DNA of 64,000 nt. It comes from Gammaproteobacteria bacterium. Its GTDB lineage: Bacteria > Pseudomonadota > Gammaproteobacteria > HyVt-429. Both the position numbers and the translations under genes were made by a program. Shown here in pieces: positions 1-64,000 of this stretch. The notes under the pieces are model-generated. The model did not search any database. It had not been told where the DNA came from and was given only the letters and a program-made list of their open reading frames with translations. The DNA lies in assembly GCA_013152415.1 (NCBI GenBank), contig JAADGI010000029.1, positions 62,001 through 126,000 on the forward strand. The letters are read 5' to 3'. Positions within the stretch are counted from its first letter, which is position 1. Each line of letters starts with the position of its first letter.

Positions 1-2
1 GC

Positions 3-2600
3 ACTGACGAGGCCACCCTCGTCACCAGTCAATCCGATCTGTCGGGCCACACCCCCATGATGCAGCAATACCTGCGTATCAAGGCCGAGCAACCCGACAT
101 GCTGCTGCTGTATCGCATGGGCGATTTCTACGAACTGTTTTTTGATGATGCCGCCCGTGCCTCTGAACTGTTGGATATTGTGCTGACCTCCCGGGGCAGT
201 TCAGCGGGAGAGCCGATCCCCATGGCAGGTATTCCGGTGCACGCCCTGGAACAGTATTTGGTCAAACTGGTCAATCAAGACCAGGCGGTGGCTATTTGTG
301 AACAGATCGGTGAACCCGGAAAGACCAAGGGGCCCGTAGAGAGAAAGGTGGTACGCATTGTCACCCCCGGGACCCTGACCGACGAGGCCCTGCTCGATGA
401 GCGCCAGGACAATTTTTTGGTCGCCCTCTACCAGGACAGCGATATTTACGGCCTGGCGGCATTGGCACTTTCCAGCGGCCACTTCATCATTCAGGAATGT
501 CAGGATCACGAGGCCCTGCTCGATGAATTGGCCCGGATCAGCCCGGCTGAAATCCTGACTCAACAACATAGCGACTGGACTCTAGGTGAATTTCAAAAGA
601 GAGTACGTCAACTGTCGACACGCTTCTATGAAATTGATACTGCGCCACAAACCCTGAGTGAGCATTTTGCTGGCGAGGATCTGGCTGACCTGGGCTGTAC
701 CGATCTCAAGGTGGCCACTGTGGCGGCAGCCTGCCTGTTGCGCTATGCAACAGACACCCAGCGCAGTGGCCTGCCCCATATCCAGAAATTGCATGTTGAA
801 TATCGCCACCAACATCTTGTGCTCGACCCTGCCAGTCGCCGCAACCTGGAAATCGATATTAACCTCAAGGGCGGTCGCGACAACACCCTGCTCGCCGTTC
901 TCGATAACTGCAGTACCGCCATGGGGGCACGGTTGTTACGTCACTGGCTACACACCCCGTTGCGTGATCACGACGCCATACGCCAGCGCCTGCAGGTTGT
1001 CACCGCACTACTGGATAAGCACGCCTTCGAAGACATCCATAGCACCCTGCGTCGGGTAGGCGACATCGAACGTATCCTCGCTCGATTGGCCTTAGGTAGC
1101 GCACGCCCACGTGATCTATTGCGCCTGGGCGTTGCCTTGGCCAGCCTGCCGCAATTGCGGACACAGTTACAGCCTTTTGATTCACCGCTGCTGCACAGCC
1201 TGGTAGAGGAGATGGGTGAGTTTGCCGAGATTGTCGAATTACTCAATCGCGCATTGGTCGATGAGCCGCCCCAATCGATCCGGGATGGCGGTGTCATACG
1301 GACCGGCTACGATGGTCCATTGGATAAACTGCGCCAACTAAGCGACAACGCCGGTAATTATTTAATAGAACTTGAAGCGCGGGAACAATCCCGTACCGGC
1401 ATCCCAAAGCTCCGGGTACGCTACAACCGGGTACACGGCTACTATATTGAGATCAGCAAGGCCCAGACGGGTGATATTCCGTCGGACTACAGTCGACGAC
1501 AAACCCTCAAAAATGTAGAACGCTACATCACCCCGGAGCTCAAGACCCTGGAAGATCAGGTGCTGGGGGCAAAAGAAAAGTCCCTGGCATTAGAGAAGGC
1601 TCTGTACGAGGACCTATTGGACCGATTAAAGGAGCACCTGGCACCACTGCAATCATGCAGTCGCGCCCTGGCGCAACTGGACGTGCTTAATAACTTTGCT
1701 GAACGGGCCCATGCCCTCAATCTCACTGCGGCTATTCTTAGCGACACCCCGGGCATCCAAATTTGTGGTGGCCGCCATCTCATCGTAGAAAAAAATATTG
1801 GCCAGGCCTTTATTGCCAATGATATTGAGTTAGACCAGGATCGGCGCATGCTGGTCATCACCGGGCCTAATATGGGCGGCAAGTCTACCTACATGCGCCA
1901 AACCGCCATCATCGCACTACTCGCCCATACAGGCAGTTTCATCCCTGCCACATCCGCGCGTATTGGCCCCATGGACCGCATCTTTACCCGCATTGGCGCC
2001 GCCGACGATCTCGCCGGTGGGCGCTCAACATTCATGGTGGAAATGTCAGAGACCGCTAACATTTTGAAACATGCGACGACCCAAAGCCTCGCCCTGCTGG
2101 ATGAAATCGGGCGTGGCACCAGCACCTTTGACGGGCTGTCGCTGGCCTGGGCCTGCGCCGAACACCTGGCCGGGACCGTGGGCGCCTACACCCTGTTCGC
2201 CACCCACTATTTTGAACTCACCAGCCTCGCCGATCACATTGACTCGGTTGCAAACGTACACCTGCAGGCCATCGAACACGGTCACAAGATCGTCTTTATG
2301 TACCAGGTCAAACCCGGGCCTGCCAGTCAAAGTTATGGGCTTCAGGTTGCGGCCCTGGCGGGGGTGCCCAAGGAGGTATTGATCCGGGCACGATCAAAAC
2401 TTGCCGAACTGGAAAGCCAATACGATGACATCAACAACCCCGGCCCAGATCACGAGCAAGGGAGTGTATTCGCCGATAAAAAGGCAAACCCGGAATGGGT
2501 GGCTGAATTACAAAACATAAAATTGGACGAGATGAGTCCGCGCCAGGCCCTTGAGGTGCTATACAAACTACAGCAATGCGCAGCGCAAGATGACAAATAA
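3..2600 (+). CDS. mutS: DNA mismatch repair ATPase MutS (5' end outside window)
   Basis: MutS binds mismatches and small loops as a clamp and recruits MutL in methyl-directed repair. The mismatch-reading Phe-X-Glu motif (FYE, residues 24-26 counting from the ATG at 57) is present, followed by connector, lever and clamp regions. The ABC ATPase has Walker [10 protein letters not shown] near residue 603 and Walker [13 protein letters not shown] near 681. The frame stays open upstream of 57 to the window edge and reads GHTPMMQQY, a segment that normally lies 10-15 residues inside MutS. The true start is therefore probably left of the window. About 860 residues fits the family. fdxA lies downstream, a pairing common in gammaproteobacteria, here separated by a convergent PilZ-like gene. 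Confidence 0.97.
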
Positions 2601-2913
2601 GCCTCCTACGAAGAATTTGCGGGCATCTCGGGACAATGACTATTGCTCTCGCCAAGCCGCCAAGTACGCAAAGGAATCATTGATCGCCCCAGCCTGTAGA
2701 CCGGGCTTAATGTGCAGGATGCTCGAAGCCACGTAGGACCCAGCCTTCCGGGGACAAGCTGCCCGGCACCCACACTTAAAAAATTAGGATTATTGTTGGG
2801 CTTCCTGCATGCAATCGTCAGCACACTCTTTATCTGTTCTATCTCTGTGGGCTTTGCGAGAGCATCATCACTCAAAAATTTTGCTGACGAGCTATAACAA
2901 GGGATCGGACACT
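2601..2913. other. Intergenic gap after mutS
   Basis: Space between mutS and the convergent PilZ-like gene. Apart from one copy of the dispersed CGCCAAG repeat at its left side I see no supported gene. The short open frames here have no family signature or convincing start. No clear stem-loop with a T run was found for mutS. Confidence 0.5.
2646..2673 (+). repeat. Dispersed CGCCAAG-type repeat, half copy
   Basis: The motif CTCTCGCCAAG-CCGCCAAG-TACGCAAAG differs by about two bases from the left arm of the perfect inverted repeat at 8297-8382. It is a single arm, so it should not fold on its own. Related pieces occur near 34141-34211, 37680-37712 and 55256-55322, always outside genes. Confidence 0.6.
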
Positions 2914-4734
2914 TTAGCGTATGTCAGTCTCGGCAATCGCTATCTGTTCAAACGAACCGGTTCGCTCAATCACCTCAGACGCCTGCACCGCACTCGGGAC
3001 AAGCTCGCCATTGGCCAGAAGAAGTTGGCCATTAGCTTGATGGATACCCCTAGGGACGATAAGGCTTGTGGGTTGGCCCAGTGCCCGGTTAGCGGGTAGC
3101 AGCAACGCCGGAACGAAGTGAAGCTCTGTCTCACCATCTTCATCCGCCTCCTCAGCCGCCAGTGTCGAGACCGCAACCGGTTGCACAACCGGAGAAAGCA
3201 GCTGCACCCCCATCTCAATCTTTTGAGACTGGGGAACACATTTCATCCAGCGTATCACCCCGACGCGCCAACGGTCTTCTGGTTCGTTACGAAGCAGAAG
3301 CAGGTCCCCCACGCGAATCTTGGCATGGGTTTCGCCGGCATGGGCCAAGGCAAAACCACCGGCAGATTCGTCTTTTATATGCCAGTGGTAGGTTTGGTAG
3401 GCGCCTAGATCGTGCCAGGTCTCTGCGCTAAAAATATCTCTTGAATTCTCTTGCTCCACCATCAACTGCTCGGCCACAACCAACTCATCCAGATCAATAT
3501 AACCGCTATTGACCACGGCTGTGTCCTGCTCTTGACTGGGGTCTTGGGCCACGGATTGGACTGCGATGCCGGCCTCGGCAGGTTTTGTCAGATCCTGATC
3601 CTGAACACCCTGGCCATCACTGTCTTGCGTACTCATCGAAGGTGACGCAAAAGGTTTCTCACCACTCAATATGTAATGGGCACCCTTGATACCCACACAA
3701 ACTGACACCGGGTCTCGGCGTGCATTGCGGGTAGTCTGGCGTCTGATGACGATGCCCCAGAAACGACTCATGCGTCTCAACAGATCCATAAAGCTGTTGT
3801 CGATGAAATCGGTCACCTTCTTCAGGGAGTCGGGGACGTCACCTTCTTCCAAATCGATGCGCAATGCCCTGACGTCCTGGGCCACCAGGGCCGCGTCCAG
3901 TACCCGCAAATTATGGCTATCTTCAAATTTAGGCATGCGTGGAAAGGGCGCCGGGCAGCTATCCACATCCAGGTTGATCAAAAACAGCCCGTTAGGATCT
4001 TCCACGGTGACATTACGGGTGAGCGTGGCACGGATGGGCTGCCCCATGAGATATTTGTAGATTCGTACGCAATCGCCCTGGAACAAACCAAAGGGATTAC
4101 TCAAGCCCAGCAAAAGTACACGCACATAGGCCTTTGTCACCGTCACACTACCGCGCTGGATACCCGTGCCCTCAATGGGTGTGTTTTCGCAGCCTATTTG
4201 TTCGGCATAGGCATAGAGCTTATTAAGCTCTCGCCACAATCCAGATCGATGTGAGCGGTACACTTGGAAACAGGACAACATTTGCCGCCCTATATGGGTA
4301 ATGGTATTGACCAGAATCAGAGGCAAATTCTTTTCTCTTTCCGGGTGACGCTGATTCTCCAGAATATCGGTGACCAATCGTTTATGGGCGATGGCCAACT
4401 CCCGTTCCAGGTCAACCACCAAGTCGGATGACTGCTTGGCCTTCCCCCCCAGGGGCAAGGGTAGTGAGGAAAAGGTCCCCACCAGGACCTCAGATACGGC
4501 AATAACCGGTTGCCGGTAGAGATCGATAAGCGCATAGCGATTGTCAGTATCCAGACTGACCCGATTCAAGGCATACAAGGCTTGGTAGAGCTTTTGACCG
4601 GCCTCCATTGAATCGGTCAAAGGTAGGGCGTCCAACCAGGACTGCACCCGCTTGGGTCTTATCTCAGCAGCCTTGCCACTCTCCACCCGGATAGCGGGCA
4701 GTCGAAATTCCGGTTTAGTCGACTCTGCTAGCAC
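2914..4734 (-). CDS. PilZ-like domain protein, function unknown
   Basis: A soluble protein of 606 residues. The N-terminal 400 residues are mostly helical, with a conserved-looking SWLDALPLTD segment near residue 32 but no enzyme motif I recognise. Residues about 445-530 resemble a PilZ fold: D-E-S-A-G-G-F followed by a G-x-I-R-W strand and a G-V-Q-L-L strand. PilZ domains often bind cyclic di-GMP. The usual RxxxR motif is not obvious before this domain, so binding is uncertain. The start is a GTG at 4734, with no strong ribosome site in front. It is divergent from fdxA and convergent with mutS. A role in c-di-GMP signalling is inference from the domain only. Confidence 0.7.
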   Translation of the reverse strand: MLAESTKPEFRLPAIRVESGKAAEIRPKRVQSWLDALPLTDSMEAGQKLYQALYALNRVSLDTDNRYALIDLYRQPVIAVSEVLVGTFSSLPLPLGGKAKQSSDLVVDLERELAIAHKRLVTDILENQRHPEREKNLPLILVNTITHIGRQMLSCFQVYRSHRSGLWRELNKLYAYAEQIGCENTPIEGTGIQRGSVTVTKAYVRVLLLGLSNPFGLFQGDCVRIYKYLMGQPIRATLTRNVTVEDPNGLFLINLDVDSCPAPFPRMPKFEDSHNLRVLDAALVAQDVRALRIDLEEGDVPDSLKKVTDFIDNSFMDLLRRMSRFWGIVIRRQTTRNARRDPVSVCVGIKGAHYILSGEKPFASPSMSTQDSDGQGVQDQDLTKPAEAGIAVQSVAQDPSQEQDTAVVNSGYIDLDELVVAEQLMVEQENSRDIFSAETWHDLGAYQTYHWHIKDESAGGFALAHAGETHAKIRVGDLLLLRNEPEDRWRVGVIRWMKCVPQSQKIEMGVQLLSPVVQPVAVSTLAAEEADEDGETELHFVPALLLPANRALGQPTSLIVPRGIHQANGQLLLANGELVPSAVQASEVIERTGSFEQIAIAETDIR

Positions 4735-4961
4735 ATCGACATACCGTGTCAGACCAGCGACTAAAACACCCGAACCCTCTCAATTCAAACATTTTCACCC
4801 CGAGACTTTATCCCCTATTCCCCGGCATCCTACCAAAAGGCACCCTGATAGCGCGAACTTGTTAATAAGACCGGCTTAAGTTTAGTTGCAACGATTCAAT
4901 CACAGCCAATCTGCATGTATCATTAAGCCTCTTCAGCAACACTGAATACGGGAGTTACACA

Positions 4962-5285
4962 ATGACCTATGTGGTCACCGAGAACTGTATCCGCTGCAAA
5001 TACACCGATTGCGTGGAAGTCTGCCCAGTGGACTGCTTTCATGAAGGTCCCAATTTCCTGGTTATCGACCCTGAGGAGTGCATTGATTGCAGTCTGTGCG
5101 AACCAGAATGCCCCATCAACGCCATTTATGCCGAAGATGATCTACCGGAAGACCAAAAACAGTTCCTTGATTTAAACGCTGAATTGGCCGCCCACTGGCC
5201 AGTCATCACCGAAAAAAAGGATGCCCCTGCAGACGCAGCAGACTGGGAGGACAAACCAGGAAAACTGGACCACCTTGAGCGGTAA
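4962..5285 (+). CDS. fdxA: 7Fe ferredoxin FdxA
   Basis: Small cytosolic electron carrier of 107 residues, the usual length for the Azotobacter FdI type. Cysteines 9, 17 and 50 fit a [3Fe-4S] cluster and cysteines 21, 40, 43 and 46 a [4Fe-4S] cluster. The spacing matches the family exactly, and an extra Cys12 and Cys25 are also present. The acidic C-terminal tail is typical. GGGAG precedes the ATG. Its position next to mutS is a conserved gammaproteobacterial arrangement. The 3' end overlaps the start of addB. Confidence 0.96.
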
Positions 5286-8208
5286 ACGCCAAGTCCACCT
5301 CCTTGCCTATGGCGAGGATCTGTTATCGCGACTGGCCCAATGCATATTGAGCGACCATGCTGCGGCGCTACCCGACCTACATCATATTGTAGTGGTCTTT
5401 CCTCACCATGCCAGTGCAGCACGCTTTCGGCGGGTGCTGCTGACGCAAGCTATAAAACAAGGTCACGCTGCCCTGCTGCCTCCACACACCACCACCCTGA
5501 CACGCTGGGTGTCCAATCTGTGCCCCCACCCTGGCAAGCTATTGTCTGTCACCGCGCGCACGGCTCTTTTAAGACAGGCCTTGCTCGCCCACCCCAAGCT
5601 TTGTGACCCACAAGACAGTTGGGCCCTGGCCGATAGTCTGCTGAAACTGTTTGATGAACTCCAAACCAGCAATCACCGTATCGCCGATAAGCTCAGCGAA
5701 TTTCAAACTACCTTGGCCGAGGCCTATGGCACTGAATCCCATGCCAAGGAGCAACTGAGCCACGAGGCCAATCTGATCCACACCCTGTGGCACAGTTGGA
5801 CGGAGCAATTGTGTGAACAAGGATTGACAGATCCGGTTCAGGCCTATGTCAGCTCACTGAACCAAAGCCTCGACCAAGCCCGCGATAGTTGGATTTACCT
5901 GGCCGGTCACGTCAGCCTGAATGATGTCGAGCGGGACTGGGTCAAACAATTGCTGGACAGCGGCCGCTTGCAGGTCTTCATGGAAGGTCAATACGGCCAC
6001 CACGACTACCACCCGGACACGGTAGTCACGCAATTATTGGATCGCCTAGGCAAACCAAACCCTGTGGCGGCACCCGTCAACGCCTATGGCCGTTTACTCA
6101 ACACGGTCTATGACAATAGTGAGCAAAGCTGGTGCCAACGTATTGCTGACCAGGCTGCGGCCACAGCCCAAAGCCCGGCGGCAGATAAACTCACCCTTCA
6201 CCTCGCTGTGGATGCGGAACGTGAGGCCCAGACCATAGATCTGTTGGTGCGACGGTGGTGGCTACAGGGTAAGCGACATATTGGTGTCGTCACCGGGGAT
6301 CGGAAACTGGCTCGCCGTGTTCGCGCATTGCTGGAACGGGCCGGCATTCAAGTCCAGGATGCTGCCGGTTGGCGACTGGCCACCACCAGTGCCGCATCAG
6401 CATTGATAAGCTGGTTTGACACCGTTGAGCAAGATTTTTCTCAAGCCCCCCTGCTCGACCTGATGAAATCGCCGTTTGTTGCCAGCCCCCAAAACGATAA
6501 CGACAACGGTTGTGACCCGGACGCAATTCACGGTCTATTTGAACATGAATGTGTACTGAAGGCACAAATCACCGGCCCACTGGAGCATTATCAGAACCAT
6601 ATTAGGCAAAACCGATTGAGGCTGCTGGAGACCTACGGCGTAGATGGGGTGACAGCCCTTGAGGCCCTGCTCGTGCAATTCGAGCTTGCCGCAAAAGCTT
6701 TGCTCAAGCTACGTGATGGGCAGCACCACCCTGGGGCCCACTTTCTGTCGGCACTCCACCACAGCCTGGATCAACTGGGGCTAGGGCAACGATACCGCCA
6801 AGATGCCGCCGGCCAGCAACTCATCCATCTGTTATCTGAGATGGGCCAAGCTGCAGCTGAGCACAACCTAAACTACACCTGGGACGAGTTTCGTGCCTGG
6901 CTGAACCGCCAATTGGAACAACACAACTTTCAGCCCCCATTACGTGGCCAGGGCATCGAGCTCATGGGGCTGATAGAAAGCCGACTGTATTCTTTTGAAG
7001 CACTTATCATAGCCGGCGCAAGCAGTGAGCATCTACCGGGGAAATCCCCCAGTTCGGCCTTTTTTAACGATGGGGTACGCACCCAATGGGGCCTGCCAGG
7101 GACAACGCAATCACGCAATACCCTGTTTTATGATTTTCGCCGTCTACTTCAGTCTGCTCCCCAGGTCGTCGTCACCAGCCACCGGGAAGAGCAAGGCGAA
7201 CCGGTGATCAAAAGCCCCTGGTTGGAACGCCTGCAACATTTTCATCAGCAAGCTTACAACCATGACCTGGATGACCCAGAACTGACAATATCAGCCGGTA
7301 GCGCCGACACCCGCATACGGTATACGGACCAACTGCCTCTGCCCACACCCCATACCGTGCCCCGTCCCGTGCCTGATGTGCGCCTGATCCCCAACCATGT
7401 CTCTGCGGCAAATCAACAACGCCTGCTCAACTGCCCCTATCAATATTTTGTCTATGACTGCATGGGCATCGCCCAAACACCGACCTTATCAGAAGATCTC
7501 GAGAAGTCCGATTACGGTGAGCGGGTCCACCGCATCCTGCATGCCCTTTATGCCGATGTGGCCGGACTGGCCGGACCCTGGCAAGGGCCCATCAATGAAG
7601 GCAATCGCCAACAGGCTGAGGCTATGCTCAACGACATATCGAAACAAGCCTTCTTGGCGGATACCCGCAATAACATCTTGGCCAGAGGCTGGTTGTACCG
7701 CTGGTTGGGCTTAATCGACAAGTTTGTAGACTGGGAAGTGGCGCATCAAAAAGATTGGCAACCCGATACCACCGAACTTAGCTTTGACCAGCCACTCGGT
7801 GCCGACCCAACAATCCAGGCACGCGGGCGCATTGATCGGGTTGATAAAGGTCGGAATGGGTTCGCTATTATTGATTATAAAACCGGCGCCACATCCAGTG
7901 TGACTGATATCGAACAGGGGGAACAAATTCAACTGCCATTTTATGCGCTGCTCCATAGTGGGCCAGTCGACAAAATTTTCTTTCTCAGCCTGTCAGAAGA
8001 CCGGGTCAGAGAAACCGGCAACCTCGAAGGTGACTCTTTAAAAAAGGTCGTCACACTATTACAGCGCCGAATAACAACGACGGCAGCGGAACTGAAAAGT
8101 GGGGCAGCACTACCGGCATGGGGAGACGAGAAGACCTGTGGCCTGTGCCAACTGGAGGGCCTCTGCCGCAAACAAATGTGGCAGGCCAACGATAATGCCA
8201 GCACCTGA
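5275..8208 (+). CDS. addB: AddB-like nuclease/helicase-dead subunit
   Basis: Partner of AddA in the double-strand-break resection complex that replaces RecBCD in many bacteria. The N-terminal two thirds is an inactivated superfamily I helicase fold with no Walker A. The C-terminus is a RecB-type PD-(D/E)XK nuclease with IIDYKTG near residue 866 and QLPFYAL after it. Four cysteines, [10 protein letters not shown] near 718 and C-x2-C-x5-C near 954-962, fit the AddB iron-sulphur staple. I chose TTG 5275, overlapping the fdxA stop by 11 nt, with AGGAAAA upstream. An ATG at 5221 in the same frame would overlap fdxA by 65 nt. addA follows after a repeat-containing gap. Confidence 0.9.
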
Positions 8209-8296
8209 TGCAACCACATGGGGACACTTCCATTAATACCCTCTCCCTCCGGGCTGGTCTTTCCCCACACATGGCTCCGTACAAGCGAAAAATGGA

Positions 8297-8382
8297 CTCT
8301 CGCCAAGGCGCCAAGAACGCAAAGAAAGAATGGGGAAAGAAACAACAGATTTTTCTTGGCGTTCTTGGCGCCTTGGCGAGAG
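8297..8382. repeat. Perfect 24-bp inverted repeat (dispersed palindromic element)
   Basis: Positions 8297-8320 (CTCTCGCCAAGGCGCCAAGA + ACGC) are exactly reverse-complementary to 8359-8382, with a 38-nt loop. Each arm also has its own internal GGCGCC palindrome. It sits between addB and addA and could fold in mRNA as a strong cruciform. It has no T run on either strand, so a repeat element is more likely than a terminator. Confidence 0.85.
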
Positions 8383-8503
8383 AACCCGTTATCGGACCCA
8401 TGGCATTGCGAAAAATAATCGATTGCGCATATTCACGATACCAAACACTTACCAGGGGCACGGAGTTAAGAGTGTGCCAGGACCTACCCACCGAGAAGGC
8501 GCC

Positions 8504-11500
8504 ATGGTGAAGGAATCAATCAAGGCCGTATCACCCCAATGGAATGTCACCGTGCAGGCCGCGGCCGGCACCGGTAAGACCTGGCTGCTGGTCAGGCGCA
8601 TCCTGTGTCTGCTTATCTCCGGCGTGGCAGCCGATGAAATACTCTCCATCACCTTCACTCGTAAGGCGGCCAGGGAAATCGGTATACGTGTCAACGAAAG
8701 CCTCTATGAACTGGCACTTGCAGATGACTCAAGTATTCACAAACTGTTGACCGAGACCGGCCTCCCCCGTGACCCAGATCATGTAAAAAAAGTCAGGGGT
8801 CTGTATGAACAGATCCTGAGCTGTGAGCGCCCCCTCAGGACCACAACCTTTCATGCCTTTTGCCAGGAACTGCTGCAACGGTTCCCATTCGACACCGAGG
8901 TCCCCACAGAATTTGAGTTGTTGGAACAAAGCTACGAGCTGGAATCTGCTGCCTGGCGCAGGCTTTGTGCCCAGGCCGCCCACCAGCAAAACGGCTTGCT
9001 GGCCGAAAATATGGACCGACTATTGGACTATTGCGGCAGCCACAATACCCGCCTGTTGCTGTTGAGCTTCCTGAACCATCGAAGCGATTGGTGGGCCTAT
9101 ACCGAAAACCAACAAGACCCCCTTGGCTACGCCACCCAAAGGGCAATGGACCATTTCGATATCGACCCACAGGCCCAACCCATTGAGGACTATCTCGGTA
9201 CCCCTGAGTTTGTCAGCACTATCGGGGAGTACCTGCAACTGCTGGAGCTTCAGGGACACAAAACGGCGCTTCGCCATCATCGCTGTTTGCTCACCAGCCT
9301 GGATGACACCCAGCCGAGCCATAAACGTTTTGATAGTGTCCGTCAGGTTCTGTTCAAGGTCGATGGCCAACCACGGCAACTCAAATTAAGCGCCGCACTA
9401 CGTAAGCGGTTGGGTGCATCAGCAGCAGACAAGGCCACGGCCTTACATGAACGTCTGTGCAACACACTGTCACAGATACTGGAACAACAACGCCGCGTGG
9501 ATAACTTGCACCTTAACCTGGCGTGGTTTCGGTGTGGCACGGTACTGCTCGATGAATTCCAAAGCCTCAAACGAACACAAGCTATGTTGGATTTTGCCGA
9601 TCTGGAATGGCAAGCCTACCGCCTTTTAAATCGAAGTGGGAATGCCAACTGGATACAATACAAACTCGACCAGGCCATCGGTCATGTGCTGGTAGATGAA
9701 TTTCAAGACACCAACCCCACCCAATGGCAATTACTACGCCCCCTGCTTGAAGAAATTCTTTCCGGCAACCCCGAACGGGAGCGCAGCATATTTCTAGTGG
9801 GTGACGCCAAGCAATCCATATATGGTTTTCGGCGAGCAGACCCTGGGCTGATGGCAGAAGCAACACAATGGCTGAGCCAGTGGCCCAACACTGCGCTTGT
9901 CCAACAATACCACTCCTGGCGCTCATCCAAGACCATTATCGATTTTGTCAATATCTTGTTTGGTGATGGGCCAAATCAACAACCATTGGATGATTTTAGC
10001 CCCCATGAAACACACCGGGACGATCTGTGGGGACGAGTCGAGCTGCTGCCACTGGTCATTGCCGCAGAGGACCCCGCTACCCATAATTCCACCGAATTCA
10101 GGAACCCACTGACTCATCCCCGCATCGTAACTGAAGATCAGCGCTACCAACGTGAGGCCGACTTGATTGCAGACAAGATCATGGGTCTACGTGGTCTACC
10201 CGCCGGTGCCGAAAATAAACCCCTGGATTTTGGCGACATCATTATCTTGCTTCGGGATCGTGGCCACGCCAAGGCCTACGAACAAGGTCTACGACGAGCG
10301 GGCATCCCCTACACGGGGGCCGGACGTGGGACCCTTCTGGAGAGCCTGGAGGCCCAGGATATCACTCACTTACTGCGCAGCTTGATTGCACCTTTTGATG
10401 ATCTTGCCTTGGCCGGAGCCCTGCGCTCACCCATTTTTGATTGCAGTGACGACGATATGATGGTGCTGGCACTTAAAAAAGATGGGGCCGGATACTGGCG
10501 GCAACGCCTCGCCACAATCAGCGCACAACACCCCAGGCTATACCGTGCTCATTGCCTGCTGCAACGTTGGCAATCCTTGACCGACAAAATTCCCGTACAT
10601 GATTTGCTCGACCGAATTTACACCGAGAGCAACATTGTCGACCGTTACCAGGCCGCCGCACCCGAACACTTAAGCCAACGTGTCGAGTCTAATCTCACAC
10701 GCTTGCTCGAACTGGCCCTGGACATGGACGGTGGCCGCTACCCCAGCCTACGACGATTCGTAAACCATCTTGCAGGCCTGCAGCAAAATGCCCTGGCCGC
10801 CCCTGATGAGCCACCGGCGCGAGATCCAAACCGGGTGCGCATCATGACCATCCACGCCGCCAAGGGCCTGGAAGCAGCGGTGGTGTTCCTGGCCGACAGC
10901 GCAAGGCCTAAACCACCGGAGCAGGCTTATCGAACATTGGTGGATTGGCCATCGGGGTCACCACGACCTACCAGCATTCACATGGTTGGGCGCAAAGATG
11001 ATCTGGACCAAGCCACCGAAATAACCGTCAGCAAGGCCCTTCAGCGGCAGCAGCGCGAACAGGCCAACCTCCTCTATGTGGCCGTAACCCGGGCGCAACA
11101 GGTACTCATCATCTCCGGTTGTGCGCCTAAAAGGGGCGATGGTGGGTGGTTTAACCAAATGGGCCGATGTCTTATGGACGCACCGGCTGAGGACCTCAGC
11201 CTGGAGATCGATATTAATACCGATGGTGAATGGGTGGGGGCGAAAATGGGAGATCCGCTGCCACAACAACAACCCCTTTTTCAAGAACCTGATCCTGCAC
11301 AACCAACAATGGATCCCCGGCTGACGCAGCGGTTGATCACCCATGACGACTATAATAATGAAATCAATCCCAGCACGGACAATACAATACCGCAACAAGT
11401 AGATCTGACAGGGATGACAGATACTTCAGATAGCTCGGCTACCGACAGAGGCGAACTGATTCATGCTTGTCTTGAAGGCTTATCTAAAACCGAGGATCGT

Positions 11501-11917
11501 AAAGGCCTCCATCAACTGCTTCGACAACGCTGGGGTACGGTCTCCGAGACGCTATTTCAATCTTGCTGGGAAGAGGCCAGCGCAGTAGTCAATGACCCCA
11601 AACTTGCCCGGCTATTTGACCGTCGCCACTTTGATCAAGCCCTCAACGAGGTGCCTATCCTTTATCAAAATCTAAAATCAAATCGCCCAGTCTACGGGCT
11701 CATCGACCGATTGATCCATTTCCCTGAATATATCCTGGTGCTGGATTACAAAACCCACGCAGTTGTCACCGCCCAAACTGCAGCTCACCACGCCAGCACC
11801 CATGCCAAGCAACTTGGCCTCTATACCCAAGGGGTCCAGCGCTTATGGCCCGATACCCCCATCAAGGCAGCTGTGTTGTTTACTGCCTGCCGCCAATTTG
11901 TTCAACTGGAGGCCTAA
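8504..11917 (+). CDS. addA: AddA-like UvrD/RecB helicase-nuclease
   Basis: ATP-dependent helicase-nuclease that unwinds and trims broken DNA ends for RecA loading. Walker A AAAGTGKT is at residues 20-27, Walker B VDEFQDTNP near 397, DAKQSIYGFRRAD follows, and superfamily IA motif V/VI (TIHAAKGLE, YVAVTRA) lies near 785-870. A C-terminal nuclease has LDYKTHA near 1081 and QLGLYTQ. The ATG at 8504 follows GAGAAGG at good spacing. The frame is open upstream to 8330 but that part reads through the dispersed repeat and is not conserved-looking. At 1137 residues it fits AddA. The 3' end overlaps convergent dsbC by 4 nt. Confidence 0.93.
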   Translation: MVKESIKAVSPQWNVTVQAAAGTGKTWLLVRRILCLLISGVAADEILSITFTRKAAREIGIRVNESLYELALADDSSIHKLLTETGLPRDPDHVKKVRGLYEQILSCERPLRTTTFHAFCQELLQRFPFDTEVPTEFELLEQSYELESAAWRRLCAQAAHQQNGLLAENMDRLLDYCGSHNTRLLLLSFLNHRSDWWAYTENQQDPLGYATQRAMDHFDIDPQAQPIEDYLGTPEFVSTIGEYLQLLELQGHKTALRHHRCLLTSLDDTQPSHKRFDSVRQVLFKVDGQPRQLKLSAALRKRLGASAADKATALHERLCNTLSQILEQQRRVDNLHLNLAWFRCGTVLLDEFQSLKRTQAMLDFADLEWQAYRLLNRSGNANWIQYKLDQAIGHVLVDEFQDTNPTQWQLLRPLLEEILSGNPERERSIFLVGDAKQSIYGFRRADPGLMAEATQWLSQWPNTALVQQYHSWRSSKTIIDFVNILFGDGPNQQPLDDFSPHETHRDDLWGRVELLPLVIAAEDPATHNSTEFRNPLTHPRIVTEDQRYQREADLIADKIMGLRGLPAGAENKPLDFGDIIILLRDRGHAKAYEQGLRRAGIPYTGAGRGTLLESLEAQDITHLLRSLIAPFDDLALAGALRSPIFDCSDDDMMVLALKKDGAGYWRQRLATISAQHPRLYRAHCLLQRWQSLTDKIPVHDLLDRIYTESNIVDRYQAAAPEHLSQRVESNLTRLLELALDMDGGRYPSLRRFVNHLAGLQQNALAAPDEPPARDPNRVRIMTIHAAKGLEAAVVFLADSARPKPPEQAYRTLVDWPSGSPRPTSIHMVGRKDDLDQATEITVSKALQRQQREQANLLYVAVTRAQQVLIISGCAPKRGDGGWFNQMGRCLMDAPAEDLSLEIDINTDGEWVGAKMGDPLPQQQPLFQEPDPAQPTMDPRLTQRLITHDDYNNEINPSTDNTIPQQVDLTGMTDTSDSSATDRGELIHACLEGLSKTEDRKGLHQLLRQRWGTVSETLFQSCWEEASAVVNDPKLARLFDRRHFDQALNEVPILYQNLKSNRPVYGLIDRLIHFPEYILVLDYKTHAVVTAQTAAHHASTHAKQLGLYTQGVQRLWPDTPIKAAVLFTACRQFVQLEA

Positions 11918-12648
11918 CGGACCGATACCTTCTTATTTTCACTCAAACCCAGGGCCTCCAACATTTTGGCTGCCGGGCTATAGCCTGCTTGTACCTGGCC
12001 GTCATCATAGACAATCATGGGCGTCCCTCGTACCCCTACCCGCTGACCCAGTTGATAGTGCCGAGTAACCGGATTCTTGCAGGTTTTCATTTCCAGCTTG
12101 CCACCAAACTTGGCCTTGCCCAGGGCATCCACTCTATCTTTTGCACACCACACGGCAACGGACTTCTTGTAGCTGGATGAGCCTTCTCCGGCGCGAGGGA
12201 AAAACATATAGCGCACCCTAAGCCCTGCCGCCACCAACTTAGGGACATCCCTGTGCAATTTTATACAATAAGGGCACTCCACGTCGGTAAACACGGTAAT
12301 GGTACGACGCACTTTTTTAGGCTCGATGATGATCATTTGCGACTCAGGCACGGTATCAATCTCCGTTAGAATCAACTGACCTCGAGTCGCCCCACTCAGG
12401 TTCTGCTTGGTTTTGATATCAATAATGTCACCCAAAAGCAGATGGCGTCCATCGGCACTGACATACATGACCGTAGTACCCATGGTGACCTCATAAAGAC
12501 CCTCCACAGGTGATGGCTTGAGCTTATCCGGCACAAATCCCGGTAATGATTTGGTCAAGCGGGCCTTGAGGGCATCAGCACCGATATCGGCAGCCATCAC
12601 TGGGCTTAACAGGGCAATGGAAATCAACAACGCTATCCAATTTCGCAT
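11914..12648 (-). CDS. dsbC: Thiol:disulfide interchange protein DsbC
   Basis: Periplasmic disulfide isomerase. It has a signal peptide (basic MRNW, hydrophobic ALLISIALL, cleavage after VMA near residue 19), an N-terminal dimerisation domain to about residue 60, then a thioredoxin fold with ECPYC (CPYC 125-128) and the cis-proline loop RGTPMIVYD. Two further cysteines near 169 and 191 are typical of the structural pair in DsbC. The ATG at 12648 is preceded by AAAGGTGAG. The in-frame GTG at 12660 lies within that ribosome site and is less likely. It converges with addA. Confidence 0.95.
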   Translation of the reverse strand: MRNWIALLISIALLSPVMAADIGADALKARLTKSLPGFVPDKLKPSPVEGLYEVTMGTTVMYVSADGRHLLLGDIIDIKTKQNLSGATRGQLILTEIDTVPESQMIIIEPKKVRRTITVFTDVECPYCIKLHRDVPKLVAAGLRVRYMFFPRAGEGSSSYKKSVAVWCAKDRVDALGKAKFGGKLEMKTCKNPVTRHYQLGQRVGVRGTPMIVYDDGQVQAGYSPAAKMLEALGLSENKKVSVR

Positions 12649-13038
12649 AAAACTTCTCACCTTTAATTTTAAGATTACTTACATTATTTACCGTCAAAAA
12701 CCCTGAACCGATTTCATCACAGGCTCCCCTGAAATATGGGTCGCCATGAAAGCGCAAACTGGGGCTTTCACCTTTTCGCCATCCCGGACAAGCTATTGGC
12801 CGTTGATGAGCGAGCCCTTCTGTCCCGCCAAGAACCTGGAATTCACCGAACTCTACCCGGGGTTTCCTTGAGAATGTAGATTCAGACTCAATTGACTGGG
12901 ATCAGTTCCCTTGCTCCAGCCTGCCCGGTGAACCGTGACCGGGGGGCATCCAGCAGGCTGTCAAAAACCGCGTTTTCAGAGGCCTGCTGGCGATACAAGA
13001 TCGTATCGTTGAAAAATACCAGGGGGGTCAATACCCTG
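12649..13038. other. Intergenic gap with a compound hairpin
   Basis: About 390 nt between dsbC and yajQ, both on the minus strand. No credible gene. At 12950-12990 there is CCAGCAGGC paired with GCCTGCTGG, enclosing a second stem AAAAC/GTTTT. The remaining sequence carries the dsbC promoter by position, but I could not assign boxes. Confidence 0.5.
12950..12990. repeat. Nested stem-loop CCAGCAGGC...GCCTGCTGG
   Basis: Outer arms of 9 bp (12950-12958 and 12982-12990) enclose an inner AAAAC-CGC-GTTTT hairpin (12964-12976). No T run follows on either strand, so a Rho-independent terminator is unlikely. A short mobile-element remnant or intergenic repeat is possible. Confidence 0.5.
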
Positions 13039-13524
13039 CTAGTCACGAAAATTGATGTATTGTAAGGGTAGGCCCAACGATTGTTTGTCTAAAATGGCCA
13101 TCACCGACTGGAGATCATCGCGCTTCTTGCCCGTTACCCGGACCCGATCACCTTGGATGCTTGGCTGCACCTTGAGCTTTTGATCCTTGATAATCTTGAC
13201 GATTTTCTTGGCCAGCGGGGCTTCAATCCCCTGCCTGGCCGTCAACACCTGACTCGCCTTACCGTTGGCTATCTGCTCGACCTTCGCCCTTTGCAGACAA
13301 CCAATATCCACATTACGCTTACTGAGACGGTTCTCCAGTATATCCCGCGCCTGCCCTACCTTAAACTCATCATCCGCGTACACGGTAAGCGTTGCCTCCG
13401 CTTGGTCAATCCGGGCATCCGTACCTTTAAAATCAAATCGATTACTGATCTCCCGGTTGGCCTGGTCCACCGCATTGCGGACCTCCTGTATATCAATCTC
13501 CGAAACTACATCAAATGACGGCAT
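13039..13524 (-). CDS. yajQ: YajQ/UPF0234 nucleotide-binding protein
   Basis: 161 residues, the normal length. The start [11 protein letters not shown] and the end LQYINFRD are both family hallmarks, and FKGTDARID plus [24 protein letters not shown] mark the two RNP-like repeats. Members bind nucleotides or RNA, and a Xanthomonas homologue binds cyclic di-GMP. The role here is not known. The frame is open upstream to 13632, but the ATG at 13524 matches the family start. Confidence 0.95.
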
Positions 13525-13741
13525 ATTTACACCTAAATCCAAATTTGAAAATAATCGGCCACAGCCTGCAGGTCCATGTACCGTACAAACTATAATCTGG
13601 ACCATAATGGCCTGGTTCAATGCCCCAAGCACTGGAAAAATAGGTCACTCCACGGTTAAAATGGATCACCCACAGGGCATCACCTAACACTACATTGAAA
13701 TACGATGCCTTTCCCTATTGCAGACTGAGCCACCAACACCT

Positions 13742-15727
13742 ATGCCAACCACTGGTCAACTTGCACTAAAGCCCGGCACTCGCATCCGTACCTTCGAAAT
13801 ACGCGGGGTCTTGGGTTGCGGCGGATTTGGCATCACCTATAAGGCTTGGGACCACCAACTCGAATGCGATGTCGCAATCAAGGAGTATCTGCCCAATTCC
13901 CTGGCCACCCGTAGTGCCAATCATATCACCGTCACCACGGTGACCAAAGCCGATGACGATATGGAGAGTTACGAAATCGGGCTGGAAAAGTTTCTCACCG
14001 AGGCCCGCACCCTGGCCAAATTTCGCAACCCCAGCCTGGTCGGGGTAAAACAATTTATCAGCGAGAATGGTACGGCCTACATGGTCATGGAATATGAACG
14101 TGGAGAGAGTCTGGCCAATACCATTAAGTCAAACCAGATGCCGATGCCAGAGAATCAGCTGAACAATATCCTCACACGTCTGCTCAACGGCCTCAACGAA
14201 TTGCATTCCCACAAGATCCTGCATCGTGATATCAAGCCCGCCAATATCTATATTCGTGAGAATGGCGACCCCGTGTTACTGGACTTCGGCTCAGCCCGCG
14301 AAACCCTGCGCGACCGTACCGCCAACCAGGAGATGACCAGCATGGTAACCCTGGGCTACGCACCCTACGAGCAGTACAACAAAAGAGGGCGCCAGGGCCC
14401 ATGGACCGATTTGTACTCTCTCGGTGCAACGCTCTATTACTGCGTTACCGGCAAAAAACCTGTCGACGGTATGGACCGCTATCTGGCAACCAAAGATGGC
14501 TGGCCTGACCCCCTGCAATCGGCGGTCGAACAAACCAATGGGCAATACAACAGCCCGTTACCCCAGATTATTGACTGGTTGCTCAGAATCGAGATTGCCG
14601 ATCGTCCGCAAAACACCCAAGAGGTGATCGGTGCCCTAAAAAATGGAAACGCGATCCCACAATTCGAAACTGACATCACTGTAATGTCACCCACCAAAGA
14701 ACGAGGTGATGCAGGTGGTGAAACTATCCTGCTGGCTCGCGGTGATGACGATGACGGCAGTCGTTCCAATATTCCTCGGAACTTGGGCAAGCTACAATCT
14801 GCCACAACAAATCTACTCCATCGCCTTGGGCAAAAATCTACCTATAGCCATAACAAATTACTAGCGGGGATGCCTCAATTCATTGCCCAACTGCGCCAGG
14901 GACAGTTTGGCTGGCAACATGCGCTGGCTGCAACCGGAACGTTGCTTGCGTTGGCAGTCATCATCCCTCTTGTCATTACTTTGCGCATCAATGCCAAACT
15001 GCCGGAATTTATTGCCCAAGCCGGCAAGCAGGGCACCCAACTTGATATTCAGATCGACGACGTATCTACCTCATGGCTGGGTGGCAATGTTAAGTTAAAC
15101 GGTATACGCATCGCCAACCCGGAAGGTTATCAAAGCAAATACCTGATTACCGCAGAAGAAATCACGATGACTTTCAGCAACACCTTCTGGTGGACCAGCG
15201 ACAATGTACAAATTGATGAGATTTCCGTATCACCCATGCAGGTCAGCTACGAGCGTCACCAGAAAAGCCGCCGCTCCAACCTTATCGTGAGCAACGAGCT
15301 GATTCGATCGGCCACAGACGACCCGGTGGATAGCAACACGGTGGTTATCGGCCAATTCAATTCTATCGGTGGTGAGATTCAAGCGGTCAGTTTCCCTAAG
15401 TCCGCTGAGGTGGTCACCAGCCCCCTGTCTGCCTTGGACCTGAATAATATCGGCACGGAACAACCCCTGTTGACGTCCAAGGCCATAGGCCAGATCTTAT
15501 CAGGTGTTGTGGATCACGCCATCGGTGTCGCCAAATCCTCGCGAGCACTGCGTCGAGCAACTCTAGGCGCCAAAGCCAGAACCAGCAAAAAGAAACCCGG
15601 CACAAATAAGGCGGGGAAACAAGGCGCCCAGGGAGGAGAAACCCCCAGCTTTGCCGACAAACTCAAGACTCTGCTAAGCACCCCGCCCTCTGAAAGTACT
15701 AGCGGCTCCGATGACGAAGATTTATGA
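13742..15727 (+). CDS. Ser/Thr protein kinase with AsmA-like periplasmic domain
   Basis: About 661 residues. A PknB-type kinase domain fills residues about 15-280: glycine loop GCGGFG (25-30), VAIKEYL with catalytic Lys47, HRDIKPAN with Asp163, DFGSA (181-183) and the bacterial activation-segment motif GYAPYEQY. After a linker to about 390, one membrane helix (392-415) leads to a C-terminal part resembling the AsmA/DUF748 start module: IDDVSTSWLGGNVKLNGI, then an ITMTFS...ISVSPMQVSYE strand. The tail is basic, then acidic. An in-frame TTG at 13718 is an alternative start and neither start has a strong ribosome site. An FHA protein follows on the same strand, suggesting a phosphothreonine relay. 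Confidence 0.88.
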   Translation: MPTTGQLALKPGTRIRTFEIRGVLGCGGFGITYKAWDHQLECDVAIKEYLPNSLATRSANHITVTTVTKADDDMESYEIGLEKFLTEARTLAKFRNPSLVGVKQFISENGTAYMVMEYERGESLANTIKSNQMPMPENQLNNILTRLLNGLNELHSHKILHRDIKPANIYIRENGDPVLLDFGSARETLRDRTANQEMTSMVTLGYAPYEQYNKRGRQGPWTDLYSLGATLYYCVTGKKPVDGMDRYLATKDGWPDPLQSAVEQTNGQYNSPLPQIIDWLLRIEIADRPQNTQEVIGALKNGNAIPQFETDITVMSPTKERGDAGGETILLARGDDDDGSRSNIPRNLGKLQSATTNLLHRLGQKSTYSHNKLLAGMPQFIAQLRQGQFGWQHALAATGTLLALAVIIPLVITLRINAKLPEFIAQAGKQGTQLDIQIDDVSTSWLGGNVKLNGIRIANPEGYQSKYLITAEEITMTFSNTFWWTSDNVQIDEISVSPMQVSYERHQKSRRSNLIVSNELIRSATDDPVDSNTVVIGQFNSIGGEIQAVSFPKSAEVVTSPLSALDLNNIGTEQPLLTSKAIGQILSGVVDHAIGVAKSSRALRRATLGAKARTSKKKPGTNKAGKQGAQGGETPSFADKLKTLLSTPPSESTSGSDDEDL

Positions 15728-15904
15728 TTGTCTGCATGAAATTCACCGCCACCCCCCAACCGACTTGTGACTGCCGGGGATTTGTGGGTACTATATTCGT
15801 GACATTGCTGCTGCCCTTTTCAAGGGCACAGTCAAAAAAATACGACCAGAAACAACTTGATCAGCAGTGTTTATGAGCAAGATAAATCCTTTTACATTAA
15901 AATA

Positions 15905-16573
15905 ATGTCAAAATTAATTCTAAGCCTTAACGGTACTCAGGTCGGTGAATACCCGCTCGATAAGGACCGCATCACTATTGGTCGGCGGCCCGAACAGGAT
16001 ATCCATATCGATAATCTCGCCATCAGTGGCGAACACGCAGCCATCGTCAATATTTACAATTATCATTTCATCGAAGACATGGGGAGCACCAACGGTACTA
16101 TCGTCAACGACAAAGAAATCAAAAAGCAAGTTTTAAATCATAATGACATCATCCAGCTTGGGAAATATGAGCTGAAATATATCAATCCCAAGGCGGCTCA
16201 GACCAATGACCTGGAAAAGACCGTGGTCATCCGGCCCAACACAGTTGATGGGGAGAATAAACCGGAGGAAGGCATTGCCTTTACCGGAGTTGATGAAGAA
16301 AAAACGACTGCGGCCCCGGCATGGTTGGAAATGCATAGTGGCCCCACTAAAGGGAAGCGGCTTAATCTTACAATGGCCTCTACTACCATTGGACGCCAAG
16401 GATCCCAACTTGCAGTGATCACCCGTCAGACAGAGGGCTATTACATCAGCAGCGGTGGCGGCAAGACCAAACCTATCGTCAACGGGCAACCCGTCGACAC
16501 CATGCTGTTACTGCAAAACGGTGACACACTGAACCTGGACACCATCCAGATGACCTTCAAAATAAAAGTCTAG
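15905..16573 (+). CDS. Protein with two FHA domains
   Basis: 222 residues, cytosolic. The first FHA domain (about residues 6-85) has all main phosphothreonine-binding positions: IGRRPEQ, SGEHA and GSTNGT. The second (about 135-222) keeps TTIGRQG, VNGQ and LQNGDTL but lacks the S-x-x-H and N-G-T signature, so it is probably structural. I chose the ATG at 15905 because MSKLILSLNG begins the first strand; the frame is open to a TTG at 15857. It lies about 180 nt after the kinase gene on the same strand and is the obvious candidate reader or substrate of that kinase. It converges with the FHA-cyclase gene at 26 nt. Confidence 0.9.
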   Translation: MSKLILSLNGTQVGEYPLDKDRITIGRRPEQDIHIDNLAISGEHAAIVNIYNYHFIEDMGSTNGTIVNDKEIKKQVLNHNDIIQLGKYELKYINPKAAQTNDLEKTVVIRPNTVDGENKPEEGIAFTGVDEEKTTAAPAWLEMHSGPTKGKRLNLTMASTTIGRQGSQLAVITRQTEGYYISSGGGKTKPIVNGQPVDTMLLLQNGDTLNLDTIQMTFKIKV

Positions 16574-16599
16574 TCCCTGTAAGCACCAAACCACCTGAA

Positions 16600-17559
16600 C
16601 TATTCTGCTCGGCGTGTAATCGTCTCGTCGTCAACATCGACACCCAACACCTGACCCACCTCCTGCCATGTCAGGGCACATACTTCCACCTCTCCCCTCT
16701 TCCCTTTGACCTCAATACTGCGTTCCTTACCCTGCCAACCGGCTTCAGGGAGACAACTGTAGGCTGTTTTGCTCATGACAACATTCCGATTGAGCACCTT
16801 ACTCGCGGTCTCCAGCCGAAATGCCAAATTGACCGCATCACCCAAAGCGGTGTTATCGGTCCCAATACCCACCGCCGCATGGCCGGTGTTGATTCCGACC
16901 CCAATAGATAACTCACGGTTAATCTCAGGATGATTGTTGCTCATCTTTTTTGTGGTTGCATTAATAGCCAAGGCAGCATTCAGTGCGCTATGCATAGTAT
17001 CCACAAGCTCTCCTTCGCCATCCCAACGGGCATAGACACAGTCACCAATAAATTTATCCACCATACCATCATTCATTTCAATATCATCATTGACGGACCG
17101 AAACCACTGCGCCATCATTTTTGTTAATGTCGCGATCGGGACCTGCTCCGACATTGCCGTATAACCACGAATATCGGCCACCAAAATAGTGATGAGCTTG
17201 ATATCCGTTACTGTCGCCAGCATCGTGCGCTCGGACGCATCCACAGAGTCGGGCAACTCACCTGACCTTTCTAACTGGAATACAATGGTAGTTTGTCCTA
17301 TTTTAATCTCATCACCATCTTTCAACAATTGGGGCGTGGCAATACGACGACCGTTCACAAAACTACCGTTTGAACTGCCCACATCGATAAGATAATAATC
17401 ACCTTCCCCAAGGCGCCGTATCATGCCGTGGTTCCTGGATACCAGTTTTTCATCTATAACAATGGTATTGTTCTTGTCACGGCCCACGGTCATGATGGGC
17501 TCTGCCACCATTTCCAGGTTTTTACCACTACTCAATTTAATTAACAGCAATGCGTCCAT
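16600..17559 (-). CDS. FHA-domain class III adenylate cyclase
   Basis: 319 residues, soluble. Residues about 20-92 form an intact FHA domain (VGRDKNN, SRNHG, GSSNGSFVNG). Residues about 120-305 form a class III nucleotide cyclase: metal ligands Asp129 (LVADIRGYT) and Asp173 (KFIGD), adenine-selecting Lys169 and Thr237, and transition-state Asn244 and Arg248 in GDAVNLAFRLE. All catalytic positions are present, so it should make cAMP. The FHA domain implies control by a phosphorylated partner. Next to a kinase and an FHA protein, a kinase-to-cAMP pathway is a reasonable inference, not shown. Confidence 0.92.
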   Translation of the reverse strand: MDALLLIKLSSGKNLEMVAEPIMTVGRDKNNTIVIDEKLVSRNHGMIRRLGEGDYYLIDVGSSNGSFVNGRRIATPQLLKDGDEIKIGQTTIVFQLERSGELPDSVDASERTMLATVTDIKLITILVADIRGYTAMSEQVPIATLTKMMAQWFRSVNDDIEMNDGMVDKFIGDCVYARWDGEGELVDTMHSALNAALAINATTKKMSNNHPEINRELSIGVGINTGHAAVGIGTDNTALGDAVNLAFRLETASKVLNRNVVMSKTAYSCLPEAGWQGKERSIEVKGKRGEVEVCALTWQEVGQVLGVDVDDETITRRAE

Positions 17560-17616
17560 TGAAATAAGATTTAAACCCTGACGGCCCTGTAATTTACAAT
17601 CATCATACTCTCCATG

Positions 17617-18894
17617 CTAATCAACTAACGCTGTCTTTTCACCCTCTGATCGACCGATCACTACGGCGGCGCAGGAGTCACTAAACACATTCACCGAAGT
17701 GCGGCACATATCCAGCACTCGATCTACCGCCAGTATCAACCCTACCCCCTCTGCCGGCAAGCCCACAGAGGTTAAAATAACCACAATCGCCACCAAACTG
17801 GCAGAAGGCACACCTGCCACACCGATGGATGTAAGCAAAGCAACCAGTACAATTGTAAATTGCACTGCAAAACCCAGCTCAATCCCATAGGCCTGAGCAA
17901 TGAACATAGCCGCCACACACTCATAAAGTGCAGTACCGTCCATATTGACCGTTGCCCCCAATGGCAACACAAAACTGCTGGTCCGATTGGATACCCCGGC
18001 ATTTTTCTCCACACACTCCATGGTCAAAGGCAGGGTTGCCGATGATGAGCTGGTCGAGAAGGCCATGAGCATCGCCGGGGCCATCGCCTGATAATGACGC
18101 TTGGGGTTAACCCGGGCAACAAAAAATAACAACAACGGCATGACGACAAACATATGTACCGCCAATGCAGTGATAACCGTGGCGAAAAATACCGCCAAAG
18201 GCGCAAATGCGGCAAATCCTGTCGATGCCACTACTTTTGCTACCAGGGCAAATACCCCAATGGGGGCAAATTGCATCACCCAGCCCGTAATACGCATCAT
18301 GACATCGAACACACCCTGCCAGAAATGACGCAAAGTGCTACCGCCGGGCTCCGGTACCTTGATCATAAAAAAGCCGAACAATAGACAGAAAAAGATCAGC
18401 CCCAGCATCTGACCATTGGCAGCGGCGGCGATCACATTGGTGGGTACCATCCTGATAAAAAGGTCTACCACATCAGATGCCCCACGTTGCTCGGCGTTGG
18501 CGATGATTGAGCCCGCATCTTCAGACAGACCGAGCAGGTGTTTGGCCGGCTGACCGTCGACAATACCGGGGGCAAACAAATTGACCAGAAAAAGCCCCAC
18601 CAAAATAGCGATAAGACTGGTGGAGAAATAGTACAAGATAGTCTTGCCACCAAGACGTCCCACCCCACCACTCGCCCCGGCACCGACGATACCGGTGATA
18701 ATGGAGGCGGCAATCAAGGGCACAATGAGCATCTTCAGGGCATTGAGGAACAAGGCCCCGAGAAACGCATACACCGAATAGAACGTCACCCCGAATACAC
18801 TGGCATCCTTACCTGTAAACCAACCTGCCAGTACCGCCAACACCAAGGCAATAACAATCTGCCAGTGTAATTTTATTTTAATCACGCAAAACAT
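17617..18894 (-). CDS. Dicarboxylate/amino acid:cation symporter
   Basis: Inner-membrane secondary transporter of the DAACS (GltP/DctA) family, 425 residues and about eight membrane helices plus two re-entrant loops. The serine-rich hairpin FSTSSSSATLPL and the substrate/cation motif NMDGTALYE are both intact, followed by VAGVPSASLV and the D-x-x-x-D-M-x-R-T-x-x-N-V segment. It uses sodium or proton gradients; the substrate cannot be told from sequence. The ATG at 18894 lies within a few bases of GGAGGGAG. A GTG nine bases inside has better spacing and is a possible start. A TTG at 18909 is unlikely. Confidence 0.93.
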   Translation of the reverse strand: MFCVIKIKLHWQIVIALVLAVLAGWFTGKDASVFGVTFYSVYAFLGALFLNALKMLIVPLIAASIITGIVGAGASGGVGRLGGKTILYYFSTSLIAILVGLFLVNLFAPGIVDGQPAKHLLGLSEDAGSIIANAEQRGASDVVDLFIRMVPTNVIAAAANGQMLGLIFFCLLFGFFMIKVPEPGGSTLRHFWQGVFDVMMRITGWVMQFAPIGVFALVAKVVASTGFAAFAPLAVFFATVITALAVHMFVVMPLLLFFVARVNPKRHYQAMAPAMLMAFSTSSSSATLPLTMECVEKNAGVSNRTSSFVLPLGATVNMDGTALYECVAAMFIAQAYGIELGFAVQFTIVLVALLTSIGVAGVPSASLVAIVVILTSVGLPAEGVGLILAVDRVLDMCRTSVNVFSDSCAAVVIGRSEGEKTALVD

Positions 18895-18954
18895 CTCCCT
18901 CCACAACAAAGGCCTAACCCTGTTGAATCACTGGCCATTGTCCAGATTATTCGC

Positions 18955-20079
18955 TTATTTGCGGTTAAACAGCCCCTTTAGCTGTCCTTCGAGGCCACCT
19001 TTACTCTCGGCTTTGTCCCCGTCCTTATTGCCGAATAATTTTTTGCTGATTTCTTTCATCACAACCGACTTGCCCACCGCCTTAACCAGTTGTTCGGTGA
19101 TTTGGCGAACACAACTCACCCGCGCCTGATCGATTCGATCTATGTTTCCACTCAGGCTGCACACAAAGCCAGGCAGCTTGTTGTTTTCGGTATATTCCTT
19201 GACCGCACCAGCAGGGGCCCCCATAAATTTTCCTTTGTCGCTGGAAAATTTAATATTGCCGAGGGTTGTTTTAATGTTGGTAACATGATCTTTGTTCTTG
19301 ATCTTGGTCTGAATTCTGAGATCCAAGGTACCATCGGACAGTCTGGCGGTGGTTTTTTTGCTTCGGTAATAAGGCTCCGCATGGGGCAGAAAAATATCTG
19401 CCAGCTCCATCTCCAGATCGCCGGAGTTCGTCACCGGGTCATACCAGCCGGATAGCTCAAACCTGCCTTCACGGGGACCTTCAAGTTTCATGGATATATC
19501 CAACGGCATCTTGGTGGAAACAGGAGGAACACTGATGTCACCGATCTCGATATTCACGTCTTTGATCTTGAATTGGGCATAGGGCCGACCCACTGATTTG
19601 TCGACAAAATCACCACGCCCGTCATTTATCTCCACTTTAGCAATGTAGATAGCGAAGGCATCGCCCTCGGCAGCAGCCTGTTCAGCTTCGGGTTGGCTGT
19701 CCCCAGCCTCCGGGGCGGTGGGTTGTGGAATGGGCAAGACCACCTCACCGTCACCTTTTATCTCGATATAGACGTAGGGCTCGTCGATGGTGACCGAGCT
19801 GACTTTAAAGGTATCACTGAAAATGGACGACAGGCTGGGTTTGACCTTGATGGATTTCGATTCTAGCAGCACTTTACCTGCCGCCGAGCTGTACTTGACC
19901 GCCGTCAACTCAATACTGTTCCAACCCACATCCAAATCACCAAAGCTAAGGTTGGGCACCTGATCTTCAACGATCCCTCGAGCGATACTCGACAGATTGT
20001 TATAAGCAATCACCATAATGGCGATCAGAGTCAGGACAACGACACCGGCAATGATGCCAATCTTTTTTGTTCCATCCAT
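18955..20079 (-). CDS. AsmA/DUF748-like membrane-anchored protein
   Basis: 374 residues. One N-terminal membrane helix (about residues 6-27) is followed by a periplasmic beta-rich region that matches the AsmA/DUF748 type: the LSFGDLDVGWNSIELTAVKY and TFKVSSVTIDEPYVYIEI strands, then DVNIEIGDISVPP. A proline/alanine/glutamate-rich spacer sits near residue 130. The C-terminal 30 residues are lysine/glycine-rich. The ATG at 20079 follows GGGGATAAAAAG; a GTG at 20124 is in frame. AsmA relatives act in lipid transport or envelope assembly; this one is uncharacterised. It shares the fold of the kinase C-terminus 4 kb away. Confidence 0.75.
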   Translation of the reverse strand: MDGTKKIGIIAGVVVLTLIAIMVIAYNNLSSIARGIVEDQVPNLSFGDLDVGWNSIELTAVKYSSAAGKVLLESKSIKVKPSLSSIFSDTFKVSSVTIDEPYVYIEIKGDGEVVLPIPQPTAPEAGDSQPEAEQAAAEGDAFAIYIAKVEINDGRGDFVDKSVGRPYAQFKIKDVNIEIGDISVPPVSTKMPLDISMKLEGPREGRFELSGWYDPVTNSGDLEMELADIFLPHAEPYYRSKKTTARLSDGTLDLRIQTKIKNKDHVTNIKTTLGNIKFSSDKGKFMGAPAGAVKEYTENNKLPGFVCSLSGNIDRIDQARVSCVRQITEQLVKAVGKSVVMKEISKKLFGNKDGDKAESKGGLEGQLKGLFNRK

Positions 20080-20483
20080 CTTTTTATCCCCGTTTAATTT
20101 AACGGTCACCCTCAAAGGCGACACAAGTGTTGGTACTGGGTCGGCGTATTCTTTGCCTCTTTGTCGATATTAAGCTAAATCATAAGGCAACTGTGACCCA
20201 AAAAACAGCGTGGGCCAATAACCCCGACCATCGGCTAACCCTAAGCACCGGTAGCAGCGGTCAGTCGGTCAAGAGAGTTGGGTATCAACCGCCCCGCAGC
20301 CCACCCCGAACATGCTTAAGTGCAGCACCCCGATTGATCGAAAGAATATTGATATTTGCCCACTGCACAAGCCTCTAAATAACCCGACATCCGCACGACA
20401 ACACGCTTACTGACTGGACTTCGACCGGCAAATGACCATAATCAGGATGCGTATACAGACCAATAGGCCAAACACATAGCGAC
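20080..20483. other. Divergent intergenic region
   Basis: About 400 nt between the AsmA-like gene (minus) and the transglycosylase gene (plus). It must hold both promoters. No gene, tRNA, strong hairpin or recognisable operator was found. Confidence 0.4.
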
Positions 20484-21131
20484 ATGGGCACCAAGAAACA
20501 AATCCAAGGTTTGCAGATGGCCGCCCTGTGCTTTGTCTGTTTCGGCCTCACTATTAGCAACGCCGAGGCTCGCCTGTATGTCTACACCACGCCAGACGGC
20601 TCACGCACCATTACCGACCATCCCTTGCACGGAAAAGGCTATCGGCTTTTGTTTAGCAACCAGGGCCCCGAGCATATAGGGGCCATAGCCGCCGGACGTC
20701 AGACCACACCCACCCAACCCAAGCGCAACTACACCGTTATGTACGACCCCCTGATACGGCGGGTTGCCAAAAAACAGCGCATTGAACCGGCCCTGCTCAA
20801 GGCCATCATCCACGTGGAATCGGGGTTTAATGCCCGTGCGGTATCCAAGAAAGGGGCCTCGGGTCTCATGCAACTGATGCCGGCCACGGCAAAACGCTAC
20901 GGGGTAAAAAACATCTTTGACCCCACCGAGAACGTTCACGCCGGGGCGAAATACCTGAATGACCTGATGCGCCTGTACCACAATAACAAGCGACTGGCGC
21001 TGGCCGCCTACAATGCTGGTGAAGGATCGGTGAAAAAATATCGCGGCATCCCCCCCTACAGCGAAACCCGCAACTACATCAATAAAGTCCTGGTCATGGC
21101 CAACCGCTATACCGCCAAATATTACTGGTAA
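20484..21131 (+). CDS. Lytic transglycosylase (SLT) with N-terminal DUF4124
   Basis: 215 residues, exported. A signal peptide (MGTKKQ, then hydrophobic MAALCFVCFGLTIS, cleavage near AEA) is followed by a short DUF4124-like strand pair (YVYTTPDGSRTITDHPL). The soluble lytic transglycosylase fold starts near residue 95. The catalytic glutamate is Glu112 in HVESGFN, followed by KGASGLMQLMPATA and the AYNAGEGSV and Y-x-x-K-V motifs. It cleaves glycan strands in peptidoglycan to 1,6-anhydro ends. It appears to be a single-gene unit. Confidence 0.93.
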   Translation: MGTKKQIQGLQMAALCFVCFGLTISNAEARLYVYTTPDGSRTITDHPLHGKGYRLLFSNQGPEHIGAIAAGRQTTPTQPKRNYTVMYDPLIRRVAKKQRIEPALLKAIIHVESGFNARAVSKKGASGLMQLMPATAKRYGVKNIFDPTENVHAGAKYLNDLMRLYHNNKRLALAAYNAGEGSVKKYRGIPPYSETRNYINKVLVMANRYTAKYYW

Positions 21132-21202
21132 CTCCGACACAGTCCACAGCATCCAGCTCTTTGCCGTAAAGAGGAATTGTAGGGGCGGAAATTGGCCGGG
21201 TG

Positions 21203-21272
21203 TAACGTTTGACCCCACCTACATGGCGCATGTCTGCAAGCCATAGTGCACGGTCATTTTACAACGTTTGAC
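21203..21272 (+). repeat. Two direct copies of AACGTTTGACC
   Basis: The 11-mer occurs at about 21202-21212 and again at about 21262-21272, 60 nt apart (near six helical turns), upstream of the zinc-ribbon gene. It could be a pair of regulator sites; no known regulator matches. Confidence 0.35.
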
Positions 21273-21362
21273 CGATTTATTGACCTCCCTCAAAGACACC
21301 GAACCCACCTGGGTGTAGGATGATGGGCGTTAAATGAGTGATGTCTATCTAAGGAGGCAGTC

Positions 21363-22022
21363 ATGAATGCAACAGTCAGACACAAAACGGTTGAACAGGT
21401 TGGTAAATCGTCGGCTCCCCCCCCAGCAGTAGAGCAAACTGAGACTGAGGTAGAGGGACCAAGCCCACAAGAAGAATTGGCGGCCTATGCCAAGCTAAGA
21501 CAACAATTACACGCTACGCTGGTTGATGCGCGGGATGCCGCTGGCGGCCAGGCCGTTAGCCATGCGATCGAGCAGGCCGGAACAAGGTTGCGCACTCTGG
21601 GTGAGTATTCCCATGAAACCATCAACAAGCTTACCCAAACTCTGAAAAAGGATCTTGTCAGCACCAACGAGGCCATGCGTCCAAAACTTGAGGCGCTCGC
21701 CGGTGATGCACAAAAGCTGAAGCTTGTGCTACGTGAACGTGGTGGGCCTTTGTGGCATGAGATGCTGCAAGAGGGTGGCCATATCATGAAGGTATCACGG
21801 GACAAGGGTGGTGCCCTGGTGGCCCAGCTGGCCCACGCAGTCGGTGAATGGGGCCAGGTGCTCGGTGACAAACTCGATGAATCGCTGGTCTATCATACCG
21901 GTGAGGTGACCCATGGGGGCCGCTTTCAATGCACGGATTGCCCGGAAACCATCGAGTTGAAAAAACCGGGGCATCTGCCGCCATGCCCGAAATGCCATGG
22001 CAGCCAATACCGGCGCGCGTGA
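21363..22022 (+). CDS. Zinc-ribbon protein of the DUF1451 family
   Basis: 219 residues. An N-terminal low-complexity stretch rich in P, Q and E is followed by a long helical region (about 40-185) and a C-terminal rubredoxin-like zinc ribbon: F-x-C-x-x-C near 194-197 and P-C-P-K-C-H near 210-214. This is the DUF1451 layout, but with an unusually extended N-terminus. The family function is unknown. A perfect ribosome site AAGGAGG lies 6 nt before the ATG, predicting high translation. It converges with pgpA. Confidence 0.8.
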   Translation: MNATVRHKTVEQVGKSSAPPPAVEQTETEVEGPSPQEELAAYAKLRQQLHATLVDARDAAGGQAVSHAIEQAGTRLRTLGEYSHETINKLTQTLKKDLVSTNEAMRPKLEALAGDAQKLKLVLRERGGPLWHEMLQEGGHIMKVSRDKGGALVAQLAHAVGEWGQVLGDKLDESLVYHTGEVTHGGRFQCTDCPETIELKKPGHLPPCPKCHGSQYRRA

Positions 22023-22116
22023 TACTAGGGTGATGTGAGATCGGGCTAACCCATAGCCACATGGGGTCCCGTGGGACGCGTCCATGCGTTGACCTGGGGC
22101 AAGCGGTGCGTCTGGC

Positions 22117-22614
22117 CTAAAAATAATGCAACAGCGTGGCCAATCCCCAAAGGGCCAACGCACCGTAGGCACCCGCCAAGACATCATCAAGCATAATGCC
22201 CAATCCACCGGGCATTTCCTGGTCCAGGCGACGAATCGGCCAGGGCTTGACGATGTCGAACAGACGAAAAAACACAAACCCAAGCCCGACCCAGACCAAT
22301 CCAGATGGCGCAAAGCTCATGGTAAGCAGGTAACCCACAATTTCGTCCCAAACAATACCGGGGTGATCATGTACGCCCAGATCTCGGGCAGTACGTCCAC
22401 ACAGCCACACGCCCATGGCAAACAGCCCCACGGTAATCCCCATATACAGCGGCCAGGACAAACTGCTCATGAGCATAAACAGAGGCACCGCCACCAGAGT
22501 ACCCCAGGTCCCTGGGGCCACCGGACCACAACCGCTGCCAAAACCAAATGCCAGAAAATGAACAGGATTGCGCCATACGCTCCGAGGGCACTGTAATTGC
22601 TTATCAACCATCAT
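22117..22614 (-). CDS. pgpA: Phosphatidylglycerophosphatase A
   Basis: Inner-membrane phosphatase that makes phosphatidylglycerol, 165 residues with four membrane segments. The family landmarks are GSGCGPVAPGTWGTL near 28, the acidic VWDEIVGY motif near 93 and FRLFDIVKPWPI near 120, then a conserved DD in MLDDVLAG. The start ATG overlaps the thiL stop by 4 nt, so the two are translationally coupled. It is the last gene of the nrdR-rib-nusB-thiL operon. Confidence 0.95.
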   Translation of the reverse strand: MMVDKQLQCPRSVWRNPVHFLAFGFGSGCGPVAPGTWGTLVAVPLFMLMSSLSWPLYMGITVGLFAMGVWLCGRTARDLGVHDHPGIVWDEIVGYLLTMSFAPSGLVWVGLGFVFFRLFDIVKPWPIRRLDQEMPGGLGIMLDDVLAGAYGALALWGLATLLHYF

Positions 22615-23576
22615 TGAGAAAAGTGATCAAATCCCCGCCGGTCGCTGCGGTACAGACTACCGTCCATTTGCCGGATGCGGAGTCCCGCCCCAGGTTCAAT
22701 GGTACCGATTTGACGCAGCGGACAGGCCAAGCTGGCAAAGTCCTCTTGCACGGCAACGGCATGTTCGGGGGGTAAGGTAAAACAAAGCTCATAGTCATCA
22801 CCGTGACTCAAGGCAAAGGCCCAGTCTCCCCCGCCCTGGAGATAAGCCTCATAGGCGTCAGACACAGGGACCCGACCCAATTCGATATTGGCGCCCACAC
22901 CGCTGGAGGACAGGATGTGGCCCAGATCCGCCACCAGGCCGTCAGACAGGTCGATAGCTGCGCTGGCTCGATCCCGCAGCACTATGCCCTCCTGCACACG
23001 GGGGGTGGGCCGATTAAGCCTATGGATGAGCTGCGGGTGATGATTTTGAGCCAGATCTATTGTGCCCTGAAGAATACCAAGACCGAGGGCGGCATCGCCC
23101 ACACTGCCGGTCACATAGATCAGGTCACCTGATTGGGCACCGCCCCGTGTCAGTGCCTTTCCAGTGGGTACCCCACCGCATAAATGTAGACCCACCGCCA
23201 AAGGACCCCGTACCGTATCGCCGCCCACCAGTTGAAGGTCATAGCCCTTAGCCAGCTCATAAAAACCACGGGCAAAATCTGACAACCACCGCTCATCGGC
23301 CTCGGGTAGCACCAATTGCAGGCTGGCCCAGGCGGGCTCTGCCCCCATGGCGGCCAGATCACTGAGATTGACTGCCAGGGCTTTGTAGGCAACATCGTAG
23401 GCCGTAGTGGCCTTAGGGAAATGGCGGCCTGCCAGCAATATGTCGCTGGTCATGACCCATTCTTGATCGGGGCTGCAGCGTACGACGGCACCGTCATCCC
23501 CCACGCCGAGCACTACATCGTCACGGCTGACGCCACCCGACGTAAAGAATCGTTGAATAAGGCTAAACTCATTCAC
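22611..23576 (-). CDS. thiL: Thiamine-monophosphate kinase
   Basis: ATP-dependent kinase making thiamine diphosphate from the monophosphate; 321 residues. The N-terminal GVGDDGAVV (metal-binding acidic pair), SDILLAGRHF, NLSDLAAMGA and GGDT motifs, and later IDLSDGLVADLGH, are all in place. It lies between nusB and pgpA in the usual gammaproteobacterial order, 18 nt after nusB and overlapping pgpA. Confidence 0.96.
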   Translation of the reverse strand: MNEFSLIQRFFTSGGVSRDDVVLGVGDDGAVVRCSPDQEWVMTSDILLAGRHFPKATTAYDVAYKALAVNLSDLAAMGAEPAWASLQLVLPEADERWLSDFARGFYELAKGYDLQLVGGDTVRGPLAVGLHLCGGVPTGKALTRGGAQSGDLIYVTGSVGDAALGLGILQGTIDLAQNHHPQLIHRLNRPTPRVQEGIVLRDRASAAIDLSDGLVADLGHILSSSGVGANIELGRVPVSDAYEAYLQGGGDWAFALSHGDDYELCFTLPPEHAVAVQEDFASLACPLRQIGTIEPGAGLRIRQMDGSLYRSDRRGFDHFSQ

Positions 23577-23594
23577 AGCCGCAGCAGACCGCAG

Positions 23595-24017
23595 CTAGCC
23601 GTCCATCTCGTCTGATCGCAACTCCATGGCAATTTTGTCCACCACACCGTTGATAAAACGATAGCTTTGCTCCGAGGCGAAGGTCTTGGCCAATTCCACA
23701 GCCTCATTGATGACAACCTTAAAGGGAATGTCATGTTCAAACTCAAGTTCAAACGTGGCAATACGCAATATAGCCCGTTCCACCGGATCCACATTTTCAA
23801 TATCACGACCAATATGGGGAGTAATGTGGTCTTCCAACTCGTGAATGCGCAAGGGCACTTCTTTGACCAAGTGGTGGAAATACGCCTTGTCGGCACCGGT
23901 CAAATCGTGATCGTAGATAAAGTGGGACTCAATATCATCAATGTCTTGCCCGGTGAGGGCCCATTGGTATAAAGCCTGCACCGCCGCCATACGTGCCTGA
24001 TGTCGACTCCCCGGCAT
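23595..24017 (-). CDS. nusB: Transcription antitermination factor NusB
   Basis: 140 residues, all-helical RNA-binding protein that, with NusE, recognises boxA in rRNA leaders. The start ARMAAVQALYQW and the end motif VVINEAVELAKTF-x6-YRFINGVVDKI are diagnostic. It follows ribH at 9 nt, as in most proteobacteria. Confidence 0.96.
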   Translation of the reverse strand: MPGSRHQARMAAVQALYQWALTGQDIDDIESHFIYDHDLTGADKAYFHHLVKEVPLRIHELEDHITPHIGRDIENVDPVERAILRIATFELEFEHDIPFKVVINEAVELAKTFASEQSYRFINGVVDKIAMELRSDEMDG

Positions 24018-24026
24018 ATGCTTCCC

Positions 24027-24503
24027 CTAGGACCGCAATTTGGCGAGCAGATTGACCATCTCGACCACCGTCATGGCCGCTTCGGCACCCTTGTTACCGG
24101 CCTTGGTGCCGGCGCGCTCAATAGCCTGTTCAATGGTGTCCACGGTCAATACCCCAAAACCCACCGGGGTATCAAACTGATTGCTGACCTGGGCAATCCC
24201 CTTGACGCATTCCCCCGCCACATATTCAAAATGGGGGGTAGCACCCCGTATCACCGCGCCCAGGACGACGAGTCCAACGTACTTTCCTGATGCTGCCATG
24301 GCCTTGACGGCCAAGGGCAGTTCAAAGGCCCCCGGCACCTTGACCACGTCAATCCGATCAGTGGAAATACCGTGGCGCCTTAACACATCAACAGCGCCTT
24401 CCAGCAGACGATCACCAATAAAATGATTAAACCGACTCAAGGCTATGCCTATACGTCCCTCACCCAGGGTGAGTTCACCTTCTATTATTTTATAATCTTG
24501 CAT
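24027..24503 (-). CDS. ribH: 6,7-dimethyl-8-ribityllumazine synthase
   Basis: Penultimate enzyme of riboflavin synthesis, condensing 3,4-dihydroxy-2-butanone 4-phosphate with the pyrimidine from RibD; 158 residues forming an icosahedral shell. Motifs: [39 protein letters not shown] and [12 protein letters not shown]. The catalytic His is in TPHFE. The ATG at 24503 has GGTGG 5 nt upstream; the frame is open to 24563, inside ribBX. Confidence 0.97.
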
Positions 24504-24525
24504 CAATCCACCCTTTCCAATTTCA

Positions 24526-25638
24526 TCATCTTTCCTCAACATACTCCACGATATCCAGGCCAAAACCGGAGAGGCTGTGTACCTTGATGGGGCTACCCAA
24601 TAACCTCATCTGACCTACACCGAGGTCTGCGAGTATTTGTGCACCCACCCCCACCATGCGCACGTCTTCCGATTTCCCCTGGCCATACCCGGTACGACCG
24701 GTTTCGGGGCGACCATATTGCGCAATTTGATGGATAAGTTCAGCGCCCTCCATGGGGTAGTCTAACAGTACCACGACGCCATGACCCTCTTTGGCGATAC
24801 GCTCCAGCGAGGATCCCACCGGCCAGGTGTAGCCCGGACGAAATTCGGCAAACCGATCCAGGCCACCGCTATCCACATGTACCCGTACCAGGGTGGGGAC
24901 ATCCGCCCGCTGTTCTCCCATGGACAGGGCCAGGTGGGTGCGGCCATCAATCACATCAAGATAGGCACACAAACGAAATTCACCAAACGCAGTGGCAAAA
25001 GGACACTGCGCAACCCGTTCTACGGTGGACTCATTTTCCAGACGATAACGAATCAAGTCAGCGATAGTGCCGATCTTTAGGCCATGCTCTGCGGCAAATT
25101 TCTCCAACTCGGGCAGGCGCGCCATACTGCCATCCTCGTTCAGGATCTCACAAATCACCCCGGAAGGATCAAGCCCCGCGAGCCTGGCCAAATCCACCGC
25201 TGCCTCGGTGTGGCCGGCCCGGTTCAACACCCCACCGGCCTGGGCCATGAGCGGAAAAATATGGCCCGGTTGCACCACATCGTGAGCCACGGCATCGGCC
25301 TTCACCGCCGCCCGCACCGTGGTAGCACGGTCGGCCGCAGATATCCCGGTAGTGACACCCTCGGCAGCCTCAATGGACACCGTAAAATTTGTTGAATGAC
25401 GGGAGCCATTGTCGTTTACCATCAACGGTAACTGCAGCTGTTGGCAGCGCTCACCCGTGAGCGACAGACAAATCAGGCCACGGCCGTAGCGGGCCATAAA
25501 ATTAATGACCTCAGTGGTGATGTGCTCAGCTGCAATGACGAGGTCGCCCTCGTTCTCACGATCTTCGTCATCCATGAGCACAACAATCTTGCCCTGACGA
25601 AAATCATCGACAATATCTTTGATGGGGCTGAAAGCCAT
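24526..25638 (-). CDS. ribB: DHBP synthase with degenerate GTP cyclohydrolase II domain (RibBX type)
   Basis: 370 residues. Residues 1-200 are a complete 3,4-dihydroxy-2-butanone 4-phosphate synthase ([11 protein letters not shown] acidic loop, ATNF-equivalent [24 protein letters not shown]). Residues 205-370 align with RibA, but the zinc/GTP core is gone. The expected C-L-T-G-D and R-C-D-C-G cysteines are replaced by a [13 protein letters not shown]-like stretch, and only the tail GVGAQIL-DLGV is kept. So GTP cyclohydrolase II activity is very unlikely, and a separate ribA is expected elsewhere. Such hybrids are known as RibBX in Shewanella and pseudomonads. Confidence 0.93.
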
Positions 25639-25640
25639 AT

Positions 25641-26309
25641 CTAGTTTTTCCCCTTATCCATAAAACCGTATTCTTTTAACACATCGGCAGTCACCGTCGG
25701 TACTGCGGCGTTGGCCCCGACCCCGAGTACAATGCGTTCCAGATAGCGGGCGATGAGATCCACCTCGAGATTGACCCGCTGCCCGGGGTGATAATCCCCC
25801 AAGGTAGTATGGCTCAAGGTCTGTGGGATAAGGGTCAAGGCGAACTCCTGATCATCAACGGCATTCACCGTAAGACTCACACCATCAATCGCAACAGAAC
25901 CCTTGTTGGCAATATAATGGGCCAATTCACTTGGGGGGCGGATATGCAACTCAGTAGTCTGACCCGTATCCTCACGCGCTGACACCATCCCCACACCATC
26001 CACATGACCGCTTGTTAAGTGTCCCCCCAAACGATCTTGCAGGCGCAGGGCCAGCTCCAGGTTGACTCGCTGGCCCGTGGACAAGTCCCCAAGAATCGTT
26101 CGCGTCAGGGTCTCCGCAGACAGATCAGCACTAAAACACCGATCACCGAAGCTCACTGCGGTCAAACACACGCCACTGACAGCAATGCTGTCACCGATAC
26201 GCGCGCCGGACAAATCCAGATCAGCACTATCGATAATCATTACCGCATCGCTGCCGGTGTGACGTAGCTCTCGCAGGGTACCCACTGCCTGAATAATACC
26301 GGTAAACAT
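25641..26309 (-). CDS. ribE: Riboflavin synthase alpha chain
   Basis: Converts two lumazines to riboflavin; 222 residues made of two related beta barrels. Barrel 1 starts MFTGIIQ-VG and has SGVCLTAV; barrel 2 starts GHVDGVG and has IDGVSLTVN. Both substrate-binding repeats are complete. It lies 2 nt before ribBX and 6 nt after ribD on the minus strand. No FMN riboswitch is seen upstream of the rib genes. Confidence 0.96.
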   Translation of the reverse strand: MFTGIIQAVGTLRELRHTGSDAVMIIDSADLDLSGARIGDSIAVSGVCLTAVSFGDRCFSADLSAETLTRTILGDLSTGQRVNLELALRLQDRLGGHLTSGHVDGVGMVSAREDTGQTTELHIRPPSELAHYIANKGSVAIDGVSLTVNAVDDQEFALTLIPQTLSHTTLGDYHPGQRVNLEVDLIARYLERIVLGVGANAAVPTVTADVLKEYGFMDKGKN

Positions 26310-26315
26310 AGAATG

Positions 26316-27425
26316 CTATCCGCCCTTGGCCACAGATCTGGTGACCTTCGCCTGTATACGCCAATCTCGACCCACTGGGCGCACATCTACAATATCCAGC
26401 GCGATACGGTCACCAAGCTGTTCTAGTGCCGCAAGATTAAACATACCTCGCGCCTGATTCCCCATGAGGTGAGGGGCAAGGTAAACAATCAACTCATCCA
26501 CCAGATTCGCTGTCAACAACGCACCTGCCAAAGTCGCGCCTGCCTCTACCATCACTTCATTGATCTGTTGCTGCCCCAGTTGCGCCATCATCTCTGCCAA
26601 ATCAACACCACCGGTCGAGGCGGGCAGCAACATAACCTCTGCCCCTGCGCTACGCAAACGTTCACTATAATTTTTATCATCTGATGTGGTCACAATCAAC
26701 ACACCACCGGTGCTGGCAAATAACTTGGCGCTATCTGGGGTACTCAAGTGACTGTCCACAACCACCCGCAGGGGCTGACGCTCGACACCATCCAGACGCA
26801 CATTCAGGGACGGATCATCTGCCAATACCGTACCCACGCCAGTAAGAATGGCGGAACTCCGTGCTCGCCAATATTGCACGTCTTCACGAGCCGCAGCAGA
26901 GCTTATCCATTTGCTTTGCCCCGAAGCCATGGCGGTACGCCCATCCAGGCTGGCCGCCATCTTAATGCGCACCCAGGGACGGGAGCGGGTCATACGGCTG
27001 ACGTAACCTGGGTTTAAGGCCAGGGCCTCGGCCTCCATCACCCCCCTTTCCACTTCGATACCGGCTTCCCTGAGGCGCTGGAGGGCACCACAGTTGGCCT
27101 GGGGGTTCGGATCATTAGATGCCATAACGACCCTTGCCACACCGGCCTTTATCAGGGCCTCGGTACACGGTGGGGTGCGGCCTTGATGGTTGCAAGGTTC
27201 CAAAGTTACATAGGCGGTGGCCCCTCGGGTTTGATCGCCGGCGGCCTTGATGGCCAACACCTCGGCATGGGCCTCACCGGCGCGTTGGTGCCAACCCTCA
27301 CCAAGGATCTCTCCATCACGAGCGATAACACAACCCACCCGGGGATTGGGGTCAGTGCTGTAGAGACCGCGCTGGGCCAACCGCAAGGCGCGAGCCATGC
27401 AGCGATAATCACTCGGATGGATCAT
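26316..27425 (-). CDS. ribD: Bifunctional deaminase/reductase RibD
   Basis: 369 residues. The N-terminal cytidine-deaminase-like zinc domain has AGEAHAEVLAI and LEPCNHQGRTPPC. The C-terminal NADPH-dependent reductase starts near residue 148 (RPWVRIKMAASLDGRTAM) and ends with a strand DIVDVRPVGRDWR. It carries out the second and third steps of the GTP branch of riboflavin synthesis. It is 38 nt downstream of nrdR, the usual partner. Confidence 0.97.
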   Translation of the reverse strand: MIHPSDYRCMARALRLAQRGLYSTDPNPRVGCVIARDGEILGEGWHQRAGEAHAEVLAIKAAGDQTRGATAYVTLEPCNHQGRTPPCTEALIKAGVARVVMASNDPNPQANCGALQRLREAGIEVERGVMEAEALALNPGYVSRMTRSRPWVRIKMAASLDGRTAMASGQSKWISSAAAREDVQYWRARSSAILTGVGTVLADDPSLNVRLDGVERQPLRVVVDSHLSTPDSAKLFASTGGVLIVTTSDDKNYSERLRSAGAEVMLLPASTGGVDLAEMMAQLGQQQINEVMVEAGATLAGALLTANLVDELIVYLAPHLMGNQARGMFNLAALEQLGDRIALDIVDVRPVGRDWRIQAKVTRSVAKGG

Positions 27426-27463
27426 GTACTCTTCTCTGGTAAGTAAATAGCGGGGACGGTCAA

Positions 27464-27973
27464 TTACTTTTTACTTTCGGCGGGCAACAGCGACATCTGC
27501 TGCCGCCTTGTTTCCGATGAGGGTTCATTTTTCAAACGCTGAAGCTCAGCACTGAATGCCTCCAAATCCTGGAATTGCCGGTACACCGAGGCAAACCTCA
27601 CATAGGCCACCTGATCCAACTCTTTCAATTCCTCCATCACCCACTCACCAATACGTGACGAGGCTAATTCGCGATCACCGGTGGCCAATATACGGTGCTG
27701 GATACGCAAAATAGTGGCTTCAGTCACATTGGTATCTACCGGCCGCTTTTCCAGGGCCCGGTAGATCCCGGCCCGCATCTTGTCCTCATTATAGGGCTCA
27801 CGGCGGCCACCGGACTTGATGATATGAGGCATACGCAATTCTGCGGTCTCGAAAGTGGTAAAACGCTCACGACAGGCATTGCACTCACGCCGCCGCCGTA
27901 CGGAATCTCCATTATCGGCCAGGCGCGAGTCCACCACGCGGGTATCATCAGCAGAGCAAAACGGACAGTGCAT
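27464..27973 (-). CDS. nrdR: Transcriptional repressor NrdR
   Basis: Zinc-ribbon plus ATP-cone repressor of ribonucleotide reductase genes. MHCPFC-x2-DTRVVDSR and [12 protein letters not shown] supply the four zinc ligands; an ATP cone follows (residues about 49-139). At 169 residues it has a slightly longer tail than the typical 150. Its location between glyA and ribD is standard. Confidence 0.97.
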
Positions 27974-27980
27974 AGGGTTT

Positions 27981-28020
27981 CAGGTGCAAGTGACAGGATA
28001 CAGGTGACAAGATACAAGTG
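27981..28020 (+). repeat. Imperfect 20-bp tandem duplication
   Basis: Two adjacent units, both starting CAGGTG and built of CAAGTGACA/GATACA words, lie just upstream of nrdR (minus) in the nrdR-glyA gap. They may be slippage remnants. No known regulator site matches. Confidence 0.4.
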
Positions 28021-28175
28021 CTTGTTGCCAGACGCAATATGCAGTGGCTAGAAACCCCATATTCAACAAGAACTGGGGCTATAGGTGACTCGCTTTCCCC
28101 TCTTCAATATATGCCAATGGACACGAAAGTCATCCTTCGCAAGATGTTGAGCTTCACTCGGCACCAAGCAGCATT

Positions 28176-28193
28176 AAAAATGCTCGCATTTAA
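28176..28193 (-). terminator. Possible terminator after glyA
   Basis: On the minus strand, directly after the glyA stop, AAATG-CGAG-CATTT forms a short hairpin followed by TTTAA. The stem is only five or six pairs of A/T-rich sequence, so this is a weak call. Confidence 0.3.
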
Positions 28194-28194
28194 A

Positions 28195-29448
28195 CTATCC
28201 ATATACCGGAAACCGTTTACATAGCGCCACTACGTGGCCCAGCACTTTTTCGTGTACTGAGGGGTTATCCATATTGTCGATGATGTCGCACATCCAGTGC
28301 GCCAGATCCCGACATTCGGCCTCACCAAAGCCACGGGTTGTCACTGCCGGGGTACCGATACGGATACCGCTGGTGATAAAGGGCGAGCGTGGGTCATTAG
28401 GAACGGCATTCTTATTGACCGTAATGTTCGCCACACCCAGTGCTGCTTCCACATCCTTACCGGTGAGGTCCTTGGCGATGAGGTCAATCAGAATCAAATG
28501 ATTGTCGGTGCCCCCGGAGACCAACTGAAGGCCCCGCTCTGACATCACCTTTGCCATAGCCCTGGCATTGTCCAGTACCTGTTGCTGATAGACCTTGAAC
28601 TCAGGTTCCAGGGCCTCTTTAAAGGCCACCGCCTTGGCGGCAATCACATGCATCAGGGGGCCACCCTGGGTGCCAGGAAACACCACCGAATTGAGTTTCT
28701 TTTCGATCTCCGGATTGGCCCGAGCCAGAATGATGCCGCCACGGGGGCCACGCAGGGTCTTGTGGGTGGTTGAAGTGGTCACGTCGGCAATGGCCACCGG
28801 ACTGGGATAGACACCCGCAGCAATCAAGCCGGCAGGATGGGCCATATCAACAAATAAGTAAGCCCCCACGGCATCGGCAATATCCCGAAACCGTTGCCAG
28901 TCCACCACCCGGGAATAGGCGGAAAATCCGGCCACGATCATCTTCGGTTTGTGCTCTTGCGCCAACGATTCCACCTGGGTGTAGTCGATCTCACCCGTGG
29001 ACTCATCCAGACCATACTGTACCGCGTTAAAAAGCTTCCCGGAGAAATTGACCTTGGCGCCATGGGTCAGATGACCACCGTGAGCCAAACTCATACCCAG
29101 TATGGTATCCCCAGGTAACAAGAGGGCCAGATACACTGCGGCATTGGCCTGAGAACCGGAGTGGGGTTGAACGTTGGCATAGTCGGCACCGAATAATTCC
29201 TTGGCTCGATCAATAGCCAATTGTTCCGCCACATCTACATTTTCACAGCCACCGTAATAGCGCTTACCGGGATAGCCTTCGGCATATTTATTGGTCAGCA
29301 CCGAGCCCTGGGCCTCCATCACCCGGGGACTGGCATAATTCTCCGAGGCAATGAGTTCTATGTGCTGTTCCTGACGCAGACGCTCCTGCTCCATGGCGAC
29401 AGCCAGTTCATCATCAAAACCGGCAATGCTCATATTGCTGTCAAACAT
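28195..29448 (-). CDS. glyA: Serine hydroxymethyltransferase
   Basis: PLP enzyme interconverting serine and glycine with tetrahydrofolate, the main source of one-carbon units; 417 residues. Hallmarks are [20 protein letters not shown] near 30, [15 protein letters not shown], and the PLP lysine in [15 protein letters not shown] near 230. A GGAG ribosome site lies before the ATG. It stands about 220 nt upstream of nrdR, probably with its own promoter in the 146-nt gap after secF. Confidence 0.98.
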
Positions 29449-29594
29449 GAATGACTCCTGGGATGTTAGGCAAACACTTTGCCCAATAAAAACGGCCTGG
29501 GATAGCCGAGTAACAGTGGATTAGCTACGCCTCACCGAGGTGGCCCACCAGACCTATACGGGATAAACCACAACACAACTGTCGGCCCTAAAAT

Positions 29595-30605
29595 TTAAGG
29601 CATCCGATCCAGTTCGGCACCTTCCTTTTTGACCGGTATCATATCTTCGCGGGAGATGCCCAAAACCAACACCACCGGACTGGCCACAAAAATCGAGGAA
29701 TAGGTACCTACCAACACACCGATGATCAGGGCCACAGAAAATCCATGGATCACCTCACCACCCATAAAAAACAGGGCCAGCAACACCAATAAGGTTGTCA
29801 GGGACGTCAAGATGGTACGTGGCAAGGTATCGTTGATGGAGGTGTTAATGATGTCTGTGGTGGACCCCTTGCGCATTCTTGGAAAATTTTCCCGAATACG
29901 ATCAAACACCACTATGGTGTCGTTAAGGGAATAACCAATAACCGCCAACAGTGCCGCCAGCACCGTCAGTGAAAATTCCATACCGAATATGGAGAACAGG
30001 CCCACGGTAATGACCACATCATGTACCAGGGCAACAATAGCACCCACAGCAAAGCGCCACTCAAAACGCCATGCCACATAGATGAGAATACCAAATAGGG
30101 CGTAGAGCATGGCCAAGCCCCCCTTCTCGGTAAGTTCCTCACCCACCTGGGGACCCACAAACTCGACCCGCTTCATCTGCACCTTGCAGGGATGGGGGCT
30201 GGGGTTATGACTGCCCACACACTGCTGTACCTGGGTACCGGCACTCTCGGTAAAGTGCTCCCCAAAGGGCTTGCGCAACAGATCCACAACCTCATTGCTA
30301 ATCTGGGCACTCTTTTTACCTGGGCTCACCGGTAGCCGCACCATAATGTCCCTGGCGGTACCAAAATATTGCACCACCGCATCACTAAAACCACCCTCGG
30401 CGAGAGACTGGCGAGCCTGCTTGATATCCACGGCCTGATCGTAGACCACCTCCACCAAAGTACCCCCGGTAAAGTCGATACCATACTCAAGCCCACGGGT
30501 CGCCAATGACACCACCCCGGCAATGATGAACATGACCGACACCACCAGACCAAAGGTACGGTGACCAATAAAATCGATATGGGTTGTGGTCTTTAATATC
30601 TGCAT
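29595..30605 (-). CDS. secF: Protein translocase subunit SecF
   Basis: Inner-membrane partner of SecD that uses the proton gradient to pull exported proteins through SecYEG. 336 residues with six membrane helices and a periplasmic domain between helices 1 and 2 (about 40-165). Motifs IDFTGGTLVEV near 43 and the RND-type helix 4 SLNDTIVVFDRIREN near 230 are intact. The gene starts 7 nt after secD. Confidence 0.97.
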   Translation of the reverse strand: MQILKTTTHIDFIGHRTFGLVVSVMFIIAGVVSLATRGLEYGIDFTGGTLVEVVYDQAVDIKQARQSLAEGGFSDAVVQYFGTARDIMVRLPVSPGKKSAQISNEVVDLLRKPFGEHFTESAGTQVQQCVGSHNPSPHPCKVQMKRVEFVGPQVGEELTEKGGLAMLYALFGILIYVAWRFEWRFAVGAIVALVHDVVITVGLFSIFGMEFSLTVLAALLAVIGYSLNDTIVVFDRIRENFPRMRKGSTTDIINTSINDTLPRTILTSLTTLLVLLALFFMGGEVIHGFSVALIIGVLVGTYSSIFVASPVVLVLGISREDMIPVKKEGAELDRMP

Positions 30606-30612
30606 GGTTAGC

Positions 30613-32502
30613 TTACACCGGCACCTTGGTTAAACGGCGACTGCCATATAAGAGATTGACCACACCTCGGGTGCCTACAATAGCGGTAAACATGGAGGTC
30701 AAGATTCCAATGCTCAGTGTAATGGCGAATCCCTTGATGGGCCCGGTACCAAAATTAAACAATACGATGGCCGCAATCAAGGTGGTGATATTGGCGTCAA
30801 CAATGGTCGACAGGGCCTTATCGTAGCCGGCATGGATACTGGCCTGGGGGGTCACGCCATTACGTATCTCTTCACGGATACGCTCAAAGATAAGCACATT
30901 GGCATCCACCGCCATACCCACAGTCAGCACGATACCGGCCACACCTGGCATGGTGAGGGTGGCCTGAAACAGGGACAATACCGCCACAATGAGCACCAGG
31001 TTAAGGGCCAGGGCAATGTTGGCAATGAGGCCAAAGGAGCGATAGTAGACCGCCATAAAGACCAACACCAATACAAAACCAATCATCACCGAACGAAAGC
31101 CCTGTTTGATATTATCCTTACCCAGGCTCGGCCCCACGGTACGCTCCTCAATAATCTCCAGCGGGGTAGCCAGAGCTCCAGCACGCAACAACAAGGACAG
31201 GTCCCGTGACTCTTGAACCGAATCCAGACCCTCGATCTGGAAACTCTTACCCAGTTGGTCGCGAATGACCGGAGCGGTAATGACCTCTTCGACGCGACGC
31301 GCCACCTTGATCTCAAGCCCGTTTTTATCCCGCATCACATTACCCGATGCATCCTTTTTGGTCTCAGACTTGTTCTCGATAAAGACCACTGCCATACGAT
31401 TACCGATATTATCGCCGGTGATCCGCTTATTAATATCAGCACCACGGGCATCAAGGGTAATCCTGACGATTGGACTCCCATTTTGACTGTCGATACTGGC
31501 AGCAGCATTAATGATATTTTCACCTGAATAGATGACGTCTTTCTTCAACAAAATGGGCCGCCCATCCCGCATCTTGTATAACTTGGAGCCTGGGGGTACG
31601 CGGCCCTGCACCGCACCGGTCATATCGTGCTTCTCATCCACCAACAACACCTCCAGGGTTGCGGTCTTACCCAGCAACTCCTTGGCCTTGGCGGTGTCCT
31701 GGACACCGGGCAATTGCACTACGATGCGCCGATCCCCCTGGCGCTGAATCACCGGCTCCGCCACGCCCAGTTCATTGACCCGGTTGCGCAGGGTGGTGAT
31801 ATTCTGTTCCAGCGCATTCTTGCCGATTTCCTTTTTCGCCGATTCACTGATGGCCACCCGCAGATAGGCTTCACCATCTTGCTCCTTTTGCACCACATCC
31901 AAATCTTTAAATTTATCGTCCGCCAATACGTCCCGGGCCTTGTCGATATGGTCGGGGCGTCGAAAACGCACAGTAATACCGCCACGATCCTGGTGGGTAA
32001 TACTGCTGTAGCGGACCTTGGCCTTGCGTAGCGCAGTACGTAAGTCACGTTTGTAATCCAGCTCCCGCTTTTTCACTGCCGCATCCAGATCCACCTCCAT
32101 GAGAAAGTGAACACCGCCACGCAAGTCCAGCCCCAGATACATAGGGTCCGCATTAAAGCGCCGGAAAAAACTGGGCGTAGCCGGCAACAGATTTAAGGCC
32201 ACCACGTACTTGTCACCCAGATGCTGTTGCAAAAAATCCTTGGCCTTGAGCTGAATTTCGGTATTGTCAAAGCGCAGTTTGATGCCCTTCTTATCCAGGC
32301 TTGCAGTATTGTAGGGCAAGTTTTGGGACTTCAGCCCCCGCTCCACCTTATCCAGGATGAAACTGTCTACCTGCGCCGTGCGCGTGGCCGAGATCTGGAC
32401 TGCAGGGCTCTCACCATAGAGATTGGGCAAGGCATAGAACACCCCCGGCACAATCACCGCAATGATGAGCAGATATTTCCAAAGTGGGTATTGGTTAATC
32501 AC
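30613..32502 (-). CDS. secD: Protein translocase subunit SecD
   Basis: 629 residues: first helix at 7-27, a large periplasmic P1 region (LGLDLRGGVHFLMEVD near 110, RVNELGVAEPVIQRQGDRRIVVQLPG near 240), then five C-terminal helices with the proton-path motif TVGMAVDANVLIFERIREEIR near 540. It starts with GTG at 32502; the MINQYPLWKYLL start aligns with known SecD. It lies between yajC and secF in a compact operon. Confidence 0.97.
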   Translation of the reverse strand: MINQYPLWKYLLIIAVIVPGVFYALPNLYGESPAVQISATRTAQVDSFILDKVERGLKSQNLPYNTASLDKKGIKLRFDNTEIQLKAKDFLQQHLGDKYVVALNLLPATPSFFRRFNADPMYLGLDLRGGVHFLMEVDLDAAVKKRELDYKRDLRTALRKAKVRYSSITHQDRGGITVRFRRPDHIDKARDVLADDKFKDLDVVQKEQDGEAYLRVAISESAKKEIGKNALEQNITTLRNRVNELGVAEPVIQRQGDRRIVVQLPGVQDTAKAKELLGKTATLEVLLVDEKHDMTGAVQGRVPPGSKLYKMRDGRPILLKKDVIYSGENIINAAASIDSQNGSPIVRITLDARGADINKRITGDNIGNRMAVVFIENKSETKKDASGNVMRDKNGLEIKVARRVEEVITAPVIRDQLGKSFQIEGLDSVQESRDLSLLLRAGALATPLEIIEERTVGPSLGKDNIKQGFRSVMIGFVLVLVFMAVYYRSFGLIANIALALNLVLIVAVLSLFQATLTMPGVAGIVLTVGMAVDANVLIFERIREEIRNGVTPQASIHAGYDKALSTIVDANITTLIAAIVLFNFGTGPIKGFAITLSIGILTSMFTAIVGTRGVVNLLYGSRRLTKVPV

Positions 32503-32559
32503 GTTGATTTACGACCTCGGGCACCCGAATGCTGGGGACCTGGATTCTACCTGTCGGCT

Positions 32560-32880
32560 CTACTTGTAGGTTCCCTTGGGCATCATCGCGGCAATGGCAT
32601 GACGCTGGATCTTCATCTCAACGCCCTTGGCCACTTCGACCGAAATAAAGTTGTCATCCAATTTCACGACCTTGCCCAGGATGCCGCCGTTGGTGACCAC
32701 CTCATCACCCTTGGCCAACTCCGCCACCATCTTGTTATGATCCTTGGCCTTTTTTTGCTGGGGGCGGATCAGCAGAAAATAAAACAACACAAAAATGCCA
32801 ATCAGTGGCAAAAAGCTCATAAACCCACTACCTTGGGGTGCAGCACCCTGGGCCAGAGCATCAGAAATGAGAAAGTTCAT
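32560..32880 (-). CDS. yajC: Preprotein translocase subunit YajC
   Basis: 106-residue protein with one membrane helix (about 19-39, FLPLIGIFVLFYFLLIRPQQK) and a small cytosolic beta domain containing GDEVVTNGGILGKVVKLDDNF. It associates with SecDF. It is 57 nt upstream of secD. Confidence 0.96.
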   Translation of the reverse strand: MNFLISDALAQGAAPQGSGFMSFLPLIGIFVLFYFLLIRPQQKKAKDHNKMVAELAKGDEVVTNGGILGKVVKLDDNFISVEVAKGVEMKIQRHAIAAMMPKGTYK

Positions 32881-32979
32881 GGAGATACCTTAAAAGAAGA
32901 AGATGAATCCTTAAAATTTATTTTCAAGCAACCGCCCGTTTCTAAGTCTAAAAACCACTGCGGTCGCGTTGGCGCGGTA

Positions 32980-34095
<1,116 letters not shown>

Positions 34096-34140
34096 CTAGT
34101 TATTGCCTCAGACCACCGCTTTTATCTTCATGCATCGGAA

Positions 34141-34211
34141 TTTACGCAGAGAAACAAATTCTACTTTAATTATCTATCTGCGACCTCTGCGCCTTTGCGA
34201 TCTTGGCGTTT
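34141..34211. repeat. Degenerate copy of the dispersed GCGCCTTTGCG / CTTGGCG repeat
   Basis: In the 127-nt gap between queA and tgt, TTTACGCAGAG on one side and CTCTGCGCCTTTGCG-ATCTTGGCGTT on the other form an imperfect inverted pair. The motif words match those at 8297-8382 and 55256-55322. Confidence 0.5.
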
Positions 34212-34222
34212 GTTCCAGAGCA

Positions 34223-35260
34223 TCAAGACATGAACATCGCGTCACCATAACTAAAAAACCGGTAACGCTCCTTAACGGCATGCTGGTAGGCCCGCAACAC
34301 GGACTGGCGTCCGGCAAAGGCACATACCAACATGAGCAAGGTCGAGCGGGGCAGGTGAAAATTTGTAATCAGCCCATCCACCACCCGAAATTCATAACCG
34401 GGATAGATAAAAATATCGGTATCCCCCTGGTAGGGCGTCAACTCTCCCCTTCCCCTGGCCGCCGCACTTTCCAGGACCCGTACACTGGTGGTGCCTACAG
34501 CAATGACCCGTCCACCCCTTTTGCGCGTTGCCTCAACCCGGTCTACGGCCTCCTGGGAGAGCACGACAGATTCGGCGTGCATGCAGTGGTCACGTATATC
34601 CTTCGCCCGAACCGGCTGAAAAGTCCCCGCCCCGACGTGCAGGGTCACCATCGTCATTTCAATACCCTGGCCACGGAGCTGATCCAGCAAGTGCTCGTCA
34701 AAGTGCAGGCCGGCGGTAGGGGCCGCCACCGCCCCAGGATGCCGGGCATAGACAGTCTGATAACGATCCTGATCCAGGGGGGTGTCGGTCCGCCGGATGT
34801 AGGGTGGTAAGGGCATATGGCCAATGTCCTGCAAAATCTGCTGCACCGTTCGGGGGTCATTTTGCATGCCACCAAACTGCAACACATAAAAATCATCCTG
34901 ACGGCCCAAGACCTGCGCCTTAAACCCTCCGTCCAGTAACAAGACTTGCCCTGGCTTGGGTCCATGACTGGCTCGAATCTGGGCCAGGATCTGATGATCC
35001 GCCAATACCCTTTCCACCAGGACTTCTACCCGGCCACCACTATCTTTGTGGCCATAGACACGGGCGGGTATCACTTGGGTATCGTTAAATACCAATAAAT
35101 CCCCAGGTTGCAGCTGTGACCCCAGGCCCCCAAACTGACGATCTCTATATTCCCCACTCTTACCATCCAGGCACAATAAGCGACTGGCGCTGCGATTGGC
35201 CAAAGGCTGCTGGGCGATGAGGTCGTCCGGTAATGAATAATCGAATTCGCTGATGTGCAT
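34223..35260 (-). CDS. queA: S-adenosylmethionine:tRNA ribosyltransferase-isomerase
   Basis: Transfers the ribosyl part of SAM to 7-aminomethyl-deazaguanine in tRNA to give epoxyqueuosine; 345 residues. Motifs: DLPDDLIAQ-type start ([14 protein letters not shown]), [28 protein letters not shown] and the end [17 protein letters not shown]. It is the first gene of the queA-tgt-yajC-secDF cluster and divergent from tRNA-Leu. Confidence 0.98.
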
Positions 35261-35287
35261 AAGTGCTGGGTGTGGGTGCCGTCAGTC

Positions 35288-35315
35288 TTGCCGTGGGCTT
35301 TATAATCGTTATACT
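35288..35315 (+). promoter_or_regulatory. Promoter of tRNA-Leu(CAA)
   Basis: TTGCCG (35288-35293) and TATACT (35310-35315) are separated by 16 nt. The second box ends 13 nt before the mature tRNA. A TATAAT at 35301 lacks a good partner box. Confidence 0.5.
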
Positions 35316-35328
35316 TGCGCTGCACAAT

Positions 35329-35415
35329 GCCGGGGTGGCGGAACTGGTAGACGCGCCGGATTCAAAATCCGGTGGTGGTGACACCGTGTCGGTTCGATTC
35401 CGACCCTCGGTACCA
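35329..35415 (+). tRNA. tRNA-Leu(CAA)
   Basis: An 87-nt class II tRNA. Acceptor GCCGGGG pairs with CCTCGGT, the D arm contains GGTAGACGCG, the anticodon stem CCGGA/TCCGG encloses loop TTCAAAA giving anticodon CAA, there is a long variable arm, and the T loop is GGTTCGATTCC. The 3' CCA is encoded. It reads UUG leucine codons. Confidence 0.97.
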
Positions 35416-35431
35416 ACTTTAAAATCTTCAA

Positions 35432-35467
35432 AACAGCCGACTTATTCGCTTAAGTCGGCTGTTTTCG
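35432..35467 (+). terminator. Rho-independent terminator of tRNA-Leu
   Basis: AACAGCCGACTTA (35432-35444) pairs perfectly with 35451-35463 across a 6-nt loop and is followed by TT-CGTTG, giving a TTTT run overlapping the stem end. It lies 17 nt after the tRNA. Confidence 0.85.
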
Positions 35468-35643
35468 TTGTACCCCAATCCGCTGCCGCCTCGCAAGGCG
35501 CGATAGCCCGTGAGCTGACGACCGGTTTTCCATCTGTCATCCTCCCCGCCTTTTTGGTACAACTGTCTGCCCTGACCCACACCATGATCCTCTTGCAATC
35601 CAAAAACCACCGGGCCAACCAGGCAACAATAAAATTTGATTAA

Positions 35644-36246
35644 ATGGACATCAAACTCTATTACACCCCGAAGACCCGCGCCCTGCGACCCCGATGGCTG
35701 CTGGAGGAACTGGGACTTCCCTATAAGCTGATTCACATCGATCTGTTTGGGGGCGAGACCCGCACCGAGGAGTTTAGAAAGATCAATCCCAATGCCTGTA
35801 TCCCGGTCATGGAAGTGGACGGCCAGGTGATGTTTGAATCCGGCGCAATGTGCGCCTGGCTCGCCGATCAGTTTCCAGACAAGGGCCTGGCGCCAAAGCT
35901 AAACGCCCCTCAACGCATGGCCTATGAACAATGGATGTACTATGTCACTGCCACCCTGGAACCCCCCATATGGAATTACCTGCAACACCGACTAATCCTC
36001 CCAAAGGAGCAACGGGTCCCTGAAATTCTTGCCTGGGACCTGGAGCGTTATGATCTGGCCCTGGCTGTGGTCGCTGAAAATCTAAAAGACAAGGCCTACA
36101 TGCTGGGGGGTCAATTCACCACCGCAGACATCATGGCAGGCACCACCCTGATGTGGCGACCCAAGGCACTCAGCGGCTATCCTGTTCTACAAGACTATAC
36201 GAAAAGATTAAAACAAAGAACGGCTTATTTAAACGGCATAGGCTGA
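35644..36246 (+). CDS. Glutathione S-transferase family protein
   Basis: 200 residues, cytosolic. The N-terminal thioredoxin-like domain (1-80) has YYTPKTRALRPRWLLEELG, the cis-proline segment ACIPVMEVDG and the glutathione-binding FESGAMCAWLAD. A C-terminal all-helical domain has the N-capping F-T-T-A-D-I motif near 160. No catalytic Cys is present at the usual position; Thr or Ser in TPKTR would serve. The substrate is unknown. It is the first gene after tRNA-Leu and 13 nt before spmA. Confidence 0.9.
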   Translation: MDIKLYYTPKTRALRPRWLLEELGLPYKLIHIDLFGGETRTEEFRKINPNACIPVMEVDGQVMFESGAMCAWLADQFPDKGLAPKLNAPQRMAYEQWMYYVTATLEPPIWNYLQHRLILPKEQRVPEILAWDLERYDLALAVVAENLKDKAYMLGGQFTTADIMAGTTLMWRPKALSGYPVLQDYTKRLKQRTAYLNGIG

Positions 36247-36259
36247 CTGAATAGTCGAC

Positions 36260-37132
36260 ATGCTTAATTACATCTGGGCCGGACTTGTTATTCTCAGCAT
36301 CGTGTTCGCCTTAGGACATGACCTGCAAGACGAATGGGAAGGCACTTATAACAACGGCTCTCCTATCCAGCTGAGTTACACCAAATCAGATACGCCACAG
36401 GACATTAAGCTGCAATATCGCGACCAGTCCATCGATGTACGGATTGATGATCTAAATAATTCCCGCGAAGTCACTATCATCGTTGACAACGGCTTACCCA
36501 CTCTGTGGCAGCGAATTGCCAAGCACCAATCCAGCAAAGACAAGTCAACTCTACGCGCACAAATCATCAACAGGGACCCATCCGAAAAACAGATTACACT
36601 GCTGTTGCCCGAAGTTCACTGGATAAAAATTCGGGCCATCAGTCAGGCCGCCTTTGACATGGCCGAGTTTGCCGTCAAGCTGGCCATTGGTCTGGCCGGG
36701 ATCATGGCCCTGTGGCTGGGCCTGATGCAGATTGCAGAAAAGAGCGGCTTGATTCTTGTGTTTGTAAAGCTGTTACGTCCCCTATTACGTTGGTTGTTTC
36801 CCGACATCCCCAAAGACCACCCGGCCCTGGGCAGCATCAGCTTAAACCTGGCTGCCAACGTCCTGGGCCTGGGTAACGCGGCAACACCTTTGGGAATCAA
36901 GGCCATGCAACAACTGCAAAGCCTCAATACCCAAAAAGACCAGGCCAGCAATGCCATGTGCATGTTTCTGGCCCTGAATACTTCCAGTGTGCAGTTACTG
37001 CCCCCGGTCACACTCATCGCCCTCATGGGCACCCAGGTAAGCGAATTGATAATACCCATCATCCTGGCCACCACTGCGTCAACGCTTGTCGCGGTAACCG
37101 CTGCAAAACTCTATGCACGTCCGGGTCGATAG
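36260..37132 (+). CDS. spmA: SpmA-like nucleoside-recognition (Gate) membrane protein with extracytoplasmic insert
   Basis: 290 residues. A first helix (about 2-19) is followed by about 100 mostly polar, beta-rich residues ending LLLPEVHWIKI. The nucleoside-recognition/Gate core (about 125-285) then has FAVKLAIGLAGIMALWLGLM, LGSISLNLAANVLGLGNAATPLGI and NTSSVQLLP motifs. Bacillus SpmA is only about 200 residues, so the loop is an extension. It pairs with spmB 2 nt downstream. The transported or sensed molecule is unknown in this lineage, which does not sporulate. Confidence 0.88.
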   Translation: MLNYIWAGLVILSIVFALGHDLQDEWEGTYNNGSPIQLSYTKSDTPQDIKLQYRDQSIDVRIDDLNNSREVTIIVDNGLPTLWQRIAKHQSSKDKSTLRAQIINRDPSEKQITLLLPEVHWIKIRAISQAAFDMAEFAVKLAIGLAGIMALWLGLMQIAEKSGLILVFVKLLRPLLRWLFPDIPKDHPALGSISLNLAANVLGLGNAATPLGIKAMQQLQSLNTQKDQASNAMCMFLALNTSSVQLLPPVTLIALMGTQVSELIIPIILATTASTLVAVTAAKLYARPGR

Positions 37133-37134
37133 GC

Positions 37135-37656
37135 ATGCAACATCTTACCGCCCTCATCATCCCCTTACTCATATTATTTATTATGGGTCATGGCCTGTAT
37201 AAACGCGTCGCGGTGTACGAGGAATTTGTAGAGGGTGCCAAGGAAGGTTTTACTACCGCAGTCCGAATCATCCCTTATCTCGTCGCCATCCTGTTTGCCA
37301 TCGCCATGTTTCGCGCCAGCGGTGCTATGGAAATCTTGATTGATTGGGTCGGCCCGGCATTTTCACGGGTCGGCATCCCACCGGAAAGCCTACCCATGGC
37401 CATCATCCGTCCCATGACCGGTAGCGGCTCGGTGGGTGTGCTGGCCGAACTGATTCAAACCTACGGTGAAGATTCCATCATCGTCAAGATCGCCGCCACC
37501 ATGTTTGGCTCCACCGAGACCACACTATACGTGCTGGCGGTCTATTTTGGTGCAGTGGGGATTCGTAAGACCCGTTACGCCCTCACCGTGGGACTCATGG
37601 CAGATTTCACCGGGTTTATTGCTGCCGTGGTGGTGTGTTATTGGTTCTTTGCTTAG
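37135..37656 (+). CDS. spmB: SpmB-like nucleoside-recognition membrane protein
   Basis: 173 residues, four or five membrane helices with PLLILFIMGHGL, EGAKEGFTTAVRIIPYLVAIL, the conserved RPMTGSGSVGVLAELI and MFGSTETTLYVLAVYFGAVGI. The ATG at 37135 lies 2 nt after the spmA stop and matches the family start; the frame is open back to 36958 inside spmA. SpmA and SpmB probably form one complex. Confidence 0.92.
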   Translation: MQHLTALIIPLLILFIMGHGLYKRVAVYEEFVEGAKEGFTTAVRIIPYLVAILFAIAMFRASGAMEILIDWVGPAFSRVGIPPESLPMAIIRPMTGSGSVGVLAELIQTYGEDSIIVKIAATMFGSTETTLYVLAVYFGAVGIRKTRYALTVGLMADFTGFIAAVVVCYWFFA

Positions 37657-37679
37657 CTGCTTTTGGCTCCTCTGGAAAT

Positions 37680-37712
37680 AACGTGGAGACCACAAAGGTG
37701 CGGAGACGCAAA
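37680..37712. repeat. Degenerate copy of the dispersed GCAAAG repeat
   Basis: GTGGAGACCACAAAGGTGCG followed by GAGACGCAAAG shares the ACGCAAAG word with the family at 2646, 8297 and 55256. It lies between spmB and oxyR. Confidence 0.4.
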
Positions 37713-37894
37713 GAAAACACTTGCACGCTATTTAGTCCGCAAATCATCCTGGTAACCCGATGGCCGCACTTTGGCCTCCCAAGCTCAACAAGTGGTTGAG
37801 ACAAGGAGCCGTTGCTGTCCACTTATAGTTAGAATCGTTTGTTTGTGAAATAATCATCGTCACCACCTATCAGTAGATATTACCCGGACAGGCT

Positions 37895-38851
37895 ATGAAC
37901 CTACGCGACCTGAAATACATCATTGCAGTGGCGGAGACCCACCACTTCGGCAGGGCGGCGGAACGCTGTTTTATCAGCCAACCCACCCTGAGTGGCCAGA
38001 TCAAGAAGCTGGAAGAAGAACTGGGTGTTGCCATTTTTGAGCGCAGCAACCGCTCAGTGGAGATTACCCCGGTGGGTGAGGCCATCCTGACCCATGCACG
38101 GCAGATGATGGAACAGGCGGATGTCATTCAACAACTGGCCCAGGCCCACCAGGACCCCCTGGCCGGACCCTTGCGTATCGGCGCGATCCCCACCCTGAGT
38201 CCCTATCTCATGCCCTTGATCCTGATGCCCCTCAAAAAACGGCACCCACAGATGAAACTGGTGCTCTCGGAAGAACTGACCGACACCTTGCTGCAGCGGC
38301 TGCACAATCACGAAATCGATGCCGCCCTGCTCGCCACCCCGGAGGAAGAACAGGACCGTGAAAGCCTGCCCTTATTTGATGAACCCTTCTGGATCGCCTA
38401 TCCACGTGATCACCCCTTTTACACCCGGGACAAAATCACCCTGCGTGACCTGGACAAGGAAAACCTGCTGTTGCTGGCCGAGGGCCACTGCCTGGCCAAA
38501 CAGGCCATGGACGTCTGCCATATTCAAGAACGGCAGGCGCAAGGGGAGATGGCCGACCTGCGCGCGTCCAGCCTGGAAACCCTGATCCAACTGGTGGGGG
38601 CGGGTTTTGGCACCACCCTGGTCCCGGCCCTGGCCATGGGCGCGTCCTGGACCACCGGCAGTGGTGTAGTGGCCCAACGCCTGGCGATAGCAGATGCCTC
38701 ACGCCGCATCTCTTTAGTGTTTCGTCACAGCTTTCCAAGGCGTGCCGCCCTGCAGGCCTTCGCCGAGGTCATTCTCGACAAGCTGCCCGACACGGTACAG
38801 CGCGTGCGCCCGGGCACACACTCAAAGAAAAAGGTCGGCACAAAAAGATAG
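37895..38851 (+). CDS. oxyR: Peroxide-sensing LysR-type regulator OxyR
   Basis: 318 residues. The N-terminal winged helix-turn-helix (MNLRDLKYIIAVAETHHFGRAA onward, SQPTLSGQIKKLE) is OxyR type. In the regulatory domain the redox pair is present: AEGHC-LAKQAMDVC, two cysteines nine residues apart near 199 and 208, which form the activating disulfide. The tail is basic (KKKVGTKR). Its likely target, the Prx-Grx gene, lies immediately downstream with an OxyR operator between them. Confidence 0.95.
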   Translation: MNLRDLKYIIAVAETHHFGRAAERCFISQPTLSGQIKKLEEELGVAIFERSNRSVEITPVGEAILTHARQMMEQADVIQQLAQAHQDPLAGPLRIGAIPTLSPYLMPLILMPLKKRHPQMKLVLSEELTDTLLQRLHNHEIDAALLATPEEEQDRESLPLFDEPFWIAYPRDHPFYTRDKITLRDLDKENLLLLAEGHCLAKQAMDVCHIQERQAQGEMADLRASSLETLIQLVGAGFGTTLVPALAMGASWTTGSGVVAQRLAIADASRRISLVFRHSFPRRAALQAFAEVILDKLPDTVQRVRPGTHSKKKVGTKR

Positions 38852-38886
38852 GGTCCCACCGGTGGGTATACAGCTGCCCCCCTATT

Positions 38887-38923
38887 ATCGGTAATTCCTA
38901 TTATTTAGATAGATTTAAACGAT
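38887..38923 (+). promoter_or_regulatory. OxyR operator
   Basis: ATCG-N7-CTAT-N7-ATAG-N7-CGAT, starting at 38887, 38898, 38909 and 38920. The OxyR consensus is ATAG-N7-CTAT-N7-ATAG-N7-CTAT, so 14 of 16 core bases match with exact spacing. It ends just before a weak -35 box (38924-38929), the position expected for an activator touching RNA polymerase. Confidence 0.82.
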
Positions 38924-38952
38924 TTTATCTATCTGGCCTCAGGCCTGATAAT
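38924..38952 (+). promoter_or_regulatory. Promoter of the Prx-Grx gene
   Basis: TTTATC (38924-38929), a 17-nt spacer and GATAAT (38947-38952). The poor -35 box and good -10 box fit an activator-dependent promoter under the adjacent OxyR site. Confidence 0.6.
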
Positions 38953-38992
38953 CCCCCCAACAATAACATTCAATCTAAGCAAGAGGAGATAA

Positions 38993-39739
38993 ATGATGTT
39001 TGATAACCGCGAAGGCCAAAATGTACCCCAGGTTACCTTCCGTACTCGCCGTGACCACGAATGGGTCGATGTGAGCACCGATGATGTGTTCAAGGGCAAG
39101 ACCGTTGTCGTGTTCTCGCTCCCAGGCGCCTTTACCCCAACCTGTTCGTCCACCCACGTGCCACGTTACAACCAACTGACGCCCACGTTTAAACAACACG
39201 GTGTCGATGAGGTGGTTTGTGTTTCCGTGAACGATGCCTTTGTCATGAACCAATGGCGCAACGAGCAAAAGGCCACCCACGTCACCTTCCTGCCAGATGG
39301 CAACGGTGACTTCAGCCGTGCTATGGGTATGCTGGTGTCCAAGAATGACCTGGGATTTGGTGACCGTTCCTGGCGCTACGCCATGTTGGTCAAGGACGGT
39401 GTCATTGAAAAGATGTTCATCGAACCCGATACACCGGGCGACCCCTTTGAGGTCTCCGATGCAGACACCATGCTGGCCTACATCGCACCGAGTGCAGACA
39501 AGCCACTGGATGTGACCGTATTCAGCCGCGAAGGTTGCCCCTACTGCGTACGCGCCAAGGGACTCCTGCGAGATGCCAATATTCAGTTTGAAGAGTTGGT
39601 GCTAAACCGAGACTTCAACGAATCCACTATCCGCGCAGTCTCGGGACTCTCCACCGTACCGCAAGTGTTCATCAACGGTGACCGCATCGGTGGTTCGGAA
39701 GATCTGGAGCAATACTTGAATACGACACGAGCGGATTAG
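38993..39739 (+). CDS. Peroxiredoxin-glutaredoxin fusion
   Basis: 248 residues, cytosolic. Residues 1-165 are a Prx5-type peroxiredoxin with peroxidatic Cys in [14 protein letters not shown] near 50. Residues 172-245 are a glutaredoxin with GCPYC near 184 and [18 protein letters not shown]. The fusion reduces peroxides with glutathione directly, as in Haemophilus PGdx. AGAGGAG lies 6 nt before the ATG; a second ATG follows at once. It sits behind oxyR with an OxyR site and ends in a strong terminator. Confidence 0.96.
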
Positions 39740-39756
39740 CCCTCTCTTGTCGAACC

Positions 39757-39808
39757 AAGGGGATCAGGCACAATTTAGTTTCTAATGTGCCTGATCCCCT
39801 TAATTTTT
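39757..39808 (+). terminator. Rho-independent terminator after Prx-Grx
   Basis: A perfect 16-bp stem (39757-39772 with 39786-39801, AAGGGGATCAGGCACA) with a 13-nt loop is followed by AATTTTT. It closes the Prx-Grx transcript. Confidence 0.9.
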
Positions 39809-39988
39809 GAGCTAAGGCAAAACCTGCGGCAACACATGGATGGCCTCTGCCAACAAGCATCAGTGGGAACCGAAAAAGACACAGACAATTCAGAATAATT
39901 AACATAGATCAACCTACCCAGGCCCGGGCCGGTCTAGAATTGAGCCGTTTTTCGATAATTATCCTGATACGAGGGAAGGCCCACCACC

Positions 39989-40924
39989 ATGATCAAACTC
40001 GCTACCCATGCCAATAGTTCTGCCAGCCCATTTGATTTAGAGAATGAAGTGCTCTATCAAAAATGGCGTGAATGCAAACTGCAAGACTACCCTCAGTCAC
40101 TCGGTGAGCTGTTGGTTGAGATCAATGACCCTCGTCAACTTACGCCCGCCGAACATGTGGCCCTTCTTACTCGTATACGCAAGGCCAATATGGTTCTCTA
40201 TGTGGGTAAGACTGGCACTGACCCTGACCGCAGCATACCGCATGCTATCGGCCGTCAATTTGGAGTCCAGGCACTGGACCATAATTGGTTATCCGACGAC
40301 GATGGACTGACTTCACTAACAGTGGTCGAAGAGGGTATTCGCAACCAATATATCCCCTACTCCAATCGTGCTATTAACTGGCATACCGACGGTTACTACA
40401 ACACCCTGGAGAAACAGATACACACCCTGAATTTACATTGTGTCTCACCAGCCGAAAAAGGTGGTGAAAACCGCCTCATGGATCACGAAGTGGCCTACAT
40501 TCTGTTACGTGATGAAAATCCAGACTATATCCGGGCCCTGATGGCCCCCGACGCCATGACCTTGCCAGCTCGTATTGATGAAGGTGGCACAATGGCACGC
40601 CCCGACGAATCCGGTCCTGTCTATTCGATTGACTCCAGCGGCAACTTACACATGCGCTATACCATCCGCGTGCACAACATAATTTGGAAAAATGACGACA
40701 CAACCCAACGAGCGGTCACACGCCTAAAAGAACTATTAGAAAATGACTCGCCCTACATATACAAAGGTCGCCTGGAACCCGGCATGGGCCTAATCAGCAA
40801 TAACGTCCTGCACGATCGCACGGCCTTCCAGGACGCAGCCGACCATACTCGCTTGCTTTACCGCGCCCGGTACTATGATCGACTGACCGGCACCAATCTA
40901 TTTGAGATTTATCCAGATCTTTAG
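39989..40924 (+). CDS. TauD/TfdA-family Fe(II)/2-oxoglutarate dioxygenase
   Basis: 311 residues. The iron site is H132-T-D134 in NWHTDGYYN with a distal His near 272 in NNVLHDRTAF, and an arginine near 288 (RLLYRARYYD) fits 2-oxoglutarate binding. TauD-like spacing is kept, but the N-terminus (about 50 residues) is unusual and the substrate is not clear. CGAGGGAAG is the ribosome site. It stands alone after a terminator, near the oxyR block. A taurine or sulfonate role should not be assumed. Confidence 0.82.
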   Translation: MIKLATHANSSASPFDLENEVLYQKWRECKLQDYPQSLGELLVEINDPRQLTPAEHVALLTRIRKANMVLYVGKTGTDPDRSIPHAIGRQFGVQALDHNWLSDDDGLTSLTVVEEGIRNQYIPYSNRAINWHTDGYYNTLEKQIHTLNLHCVSPAEKGGENRLMDHEVAYILLRDENPDYIRALMAPDAMTLPARIDEGGTMARPDESGPVYSIDSSGNLHMRYTIRVHNIIWKNDDTTQRAVTRLKELLENDSPYIYKGRLEPGMGLISNNVLHDRTAFQDAADHTRLLYRARYYDRLTGTNLFEIYPDL

Positions 40925-41035
40925 CCAATTGCAATCTGGAAAATGCGCCAACATTGATCCGGAACCATGCGCTGCAATGCCTTGCTGAATATCGGATAAC
41001 AACTTTTAAAGCACCCCCGCTATGACAGCGAGAGG

Positions 41036-42238
41036 TTAACGGGGCGACGGTATCACGTTGTTGGACCGCAAGCTGACTCGCAATACGATATACCCAAAAA
41101 CACCTGAAGCCAGAGAGCCTATGATAATGCCCAAACGTTCATCAAATAACCGGTAAACGCCTGACTCTTCAAAAGCCAGTGAACCTATAAAAAGACTCAT
41201 TGTAAAACCTATGCCACAAAGAACTGCGGTGCCATACAAAGAACCCCAGGATATACCATCCGGTAACTTGGTTAAATTTAACTTAATAGCCACCCAACAG
41301 ATACCAAAAATACCGATTTGCTTGCCGACAAACAGACCGAGCGCAATGCCCAAGGGAACACTGTGAAGTATATGTTCAGCACCCACCCCCGTAAAGTTAA
41401 TACCTGCATTCGCAAACGCAAAGATAGGGAGAACAAAAAACGCTACCGCAAAATGCAAATCATGCTCTAAACTTTTTAATGGAGAATACTGACTGTTTGT
41501 TTTTGATTTTATTGGAATAAACATGGCCAAAATAACACCGGCCAATGTTGCATGTACCCCAGACTTCAACATGGCTACCCACATTATAAGACCAACCAGC
41601 AAATACAGACTTTTTGATTCGGTATTTCGCTTGTTCAATAAAGTGAGAATCAAGACACAACATGAAACAACGATAAGTGCGGTTAGAGAAATCTTTGCTG
41701 TGTAGAAAACAGCAATGATTATAATTGCACCAATGTCGTCAAATATTGCCAATGAGGTAAGAAATATCTTGATAGTGGTCGGCACTCTGGAACCCAGCAA
41801 GGACAACACACCCAGCGCAAAAGCAATATCAGTTGCTGCTGGGATAGCCCAACCTGCTATTGCTGCAGGGTCATCAGCATTAAAATAAAGATAAATTAAC
41901 GCCGGAGCTACCATGCCGCCAATTGCACCCACACCGGGCAAGATAATATTTCGTTTATCCGAAAGCTCGCCTTCAATAAGCTCCCTTTTCAACTCCAGAC
42001 CAACGAGAAAAAAAAACACAGCCATTAATCCGTCGTTAATCCAGAGCAATAATGGCTTCGATAGCCCTAAAGCACCTACCCGAATTTCTACGGGTGTATC
42101 AAGAAACAATGAATAGTACGTTTGCAAAGGTGTGTTTGCGAACACAAGAGCAAGCGCAGTGGCGAACATAAGGATTATGCCGCTCGCAGATTCAAGCTTA
42201 AAAAAACTTGTTATAAATGACTCTTGAGTGTTATTCAT
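41036..42238 (-). CDS. nhaA: Na+/H+ antiporter NhaA
   Basis: 400 residues, about 12 membrane helices. Ion-site aspartates are seen in AATDIAFALGVL (near 135) and IFDDIGAIIII (DD near 165), and the pore lysine is in a late GIGFTMSLFIGSLAF segment. It expels sodium in exchange for protons at high pH. The gene looks more A/T-rich in third positions than its neighbours, suggesting later acquisition; I did not compute this. It is a single gene with flanking gaps and no obvious operon partner. Confidence 0.96.
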   Translation of the reverse strand: MNNTQESFITSFFKLESASGIILMFATALALVFANTPLQTYYSLFLDTPVEIRVGALGLSKPLLLWINDGLMAVFFFLVGLELKRELIEGELSDKRNIILPGVGAIGGMVAPALIYLYFNADDPAAIAGWAIPAATDIAFALGVLSLLGSRVPTTIKIFLTSLAIFDDIGAIIIIAVFYTAKISLTALIVVSCCVLILTLLNKRNTESKSLYLLVGLIMWVAMLKSGVHATLAGVILAMFIPIKSKTNSQYSPLKSLEHDLHFAVAFFVLPIFAFANAGINFTGVGAEHILHSVPLGIALGLFVGKQIGIFGICWVAIKLNLTKLPDGISWGSLYGTAVLCGIGFTMSLFIGSLAFEESGVYRLFDERLGIIIGSLASGVFGYIVLRVSLRSNNVIPSPR

Positions 42239-42356
42239 AACTTAAACCCAATCATTGTATAATCGTTCCCTGCAAATGTGTTGCTGGATCACACTATGGG
42301 TGAAGTCCATTAATATCGCTACTAATGCCATGGGTTGACACAATTGTCAGGGTAAT

Positions 42357-43490
42357 TTACCCCGCCAATCCATCGACAAACTTTTTAAATTTATCCGACC
42401 ATGACCGAGCACGGGGACTGTGCCGTGATCCGCCTTCGGCGACCAGACCTTCGAACTCCTGGAGCAATTCTTTTTGGCGTTTGTTCAGATTCACTGGAGT
42501 CTCAGCACTGAGACGGCAATACAGATCTCCCACATGACCGCTACGCACATTGCGTACACCCTTGGCACGCAGGCGAAACATTTTCTCAGTTTGGGTTTCC
42601 GCTGGAATCTTGAGTTTAGCACGCCCCCCTAAAGTGGGTACTTCCAACTCACCCCCCAATGACAGCGTGACAAAACTCACCGGCATCTCACAATACAAAT
42701 CGTCTTCTTTACGTTTAAAAATAGGGTGGGGGCGTATGTGTACCTGTACATAGAGGTCACCCGGTGAAGAGCCTGGCTCCCCCAATTCACCTTCACCGGC
42801 AAGACGAATCTGGTCACCCGTATCCACACCTGCAGGGACTTTTACCGACAGGGTTTTGGTGTGTTTTACCCGGCCACTACCACGACATCCGGGGCAAGGA
42901 CTACTGATAATGTTGCCACGACCATGGCAGGACGGGCAAGTTTGTTGAATCGAAAAAAACCCTTGTTGCATACGTACCTGGCCTTGCCCCCCACAGGTAC
43001 TACAGGCCGATGGTTTAGATCCCTTTTTTGCCCCCGACCCGCCACAATCATCACAGGTCACTTGGTTGGGAACACGAATACGCACCTCAATACCGGCCAC
43101 TGCTTCTTCCAGGTCCAGATCCAGGTTATAACGCAAATCAGCACCGCGGACCCGTTGCGAACCACCACGACCACCACCAAAGATGTCGCCAAAGATGTCA
43201 CCGAACACATCCCCAAAACCGGCACCGGCCCCAGGATGAACTCCCGCACCCCCCCCCATAGAGGAGTCCACGCCAGCATGACCAAATTGATCATAGGCAG
43301 CACGCTTTTGAGCATCACTCAAAATATCATAGGCCTCTTTGGCCTCTTTGAAGCTGGCCTCGGACTTATCATCACCCGGATTACGATCCGGATGGTGCTT
43401 CATGGCCAAACGGCGATAGGCCTTTTTGATCTCTGCCTCGGAGGCATTATGCTGTACTCCGAGAACTTCATAAAAATCCTTCTTCGACAT
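42357..43490 (-). CDS. dnaJ: Chaperone DnaJ
   Basis: Co-chaperone that stimulates DnaK ATPase; 377 residues. J domain (1-70) with [10 protein letters not shown], a Gly/Phe-rich linker, and four C-x2-C-x-G-x-G zinc repeats ([32 protein letters not shown]) near 145-210, then two substrate-binding barrels. The ATG at 43490 matches the family start [12 protein letters not shown]; the frame is open to 43646 but that part is not DnaJ. Confidence 0.98.
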
Positions 43491-43700
43491 ATTTAAACCC
43501 GCTAAATCATCAATAGCTTTATTATCAACTTCTTTTGCCGCACAAGACCCGTCATACCGCTGTCCAGGTGCTTCGCTGGTACCGCAAAATACACACACAT
43601 AAAGGCCGCCAGGCCACCCCCTTCGCTTCGACACCTTGCCGGGCAAATGAGAGCAACTTGACGACCCCTTGTGACACGCCTGCCTAAGGCGTCACCATAC

Positions 43701-45644
43701 CTATTCCTTTTTTTCGTCGACTTCCTCGAACTCGGCATCAACAACGGTTTCCGGGTTGCCAGCGTCGGTATCTGCACCCGCTGTAGCCACCTCTTCAGCC
43801 GCACCACTGGCACTAGCCTGGTCTTTGGTCTGGGCATACATCTGCTCGGCCAACTTGTGGCTGGCCTGGGCCAAGGCCTCTGTTTTGCCCTTAACAGCAT
43901 CCAGATCACCGTCTTTCAACACCTCTTCAAGATCCTTGATAGCCGCCTCGATCGTCTCCTTTTCACCCGCATCCAGCTTATCACCCATCTCTTCAATGGA
44001 CTTGCGAACACTGTGGATCATGGCGTCACCCTGATTGCGGGCCTCCACCAACTCGCGGGTCTTACGATCTTCATCTGCATGGGCCTCGGCATCTTTAACC
44101 ATTTGATCGATTTCATCGTCGGACAGACCCGAACTACCACTGATTTCGATACGATTTTCTTTGCCGGTGGCCTTATCCTTTGCCGACACATGCAAAATAC
44201 CATTGGCATCAATGTCAAAGCTGACCTCGACCTGGGGCACCCCACGGGGGGCCGGTGGAATATCGGTCAGATCAAAGCGGCCCAGTGATTTATTACCGCT
44301 GACCACTTCCCGTTCGCCCTGCAGGACATGTACCGTTACCGCCGTCTGGTTATCATCGGCGGTAGAAAACACCTGGGATGCCTTGGTCGGCACGGTGGTG
44401 TTCTTTTCGATAAGCTTGGTCATCACCCCACCCAGGGTTTCGATCCCCAGGGACAGAGGGGTCACATCAAGCAACAATACGTCTTTAACTTCACCACCGA
44501 GCACACCCCCTTGGATAGCAGCACCCACGGCCACTGCCTCATCTGGGTTGATGTCTTTACGGGGCTCCTTGCCAAAAATATCTTCTACCACTTTTTGGAC
44601 CAAGGGCATGCGCGTCTGGCCGCCGACAATGATCACATCATCGATATCACCGGCAGACAGGCCTGCATCCTTTAGCGCAACCTTGCAGGGCTGCACCGTA
44701 CGCTTAACCAACTCTTCTACCAAAGATTCGAGCTTGGCCCGTGTCAGCTTGATACTGAGGTGTTTGGGGCCACTGGCATCGGCAGTGATATAAGGCAGAT
44801 TAACGTCGGTCTGCTGGCTGGAAGACAATTCAATTTTGGCCTTCTCGGCAGCTTCCTTGAGCCGCTGCAGGGCCAGAGGATCGTTGTGCAGATCCACACC
44901 GTTGTCTTTTTTGAACTCATCGGCCAGGTAATCCATCACCCGGGTATCAAAATCCTCACCGCCCAGGAAGGTGTCACCATTAGTGGACAACACCTCAAAC
45001 TGGTGTTCACCGTCAAGCTCGGCAATCTCGATGATGGAGATATCGAAGGTACCACCGCCCAGGTCATACACTGCCAACTTGCGATCACCCTGTTTCTTGT
45101 CCATACCAAAGGCCAGAGCTGCGGCAGTAGGCTCATTGATAATACGCTTGACGTCGAGCCCGGCAATACGTCCGGCGTCTTTAGTCGCCTGACGCTGGGA
45201 ATCATTAAAATAGGCCGGCACGGTAATGACCGCCTCCTTGACCTCTTCACCGAGATAGTCCTCAGCGGTTTTCTTCATCTTCTGCAACACCCGTGCGGAA
45301 ATCTCCGGTGCAGCAATATGCTTGTCGTTGATGTCAATCCAGGCATCACCGTTTTTGGCCTTAACAATCTTGTAAGGCATCAACTTGATGTCCCGTTGCA
45401 CCACGTCCTCTTCAAAGCGGCGCCCGATTAAACGCTTGGCCGCAAATACGGTGTGGTGTGGATTAGTCACCGCCTGACGTTTGGCGGCCTGACCCACCAG
45501 GACCTCATTGTCCTCGGTAAACGCCACAGTCGACGGCGTGGTGCGGTCGCCCTCACTATTTTCGATAACACGGGGCTTACCCCCCTCCATTACCGCGACG
45601 CAGGAGTTGGTAGTTCCCAAATCTATGCCGATGATCTTAGCCAT
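43701..45644 (-). CDS. dnaK: Chaperone DnaK (Hsp70)
   Basis: 647 residues. The ATPase domain starts [15 protein letters not shown] and has [13 protein letters not shown] and [13 protein letters not shown]; the linker [16 protein letters not shown] is followed by the substrate domain and helical lid, ending [10 protein letters not shown]. The ATG at 45644 follows GAGGAAA; the GTG one codon upstream is unlikely. Expressed with grpE from the sigma-32 promoter upstream of grpE; the 175-nt gap may hold a further promoter. Confidence 0.98.
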
Positions 45645-45819
45645 CACTATTTCCTCATTAATTTAGTTCAATCGTATTTAATAAATGCTGGTACCCAGCA
45701 CCAACAAGCCAGGGAACTCTGATCGTCAAGGCTCCCTCAAACCTAAATGTCAGCATTCTGAATCTCCGTTTGAAAGGCTGACCCCTTGTGTTAAAAATAT
45801 GGGGCTTTGGCGAACCAAT

Positions 45820-46431
45820 TCAAGCGCTGCCCGCGTCCTCATCTTCCTGGGGTTTTGCATCCGCCTGGGCCTTGGCCACAAACACCATGGCAGGTCGCAG
45901 CAGGCGTTCGTTAAGCGAATAGCCCTTTTGCACGACGCTGAGCACATGGTTAGGTGCCACCTCGTCAGATTCCTGCATACTCATGGCCTGATGACATTCG
46001 GGATCAAATTTATCCCCGGCCTGGGGATTGATCTCCTGCAGAGAAAACTTCTCAAAAATCGTACCCAAAAGCTTGAGGGTAAGGTCCACCCCCTCAAACA
46101 TTTTTTCCACTGCGACATTGTTGTCGTGCGCCAGGTCCACCGCCTTGGCCAGTTCCAGACTGTCTTTGACCGCGAGCACCTCGACGGCGAAACGCTCAAT
46201 GGCATACTTATGGGCATTGGCCACATCAATCTCGGCACGACGGCGGGCATTCTCGATTTCGGCCTTGGCACGGATAAACCGATCCTCGGCTTCACTGAGT
46301 TGGCCCTGTAGCGTCTCTATGTCCGCGACGTCTTGTACCGCAGTTTCGACACCTTTCCCAGAGGCTTCGTCGGTATCCGAGGGGCTGACCTGGTCAGTGT
46401 TTTCGTCCACCTGCTTGTGTTCCTTATTCAT
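45820..46431 (-). CDS. grpE: Nucleotide exchange factor GrpE
   Basis: 203 residues. An acidic disordered N-terminus leads to a long coiled coil (about 40-95, with RRAEIDVANAHKYAIERFA), then the beta domain with VDLTLKLLGTIFEKF and FDPECHQAMSMQESDE, ending QKGYSLNERLLRPAMVFVAK. It releases ADP from DnaK. It is the first gene of the grpE-dnaK-dnaJ unit behind a sigma-32 promoter. Confidence 0.97.
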   Translation of the reverse strand: MNKEHKQVDENTDQVSPSDTDEASGKGVETAVQDVADIETLQGQLSEAEDRFIRAKAEIENARRRAEIDVANAHKYAIERFAVEVLAVKDSLELAKAVDLAHDNNVAVEKMFEGVDLTLKLLGTIFEKFSLQEINPQAGDKFDPECHQAMSMQESDEVAPNHVLSVVQKGYSLNERLLRPAMVFVAKAQADAKPQEDEDAGSA

Positions 46432-46526
46432 AACTCACACTCATTTACAAAAAATCCTGCTTATTCAAAAGGTTCTGCGATCTTCGGCAAGACACACCAA
46501 AAGACCGGTTATCACACAGCAAGCTT

Positions 46527-46554
46527 AAGTGGGGCCAAACGACCCAGTTTCAAG
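46527..46554 (-). promoter_or_regulatory. Sigma-32 (RpoH) heat-shock promoter of grpE
   Basis: On the minus strand, CTTGAAA (46554-46548), a 13-nt spacer, then CCCCACTT (46534-46527). The consensus is CTTGAAA-N11-16-CCCCATNT, so the -35 element is perfect and the -10 element nearly so. It lies about 95 nt upstream of the grpE ATG. Confidence 0.85.
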
Positions 46555-46569
46555 GGGTTTTTAGGGTAA

Positions 46570-47595
46570 TTATGCGCGCAGGGCAGCACCCAGCAAGTGG
46601 GCAGTGATGTCTACCACCGGAATAACCTGTTCATAAGGCATGCGAGTAGGGCCGACGACCCCCAGGGTCCCCACCACTTCCCCATCAATCTCATAGGGTG
46701 CAGTCACCACGGTACAGCCGCTGAGGGCATCATATCCCGACTCCTGACCGATAAAAATCTGCACACCATCGGCCTTCATGCTGGTATCCAGCAGGTGCAA
46801 CAAATCTTGCTTGGCCCGAAAGGCCTCAAACAGGTTGCGCAGGGTGGCAATATCGCTCAATTCAGGTACCGTGAACAGGTTCGACTCCCCCCGCACCAGC
46901 AGGTCATCTGGATTGCTCGCCTCGACAAGCATGTCACCGGCCATGGCCACTGCCATTTGCATAAGACGGTGCATCTCGTCACTGTCCGCCTTCAACTCCA
47001 GCAGCAAGGCCTGCTTGACCTTCTGCATGGACATGCCCGCAAACTGCGCATTGAAGTAATTAGCCGCCGCCACCAACTCGCTGGGGCCAATCTTTCGGTC
47101 AGAGGCAATGACCCGATTTTGCACTTGGCCATCATTGGTCACCAAGATCGTCAATATCCTCCCCTCCCCCAAGGCCACAAACTCCAACTGTTTGAGGGTG
47201 ACTTGTTGGCGACGGGGCAACATGACAATACCGGCGAACTGGGTCAACTCGCAGAGCAAATCCGAGGCCGAGGCCAGTAATTTCTGGGGATCGCCCTTAA
47301 CCGGCAACTTGTCCCCCATCTCCTGAAGGGCACTTGCGTTCAATGACCGTATCTTAATCAAACTATCCACAAATACCCGATAACCCAGGGCAGTGGGCAC
47401 ACGGCCAGCAGAGGTATGAGGAGAAGTAATCAAACCCATGTCTTCCAGGTCGGCCATGACATTGCGCACCGACGCCGGACTCAACTCCAGGTGAGCCTCT
47501 TTGGCCAGGGTGCGTGAACCGACCGGCTGGCCGTCGTCGATGTAACGTTTGATGAGCGCCTTCAGAAGAACTTCGGCGCGGCTGGTCAGTGCCAT
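46570..47595 (-). CDS. hrcA: Heat-inducible transcription repressor HrcA
   Basis: 341 residues. A winged helix-turn-helix (1-75: GSRTLAKEAHLELSPASVRNVMADLEDMGLI) precedes a GAF-like dimer domain. HrcA classically binds CIRCE elements, but I find no TTAGCACTC-N9-GAGTGCTAA near hrcA, grpE or dnaK. Its targets must be elsewhere, or the site is degenerate. It lies directly upstream of the grpE promoter and divergent from nadK. Confidence 0.96.
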   Translation of the reverse strand: MALTSRAEVLLKALIKRYIDDGQPVGSRTLAKEAHLELSPASVRNVMADLEDMGLITSPHTSAGRVPTALGYRVFVDSLIKIRSLNASALQEMGDKLPVKGDPQKLLASASDLLCELTQFAGIVMLPRRQQVTLKQLEFVALGEGRILTILVTNDGQVQNRVIASDRKIGPSELVAAANYFNAQFAGMSMQKVKQALLLELKADSDEMHRLMQMAVAMAGDMLVEASNPDDLLVRGESNLFTVPELSDIATLRNLFEAFRAKQDLLHLLDTSMKADGVQIFIGQESGYDALSGCTVVTAPYEIDGEVVGTLGVVGPTRMPYEQVIPVVDITAHLLGAALRA

Positions 47596-47648
47596 GTTAT
47601 ACCTGTGAATGTTAAATTGACGCCCTCAGGATGGAGGACTACCCCCCC

Positions 47649-47677
47649 AAGCTAGCAACGCACCCAAATTGTGTCAA
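47649..47677 (-). promoter_or_regulatory. Possible promoter of hrcA
   Basis: On the minus strand a perfect TTGACA (47677-47672) is followed after 17 nt by TAGCTT (47654-47649), a poor -10 box. The start point would fall about 47 nt before the hrcA ATG. Confidence 0.4.
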
Positions 47678-47749
47678 GAATTCCACTTGGGACCATTGTC
47701 CTGGGTTCATGACGAATGGTAGGTTACGCCTTTCTGTAAGGGAGTTTAA

Positions 47750-48628
47750 ATGTCACAGCGTTTTCAGACCATCGGCCTGTTCGGAAAGTACAAGGATCAG
47801 AGCATTGGCGGTATTATCAATACCCTCACCGAGTTTCTACGTGACCGGGGTCACCATGTGCTGTTGGTGGAAAGCACCGCTGCCCATATCAACAATCCCC
47901 TGGCCGAGACCCGCTCACTGGAAGACATAGGGGCAGAAATCGATCTTGCCATTGTCGTTGGTGGGGACGGTACCATGCTCAATGTGGCCCGCGTCCTGGT
48001 CAGCCACAGGGTACCCCTGCTGGGAGTCAATTTAGGCCGACTCGGTTTCCTTACTGACATCCCCGCCAATGAAATGACCGTAGCTCTGACCACCATACTC
48101 AACGGTGATTTTGAGATTGAAGAGCGCGACCTGCTCGATACCGAGATCATGCGTGGCGGCAAAATTATCTACAGCTCCAATGCCTTTAACGACACCATCA
48201 TCAGTAAAGCTGAATTATCACGCTTGATCGAATTTGAGATCTATCTCGACGGTGAGTTTATCAACAGCATGCGTGCCGATGGTGTCATTGTGGCCACCCC
48301 CACCGGATCCACTGCCTATGCCCTCTCCGCAGGTGGCCCCATCCTGAACCCGACCCTGTCGGCCATGGTCATCGTGCCGATTTGCCCCCATACCCTAAGC
48401 GATCGCCCCATCGTCGTCGGCAGTGACAGCGTGATTGAGGTGCTCATGACCAGCAATGGTCATCAGGCCGCACAAGTGACACTCGACGGACAATCCAATA
48501 GGGTCCTGAATGACAATGATCGAATCTATATCCGCCGTTCGGACACCCCCATACAACTGATACACCAGAGCAGTCGCAACCACTACGATGTCCTGCGGGC
48601 CAAACTGCACTGGGGTGCGAAACTTTAG
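47750..48628 (+). CDS. nadK: NAD kinase
   Basis: Phosphorylates NAD to NADP; 292 residues. VVGGDGTMLNVAR (near 68), NLGRLGFLTDI, NDTIISK and the glycine-rich TPTGSTAYALSAGGPI are the NAD-kinase motifs. GGGAG lies 6 nt before the ATG. It is followed by recN at 11 nt, as in many gammaproteobacteria. Confidence 0.98.
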   Translation: MSQRFQTIGLFGKYKDQSIGGIINTLTEFLRDRGHHVLLVESTAAHINNPLAETRSLEDIGAEIDLAIVVGGDGTMLNVARVLVSHRVPLLGVNLGRLGFLTDIPANEMTVALTTILNGDFEIEERDLLDTEIMRGGKIIYSSNAFNDTIISKAELSRLIEFEIYLDGEFINSMRADGVIVATPTGSTAYALSAGGPILNPTLSAMVIVPICPHTLSDRPIVVGSDSVIEVLMTSNGHQAAQVTLDGQSNRVLNDNDRIYIRRSDTPIQLIHQSSRNHYDVLRAKLHWGAKL

Positions 48629-48639
48629 AAATACTCATC

Positions 48640-50310
48640 ATGTTGAGCTCAATGTACATCAGAGACTTTGCCATCGTGCACAAACTGGCGTTGTCTCTGA
48701 ACAAGGGCCTGACCGTACTCACCGGTGAGACCGGTGCCGGTAAGTCCATCATGATCGATGCCCTGGCGCTGCTGCTCGGCGAACGGGTGGACGGTGACGT
48801 CATCCGTTACGGCTGTGACCAGGCCGAAATATCGGCATCCTTTGACCTCGACCCCCACCAGGACCCCGGCCAATGGCTGATCAAACAAGATCTGTTTGAT
48901 GATCAGGAGTGTGTACTGCGTCGTCTGATCTACCGTGACAAACCGACCAAGGGCTTTATCAATGGCCGCCCGGTACCCATGCAGATGCTGCGTGAGCTGG
49001 GTGAAAGCCTGGTGGACATTCACGGACAACACGAACACCAATCGCTTTTAAAACGAGATATTCAACGCCGCACCCTGGATGACTATGCCGGTCACACCGA
49101 AGAGGTACAAGAGTTGGCAGCCACTTATGGCAAGCTGTCATCACTGAAATCCAGGCTGGAGGCCTTGCAACGACAGTCTGCCGACCGTGAGGCCCGGATC
49201 GAATTATTGCGTTACCAGGTAGATGAACTGGATGCCCTGCAGTTGGAAGAAGGCGAACTGCCCAAGCTGGAGGAGGAGCATGACCGCTTGGCCCATGCCA
49301 GCGAATTGCTCGACGGCGTTCAAGGTATTGCCCAAACCCTAAGTGACAATGATGATGCCAATATTGCCCGGTTGCTCAGCCAATCCATGGTCACCCTGGA
49401 ACCGCTTACCGACTATGACCCGGCCCTGGCAGAAGTCTCTGTATTGATCAACGAAGCCCATATCCGTGTTGACGAGGCCGTGGCCCAACTGCATCAATAT
49501 CTCGATCGTCTGGAGCTGGACCCACAACGCCTGCAATGGCTCAATGACCGCCTGGCACTGATGCACGACCTGGCGCGCAAACACCAGGTCAAACCGGGTG
49601 AATTGGGTACGGTACTAAACAGCCAGCGGGTGGAACTCGCCGATATCGAAGATGCCGAAACCAGCCTGTCCAAATTGGAGCAAGACATTGGCGAGCTTAG
49701 TCGTATCTACTTCGACCTCGCCGCCACAATCCGGGAAAAACGCCGACAGGCGGCGGCAAGCTTATCCACCAAGGTGACGAACAGCATGCAGGAGCTGGGT
49801 ATGCCCGGCGGCCACTTTGAGGTCAGCATCACCGAACTGGAAAACGGACAAGGCACGGCCTACGGTACCGAACGCATCGAATTTATGGTCAGCGCCAACC
49901 CTGGTCAGCCGGCCAAGTCCCTGGCCAAGGTCGCCTCTGGGGGTGAATTATCACGTATCAGCCTGGCCCTACAGGTGGTCACCGCCCGTATAGGCCGCAT
50001 ACCGACCTTGATATTTGATGAAGTAGACGTAGGGATCGGTGGCCGGGTAGCGGAGATCGTCGGCCAGCAATTACGTGACCTGGGAGATCTTCGCCAGGTT
50101 TTATGCATCACCCATCTCGCCCAAGTGGCCGCCCAGGGCCATACCCATTTACAGGTCAACAAGCAATCTGAGCCACAAGTGAATGTCACCATCGAAACCC
50201 TCAATCCACGCGAACGCATAGATGAAATCGCACGCATGATCGGTGGCGTCACCATTAGCGACCAGACCCTGGCCCATGCCGAGGACATGCTGACGCGAGC
50301 GGCTGTTTAA
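48640..50310 (+). CDS. recN: DNA repair protein RecN
   Basis: SMC-like ATPase in double-strand-break repair; 556 residues. Walker A TGETGAGKSIMID near 29-40, a coiled-coil arm (about 155-370), the ABC signature KVASGGELSRISLAL near 430, and Walker B LIFDEVDVGIGG near 457. In E. coli it is SOS-induced; no CTGT-N8-ACAG LexA box lies in the short gap before it, so here it may be transcribed with nadK. Confidence 0.97.
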   Translation: MLSSMYIRDFAIVHKLALSLNKGLTVLTGETGAGKSIMIDALALLLGERVDGDVIRYGCDQAEISASFDLDPHQDPGQWLIKQDLFDDQECVLRRLIYRDKPTKGFINGRPVPMQMLRELGESLVDIHGQHEHQSLLKRDIQRRTLDDYAGHTEEVQELAATYGKLSSLKSRLEALQRQSADREARIELLRYQVDELDALQLEEGELPKLEEEHDRLAHASELLDGVQGIAQTLSDNDDANIARLLSQSMVTLEPLTDYDPALAEVSVLINEAHIRVDEAVAQLHQYLDRLELDPQRLQWLNDRLALMHDLARKHQVKPGELGTVLNSQRVELADIEDAETSLSKLEQDIGELSRIYFDLAATIREKRRQAAASLSTKVTNSMQELGMPGGHFEVSITELENGQGTAYGTERIEFMVSANPGQPAKSLAKVASGGELSRISLALQVVTARIGRIPTLIFDEVDVGIGGRVAEIVGQQLRDLGDLRQVLCITHLAQVAAQGHTHLQVNKQSEPQVNVTIETLNPRERIDEIARMIGGVTISDQTLAHAEDMLTRAAV

Positions 50311-50330
50311 AAGACCTTAATCCCTTGTTC

Positions 50331-50765
50331 TCACTTGGAACACTTGCCCTTGGTCTTCATGCCCTCACACATGCCATACATATAGAGGGAGTGGTCGTTA
50401 ATCACAAAGCCCTCTGATGCCGCCACCTGGTGCTGGCGGTCCTCAATGGTCTTATCATAGAACTCAAATACCCGGCCACACTCCACACACACCATATGGT
50501 CATGGTGCCCGCCCTGGTTAAGCTCAAAGATTGCCCGGCCACCCTCAAAATTGTGCCGTATCACGATTCCGGCGGCCTCAAACTGGGTCAACACCCGATA
50601 GACTGTGGCCAAACCAATCTCTTCCTCGGCCCCAAGTAATTGCTTATAGACTTCTTCGGCGGTGAGGTGACGCTGGCCACTGGTCTCCAGAATGCTCAGA
50701 ATCATAAGCCGTGGGTGGGTGGTTTTAAGCCCCGCCTTTTTAAGATTTACGTTCGAATCAGCCAT
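50331..50765 (-). CDS. fur: Ferric uptake regulator Fur
   Basis: 144 residues. A winged helix (1-80, KKAGLKTTHPRLMILSILE and LATVYRVLTQFEAAGI) and a metal-binding domain with H-H-D-H-M-V-C-V-E-C and a terminal C-x6-C-like pair (CEGMKTKGKC). The residues for the structural zinc and the regulatory metal are present. It represses iron-uptake genes when loaded with Fe(II). The fur/bamE divergent pair is conserved. Confidence 0.97.
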   Translation of the reverse strand: MADSNVNLKKAGLKTTHPRLMILSILETSGQRHLTAEEVYKQLLGAEEEIGLATVYRVLTQFEAAGIVIRHNFEGGRAIFELNQGGHHDHMVCVECGRVFEFYDKTIEDRQHQVAASEGFVINDHSLYMYGMCEGMKTKGKCSK

Positions 50766-50898
50766 ATCCAGCTATGTTTTGGACCTGCCGCACCCCAATG
50801 CTCCGGCCCCATAGCCGATCAAGCCCTGGCGGGTGTACGAAACAGGCCCGGTGGTTTATCATCCTCGCAGTTTAAACCACTAGCCCGTATACGCCCAA

Positions 50899-51372
50899 AT
50901 GCAAAAAGCCTTATTCGTTCTAGCATTAGCCACCACCACTCTACTCAGCGGTTGCTACTATAAGATGGACATCCAGCAGGGGAATATTCTCACCCCGGAG
51001 ATGATCGAACAGCTCAAGCTGGGCATGACCAAACGGCAAATACGCTACCTGCTTGGTACACCGCTGGTGCGAGACCCCTTCCACCAACAGCGTTGGGATT
51101 ATGTCTACTCACTACGCAAAGGTGGCAAAAAGATCGTCAAAAAAAGCACCTTGTCTCTGCATTTCAGTGAGGATAGCCTGAGTCGCATTGACCACCACGG
51201 AAACAAACCCACCCAAGCCAGAGCCTCAAAAGAAACCGATACAAAGACCACTACCTTGACGGCAGAAGACACTATTGTGGTCAAGGGCAACGCCAAAGAA
51301 GTGGAGGCCGCCACCGGAAGAAAGGAAAAGGGAATCTTTGGCCGCACCTGGGATAAGATCAATCCGTTCTAG
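50899..51372 (+). CDS. bamE: Outer-membrane assembly lipoprotein BamE
   Basis: 157 residues. A lipoprotein signal with lipobox LLSG-C19 is followed by the SmpA/OmlA fold: G-N-I-L-T-P-E-M-I-E-Q-L-K-L-G-M-T and QIRYLLGTPLVRDPF then RWDYVYSLRKGGK. The C-terminal 55 residues are a charged, probably disordered extension beyond the E. coli length. It is part of the BAM complex that folds outer-membrane proteins. Confidence 0.96.
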   Translation: MQKALFVLALATTTLLSGCYYKMDIQQGNILTPEMIEQLKLGMTKRQIRYLLGTPLVRDPFHQQRWDYVYSLRKGGKKIVKKSTLSLHFSEDSLSRIDHHGNKPTQARASKETDTKTTTLTAEDTIVVKGNAKEVEAATGRKEKGIFGRTWDKINPF

Positions 51373-51414
51373 ATATGGATAAGCAGCCCAGGGTACCACA
51401 GGAAGATACGGGCG

Positions 51415-52464
51415 ATGTCGCAAAAACCAAACTTGACGCGAAACACGATCAAGCTGTGCATTGGTATTTTCTGCATCCTGCCCCTGCTTGTATCAGCGGC
51501 TAACGAATCAAAAGGGACGTTTTCCGGCGCCAAGCCGACTCAACACCCAGGATGGTTTAAAGACAGTTTTCTCGACTTTCGTAACGATATAAAAACAGCC
51601 GCCCGCCAAGGCAAGCGCGTTCTACTCTACGTCTATCAGGATGGCTGCCCCTATTGCAATAAATTTGTTGATTACAATTTTGCCCAAAAGGATATTCTGG
51701 ATAAAACCCGGAAACACTTTGACGTGGTTGCGGTAAACCTGTGGGGTGACCTTGAAGTGATCGACACCCAAGGCACTGTCACTACCGAAAAAGAATTCAC
51801 CAAGTCCATCGGCGTAAAATACACCCCCACACTGGTATTTTTTGACGAACAAGGCGGGGTGGCACTACGCATTAATGGCTATTACCCACCCTACAATTTC
51901 AGGATTGCCCTGGACTACGTGGCGGCAAAGAAAGAAAAGACGCAGAGCTTTCGAGACTACTATACCGCCCGCACACCCACCCCCTCTAAGGGCAAGCTCA
52001 ACAAAGAAGATTTCTTCTTGCCCCCGCCTTACAATTTAGCCGACACAGCCAAGCGGCCACTGGCGGTGTTTTTTGAACAAAGGCAGTGCGACAATTGTGA
52101 TTTACTGCATAAAGAGACGCTCAACTATCCCGGCACCAGAGACCTGATTGCCAAAGTTGACAACATCCAGCTTGACATGTGGGACGACAAAACCGAAATC
52201 ATTACACCGGATAACAAAAAAACAACACCACGGAAGTGGGCCAAAATGCTGAATATCGCGTTCGCACCTTCAATTGTCTTTTTTGATATGAACGGCAAAG
52301 AAGTGGCCCGTACTGATGCCTTCTTAAAGGGTTTTCACACCCAGACCCTATACGACTATGTGATCAACAGGGGTTACGAAAGCCAGCCTGAGTTTCAGCG
52401 TTACTTGCAGCGTCGTTCCGAGGCACTACAGGCAAAAGGCATCAATGTGGATATCTGGGATTAG
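51415..52464 (+). CDS. Periplasmic protein with two thioredoxin folds (SoxW-like)
   Basis: 349 residues. An uncleaved or cleaved N-terminal signal (TIKLCIGIFCILPLLVSA) precedes one thioredoxin-like domain with DGCPYC near 81 and cis-proline YTPTLVFFDEQG near 141, and a second with QCDNC near 221-225 and FAPSIVFFDMNG near 284. Both domains keep a C-x-x-C pair. Single-domain relatives are annotated SoxW or thioredoxin-fold proteins; a tandem one is uncommon. It interrupts the bamE-rnfH neighbourhood. The partner proteins are unknown. Confidence 0.8.
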   Translation: MSQKPNLTRNTIKLCIGIFCILPLLVSAANESKGTFSGAKPTQHPGWFKDSFLDFRNDIKTAARQGKRVLLYVYQDGCPYCNKFVDYNFAQKDILDKTRKHFDVVAVNLWGDLEVIDTQGTVTTEKEFTKSIGVKYTPTLVFFDEQGGVALRINGYYPPYNFRIALDYVAAKKEKTQSFRDYYTARTPTPSKGKLNKEDFFLPPPYNLADTAKRPLAVFFEQRQCDNCDLLHKETLNYPGTRDLIAKVDNIQLDMWDDKTEIITPDNKKTTPRKWAKMLNIAFAPSIVFFDMNGKEVARTDAFLKGFHTQTLYDYVINRGYESQPEFQRYLQRRSEALQAKGINVDIWD

Positions 52465-52482
52465 GCCTAAGGCCTTTTTCCC
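52464..52482. terminator. Possible bidirectional terminator
   Basis: AGGCC-TAA-GGCCT followed by TTTT between the convergent thioredoxin-like gene and rnfH. The stem is only five pairs and overlaps the rnfH 3' end, so the call is weak. Confidence 0.3.
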
Positions 52483-52775
52483 ACGGTCTTGCCCTCGGCG
52501 GCGCGTTGCCGACGCACCTCACGGGGATCGGCAATCAGGGGACGATAAATTTCGACCCGATCGTGACCCCGTAAGCGATCTTCTAGGCGAGATAGCTTGC
52601 CAAATATCCCAACTTTATTGACACTCAGGGAAATTTCGGGAAACCGCTGCAAGATTCCGGACACCTCAACCGCATCCCCCACCGTAGCCCCACTGGCCAG
52701 ACTCAATTCCAGAATGACCTGTTCCTTCGCAGTAGCATAGGATACCTCGACCTGAATCCGATCAGCGTTTTCCAT
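52467..52775 (-). CDS. rnfH: RnfH/UPF0125 ubiquitin-like protein
   Basis: 102 residues with a beta-grasp fold: IQVEVSYATAKEQVILELSL, GATVGDAVEVSGILQRFP, VGIFGKLSRLEDRLRGHDRVEIYRPLIADPREVRRQRA. The ATG at 52775 overlaps the ratA end by 14 nt. Its position between bamE and ratA is conserved; its biochemical role is unknown. Confidence 0.93.
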   Translation of the reverse strand: MENADRIQVEVSYATAKEQVILELSLASGATVGDAVEVSGILQRFPEISLSVNKVGIFGKLSRLEDRLRGHDRVEIYRPLIADPREVRRQRAAEGKTVGKRP

Positions 52776-53199
52776 ATTGATCCACTGCCCGCTGACAAAA
52801 GGCCTCCACCAACCCGTCCGCAATCTTGGTAAATGCCGGTGCCGCCACCATGTCCAGCACCCGTGATGAAAACTGAAAGTCCATATCCAAAGAGATTCGA
52901 CTACCCACCTCGCCTAGGGCCTGAAACTGCCAAACACCGTGGAGATGACTGAAGGGGCCATCGAGCAGATCCATTTCGAGCTTTTTATCTGCATGCAGAG
53001 TATTACGGGTACTAAAGGATTTATTCAAGGCACCATAGCGGATATGCAAAGAGGCCGTGACCTCGTTGGCATCACGAGACAAAACCTCACTGCCATCACA
53101 CCAAGGCAAAAATTCCTGATAGGCATCAATATCGGCAACCAGGGCATACATCTCGCCAGCCCGGTATGGCACCAGGGCCGAATGGTTTATGTGATGCAC
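52762..53199 (-). CDS. ratA: RatA/COQ10-type START-domain protein
   Basis: 145 residues, a START/polyketide-cyclase fold: HHINHSALVPYRAGEMYALVADIDAYQEFLPWC at the N-terminus and a C-terminal long helix (VAAPAFTKIADGLVEAFCQRA). E. coli RatA blocks 70S ribosome association, while its Coq10 relatives bind ubiquinone. The best start is GTG 53199, just after the transporter stop at 53205. The frame is open to 53307, but that part overlaps the transporter gene. Confidence 0.9.
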   Translation of the reverse strand: MHHINHSALVPYRAGEMYALVADIDAYQEFLPWCDGSEVLSRDANEVTASLHIRYGALNKSFSTRNTLHADKKLEMDLLDGPFSHLHGVWQFQALGEVGSRISLDMDFQFSSRVLDMVAAPAFTKIADGLVEAFCQRAVDQYGKR

Positions 53200-53204
53200 T
53201 TCGA

Positions 53205-54620
53205 CTATATACCAAAAAGTTTGGCTACAAAGCCAAAAAACCCAAACAGACCCAGCAACACAATTAACACCAAAACTGGCGACACATAGCGGATCAAAAA
53301 CGCCCATAGGGCATAAGCGCCCGGCGCACGTATCCCCAGCTCTTGCTTAGTCATTTTCTCGGACATAACCCGGCCGGCAAATATGGCAATGAGCATGCCA
53401 CCCACGGGCAACATGATGTTTGCAGTGAGGATATCGAGGACATCAAACATACCACTGGTCTTGGGTTCATCCGACCCCAGAAAATTAAAGCTAAATGCCC
53501 AATCGCTAAAAGACATGATGGTCACAATACCCAGCAACCAGGTCAACAGGCCCAAAAAGGATGCCGCCATAATACGGTCTACATTATGATTCTCCACCAT
53601 CCAGGCTACGGCAGGCTCCAACAAGGATATGGCCGAGGTCCAGGCTGCTAACAGCAGCAGTACAAAAAACAGGGTGCCGAAGAAAATACCCCCTGGCATT
53701 TGCCCAAACGCCAGGGGTAGGGTTTGAAAAATGAGACTGGGGCCCGCCCCCGGCTCCAGCCCATTGGCAAAAACAATGGGGAAAATGGCCAACCCCGCGA
53801 GTAAGGCCACCATTGTATCGGCCAGACAAATTGTCACCGAGGTGACGGCGATAGATGCGTCTTTGGGAAGATAGGAACCATAAATCATGATCGCGCCCAT
53901 ACCCAGACTTAGGGTAAAAAAGGCATGGCCCAACGCGGTCAGCACACCTGCAGCTGACAATGCAGAAAAATCGGGGGTAAACATAAAACGGACCCCGGCC
54001 ATAAAGTAATCCGTATTCATGGCATAGCCTACCAGCACCAATAACAATACAAACAGTGCCGGCATTAACACGCGCACCGCCTGTTCCAGACCACCGCGCA
54101 CCCCACGGGCAATGATCACGACGGTCATCACCATAAAGATGGTATGCCAGGCCAGCAGCCTCTCCGGGTCGCTGACCAAGCCGGTGAACATACTGCGCAC
54201 CCCATCTGCGGTAACCAGGCTAAAGGCACCGCTGGCGGACCGGAACACATAGGCCAGGGTCCAACCGGCGATGACACTGTAGTAGGACAGGATCAGAAAA
54301 CCCGCAGTGACACCCATCCAACCGAGCAGACGCCACAGCTTGGATGCACCAGCCTGCTTGGCCAAGGTAGTAAGTGCGTTGATGGGGCTCTGCCGGGCTG
54401 CCCGGCCCAACATAACCTCTGCCATCATGATGGGGACACCAATGGCAGCGATGCAAAACAGGTAGACCAGCACAAAGGCACCACCACCATTTTCCCCGGT
54501 GATGTAGGGAAACTTCCAGATATTGCCCAAACCGACCGCTGACCCGGTAGCGGCGAGTATAAATGCCCAGCGGGATGACCATTGCCCATGAATATATTTT
54601 TTATTTATTTTGACTGACAT
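53205..54620 (-). CDS. Sodium-dependent transporter, NSS/SNF family
   Basis: 471 residues, about 11-12 membrane helices of the LeuT fold. The N-terminal sodium/substrate motif AATGSAVGLGNIWKFPYITGENGGGAF is intact, and helix 6 and helix 8 regions (ALGHAFFTLSLGMGAIMIYGSYL and WTSAISLLEPAVAWMVE) are recognisable. It probably imports an amino acid with sodium. It is inserted between ratA and smpB, which are usually close. The ATG at 54620 follows GGAG; the frame is open 18 nt further. Confidence 0.93.
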   Translation of the reverse strand: MSVKINKKYIHGQWSSRWAFILAATGSAVGLGNIWKFPYITGENGGGAFVLVYLFCIAAIGVPIMMAEVMLGRAARQSPINALTTLAKQAGASKLWRLLGWMGVTAGFLILSYYSVIAGWTLAYVFRSASGAFSLVTADGVRSMFTGLVSDPERLLAWHTIFMVMTVVIIARGVRGGLEQAVRVLMPALFVLLLVLVGYAMNTDYFMAGVRFMFTPDFSALSAAGVLTALGHAFFTLSLGMGAIMIYGSYLPKDASIAVTSVTICLADTMVALLAGLAIFPIVFANGLEPGAGPSLIFQTLPLAFGQMPGGIFFGTLFFVLLLLAAWTSAISLLEPAVAWMVENHNVDRIMAASFLGLLTWLLGIVTIMSFSDWAFSFNFLGSDEPKTSGMFDVLDILTANIMLPVGGMLIAIFAGRVMSEKMTKQELGIRAPGAYALWAFLIRYVSPVLVLIVLLGLFGFFGFVAKLFGI

Positions 54621-54773
54621 GCTCGATCTCCGGGCCATTTGGCTTACATACTGGCCACTTAGTCTGAGTCGCCAGAGCGCCCTAACCGGGCACCATTTGT
54701 TGTCTGGGGGGTAGTGTGTTTGAATTCGGCGCTCAGCTCAACCACCGATGCCCTGCATAGGCCCTCAAACAGT

Positions 54774-55250
54774 ATGGCCAAAAAAAAGAAAAAGAAGACC
54801 TCCGGTAGCACCATCGCCCTCAACAAGAAGGCCCGCCACGACTATCATATCGAGGAACGTTTTGAGTCGGGTGTGGTTCTTCAGGGCTGGGAGGCCAAGA
54901 GTATGCGGGCTGGCCGAGTCCAGCTCAAAGAAAGCTACGTGATTATCCGCAATGGAGAGATATACCTGTTCGGTGCCCACATATCACCTCTGTCCACTGC
55001 ATCCACTCACGTCGTCGCCGACCCGACACGGCTCCGCAAACTACTCCTGCACCGGCGGGAGATCAGCAAACTGATCGGCGCAGTGGAACGCAAAGGTTAC
55101 ACCCTGGTACCCCTGGCCCTGTACTGGAAACGGGGCCGAGCCAAACTGGAAATTGCCCTGGCCAAGGGCAAAAAGGAGCACGACAAACGGGCCGCCATCA
55201 AGGAACGGGAGTGGAACCGGGACCAGCATCGATTGTTAAAAAATCGTTAA
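54774..55250 (+). CDS. smpB: SsrA-binding protein SmpB
   Basis: 158 residues, OB-fold with a basic tail. [36 protein letters not shown] and [11 protein letters not shown] are the family signature. It binds tmRNA and delivers it to stalled ribosomes. The ATG at 54774 starts MAKKKKKK; the frame is open to 54714. tmRNA lies 156 nt downstream on the same strand. Confidence 0.97.
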
Positions 55251-55255
55251 TGTTT

Positions 55256-55322
55256 CCTTGCCGCAAAGACACCAAGGCGCAAAGTAATTTTGCGCTAGTC
55301 TCTTTGTACCTTTGCGGCAGAA
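55256..55322. repeat. Dispersed palindromic repeat after smpB
   Basis: TGCCGCAAAG and CTTTGCGGCA form the outer arms and GCGCAAA-GTAA-TTTTGCGC an inner hairpin. The sequence words match the repeats at 2646, 8297, 34141 and 37680. It could also end the smpB transcript. Confidence 0.6.
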
Positions 55323-55372
55323 AATTAAAATAAAACAATGTCTTACTTCATATGGCCTTGCGCGGGAACGAA

Positions 55373-55400
55373 TTGACGGCTAGGATGTCCCACTTATTGA
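55373..55400 (+). promoter_or_regulatory. Possible ssrA promoter
   Basis: TTGACG (55373-55378), 16 nt, then TATTGA (55395-55400), ending 6 nt before the first base of tmRNA. The -10 box is poor. Confidence 0.4.
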
Positions 55401-55406
55401 CCGATT

Positions 55407-55761
<355 letters not shown>

Positions 55762-55772
55762 CTTAAAGTCTA

Positions 55773-55798
55773 AAGCCGTCCTAGGACGGCTTTTTTCT
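55773..55798 (+). terminator. Rho-independent terminator of ssrA
   Basis: AAGCCGTCC pairs with GGACGGCTT across a 2-nt TA, followed by TTTTTTCTTTT. It lies 13 nt beyond the tmRNA, inside the island, so the island supplied or kept a terminator. Confidence 0.88.
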
Positions 55799-55863
55799 TT
55801 TCTGATACATAGAGTTACAAGTTTTTATTGCCCGACGCATATCATTAAGATTCATTGACATCC

Positions 55864-55894
55864 GGGGGCAACTGGGGGCAACATTAGGGGCAAG
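55864..55894 (+). repeat. Arm-like repeats, left end of island
   Basis: GGGGGCAAC at 55864 and 55874 and GGGGCAAG at 55887. The spacing is 10 and 13 nt. Matching copies occur at the right end (61916-61935). The arrangement resembles integrase arm-binding sites. Confidence 0.6.
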
Positions 55895-55906
55895 TGAGTT
55901 TCCAAG

Positions 55907-55970
55907 AAAGGAGCTGCCCCCAATGCCATTAACAGACACCACGATCTATCGAACAGCTTACTGGTGGTAA
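55907..55970 (+). pseudogene. Remnant of a tyrosine integrase gene
   Basis: A good ribosome site AAAGGAG (55907-55913) and ATG at 55923 start the peptide MPLTDTTI, which matches the N-terminus common to P4-like integrases (MPLTD-x-x-I). After about eight codons the sequence no longer fits and a stop comes at residue 16. The position beside the tmRNA end and the direction into the island are as expected for the integrase. The remainder is presumably deleted. Confidence 0.5.
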
Positions 55971-55991
55971 TGTGTCTAATTACGGCCAGTA

Positions 55992-56059
55992 GCATCGGCA
56001 ATCGGGCTGGCGGCACGACGTAAGGAGCGTCCGAACGAGCGCATTGTATGATGTTACTC
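55992..56059 (-). repeat. attC-like site 3, truncated
   Basis: It starts at GAGTAAC, overlapping the stop codon of the OLD nuclease gene, and contains GCGCT-N2-TTCGGACG-N-TC then TCG-x-GCCGCCAGC, like site 2 (57890-57956). A clear GTTRRRY end is missing, and the integrase remnant is next. A deletion may have removed the end. Confidence 0.5.
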
Positions 56060-57868
56060 TGCTACCAAGCTATGAAAATCATGGAACATTTCCGTGAATT
56101 CATACTTTACGTCCCCATTTTCAGTAAATAATTCTGCTTCGCGTATTTGGCCTGGACTCATTAAAACCCAATAATCCTCAATGACAGTAGAATGATTTGT
56201 ACCTTTCTCTACGGCTATTAAATTCTTTGCATCATCCGTATCAGTAAAAGTGAAAGTATTTCCTGCTTCAAGCGCAAGACAATCTAGGTGAATATAATTC
56301 TCTGGTTCTCTTTTTCTTGTGGTATATGCCTTAACGCCATCACCTTGAAGTTCAACGATTTTCTGATTATTTTTTTCCTCTTGCAGTGTTCCTTTATCAG
56401 AGTCGATAAGAACACAGTACGGGATGCCGAATTGTTCTGCCAATCTTAAAGTTCGCCAATGCTTTATACTGTCACATCCACCAATTGGAACTATTGCAAA
56501 ACGCTTGTCTTCAAATGTGTGGGCTAAATGACCGCCATTTTTTAATTGATTTGCGATGTGATTTACAAAAGTTACATCGCTCTTCCCCTCAACAAGTAGC
56601 AAAGCTTTTGCATTGTTTGATACTGGGTCAGGCAGTATTCCAAGCGAATCTGCTATTTTCCCAAACACTTCATCGGTTCCTGATTCTACTGTTCGGTTAT
56701 CACCATCGATATCAATAAATCTAAGGCTTTCTAGTGGGAGTAATCCAGCTAAAGCTGGTGTATGAGTCGTGAGTAATATTTGGCTACTTTCTGCAAACGA
56801 TAACTCAAGAAATGCATTGATTAGCATCTCCTGATGATCGGGATGCTGAGATGTTTCAGGCTCTTCAAAGGCGAAAATAATTTGATTGGTCTGACATTCT
56901 AATCTTCTTCTTTCTGCTTCTGCTCGAAAAAAATTAAGTAAAATTAGTCTTCTAACTCCACTCCCTCTTTTATTGATACTTATATCATTATCAGACTTGA
57001 TTGTTAGTTTAAATTGCGAATCAAACTTTGGCTCTGTTTTAAATTCTGGTATGAGCTGGCTAGCAAGTTCTGGTGACATTTCCTTTAGCTTCTCAAGCGT
57101 TCTATTTGCCGTCTCTATCGCTTTATTTCTTACTTGAGTTTTTATGTTCTCCAGCTCGACTTCAAGTTCACCGAGTGCCTGCTGAACAGCTATTTTCATA
57201 GGGTCAACAACTTCTTTATCATCATCTTTGCTTTGTCTGTCAGATTGGAACAGGGCGTATATGGGTAAATATGTCTTGATTGATTCATAAACTTTCTTGG
57301 TATCTTCCTTATCAACAAGTAATTCTGTCGTTTGAGTTTGTAGATCCCCAAGGTTTTGCCAAATCGCCTCTCTTATTGATGAGTTTAAATTGGCATTATA
57401 TGTGTCTTGATCAATTTCAAGTGTATTTGCTCGTTGGCGTAGTTCTGTTCTTTTTAGAGTTAGTAAGTCTTGCCCCTGTTCTACAGTGGGATGATCACAA
57501 ATTATGTATATCCTTTCTTTTGGTTTTGATGCTGTTGCAGGGAATACTTTTTTAATTTCTAATTTATGATCTGAGTTCAACAGATATTCATTTTGCAGAA
57601 CAGTTGGATTGGCGGCGTCAATTATTACTTCATTTGGTATATCCGTAAATATACAAGTAATCTCTATTTTATTGTTATCTGCATTAATATTTAGGTCGTC
57701 TTTCTCACAGGTGACTACAGTATTATTAAAGAAGATCTCTAAAGCCTCTAATACTGAGGATTTTCCAACATCATTTTTCCCAATGAATGCGGTCAGAGCA
57801 GTCAATTCTATAGGTGTTTCATTTTTATAGCCCCTGAAGTTCTTTAGCTTTACGCTTTCTAGTCTCAT
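56054..57868 (-). CDS. OLD-family ATP-dependent endonuclease (AAA ATPase + TOPRIM)
   Basis: 604 residues. The N-terminal ABC-type ATPase starts MRLESVKLKNFRGY and has Walker A IGKNDVGKSS (near 31-40), a helical arm (about 170-270), signature GSGVRRL, Walker B IIFAFEEPETSQHP and switch His TTHTPAL. The C-terminal TOPRIM nuclease has the Glu in LLVEGKSDV (near 427) and the D-x-D in CVLIDSDKG (near 490). This is the class 1/2 OLD layout seen in phage exclusion and in GajA of Gabija. The gene is strongly A/T-rich. The ATG at 57868 follows AGGAAG. No UvrD-like GajB is nearby. Confidence 0.9.
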   Translation of the reverse strand: MRLESVKLKNFRGYKNETPIELTALTAFIGKNDVGKSSVLEALEIFFNNTVVTCEKDDLNINADNNKIEITCIFTDIPNEVIIDAANPTVLQNEYLLNSDHKLEIKKVFPATASKPKERIYIICDHPTVEQGQDLLTLKRTELRQRANTLEIDQDTYNANLNSSIREAIWQNLGDLQTQTTELLVDKEDTKKVYESIKTYLPIYALFQSDRQSKDDDKEVVDPMKIAVQQALGELEVELENIKTQVRNKAIETANRTLEKLKEMSPELASQLIPEFKTEPKFDSQFKLTIKSDNDISINKRGSGVRRLILLNFFRAEAERRRLECQTNQIIFAFEEPETSQHPDHQEMLINAFLELSFAESSQILLTTHTPALAGLLPLESLRFIDIDGDNRTVESGTDEVFGKIADSLGILPDPVSNNAKALLLVEGKSDVTFVNHIANQLKNGGHLAHTFEDKRFAIVPIGGCDSIKHWRTLRLAEQFGIPYCVLIDSDKGTLQEEKNNQKIVELQGDGVKAYTTRKREPENYIHLDCLALEAGNTFTFTDTDDAKNLIAVEKGTNHSTVIEDYWVLMSPGQIREAELFTENGDVKYEFTEMFHDFHSLVAE

Positions 57869-57889
57869 GTGACTTCCTGTGTATTGTTC

Positions 57890-57956
57890 ATATAACGACC
57901 AAGCTGTGCGGCGTGAGCGAAGCGCAGTGAACGTCCGAATTAGCGCTTTGTTAGTT
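57890..57956 (-). repeat. attC-like site 2 between DUF2130 and OLD genes
   Basis: On the minus strand it begins AACTAAC six nt after the DUF2130 stop and ends GTTATAT 21 nt before the OLD start. Inside are AAAGCGCT-AATTCGGACG and CACGCCGCACAGCTTGGTCG, the typical order of attC inner boxes. End boxes are only partly complementary, so the site is divergent. Confidence 0.5.
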
Positions 57957-57962
57957 GCATTT

Positions 57963-59231
57963 CTAAGTGTCCAAATCGTTTTCATCAGCAGCCGGTAACT
58001 CTAGGAGAGGAACAGTTTGAACGGCATTACCAGCAATGCCTTTAATTGAGCCGTACATATCCGTAGTGTTTAGCAAAACTTTATCAATTTGTTTTTCTCT
58101 CTTTTTCCATATTCCTCTCATTGAACGCTGCTCAGATTCAAGATCCGATTTCATTTGCGTAAAACCCTCAACTATTGCTTCAATTTGTAGCTTGAATTCA
58201 TTGCTTGTAAGGAAATCATAAAGCATTCCCATTTTATCGCCTTTGTTATCCTGAGAAATTATTGCCGTGCTTATTTGAATAATTGATTCTCGTAAAACCG
58301 AACACAATGCTTTAAATTCTTCAAATGTACATATCCAGACACCATCCTTTAAACCAAGGCGCTCCATATCAGGTGGCATTACCTCTGTTACCAATACACC
58401 AATATTTGCGTTTTTATCCCGAATATCTGCCTTGAATTTCTCTATCCAAGTAGGTTGGAATGCTTTTGAACGCTTACTTTCGTAGTAAATAGTACCGCAG
58501 TTTTGTCTTGACCGTGTATGAACAATTTGAAGGCAATCAGCTCCACGCTCACCTTTTTTTATTTCCTGAATAGTGTCTAGAGGGAATTTGTTCGATAACC
58601 ATTCTTCTATACCCAATTCCTGCACTTCGCCTTGTGTTTGCATTGATCCTTGTTCTTGTTTTCTCTTCATCTCTTCAGTTAGTTTTTTTTGATCTTCCAA
58701 CTGTTTTTCGAGCTCTTTGAACTTTAATTCGTTTTTTTCATTCTCTTCTTTACGAATTTTTTCTTTTTCCTCTAGTAGCTTCTTATTGAGCTCTTTTCCA
58801 GACTCTGCCTTTATTGAGGCTTCCAGCTCATTCTTTTCTCTTTTGAGCTTTTCAAGTTCAATAGATGTTTTATAAAGTTCCTTGATTTTTCCGGATTTTT
58901 CTTCCAGTTCTTCACGCAATGATTTAAGGGCACCGGATTGCTCCTCTTCCGCTTCGGCCTTGTATTTTTTCTTTAGAGCAAGCTCTCTTTGTTTTACCTC
59001 TTCTTTAACTTGCTCCTCAATATTTTCTTTTTGCAGCTTTTTATCTGCCTCAAGTCTCTCTCGTTCTTTATCTAACTTAGTCGACTGTGCATCAATCTTT
59101 TCTTTCTCTTTAGCCAAATCATCGTTGTACTTCTTTTTAAGTTGCTCATCGACTTGGTGATACAAAATCTCATTTACGTCAATATCCTCACCACACTTAG
59201 GGCAATTTATTACGCTTTTTTCATGATTCAT
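57963..59231 (-). CDS. DUF2130 coiled-coil protein, probable nuclease
   Basis: 422 residues. An N-terminal zinc ribbon begins INCPKCGEDID; only the first cysteine pair is clear. A long Lys/Glu-rich coiled coil follows (about 30-215), then the DUF2130 domain (about 225-370). It has GADCLQIVHTR, then GTIYYESKRSK with a following WIEKFKAD helix, and VLVTEVMP. This D...E-x-K pattern fits a PD-(D/E)XK nuclease fold. Start ATG 59231 lies 16 nt after the attC-like site 1; the frame is open to 59300 through that site. A/T-rich like the OLD gene. The function is unknown; with a nuclease neighbour, defence is an inference. Confidence 0.85.
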   Translation of the reverse strand: MNHEKSVINCPKCGEDIDVNEILYHQVDEQLKKKYNDDLAKEKEKIDAQSTKLDKERERLEADKKLQKENIEEQVKEEVKQRELALKKKYKAEAEEEQSGALKSLREELEEKSGKIKELYKTSIELEKLKREKNELEASIKAESGKELNKKLLEEKEKIRKEENEKNELKFKELEKQLEDQKKLTEEMKRKQEQGSMQTQGEVQELGIEEWLSNKFPLDTIQEIKKGERGADCLQIVHTRSRQNCGTIYYESKRSKAFQPTWIEKFKADIRDKNANIGVLVTEVMPPDMERLGLKDGVWICTFEEFKALCSVLRESIIQISTAIISQDNKGDKMGMLYDFLTSNEFKLQIEAIVEGFTQMKSDLESEQRSMRGIWKKREKQIDKVLLNTTDMYGSIKGIAGNAVQTVPLLELPAADENDLDT

Positions 59232-59246
59232 AATATTCTCGATTGC

Positions 59247-59363
59247 AGCTAACACCACAATAAAACGCCAACATAAGGGGCAGCTATTTTGCGTAAACAA
59301 AATGGATGCGGTTTATGGCGGTCGGTAGGCGCGAAAGCGGCTGGCTTAATTGTCATGTTAGCT
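59247..59363 (-). repeat. attC-like site 1
   Basis: A 117-nt imperfect palindrome. The minus-strand 5' end AGCTAACA-TG-ACAATTAAGCC is complementary to the 3' end (plus strand AGCTAACA-CC-ACAATAAAACGCC). The end boxes are AGCTAAC and GTTAGCT, close to the cassette core GTTRRRY. The stop codon of the preceding gene lies in the first box and the next gene starts 16 nt after the last, as in integron gene cassettes. Confidence 0.65.
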
Positions 59364-59690
59364 GCCTGCCTTGGGTTCTTGCTTCTTGGTGTCCAACGGT
59401 GCAAACAACGCCACTGACGAAACGTAAACAAGCGATAACCCTGCTAGGGCGATGTAAACTTGAAACAAGCCGCCTAGCTTTGCGAGCAGACTTACATCAA
59501 TAGCACAAAGTATTATCACGATTGCCGTCGGCAAAGAGCTTGCTGATAGCGCCCGAACCATCAGCTCCTGAAACGTTATGCTCCTTTTAGATAGCTTGCA
59601 ATAAATAGGCAGTCCGGCAAAAGTAAAAACCGTCACAAAAACTGCGATGAGCCCAATCATTTCAGAAGTTATTGGCAGGTCGAGATTCAT
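59358..59690 (-). CDS. Small membrane protein, unknown
   Basis: 110 residues with three predicted membrane helices (about 10-30, 45-67 and 75-96) and a short polar tail KKQEPKAGS. I recognise no family. The stop codon is inside the attC-like site 1. It lies 2 nt after the preceding gene and probably forms a two-gene cassette with it. Membrane proteins of this size are frequent effectors or immunity proteins, but nothing shows that here. Confidence 0.65.
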   Translation of the reverse strand: MNLDLPITSEMIGLIAVFVTVFTFAGLPIYCKLSKRSITFQELMVRALSASSLPTAIVIILCAIDVSLLAKLGGLFQVYIALAGLSLVYVSSVALFAPLDTKKQEPKAGS

Positions 59691-59692
59691 TG

Positions 59693-60055
59693 TTAAAACC
59701 CTCCCAACAACACGACCATTGCGGCCACAAGGCTTGTGATTCCTGCCATCACCGCAGCGGAGTCCTTCAATTTCTCTAGCAGATCTAGTCTTCGCTCCTC
59801 CTCTGGCGAGGCAAGTGCTTGAACATCAATCGCCTCGGCAACATCCCTGAGCGCACGCTCACAATGCTGCGCCGCCCTCTGCAGATACTTTTTTTTTGAT
59901 GCATCATCGTCTGCCGCTATGTACTCAGCAAGATGTTTGCCTGCGTACCTCAGCTCATTGGCAGCCGCCACCGAGAACCTGCTTCCTCCTTCGAATAGCG
60001 CAATTGCACCTTCAGCCTTCAGAAAGAGCTCCTTGACTTCTTTGGGACTACGCAT
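59693..60055 (-). CDS. Small helical protein with C-terminal membrane anchor, unknown
   Basis: 120 residues. The first 95 are helical and charged (RSPKEVKELFLKAEG, KKKYLQRAAQHCERALRDVAEA), and the last 23 form one hydrophobic segment (AVMAGITSLVAAMVVLLGGF), a tail anchor. GGAGATT precedes the ATG. It is paired with the small membrane protein downstream. No family is recognised. Confidence 0.65.
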   Translation of the reverse strand: MRSPKEVKELFLKAEGAIALFEGGSRFSVAAANELRYAGKHLAEYIAADDDASKKKYLQRAAQHCERALRDVAEAIDVQALASPEEERRLDLLEKLKDSAAVMAGITSLVAAMVVLLGGF

Positions 60056-60318
60056 TGTTGAATCTCCTGTAGACTACTAGCTATTAGTAGTGGACCTAAA
60101 TGTCCAATTTGCTTTCGGTCATTTAGGGGCACTAAATTCTCTAGTTCAGTAAACCCAACGAATGACAAAGACAAAGATGAGTCAGGCCACGATAATGGTT
60201 TGATTCAAAATTGTATGCTTAGGTCTACTTTTGGTGCCATTACAACTGTCCGCATCTGATTTCAAATATCGTTCGCTAAGGGTCGGTAGCTAACACTTTC
60301 GTGTTAGATTATCACGCT
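60056..60318. other. Gap upstream of the cassette-like genes
   Basis: It contains three short inverted repeats: ACTACTA/TAGTAGT at about 60074-60092, CCTAAATG/CATTTAGG at 60095-60127, and CTAACAC-TTTC-GTGTTAG near 60290-60309 just after csrA. The first two lie upstream of the small membrane-protein gene and may be operators. None is a convincing attC site. Confidence 0.4.
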
Positions 60319-60519
60319 TCACCCGAACATCTCTTCACGCCCTTGGTTTGCCAAACGATCAGCCTGGATCTGTTCGTAGATTTCCTGACGATGCACCGGC
60401 ACTTCCCTGGGGACATCAATGCCGATGCGTACTTGTGTGCCTATAATTTCGAGTACAGTGACCTGGATGTCGTCACCGATGTTTAAGGTTTCGCCAGGGC
60501 GGCGCGTGAGAATAAGCAT
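60319..60519 (-). CDS. csrA: Carbon storage regulator CsrA/RsmA
   Basis: 66 residues. [18 protein letters not shown] and [22 protein letters not shown] carry all RNA-binding positions (Arg-44-type R in VPREVPVHR). It binds GGA motifs in mRNA leaders. The ATG at 60519 follows AAAGGAG. It lies inside the ssrA island, away from the usual alaS neighbourhood, so it is probably an accessory copy. The hairpin CTAACAC/GTGTTAG follows the stop. Confidence 0.93.
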
Positions 60520-60704
60520 AATGGACTCCTTTCCAATTGTTTTTGGATGATATTTCACACCCTTCGGCTTATCCAGTCAAGCACCTAAACGGTGTTTATC
60601 TTCGATTTTTATTGGGGATAAATATAGTACTGTGGTAATTCTAGCATTTCCACCCACTCTATATCCTCGGCCAACGGCCATGCACAGCATCTTCCTGCTC
60701 GGGT

Positions 60705-60935
60705 TCAATAGTGACAACAAAGACGTTGCTCGTGGTTGTAGCGTGCCACTAATCCTTGTATCCATTGGCCCGGGGTGAGTTCATACCAGTGGCTGCGACC
60801 TTCTATATCTTTTTCCATAAACCTTTGGACGACTAACTTCACCGGTCGGGGGAACCATTTATCCCAACGACCGGCATACACTGAGTCCAGACGTGCCCAG
60901 CCGCCTAAGGGTAATTTTCCTACTTGATGCTGACG
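60705..60935 (-). pseudogene. Gene remnant, start missing
   Basis: A 76-codon open frame with no usable start. The residues read like real protein, rich in Trp and Arg: GRWDKWFPRPVKLVVQRF, then SHWYELTPGQWIQGLVARY, stop after LCCHY. I do not recognise the family. It seems to be the C-terminus of a lost gene. Confidence 0.4.
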
Positions 60936-61042
60936 TCACCCCCAAGGCAGGAGTTGGCTATCACAGTTACGTGCCTTAACGGGCAGCTTGGTTTTGGGGT
61001 TCGGAAAGAAGACTCTGATCTCTAGAATAACCCAAAACATGC

Positions 61043-61066
61043 CCCAAACTTTGACCCAAACTTTGA
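61043..61066 (+). repeat. Perfect tandem repeat of CCCAAACTTTGA
   Basis: Two adjoining 12-bp copies, 39 nt before the ATG of the next gene, with a related CCCAAAACATG before them. This looks like a binding site for a regulator of that gene. Confidence 0.6.
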
Positions 61067-61104
61067 TCTTTTTTTATCGCCTTGATTGTATTATTGTTCT
61101 AATC

Positions 61105-61683
61105 ATGACAATAAGCTATTACAAATCACTTCGTGAAGACTACAAACCAAAGCCCTTAGAATTGAAGGCTGTATTTATAGCAGAATCTCCGCCTAGTAGC
61201 GGTCGGTATTTCTATGATCCCGAAGGTAGCCCTACAGGTGAAGTGCTATTTCGTGAGTTGCTGATTGAATCTTTGGGCCTCCGGTTCGGTCTTAAAAAGG
61301 AGGGTTTAGAAGCTTTTAGGGACAAGGGGTTTCTGCTGGTGGACGGAACCTATCAACGTATAAATAAAAACAAAAACGGAAACGACATCCCTTCTAAACA
61401 ACGAGATGTAATTCCCCTCATTCTAATTAAGACAACAGTTTTAAATGCACTCGCCAAACCCTTACATAGAAATGGATTCAATATTGTAAACTACAATAAA
61501 GCTAAAAATAGCTATGACCCCGTGTTTTTCCCAGGACGGAAGACTAAATATTTTCGAGCACAGCTCAGACCAATGCTAGAGTCTATTGGCATGGCGCCGC
61601 CAATAGAGCTAGTCGAGAAAGCTAGGATACCACTTAGCAAGCGTAGGACAGCAAAGACAGGAGGCGATAAGATTGATTGGTAA
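61105..61683 (+). CDS. Hypothetical protein, faintly uracil-DNA-glycosylase-like
   Basis: 192 residues, soluble. AVFIAESPPSSGRYFYDP near residues 21-38 recalls the water-activating loop region of the UDG superfamily (A-E-x-P-x-x-x-G), and a PGRKTKYFRAQLRPML helix follows near 150. No confirmed His motif near the end. The start ATG 61105 opens MTISYYKSL; the frame is open to 60988. A tandem 12-bp repeat stands in its leader. Function is a guess; a nucleotide-base or island-specific role is possible. Confidence 0.6.
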   Translation: MTISYYKSLREDYKPKPLELKAVFIAESPPSSGRYFYDPEGSPTGEVLFRELLIESLGLRFGLKKEGLEAFRDKGFLLVDGTYQRINKNKNGNDIPSKQRDVIPLILIKTTVLNALAKPLHRNGFNIVNYNKAKNSYDPVFFPGRKTKYFRAQLRPMLESIGMAPPIELVEKARIPLSKRRTAKTGGDKIDW

Positions 61684-61915
61684 GCTATATATTTATCATC
61701 TTTGTTTGTTATATAAACAACCTGATGTCGTGCTCTAAATACTCACGGTCGCAATGATATGCCACATGATGGCACCCCTAAATGCGGTCGATTATTTGGA
61801 ATAAAGAAGAGAATGAATGGCGCTTATTGCCAAGTTATTGTGAAGTGTAGGGCCAACATAGATTTCTTTGAGCGATAATCCCCCATTCACATTCGAGTCT
61901 GGCAGACTAAATATA

Positions 61916-61935
61916 GGGGCAACATTGGGGGCAAC
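61916..61935 (+). repeat. Arm-like repeats, right end of island
   Basis: GGGGCAAC at 61916 and GGGGGCAAC at 61927, spaced 11 nt, in the same orientation as the left-end copies. Confidence 0.6.
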
Positions 61936-61997
61936 AACGCATAAAAAGAATTAGCATTCACTTAGTTAACAGCTAGTTACCCTCATTTTTCGGTAGT

Positions 61998-62012
61998 CGC
62001 CACCTCCACCAA
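61998..62012 (+). repeat. Island attachment repeat, right copy
   Basis: CGCCACCTCCACCAA, identical to 55747-55761 at the tmRNA end. Confidence 0.85.
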
Positions 62013-62063
62013 ACAAAAGGGCTACCCGATTAGGGGACCCTGTCATACGACCAAGCCAGGGAC

Positions 62064-63704
62064 TCAGGCCATGTCCTGGGCCTCCAGCCAGTCAACGAAC
62101 TGATCGACGGCCAAGGGCTTGCTAAACAAATAGCCCTGCACCGTGTCACAACCACAGTCCCCCAGTATGCTCAACTCAGCCTGTGTCTCTACACCCTCAG
62201 CGACGACTCGCATACCCAAGTTATGGGCAAGCTGAACAGTAGAACGCACAATTGCGGCATTGCCCTGATTACTGTCCACACGGGTCACAAAGGATCGATC
62301 GATTTTTAGCTCATCCACGGGCAATCTTGATAGATAGGCCAGAGAAGAATAACCCGTACCAAAATCATCGATTGAAAGCCCCACACCCAGCTGATGGAAA
62401 CGATTGAGCACATCCATGGCGCTGTCTGGATCAACCATTAACGCACTTTCGGTTATCTCTAGGACCAGAGTTGCAGGATCTACCTTCCAATGATTGAGCA
62501 ATCCAGCCAGGATATCCGGTAACTCAGAGTTATTGAGGTTGCGTGCAGACAGATTGATGGACACACGGATTCCATCCAACGCACTGGATCGGTTCCGCCA
62601 AGTGCGTAACACATCATTCAATACCCACAAGGTCAGGGGCTCGATGAGATAGGTCCCCTCGGCCACCGGTATAAACTCATCGGCTGGGATGGACCCTAAG
62701 TCAGCATGCTGCCATCGTATCAGAGCCTCCACCCCGCAGACACGATTCCCACTCAAATCTATCTTCGGTTGGTAATGCATAAAAAGGTCGCCGTGATTGA
62801 TCGCTTGGCGTAGATCCGTTAGCAGGGTCAGGCGACGCGTCGTATAGTTATCGTGGTCCGGATCATAGATCGCAATCCGACTATTGGCTTCACGGGCACT
62901 GTGAATAGCGATATTGGCGTGCTGAATCAGACTGGAGGCAGAATCACCATGTTCCGGGTACAACACAACGCCGATGCTGGCGGGGGCATCTACCAATAAC
63001 CCCGCTAAGGTGTAGACGGGGGTAAGCTCATCGACCAAATTGGCGGACAGTCGCAATGCACCCTTACGGTCTATATTGCGCATTACCACAGCAAATTCGT
63101 CTTCGCCGAACCGGGCGATCATACAACCGCCATCCACCAGCGACGAAATCCGGTGTGCGACTTGTTGTAGCAACAGGTCACCGTGGCGGTGCCCCAAAGT
63201 GTAACTCACCAGTTTAAAGGTATCTAAATCTACAACGAGCAAGGCAAAGGCCTGGGCCGTTTGGTCGGCAACCCTTATTTCCCGATGGAGTTCACTCAAT
63301 AATTTGGCTCGATTCGGCAAGCCGGTCAGGGGGTCATAGTAAGCAAGCCGATTGAGTCTCTCCTGGTCGTGTTTGCGCTCGGTGATGTCAGACAAAAATA
63401 GCCGAAAGAAATTTGAGCCAGTATCGGCCACCACTTCACAGGCAAACTGATTCGACTTTACAGGATACTCCCAGTGAGCTTGACCTTCCTGACCTATGGC
63501 CGGCAGGCGCTCGGCAGCATCCACCGGCAATAGTTGAGCAGGATTGTCACTCTCAAAGCCCAGAGCCATGAGTAACCGCTCCACCGCAGGGTTGGCATAT
63601 TGTACCTGCCCATCCCCTGCCAGAATAATCACTGGGGTAGGATTAGACTCCGGCAGACTGGCCAGAAGTCGGGTAAGTGCTTCAAAGTTTTGTGGGATCG
63701 CCAT
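62064..63704 (-). CDS. PAS-GGDEF-EAL protein, probable cyclic di-GMP phosphodiesterase
   Basis: 546 residues, no membrane helix. A PAS-like N-terminus (about 20-110, with IILAGDGQVQYANPAVERLL) precedes a GGDEF domain (115-280). That domain has the A-Y-Y-D-P-L-T-G-L-P-N-R start but GEDEF instead of GGDEF, so cyclase activity is doubtful. The EAL domain (290-540) keeps EALIRW, NLSARN, EITES, IDDFGTGYSS, KIDRSFV, EGVET and QGYLFSKP. It should hydrolyse c-di-GMP, possibly activated by GTP at the GEDEF site. Confidence 0.93.
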   Translation of the reverse strand: MAIPQNFEALTRLLASLPESNPTPVIILAGDGQVQYANPAVERLLMALGFESDNPAQLLPVDAAERLPAIGQEGQAHWEYPVKSNQFACEVVADTGSNFFRLFLSDITERKHDQERLNRLAYYDPLTGLPNRAKLLSELHREIRVADQTAQAFALLVVDLDTFKLVSYTLGHRHGDLLLQQVAHRISSLVDGGCMIARFGEDEFAVVMRNIDRKGALRLSANLVDELTPVYTLAGLLVDAPASIGVVLYPEHGDSASSLIQHANIAIHSAREANSRIAIYDPDHDNYTTRRLTLLTDLRQAINHGDLFMHYQPKIDLSGNRVCGVEALIRWQHADLGSIPADEFIPVAEGTYLIEPLTLWVLNDVLRTWRNRSSALDGIRVSINLSARNLNNSELPDILAGLLNHWKVDPATLVLEITESALMVDPDSAMDVLNRFHQLGVGLSIDDFGTGYSSLAYLSRLPVDELKIDRSFVTRVDSNQGNAAIVRSTVQLAHNLGMRVVAEGVETQAELSILGDCGCDTVQGYLFSKPLAVDQFVDWLEAQDMA

Positions 63705-63861
63705 CTTCAGTGGGACCGGCAGGCTACATCAGGAGTTCCTTGCTAACAGAGGCAGGCCGACAATCTGAATATTCGGGCCTCCCCGGAAAAGGGTAGTGCC
63801 GCTTCCCACGCCCCCCCTCAGTAAGGTTCCTGTTCTGATGTCCGTGCCCGGTCTGGGGTAG

Positions 63862-64000
63862 CTAACTTTGAGTGCTGGCCCTGGGGCCACTCGACCCCGG
63901 GTGTTGCACCGGGCGTTCAAGAAGCTGACGCCTGTCCAGCCACCAAACCAACCCACCGATGGCGACGAGCAACATACCTATAATCGCACAAAGAAGCGCC
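63862..64000 (-). CDS. C-terminal part of a membrane protein, cut by window edge
   Basis: Open frame from the edge to a TAG at 63862. It encodes a membrane helix (ALLCAIIGMLLVAIGGLVWWL) followed by a basic, proline-rich tail of about 24 residues. An internal ATG at the helix could also start a short protein. The family cannot be told. Confidence 0.4.
   Translation of the reverse strand, partial: ALLCAIIGMLLVAIGGLVWWLDRRQLLERPVQHPGSSGPRASTQS

Follow-up and report, generated by a model that had tools for sequence, protein, structure and literature searches.

Organization of the locus

Three adjoining genes of the window, by which we mean the whole stretch of 64,000 nucleotides that was analysed, encode a Hanks-type Ser/Thr kinase, a protein with two FHA domains, hereafter the adaptor, and a class III cyclase bearing an FHA domain (Table 1). 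Pfam matches and ORF coordinates confirmed the side-by-side arrangement that an earlier note on this DNA had described, and the same arrangement recurs in a sister genome and in a second genus of the family. The adaptor and cyclase genes are convergent, with stop codons 26 bp apart; the cyclase, lying on the opposite strand, is therefore neither part of the adaptor operon nor co-transcribed with it. In a scan for promoter-like sites, 9 were counted where shuffles gave 5.0 (sd 1.9); for terminator-like sites the count was 4, where shuffles gave 4.3. The convergent orientation of the cyclase, the AsmA-like tail of the kinase and the linker threonines were absent from the earlier note.

Table 1. 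Features of the kinase/adaptor/cyclase locus (positions in the window).
Feature	Position	Strand	Basis
Hanks-type Ser/Thr kinase gene	13742..15727	+	ATG 13742; ORF from TTG 13718, 669 aa
Thr of D-I-T-V-M, after the kinase domain	14678..14680	+	Motif scan
Thr of G-E-T-I-L-L, a candidate docking site for FHA between kinase domain and membrane segment	14723..14725	+	Homologue comparison
Single transmembrane segment	14921..14986	+	Judged by eye from sequence
DUF748/AsmA-like tail of the kinase	14936..15403	+	Weak Pfam match and standalone relatives
FHA-FHA adaptor gene	15905..16573	+	ATG 15905; ORF opens at TTG 15857; Pfam FHA; 16-row alignment
Intact FHA domain 1	15971..16162	+	G42-R43, S57-x-x-H60, N79-G80
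Linker Thr122 (L-E-K-T-V-V-I), candidate phosphosite/FHA ligand	16220..16222	+	Homologue alignment
Degenerate FHA domain 2	16325..16564	+	Family alignment; SxxH missing
FHA-class III adenylate cyclase gene	16600..17559	-	Pfam FHA and Guanylate_cyc
Class III catalytic domain	16684..17199	-	D129, K169, D173, T237, N244, R248
Linker Thr112 (S-E-R-T-M-L), between FHA and catalytic domain	17224..17226	-	Homologue alignment
FHA domain of the cyclase	17296..17490	-	Pfam; G26R27, S41xxH44, N64G65
DUF748/AsmA-like protein	18955..20124	-	Pfam DUF748 E 1.6e-20; synteny in G001 and G002

The kinase and its AsmA-like tail

The kinase ORF (13718-15727) matched Pkinase (PF00069) over residues 27-300 with an E value of 5.9e-37, corresponding to nucleotides 13796-14617 approximately. 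All the hallmarks of a Hanks-type kinase were found, namely the glycine loop (GxGxFG), the VAIK lysine (K55), the HRD aspartate (D171) with N176, and the DFG aspartate (D189), and these residues were kept in 3/3 homologues (numbering from the TTG). The ATG at 13742 is in frame, and counting from it makes the HRD aspartate residue 163, the number used in the earlier note. The threonine of G-E-T-I-L-L was also kept in the three kinase homologues, in the form D-A-T-M-L-L in G002, the genome from another genus, while the D-I-T-V-M motif occurs in the window and in the sister genome G001 and is absent from G002.

The tail of the kinase, which by its topology is probably periplasmic, gave a Pfam match to DUF748 (E 0.0014, 17.1 bits) under the cut-off of 50, and the tail of the homologue in L085, a contig of G002, reached 2.4e-4. 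A profile search with the tail retrieved standalone proteins of about 260-290 aa, and since five of these relatives match DUF748 at 1e-12 to 1e-15 (46.8-57.5 bits), the tail was provisionally linked to the DUF748/AsmA group. Its structure model (pLDDT 40.6, from a two-sequence alignment) was too poor to judge the fold. The fusion of such a tail to a kinase was found in 3 of 369 genomes, and an envelope sensor that joins a kinase to an AsmA-like domain in the periplasm would be out of the ordinary.

FHA domains and linker threonines of the adaptor and the cyclase

The adaptor ORF (15857-16573) matched Pfam FHA with an E value of 3.3e-23. As the earlier note had proposed, one FHA domain is intact and one degenerate: the phosphothreonine-reader residues GR, SxxH and NG are all present in FHA-1, while FHA-2 retains G179-R180 and N209-G210 and lacks SxxH. 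As Arg180 is not kept in relatives, FHA-2 is degenerate across the family, which was found in 126 of 369 sampled gammaproteobacterial genomes (about a third).

The cyclase ORF matched FHA (E 3.7e-21) and Guanylate_cyc (E 1.9e-14) in Pfam. Its FHA domain has the complete set of reader residues and its catalytic domain the complete set of class III residues, in agreement with the earlier description as a class III cyclase with an intact FHA domain; we take D129 and D173 to serve metal binding, K169 and T237 the choice of ATP, and N244 and R248 the transition state. On these residues the enzyme qualifies as a class III adenylate cyclase, and synthesis of cAMP is predicted. Its structure model (pLDDT 89.1) had CyaC adenylyl cyclase as the best PDB match, and the FHA part matched OdhI and GarA.

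In both proteins a threonine is the single near-invariant residue of the linker. Thr122 was found in 65 of 70 adaptor homologues, the linker being otherwise variable, and the residue at +3 is aliphatic in 62 of the 65 that carry it; this set (180-340 aa, above 60 bits, without duplicates or proteins carrying other domains) is non-random, consisting mostly of the top hits of the 369-genome search plus hand-chosen loci. Thr112 was conserved in 26 of 27 gammaproteobacterial FHA-cyclases, the remaining one having a threonine one column off; this count omits the non-gammaproteobacterial L106, L108 and L109, all with the threonine, and the more distant L112-L156. The position +3 after Thr112 is not conserved. 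Among FHA-less control cyclases the motif occurred in 0/14, these being the sequences with a recognisable core out of 27 loci. Residues 100-115 of the cyclase model have pLDDT below 50, so that the linker around Thr112 appears disordered in the model.

Conservation of the gene order

The trio was kept in the sister genome (proteins 85-87% identical) and in G002, which belongs to another genus of the same family (40-53% identical), i.e., in 3 genomes and 2 genera at 40-87% protein identity. In G002 a homologue of the DUF748/AsmA-like protein lies directly upstream of the cyclase, and in G003, of the same family, the adaptor stands at the equivalent place with neither kinase nor cyclase. Pfam matches across the genome comprised 9 Pkinase, 5 FHA and 4 class III cyclase domains, and a random three-way adjacency is therefore unlikely (about 1e-4, a rough estimate assuming some 2,700 genes); chance is disfavoured for the kinase and the adaptor and may still account for the place of the cyclase.

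Neighbours of the adaptor were surveyed at 69 loci, the window excluded (45 long, 67 with at least 1.3 kb of downstream room), and scored with home-made profiles, as were those of the FHA-cyclases. Elsewhere in the class a CHASE2-kinase and a PP2C gene precede the orthologous FHA-FHA gene, which is followed by a convergent class III cyclase; the order kinase > FHA-FHA < cyclase thus recurs with a non-orthologous kinase and cyclase. A convergent class III cyclase follows the adaptor at 14 of the 67 loci: 12 are CHASE2-type or only partly read and spread over 7 families, and two are the FHA-cyclases of the two relatives. At 39 of the 45 long loci the adaptor lies beside a kinase and/or a PP2C gene. 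The window itself does not contain this cluster, as its kinase gave no Pfam match to CHASE2 and all 5 PP2C matches of the genome fall on other contigs.

The linker threonine and these neighbours go together: kinase and PP2C are mostly absent around Thr-less adaptors (4/5 vs 2/40 with the threonine; Fisher p 5e-4, relatedness ignored). Since just three clades of the tree contain all five Thr-less adaptors, the correlation amounts to two or three events. Directly before the kinase domain, 14 of 26 CHASE2 kinases carry the motif [DE]x?T with three aliphatic residues after it; shuffled sequences gave a mean of 0.15 and at most 2, and the motif occurs inside 0/26 of the kinase domains.

A putative phosphothreonine switch on cAMP synthesis

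The domain composition, the conserved order and the linker threonines are consistent with a DgcB/GarA-like phosphothreonine switch acting on an adenylate cyclase, a reading to which we assign a probability of about 0.5. According to this model, the membrane kinase would sense a periplasmic cue through its AsmA-like tail and autophosphorylate a threonine motif beside its own catalytic domain, on which FHA-1 of the adaptor would dock. The kinase, as presumed cognate enzyme, would then phosphorylate Thr122 of the adaptor and Thr112 of the cyclase; phosphorylated Thr112 might be read by the FHA domain within that cyclase dimer, and a resulting change in the way the two catalytic domains are held would switch cAMP synthesis in one direction or the other. 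The adaptor might either compete for the kinase or deliver it, and phosphorylated Thr122 would lock the adaptor, as in GarA/OdhI. That the same order occurs with different parts in related bacteria suggests that the wiring is real. Against the switch stand the rarity of the trio neighbourhood at FHA-cyclases, the opposite strand of the cyclase, the variable +3 position of Thr112 and the solitary adaptor of G003.

The earlier proposal that the kinase may switch cAMP production through FHA domains fared unevenly. A general route from Ser/Thr phosphorylation to cAMP via FHA gained from the recurrent kinase-FHA-cyclase order in other families and from the conserved linker threonine; the pairing of this very kinase with this cyclase stays putative, as no such trio was found at the close FHA-cyclase loci examined outside the family and the genome holds other kinases, including a CHASE2 orthologue.

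It is doubtful, although conceivable, that two separate pieces share one address, the kinase and adaptor forming one pathway and the FHA-cyclase answering another kinase such as the CHASE2 kinase of contig C22. Among 28 close FHA-cyclase loci, some of them short, only that of G002 has a trio-type kinase and adaptor adjoining, which rules out that FHA-cyclases are always kinase-linked; elsewhere their conserved surroundings are of another kind and include no kinase, and L108 (Lentisphaeria) has one beside a different kinase. The convergent cyclase gene favours separation too, as do the 9 kinase-domain matches of the genome: the C22 kinase shares about 56% identity with the kinases of the cluster, and it and a CHASE2 cyclase orthologue, which are unlinked, could be the true partners. 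No orthologue of the large cNMP-binding protein tied to FHA-cyclases elsewhere, a candidate cAMP receptor, was found in the own-genome stretches searched (best about 28% over 370 aa). The recurrence of a convergent, non-orthologous cyclase after FHA-FHA in 7 other families and the persistence of the trio in G002 at 40-53% identity argue against a mere shared address.

We consider it improbable that the adaptor regulates some enzyme or machine in the manner of GarA/OdhI, with cAMP control indirect or absent and the cyclase a mere neighbour. The absence of a cyclase neighbour at 53 of 67 adaptor loci speaks for it, together with the two genes that separate kinase and adaptor in G017, G046 and G048 (one of them, in G017, a PilT-like ATPase) and with the FHA domain of the cyclase model resembling, among solved FHA domains, those of OdhI and GarA most closely; cyclase neighbours nevertheless recur, and the FHA-cyclase has the same design of FHA plus linker threonine. 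Least probable is a structural or docking role of the linker threonine in unphosphorylated form: Thr112 sits 12 residues before the first conserved threonine of the catalytic strand, FHA-cyclases without neighbouring kinases keep it, and the unphosphorylated tail of DgcB likewise binds its FHA in the part of that study covered here (PMC6733907), but FHA-less cyclases lack the threonine, it lies in a low-confidence linker of the model, and kinases as well as an unrelated FHA protein have a like motif.

If the phosphothreonine switch is true, Ser/Thr phosphorylation would directly control a bacterial adenylate cyclase via FHA, linking two signalling systems that are as a rule investigated separately; the conserved linker threonines provide the exact residues for testing. 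Should the recurring order reflect a common pathway, it would concern the adaptor family of those 126 genomes. A still broader view, tentative and rather unlikely in our judgement, is an undescribed general gammaproteobacterial Ser/Thr-to-cAMP wiring built on one FHA-FHA adaptor, with the kinase sensor and cyclase swapped by lineage; here an AsmA-like envelope-lipid sensor would be combined with a soluble FHA-cyclase gated by its own linker phosphothreonine.

Comparison with known systems

To our knowledge, CyaC-type cyclases and P. aeruginosa CyaB have other input domains and no FHA, and the Lys/Thr pair is presumably common to them and to the window cyclase. They also have the catalytic fold in common with it (PDB 1wc1-1wc6 and 3r5g, respectively).

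The cluster of CHASE2-kinase, PP2C, FHA-FHA and CHASE2-cyclase resembles the window in its orthologous adaptor, its order and its convergent cyclase, and differs in the other sensor of its kinase, the presence of PP2C and a CHASE2 cyclase without FHA. We know of no name for this cluster. A literature search, whose scope included parts of the surveys PMC1262709, PMC2176072, PMC2877116 and PMC13075795, returned no paper on the kinase/FHA-FHA/cyclase system or its CHASE2 version. The PpkA/PppA/Fha pathway of type VI secretion follows a similar logic of kinase plus FHA protein in the portion of the source covered (PMC5995506). The type VI reading was rejected, as the TagH model, with its cut-off of 120 bits, scored 47 and no secretion genes were found among the scanned neighbours of the trio.

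The actinobacterial GarA and OdhI, like the adaptor, combine an intact FHA domain with a conserved threonine of a flexible segment in the same protein, and the adaptor shares with them an aliphatic residue at +3. In the parts of the sources covered, they are Ser/Thr kinase substrates whose targets are enzymes of 2-oxoglutarate metabolism, and they have one FHA and an N-terminal threonine (PMC6733907), unlike the adaptor with its linker threonine and second, degenerate FHA. With 70.9 bits against a cut-off of 200 for the OdhI model (NCBIfam NF041660), the adaptor is not an OdhI family member and may have a like mode of action.

Closest to the FHA-cyclase is DgcB of Bdellovibrio, an FHA-GGDEF diguanylate cyclase that also joins an FHA domain to a conserved threonine in its own flexible segment. 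As far as the covered portion of its study goes (PMC6733907), the proposal is that binding of the phosphorylated tail by FHA turns the enzyme on, the +3 position is crucial for FHA recognition, and the kinase is unknown. The threonine of DgcB lies N-terminal to the FHA domain, whereas that of the window cyclase lies between FHA and catalytic domain, and the output is GGDEF in DgcB and class III by Pfam in the window, so that the cyclase is not of the DgcB type; if our reading is true, it would be the cAMP counterpart to the DgcB-type switch.

Organization of the kinase, adaptor and cyclase genes

The three neighbouring genes were found where an earlier note, made from the sequence alone, had placed them, and Pfam searches returned Pkinase for the first product, FHA for the second (the adaptor) and FHA together with Guanylate_cyc for the third (the FHA-cyclase). 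The kinase carries the full set of catalytic motifs, and the Asp163 singled out in that note is the HRD aspartate, numbered from the ATG at 13742. The adaptor indeed combines one intact and one degenerate domain, the phosphothreonine-reading residues being present in FHA-1 and absent from FHA-2. In the FHA-cyclase all six residues expected for class III adenylate cyclase catalysis are kept. The kinase and adaptor genes run in the same direction, with 177 bp between the kinase stop codon and the adaptor ATG, while the cyclase gene is convergent with the adaptor gene and 26 bp separate their stop codons.

Matches in the genome numbered 9 for the kinase domain, 5 for FHA and 4 for the class III cyclase. 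At locus L084 another kinase gene adjoins another class III cyclase gene, and the frame of this kinase additionally contains a cNMP-binding domain. Elsewhere in the window, G+C falls to 0.38-0.44 directly past the tmRNA gene, in a region holding a DUF2130 gene and an OLD-like AAA/TOPRIM gene (AriA/GajA-like by PADLOC), which is therefore probably an island carrying a defence gene.

Coordinates of the genes and loci discussed
Feature	Location	Position	Strand
Ser/Thr kinase	window	13742-15727	+
FHA-FHA adaptor	window	15905-16573	+
FHA-class III cyclase	window	16600-17559	-
Low G+C region	window	55407-62000	
OLD-like gene	window	56054-57985	
Second kinase	L084 (G000:C31, window's genome)	9731-11011	
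Second class III cyclase	L084 (G000:C31, window's genome)	6537-9698	
FHA-cyclase neighbourhood with DUF2786/DUF7168 and cNMP-binding/rhodanese linkage (L086-L104, L111, L159)	L097, example	11212-14700	
Kinase, two more genes, FHA-FHA gene (also L082, L083)	L076	7286-8383	

Conservation of the gene order

The trio recurs in identical order and orientation in G001, a genome of the same genus (85-87% protein identity), and in G002, from another genus of the family (40-53%). A further family member, G003, has the adaptor at the same address without kinase or cyclase, flanked by a dicarboxylate symporter-like gene and a yajQ-like gene (named by eye), and in a tree of 70 adaptors the four family members formed a single clade with support 1.0. 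On these grounds the adaptor looks vertically inherited, the kinase and cyclase having apparently been gained or lost around it.

The adaptor family was present in 126 of 369 gammaproteobacterial genomes (E 1e-30), usually downstream of a CHASE2-domain kinase and a PP2C phosphatase, identified by Pfam in genome G014 and by home-made profiles in the others. Of 67 distinct loci extending 1.3 kb or more downstream of the adaptor, 14 showed a convergent class III cyclase within 300 bp of it, namely 12 CHASE2-cluster cyclases (7 families) and the 2 FHA-cyclases of G001 and G002. As the CHASE2 cyclases differ in architecture from the FHA-cyclase, the kinase > FHA-FHA < cyclase order exists with differing kinases and differing cyclases. 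The window's genome also encodes relatives of the CHASE2 kinase (56% identical) and cyclase (about 55%), located on different contigs from the trio, where the stretches read contained no FHA-FHA gene; mainly for this reason it is doubtful that the neighbouring kinase is the sole partner, and we read the pattern as suggesting that partners changed around the adaptor. In some genomes the FHA-FHA gene is preceded by two other genes and a kinase without a CHASE2 match, which at L076 adjoins a PilT-like secretion ATPase gene.

Linker threonines

Thr122, between the two FHA domains of the adaptor, is kept in 65 of 70 homologues and followed at +3 by an aliphatic residue in 62 of those 65, the linker beyond this being variable. 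Thr112, between the FHA and catalytic domains of the FHA-cyclase, is found in 26 of 27 gammaproteobacterial homologues and displaced by one column in the 27th. It is the sole column conserved to this degree across residues 95-119; residues 100-115 fall below a pLDDT of 50 in the AlphaFold2 model, which was built from 42 sequences and averages 89.1. All 14 FHA-less class III cyclases compared lacked the linker motif. A linker Thr is also visible in many Verrucomicrobia FHA-cyclases, which are outside these counts.

Among CHASE2 kinases, 14 of 26 carry [DE]x?T and three aliphatic residues directly before the kinase domain (mean in shuffles, 0.15); in the window kinase and its two homologues a similar motif comes after the domain. 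Kinase/PP2C neighbours were missing for 4 of 5 adaptors without Thr122 versus 2 of 40 with it and, as the five belong to three clades, this gives modest support to a link between Thr122 and these neighbours.

Kinase tail

The kinase domain is followed by one hydrophobic segment and a tail weakly matching DUF748 in Pfam. The tail profile matched 20 of 369 genomes, fused to a kinase in three (the window's, G001 and G002) and elsewhere mostly as standalone proteins of about 260-290 aa, with a few long AsmA-like proteins; the five standalone proteins scanned all matched DUF748 (E 1e-12 to 1e-15). Each of the three genomes with the trio also encodes a separate DUF748 protein close to the cyclase, and in G002 its gene lies immediately upstream of the cyclase gene. 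AsmA-type proteins are tied to envelope lipid traffic, hence our guess that the tail may perceive an envelope signal; its predicted structure was too poor to confirm the fold. The kinase domain most similar to that of the window kinase among those seen outside the family (L028, G035:C78; 43.5% identical) adjoins a VWA-FHA protein gene.

Kinase-cyclase pairing and comparison with known systems

The proposal that the kinase may switch cAMP production through the FHA proteins is plausible and has stronger support than the earlier note could know, but it is unproven and the kinase-cyclase pairing is its weakest link. Among the 28 closest FHA-cyclase loci, a window-type kinase and adaptor lie nearby only in L085, the contig of G002, and a different kinase in one Lentisphaeria locus. 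Against the pairing, FHA-cyclases elsewhere in Gammaproteobacteria occupy another conserved neighbourhood: in 18 of 22 other loci a DUF2786/DUF7168 gene immediately precedes them, and in 16 of 22 a cNMP-binding and rhodanese protein of about 1000 aa, a candidate cAMP receptor, is encoded about 2 kb away. In addition, the residue at +3 of Thr112 is variable and the cyclase gene runs opposite to the kinase and adaptor genes.

In the mechanism that we propose, the kinase would phosphorylate Thr112 of the cyclase and Thr122 of the adaptor, the FHA domains would read both and the kinase's own phosphothreonine, and this reading would set cAMP output. Whatever goes beyond gene content and conservation we infer, from the DgcB and GarA/OdhI precedents and the PDB matches of the cyclase model. 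For the catalytic part these matches included CyaC adenylyl cyclases, and for the FHA part OdhI and a GarA-PknB complex; full-length DgcB was also among them. The closest worked-out case is DgcB, an FHA-diguanylate cyclase of Bdellovibrio: in the published account (PMC6733907), the evidence indicates that its own phosphorylated tail threonine is bound by its own FHA domain, turning the enzyme on, the responsible kinase being given as unknown, and equivalent self-binding logic is described there for the FHA proteins GarA and OdhI. We would class the FHA-cyclase as a putative FHA/phosphothreonine-gated cyclase, a variant of a known sort.

Follow-up and report, generated by a model that had tools for sequence, protein, structure and literature searches.

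An OLD-family gene and a DUF2130 gene in a tmRNA-linked island are probably separate integron cassettes

In a 64-kb stretch of gammaproteobacterial DNA (hereafter the window), an OLD-family gene and a DUF2130 gene lie next to each other within an island at the tmRNA gene (Table 1). We consider it probable that the two are separate cassettes of an integrase-less integron array (CALIN) and that each gene acts independently. An attC-like site lies between them, the genome encodes an integron integrase, and attC sites occur on many of its contigs; therefore, the pair reads as CALIN cassettes. Because the cassettes of an array normally point one way, the array also accounts for the direction that the genes share. 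An earlier note on this DNA had put the pair forward as a possible two-component defence system; its coordinates, adjacency and common orientation agree with ours, and the joint function that it proposed is possible but, in our judgement, unlikely.

Table 1. Features of the island and its surroundings (positions in the window)
Feature	Position	Strand	Description
tmRNA gene	55407-55760		abutted by the island
tmRNA-linked island	55747..62012		lies at the tmRNA 3′ end, with a 15-bp direct repeat at its borders; a second csrA accompanies the cassettes
attC-like remnant across the OLD stop codon (GAGTAACATCATACAATGCGCTCGTTCGGACG...)	55926..56059	-	3′ half degenerate; weak
OLD-family gene, 604 aa	56054..57868	-	AAA_15 ABC-type ATPase and OLD-like TOPRIM nuclease domain
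attC between DUF2130 and OLD (CTAACAA ... CGTTATATG)	57889..57956	-	found by R1 and weight matrix; weak in R2
DUF2130 gene, 422 aa	57963..59231	-	CPxCG motif at the N-terminus, a long coiled coil and, at the C-terminus, a PD-(D/E)XK-like domain; probably an integron cassette of its own
attC upstream of DUF2130 (AGCTAACA ... GTGTTAGCTG)	59246..59363	-	found by R1 and R2; borders the preceding cassette
Preceding cassette(s): two short ORFs of 110 and 120 aa	59358..60055	-	no family match

The island and its attC sites

A 15-bp sequence of the tmRNA 3′ end (CGCCACCTCCACCAA) occurs twice as a perfect direct repeat, at 55747-55761 and at 61998-62012, and such a repeat at both ends of an island is the usual signature of integration at tmRNA. 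No integrase ORF was seen between 55.3 and 62.1 kb. GC content drops from about 0.50-0.55 around the island to 0.37-0.38 across the two genes, which bears out the earlier description of an A/T-rich pair on an island. The EAL gene flanking the island is too poorly conserved at the DNA level to locate the empty tmRNA site in relatives.

The two genes are 94 bp apart on the same strand. Read in the gene direction, the gap (CTAACAAAGCGCTAATTCGGACG...CCGCACAGCTTGGTCGTTATATG) is arranged like an integron attC site, with R and L arms that are canonical by inspection, a feature that the earlier note had missed. Neither a regular expression nor an inverted-repeat detector written by hand could tell true from false attC sites, and covariance models and a weight matrix took their place. 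The first covariance model, R1, was built from six attC-like sites, all outside the window. Across both strands of the 64 kb it gave two matches only, both on the gene strand (59246-59363, E 0.015; 57889-57956, E 0.029), and these are exactly the two gaps that flank DUF2130. The second model, R2, comprised 17 sequences and was diluted by two reverse-strand matches in its alignment; it recovered the upstream site at E 4e-4 over the whole window and 4e-5 over 6.8 kb, and the middle site weakly (E 0.27 over 6.8 kb). The weight matrix, by contrast, ranked the middle site first on both strands of the window with a score of 29.3, which nothing in 2.8 Mb of control strand-bases equalled. The + strand of the upstream site folds with z = -4.05.

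It is very unlikely, we think, that a single cassette or operon contains both genes and that the call between them arose by chance. The weak R2 score, the shared strand and a gap of merely 94 bp would fit such an arrangement; against it stand the coincidence of R1's only two sites with the borders of DUF2130, the weight-matrix ranking and the canonical arms. The remnant after the OLD stop codon is another matter: it was called by neither R1 nor R2, scored 18.8 with the weight matrix (rank 15 in the window, mostly through its 5′ half) and also matched the regular expression. A CALIN, an integrase-less cassette array as defined in PMC12444791, should hold at least two attC sites, at cassette borders, with no adjacent integrase. 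Here there are two, DUF2130 is bordered on both sides, and IntI lies on another contig (C35). Weighing against separate cassettes, the middle site convinces in R1 and the weight matrix and is weak in R2, and the OLD gene is followed by a remnant only.

The integrase on contig C35 matches TIGR02249 with 447 bits (cut-off 265). Across the genome R1 gave 18 matches on many contigs (best E 1.5e-11), some of them counting both strands of a single site. Several of the genomic matches adjoin toxin-antitoxin-like genes. R1 is specific: at E <= 0.1 it had no match in plasmid and viral loci totalling 271 kb, and in 275 kb of other loci it had two, the first directly after an ATPase gene, the other next to an integron integrase.

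Relatives apart and together

Relatives of the two genes are mostly found apart. The nearest DUF2130 relatives come from Desulfobacteraceae (89% identity), Thiodiazotropha (86%) and, each at 80%, a Maribacter metagenome-assembled genome (MAG), a Spirochaetia MAG and BMS3Bbin05. An attC-like site directly follows the DUF2130 stop codon in the Desulfobacteraceae (89%), Maribacter (80%) and BMS3Bbin05 (80%) relatives (L045, L047 and L051); the sites of these three loci were among those that trained R1, so R1 scores there would be circular and the calls rest on sequence inspection. An OLD-kind ATPase is next door only in L047. L051 carries an attC-bearing DUF2130 gene without an OLD gene, and so, within the limits of its short contig, does L045; several of the comparison contigs are short metagenome-assembled pieces. 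R1 found no match at the locus of the 86% relative (L046), whose upstream end resembles one half of an attC and which we do not count as attC-supported.

The ATPase of L047 is without TOPRIM, lies on the other side of DUF2130 and is separated from it by an attC of its own; in L192 a near-identical ATPase has a near-identical attC and no DUF2130. At L232, where DUF2130 is again absent, attC matches enclose an AAA_15 OLD-like gene that lies beside an integron integrase and a methyltransferase cassette. OLD relatives without DUF2130 were found in integrons, on plasmids and on 17 viral contigs. A scan of viral sequences with the OLD protein as sole query returned nothing, and one with an alignment of the OLD family returned 19 loci; around all 17 well-matched viral-contig ATPase relatives DUF2130 was absent from the stretch fetched (up to 5 kb on each side). 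A relative of the OLD protein (E <= 1e-20) was present in 2 of the 30 genomes that hold DUF2130 relatives. In a sample of 369 gammaproteobacterial genomes that includes the one studied here, 5 had a match to the OLD protein and 35 to DUF2130, and besides the genome studied only G352 has a relative of the OLD gene adjacent to DUF2130 (L158). The search of these genomes with the DUF2130 protein missed that pairing, in which DUF2130 is divergent; a search with the Pfam family recovered it. For this particular OLD gene, a separate history would follow from relatives that are about 37-47% identical.

The adjacency nevertheless recurs. An OLD or AAA_15 ATPase adjoins DUF2130 in five other unrelated settings: L047; L158, where an ATPase without TOPRIM precedes DUF2130 across 34 bp; L163 (genome G350), where a more distant OLD with TOPRIM precedes DUF2130 across 43 bp, near an integron integrase and an attC match; Citrobacter and Enterobacter plasmids (L197/L198), with OLD then DUF2130 and a 2-bp gap; and an Aliarcobacter plasmid (L009), with DUF2130, a GajA-like gene and a UvrD-like gene in that order and a 1-bp gap. 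Adjacency was found at 2 of the other gammaproteobacterial DUF2130 loci, about 34 in number, which is far above random placement by a rough estimate that assumes a few thousand genes and a single DUF2130 gene in each genome and is not defence-matched, the proper null being other defence genes. Among 80 close DUF2130 homologues, 1 was directly adjacent. The earlier note had asked whether the pair is confined to this locus and whether each gene occurs alone as an independent cassette: it is not confined, given the five other settings, and the genes do largely occur singly as cassettes (L051 and L045; L232 and L192).

Pure independence leaves this recurrence unexplained, and a true two-component module deserves weighing. 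An OLD/AAA_15 ATPase would be the sensor and DUF2130 the nuclease effector, on the model of AriA/AriB (PARIS) or GajA/GajB (Gabija), with the integron having brought the cassettes together and selection keeping them adjacent. Such a module would make sense of the recurrence in L047, L158, L163, L197/L198 and L009 and of the ATPases of L047 and L158, which, being without TOPRIM, could use a separate effector; co-transcription is also plausible, with no promoter-like site in the 94-bp gap. We nonetheless judge it unlikely. The association is poorly conserved (2 of about 34 gammaproteobacterial loci, 1 of 80 close homologues, none of 17 viral OLD loci), gene order varies, two divergent subfamilies of DUF2130 and several of ATPases are involved, the OLD protein here already has a TOPRIM domain, an attC separates the genes, and DUF2130 adjoins many other defence genes. 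A looser, unrecognised defence module, with DUF2130 recruited beside varied ATPases (with TOPRIM, without TOPRIM, or in Gabija) as an exchangeable effector or helper and with integrons putting the pair together from single cassettes, seems to us improbable to the same degree. The earlier two-component proposal has partial support: the adjacency recurs, and the attC between the genes and relatives that are mostly apart speak against it.

The company that DUF2130 keeps may itself account for the adjacency. Its other direct neighbours include DUF4297/HerA, TrlF and type I restriction genes, and it occurs near a caspase-family gene. Among 97 neighbours of gammaproteobacterial DUF2130 genes, in a scan where one protein can match several models, there were 6 matches to mad3, 4 to the AriA model, 3 to IetAS and 2 to AAA_15, with no dominant partner. 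DUF2130 looks like a promiscuous defence-associated gene, and its clustering with defence genes may be enough to place it beside OLD genes from time to time. Two genes can lie close together on one strand of a defence-like island because of a cassette array rather than a shared function, and a search for attC should precede claims of multi-gene systems.

Predicted functions of the two proteins

We take the OLD gene to start at the ATG of MRLESVKLKNFRGY, the 604-aa reading; the frame is open upstream to 57985, and a start there would overlap the DUF2130 stop codon. The protein matches AAA_15 (E 7e-84) and OLD-like_TOPRIM (PF20469, E 6e-11), both above the Pfam cut-offs, and its sequence shows a Walker A motif (GKNDVGKSS), a Walker B region (FAFEEPETSQHP) and the TOPRIM motifs VEGKSD and IDSD. 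The Class 1 OLD of T. scotoductus (6p74) was the sole solved relative detected (E 7e-11). No relative more than 50% identical was found; those used are about 37-47% identical, and identity to the TOPRIM-bearing relatives aligned here is at most 43% over the full length. The protein would most likely work alone as a Class 1 OLD phage-defence ATPase-nuclease, in which the ATPase domain senses an infection signal and thereby licenses cleavage of nucleic acid by the TOPRIM domain.

The DUF2130 protein matches its family (PF09903) at E 4e-74 and shares with it a CxxC motif, a coiled coil and a D...E-x-K domain. The residues D232, E251 and K253, which form a D...E-x-K motif, are invariant in 41 DUF2130 homologues; together with the TOPRIM motifs of the OLD protein they confirm the earlier observation that both proteins have intact nuclease motifs. 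An AlphaFold2 model (mean pLDDT 76, pTM 0.41) has long helices and, towards the C-terminus, a core with elements in the order H-E-E-E-H-E at 202-282 that carry the D and E-x-K residues. Foldseek returned weak matches only, the best of them to the restriction enzyme MspJI (E 0.04). Modelled this way, the C-terminal region is likely a PD-(D/E)XK-type nuclease domain, and DUF2130 would be an independent coiled-coil protein acting in defence or in DNA processing. The array orientation would also allow the two genes to be transcribed together.

The literature searched yielded three incidental mentions and no published function for DUF2130 (PF09903). A role in general DNA repair or processing, outside defence, with the place beside OLD a by-product of arrays and mobile islands, is a minority reading to which we give somewhat more credence than to a module. 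Several DUF2130 genes lie among metabolic or housekeeping genes (L159, L195), most sampled DUF2130 neighbours have no defence match, and the layout of coiled coil and D...E-x-K domain is reminiscent of RmuC. Many sampled plasmid and some genomic DUF2130 loci, however, sit among restriction-modification, IetAS, TrlF, DUF4297/HerA, Gabija-like and caspase-family genes, and close relatives occur in attC-bearing loci of unrelated phyla, both of which speak against this reading. As a widespread family found repeatedly in defence neighbourhoods, with attC-bearing relatives in unrelated phyla, DUF2130 is a good candidate for direct testing.

Comparison with known systems

The OLD gene is most likely Class 1-like by its context and carried in an integron cassette of its own. 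Class 1 OLD proteins are encoded by single genes and can have antiphage effects (PMC10568477, PMC13261556). Like P2 Old, the T. scotoductus OLD (6P74) and E. coli YbjD/OldB, it is a single gene that joins an N-terminal ABC ATPase to a C-terminal TOPRIM in one protein, with no helicase or retron partner (PMC10568477, PMC7049728, PMC13261556): its neighbours are DUF2130 and the tmRNA side, and neither a UvrD helicase gene nor a reverse transcriptase gene was seen beside it among the ORFs and Pfam matches of the island. It differs from them in being cassette-borne and in lying beside a second candidate defence gene.

Three other assignments were rejected. Gabija (GajA/GajB) shares an OLD-family nuclease, but the island has no ORF for a GajB UvrD-like helicase and the neighbour here is DUF2130, in a separate cassette; in the Gabija-like operon of Aliarcobacter, DUF2130 lies directly upstream. 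For PARIS (AriA/AriB), the AriA model is the best-scoring PADLOC model for the OLD ATPase domain, but the TOPRIM is fused and of OLD type (PF20469), with no AriB match or separate AriB gene. A Class 3 (retron) OLD is set aside by the lack of a reverse transcriptase.

A close parallel is with integrons as known stores of antiphage cassettes (Darracq, Kieffer and Getz 2025, as cited in PMC12409362 and PMC12444791). The likeness lies in candidate defence genes carried as separate attC-bounded cassettes in one orientation, and the difference in the setting, which here is a small integrase-less array inside a tmRNA island.

A possible effector swap among OLD ATPase relatives

Four comparison loci (L047, L158, L191 and L192) encode proteins that form a group sister to the OLD ATPase; these retain the ATPase domain and lack TOPRIM. 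Three of the four have an IRHQIHH motif (R-x4-H, HEPN-like) close to the C-terminus, which suggests that the effector has been swapped.

Candidate recombination sequences and other island genes

At L163, OLD and DUF2130 are 43 bp apart, and the intervening stretch includes GCGCTAACAAGAGCGATCAGGCGCTAA, possibly a collapsed attC by which two cassettes were fused. Near-identical repeats close to both ends of the tmRNA island may be recombinase-binding or end repeats. The island also holds a second csrA gene, with a further copy on contig C16 of the same genome, and, on the strand opposite to the OLD/DUF2130 pair, an ORF for which a Pfam search returned no family.

Features and their coordinates
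Feature	Location	Coordinates	Strand
TOPRIM-less ATPase gene	L047	4106-5632	
TOPRIM-less ATPase gene	L158	6495-8021	
TOPRIM-less ATPase gene	L191	6217-7773	
TOPRIM-less ATPase gene	L192	625-2001	
Region of the OLD/DUF2130 gap, with GCGCTAACAAGAGCGATCAGGCGCTAA	L163	about 1590-1660	-
GGGGCAACATT(A/G)GGGGCAA	window	55875-55893; 61916-61934	
Second csrA gene	window, island	60319-60558	-
ORF, 231 aa	window, island	60988-61683	+
OLD-like AAA_15 and C5-methyltransferase cassettes	L232	4549-8763	

Other cassette clusters

At L232, an OLD-like AAA_15 cassette adjoins a C5-methyltransferase cassette, with attC matches between the two and an integron integrase alongside. Further attC-bearing clusters, with several toxin-antitoxin-like genes, occur in the island's own genome at L233, L235 and L236 (contigs C7, C31 and C23, respectively).
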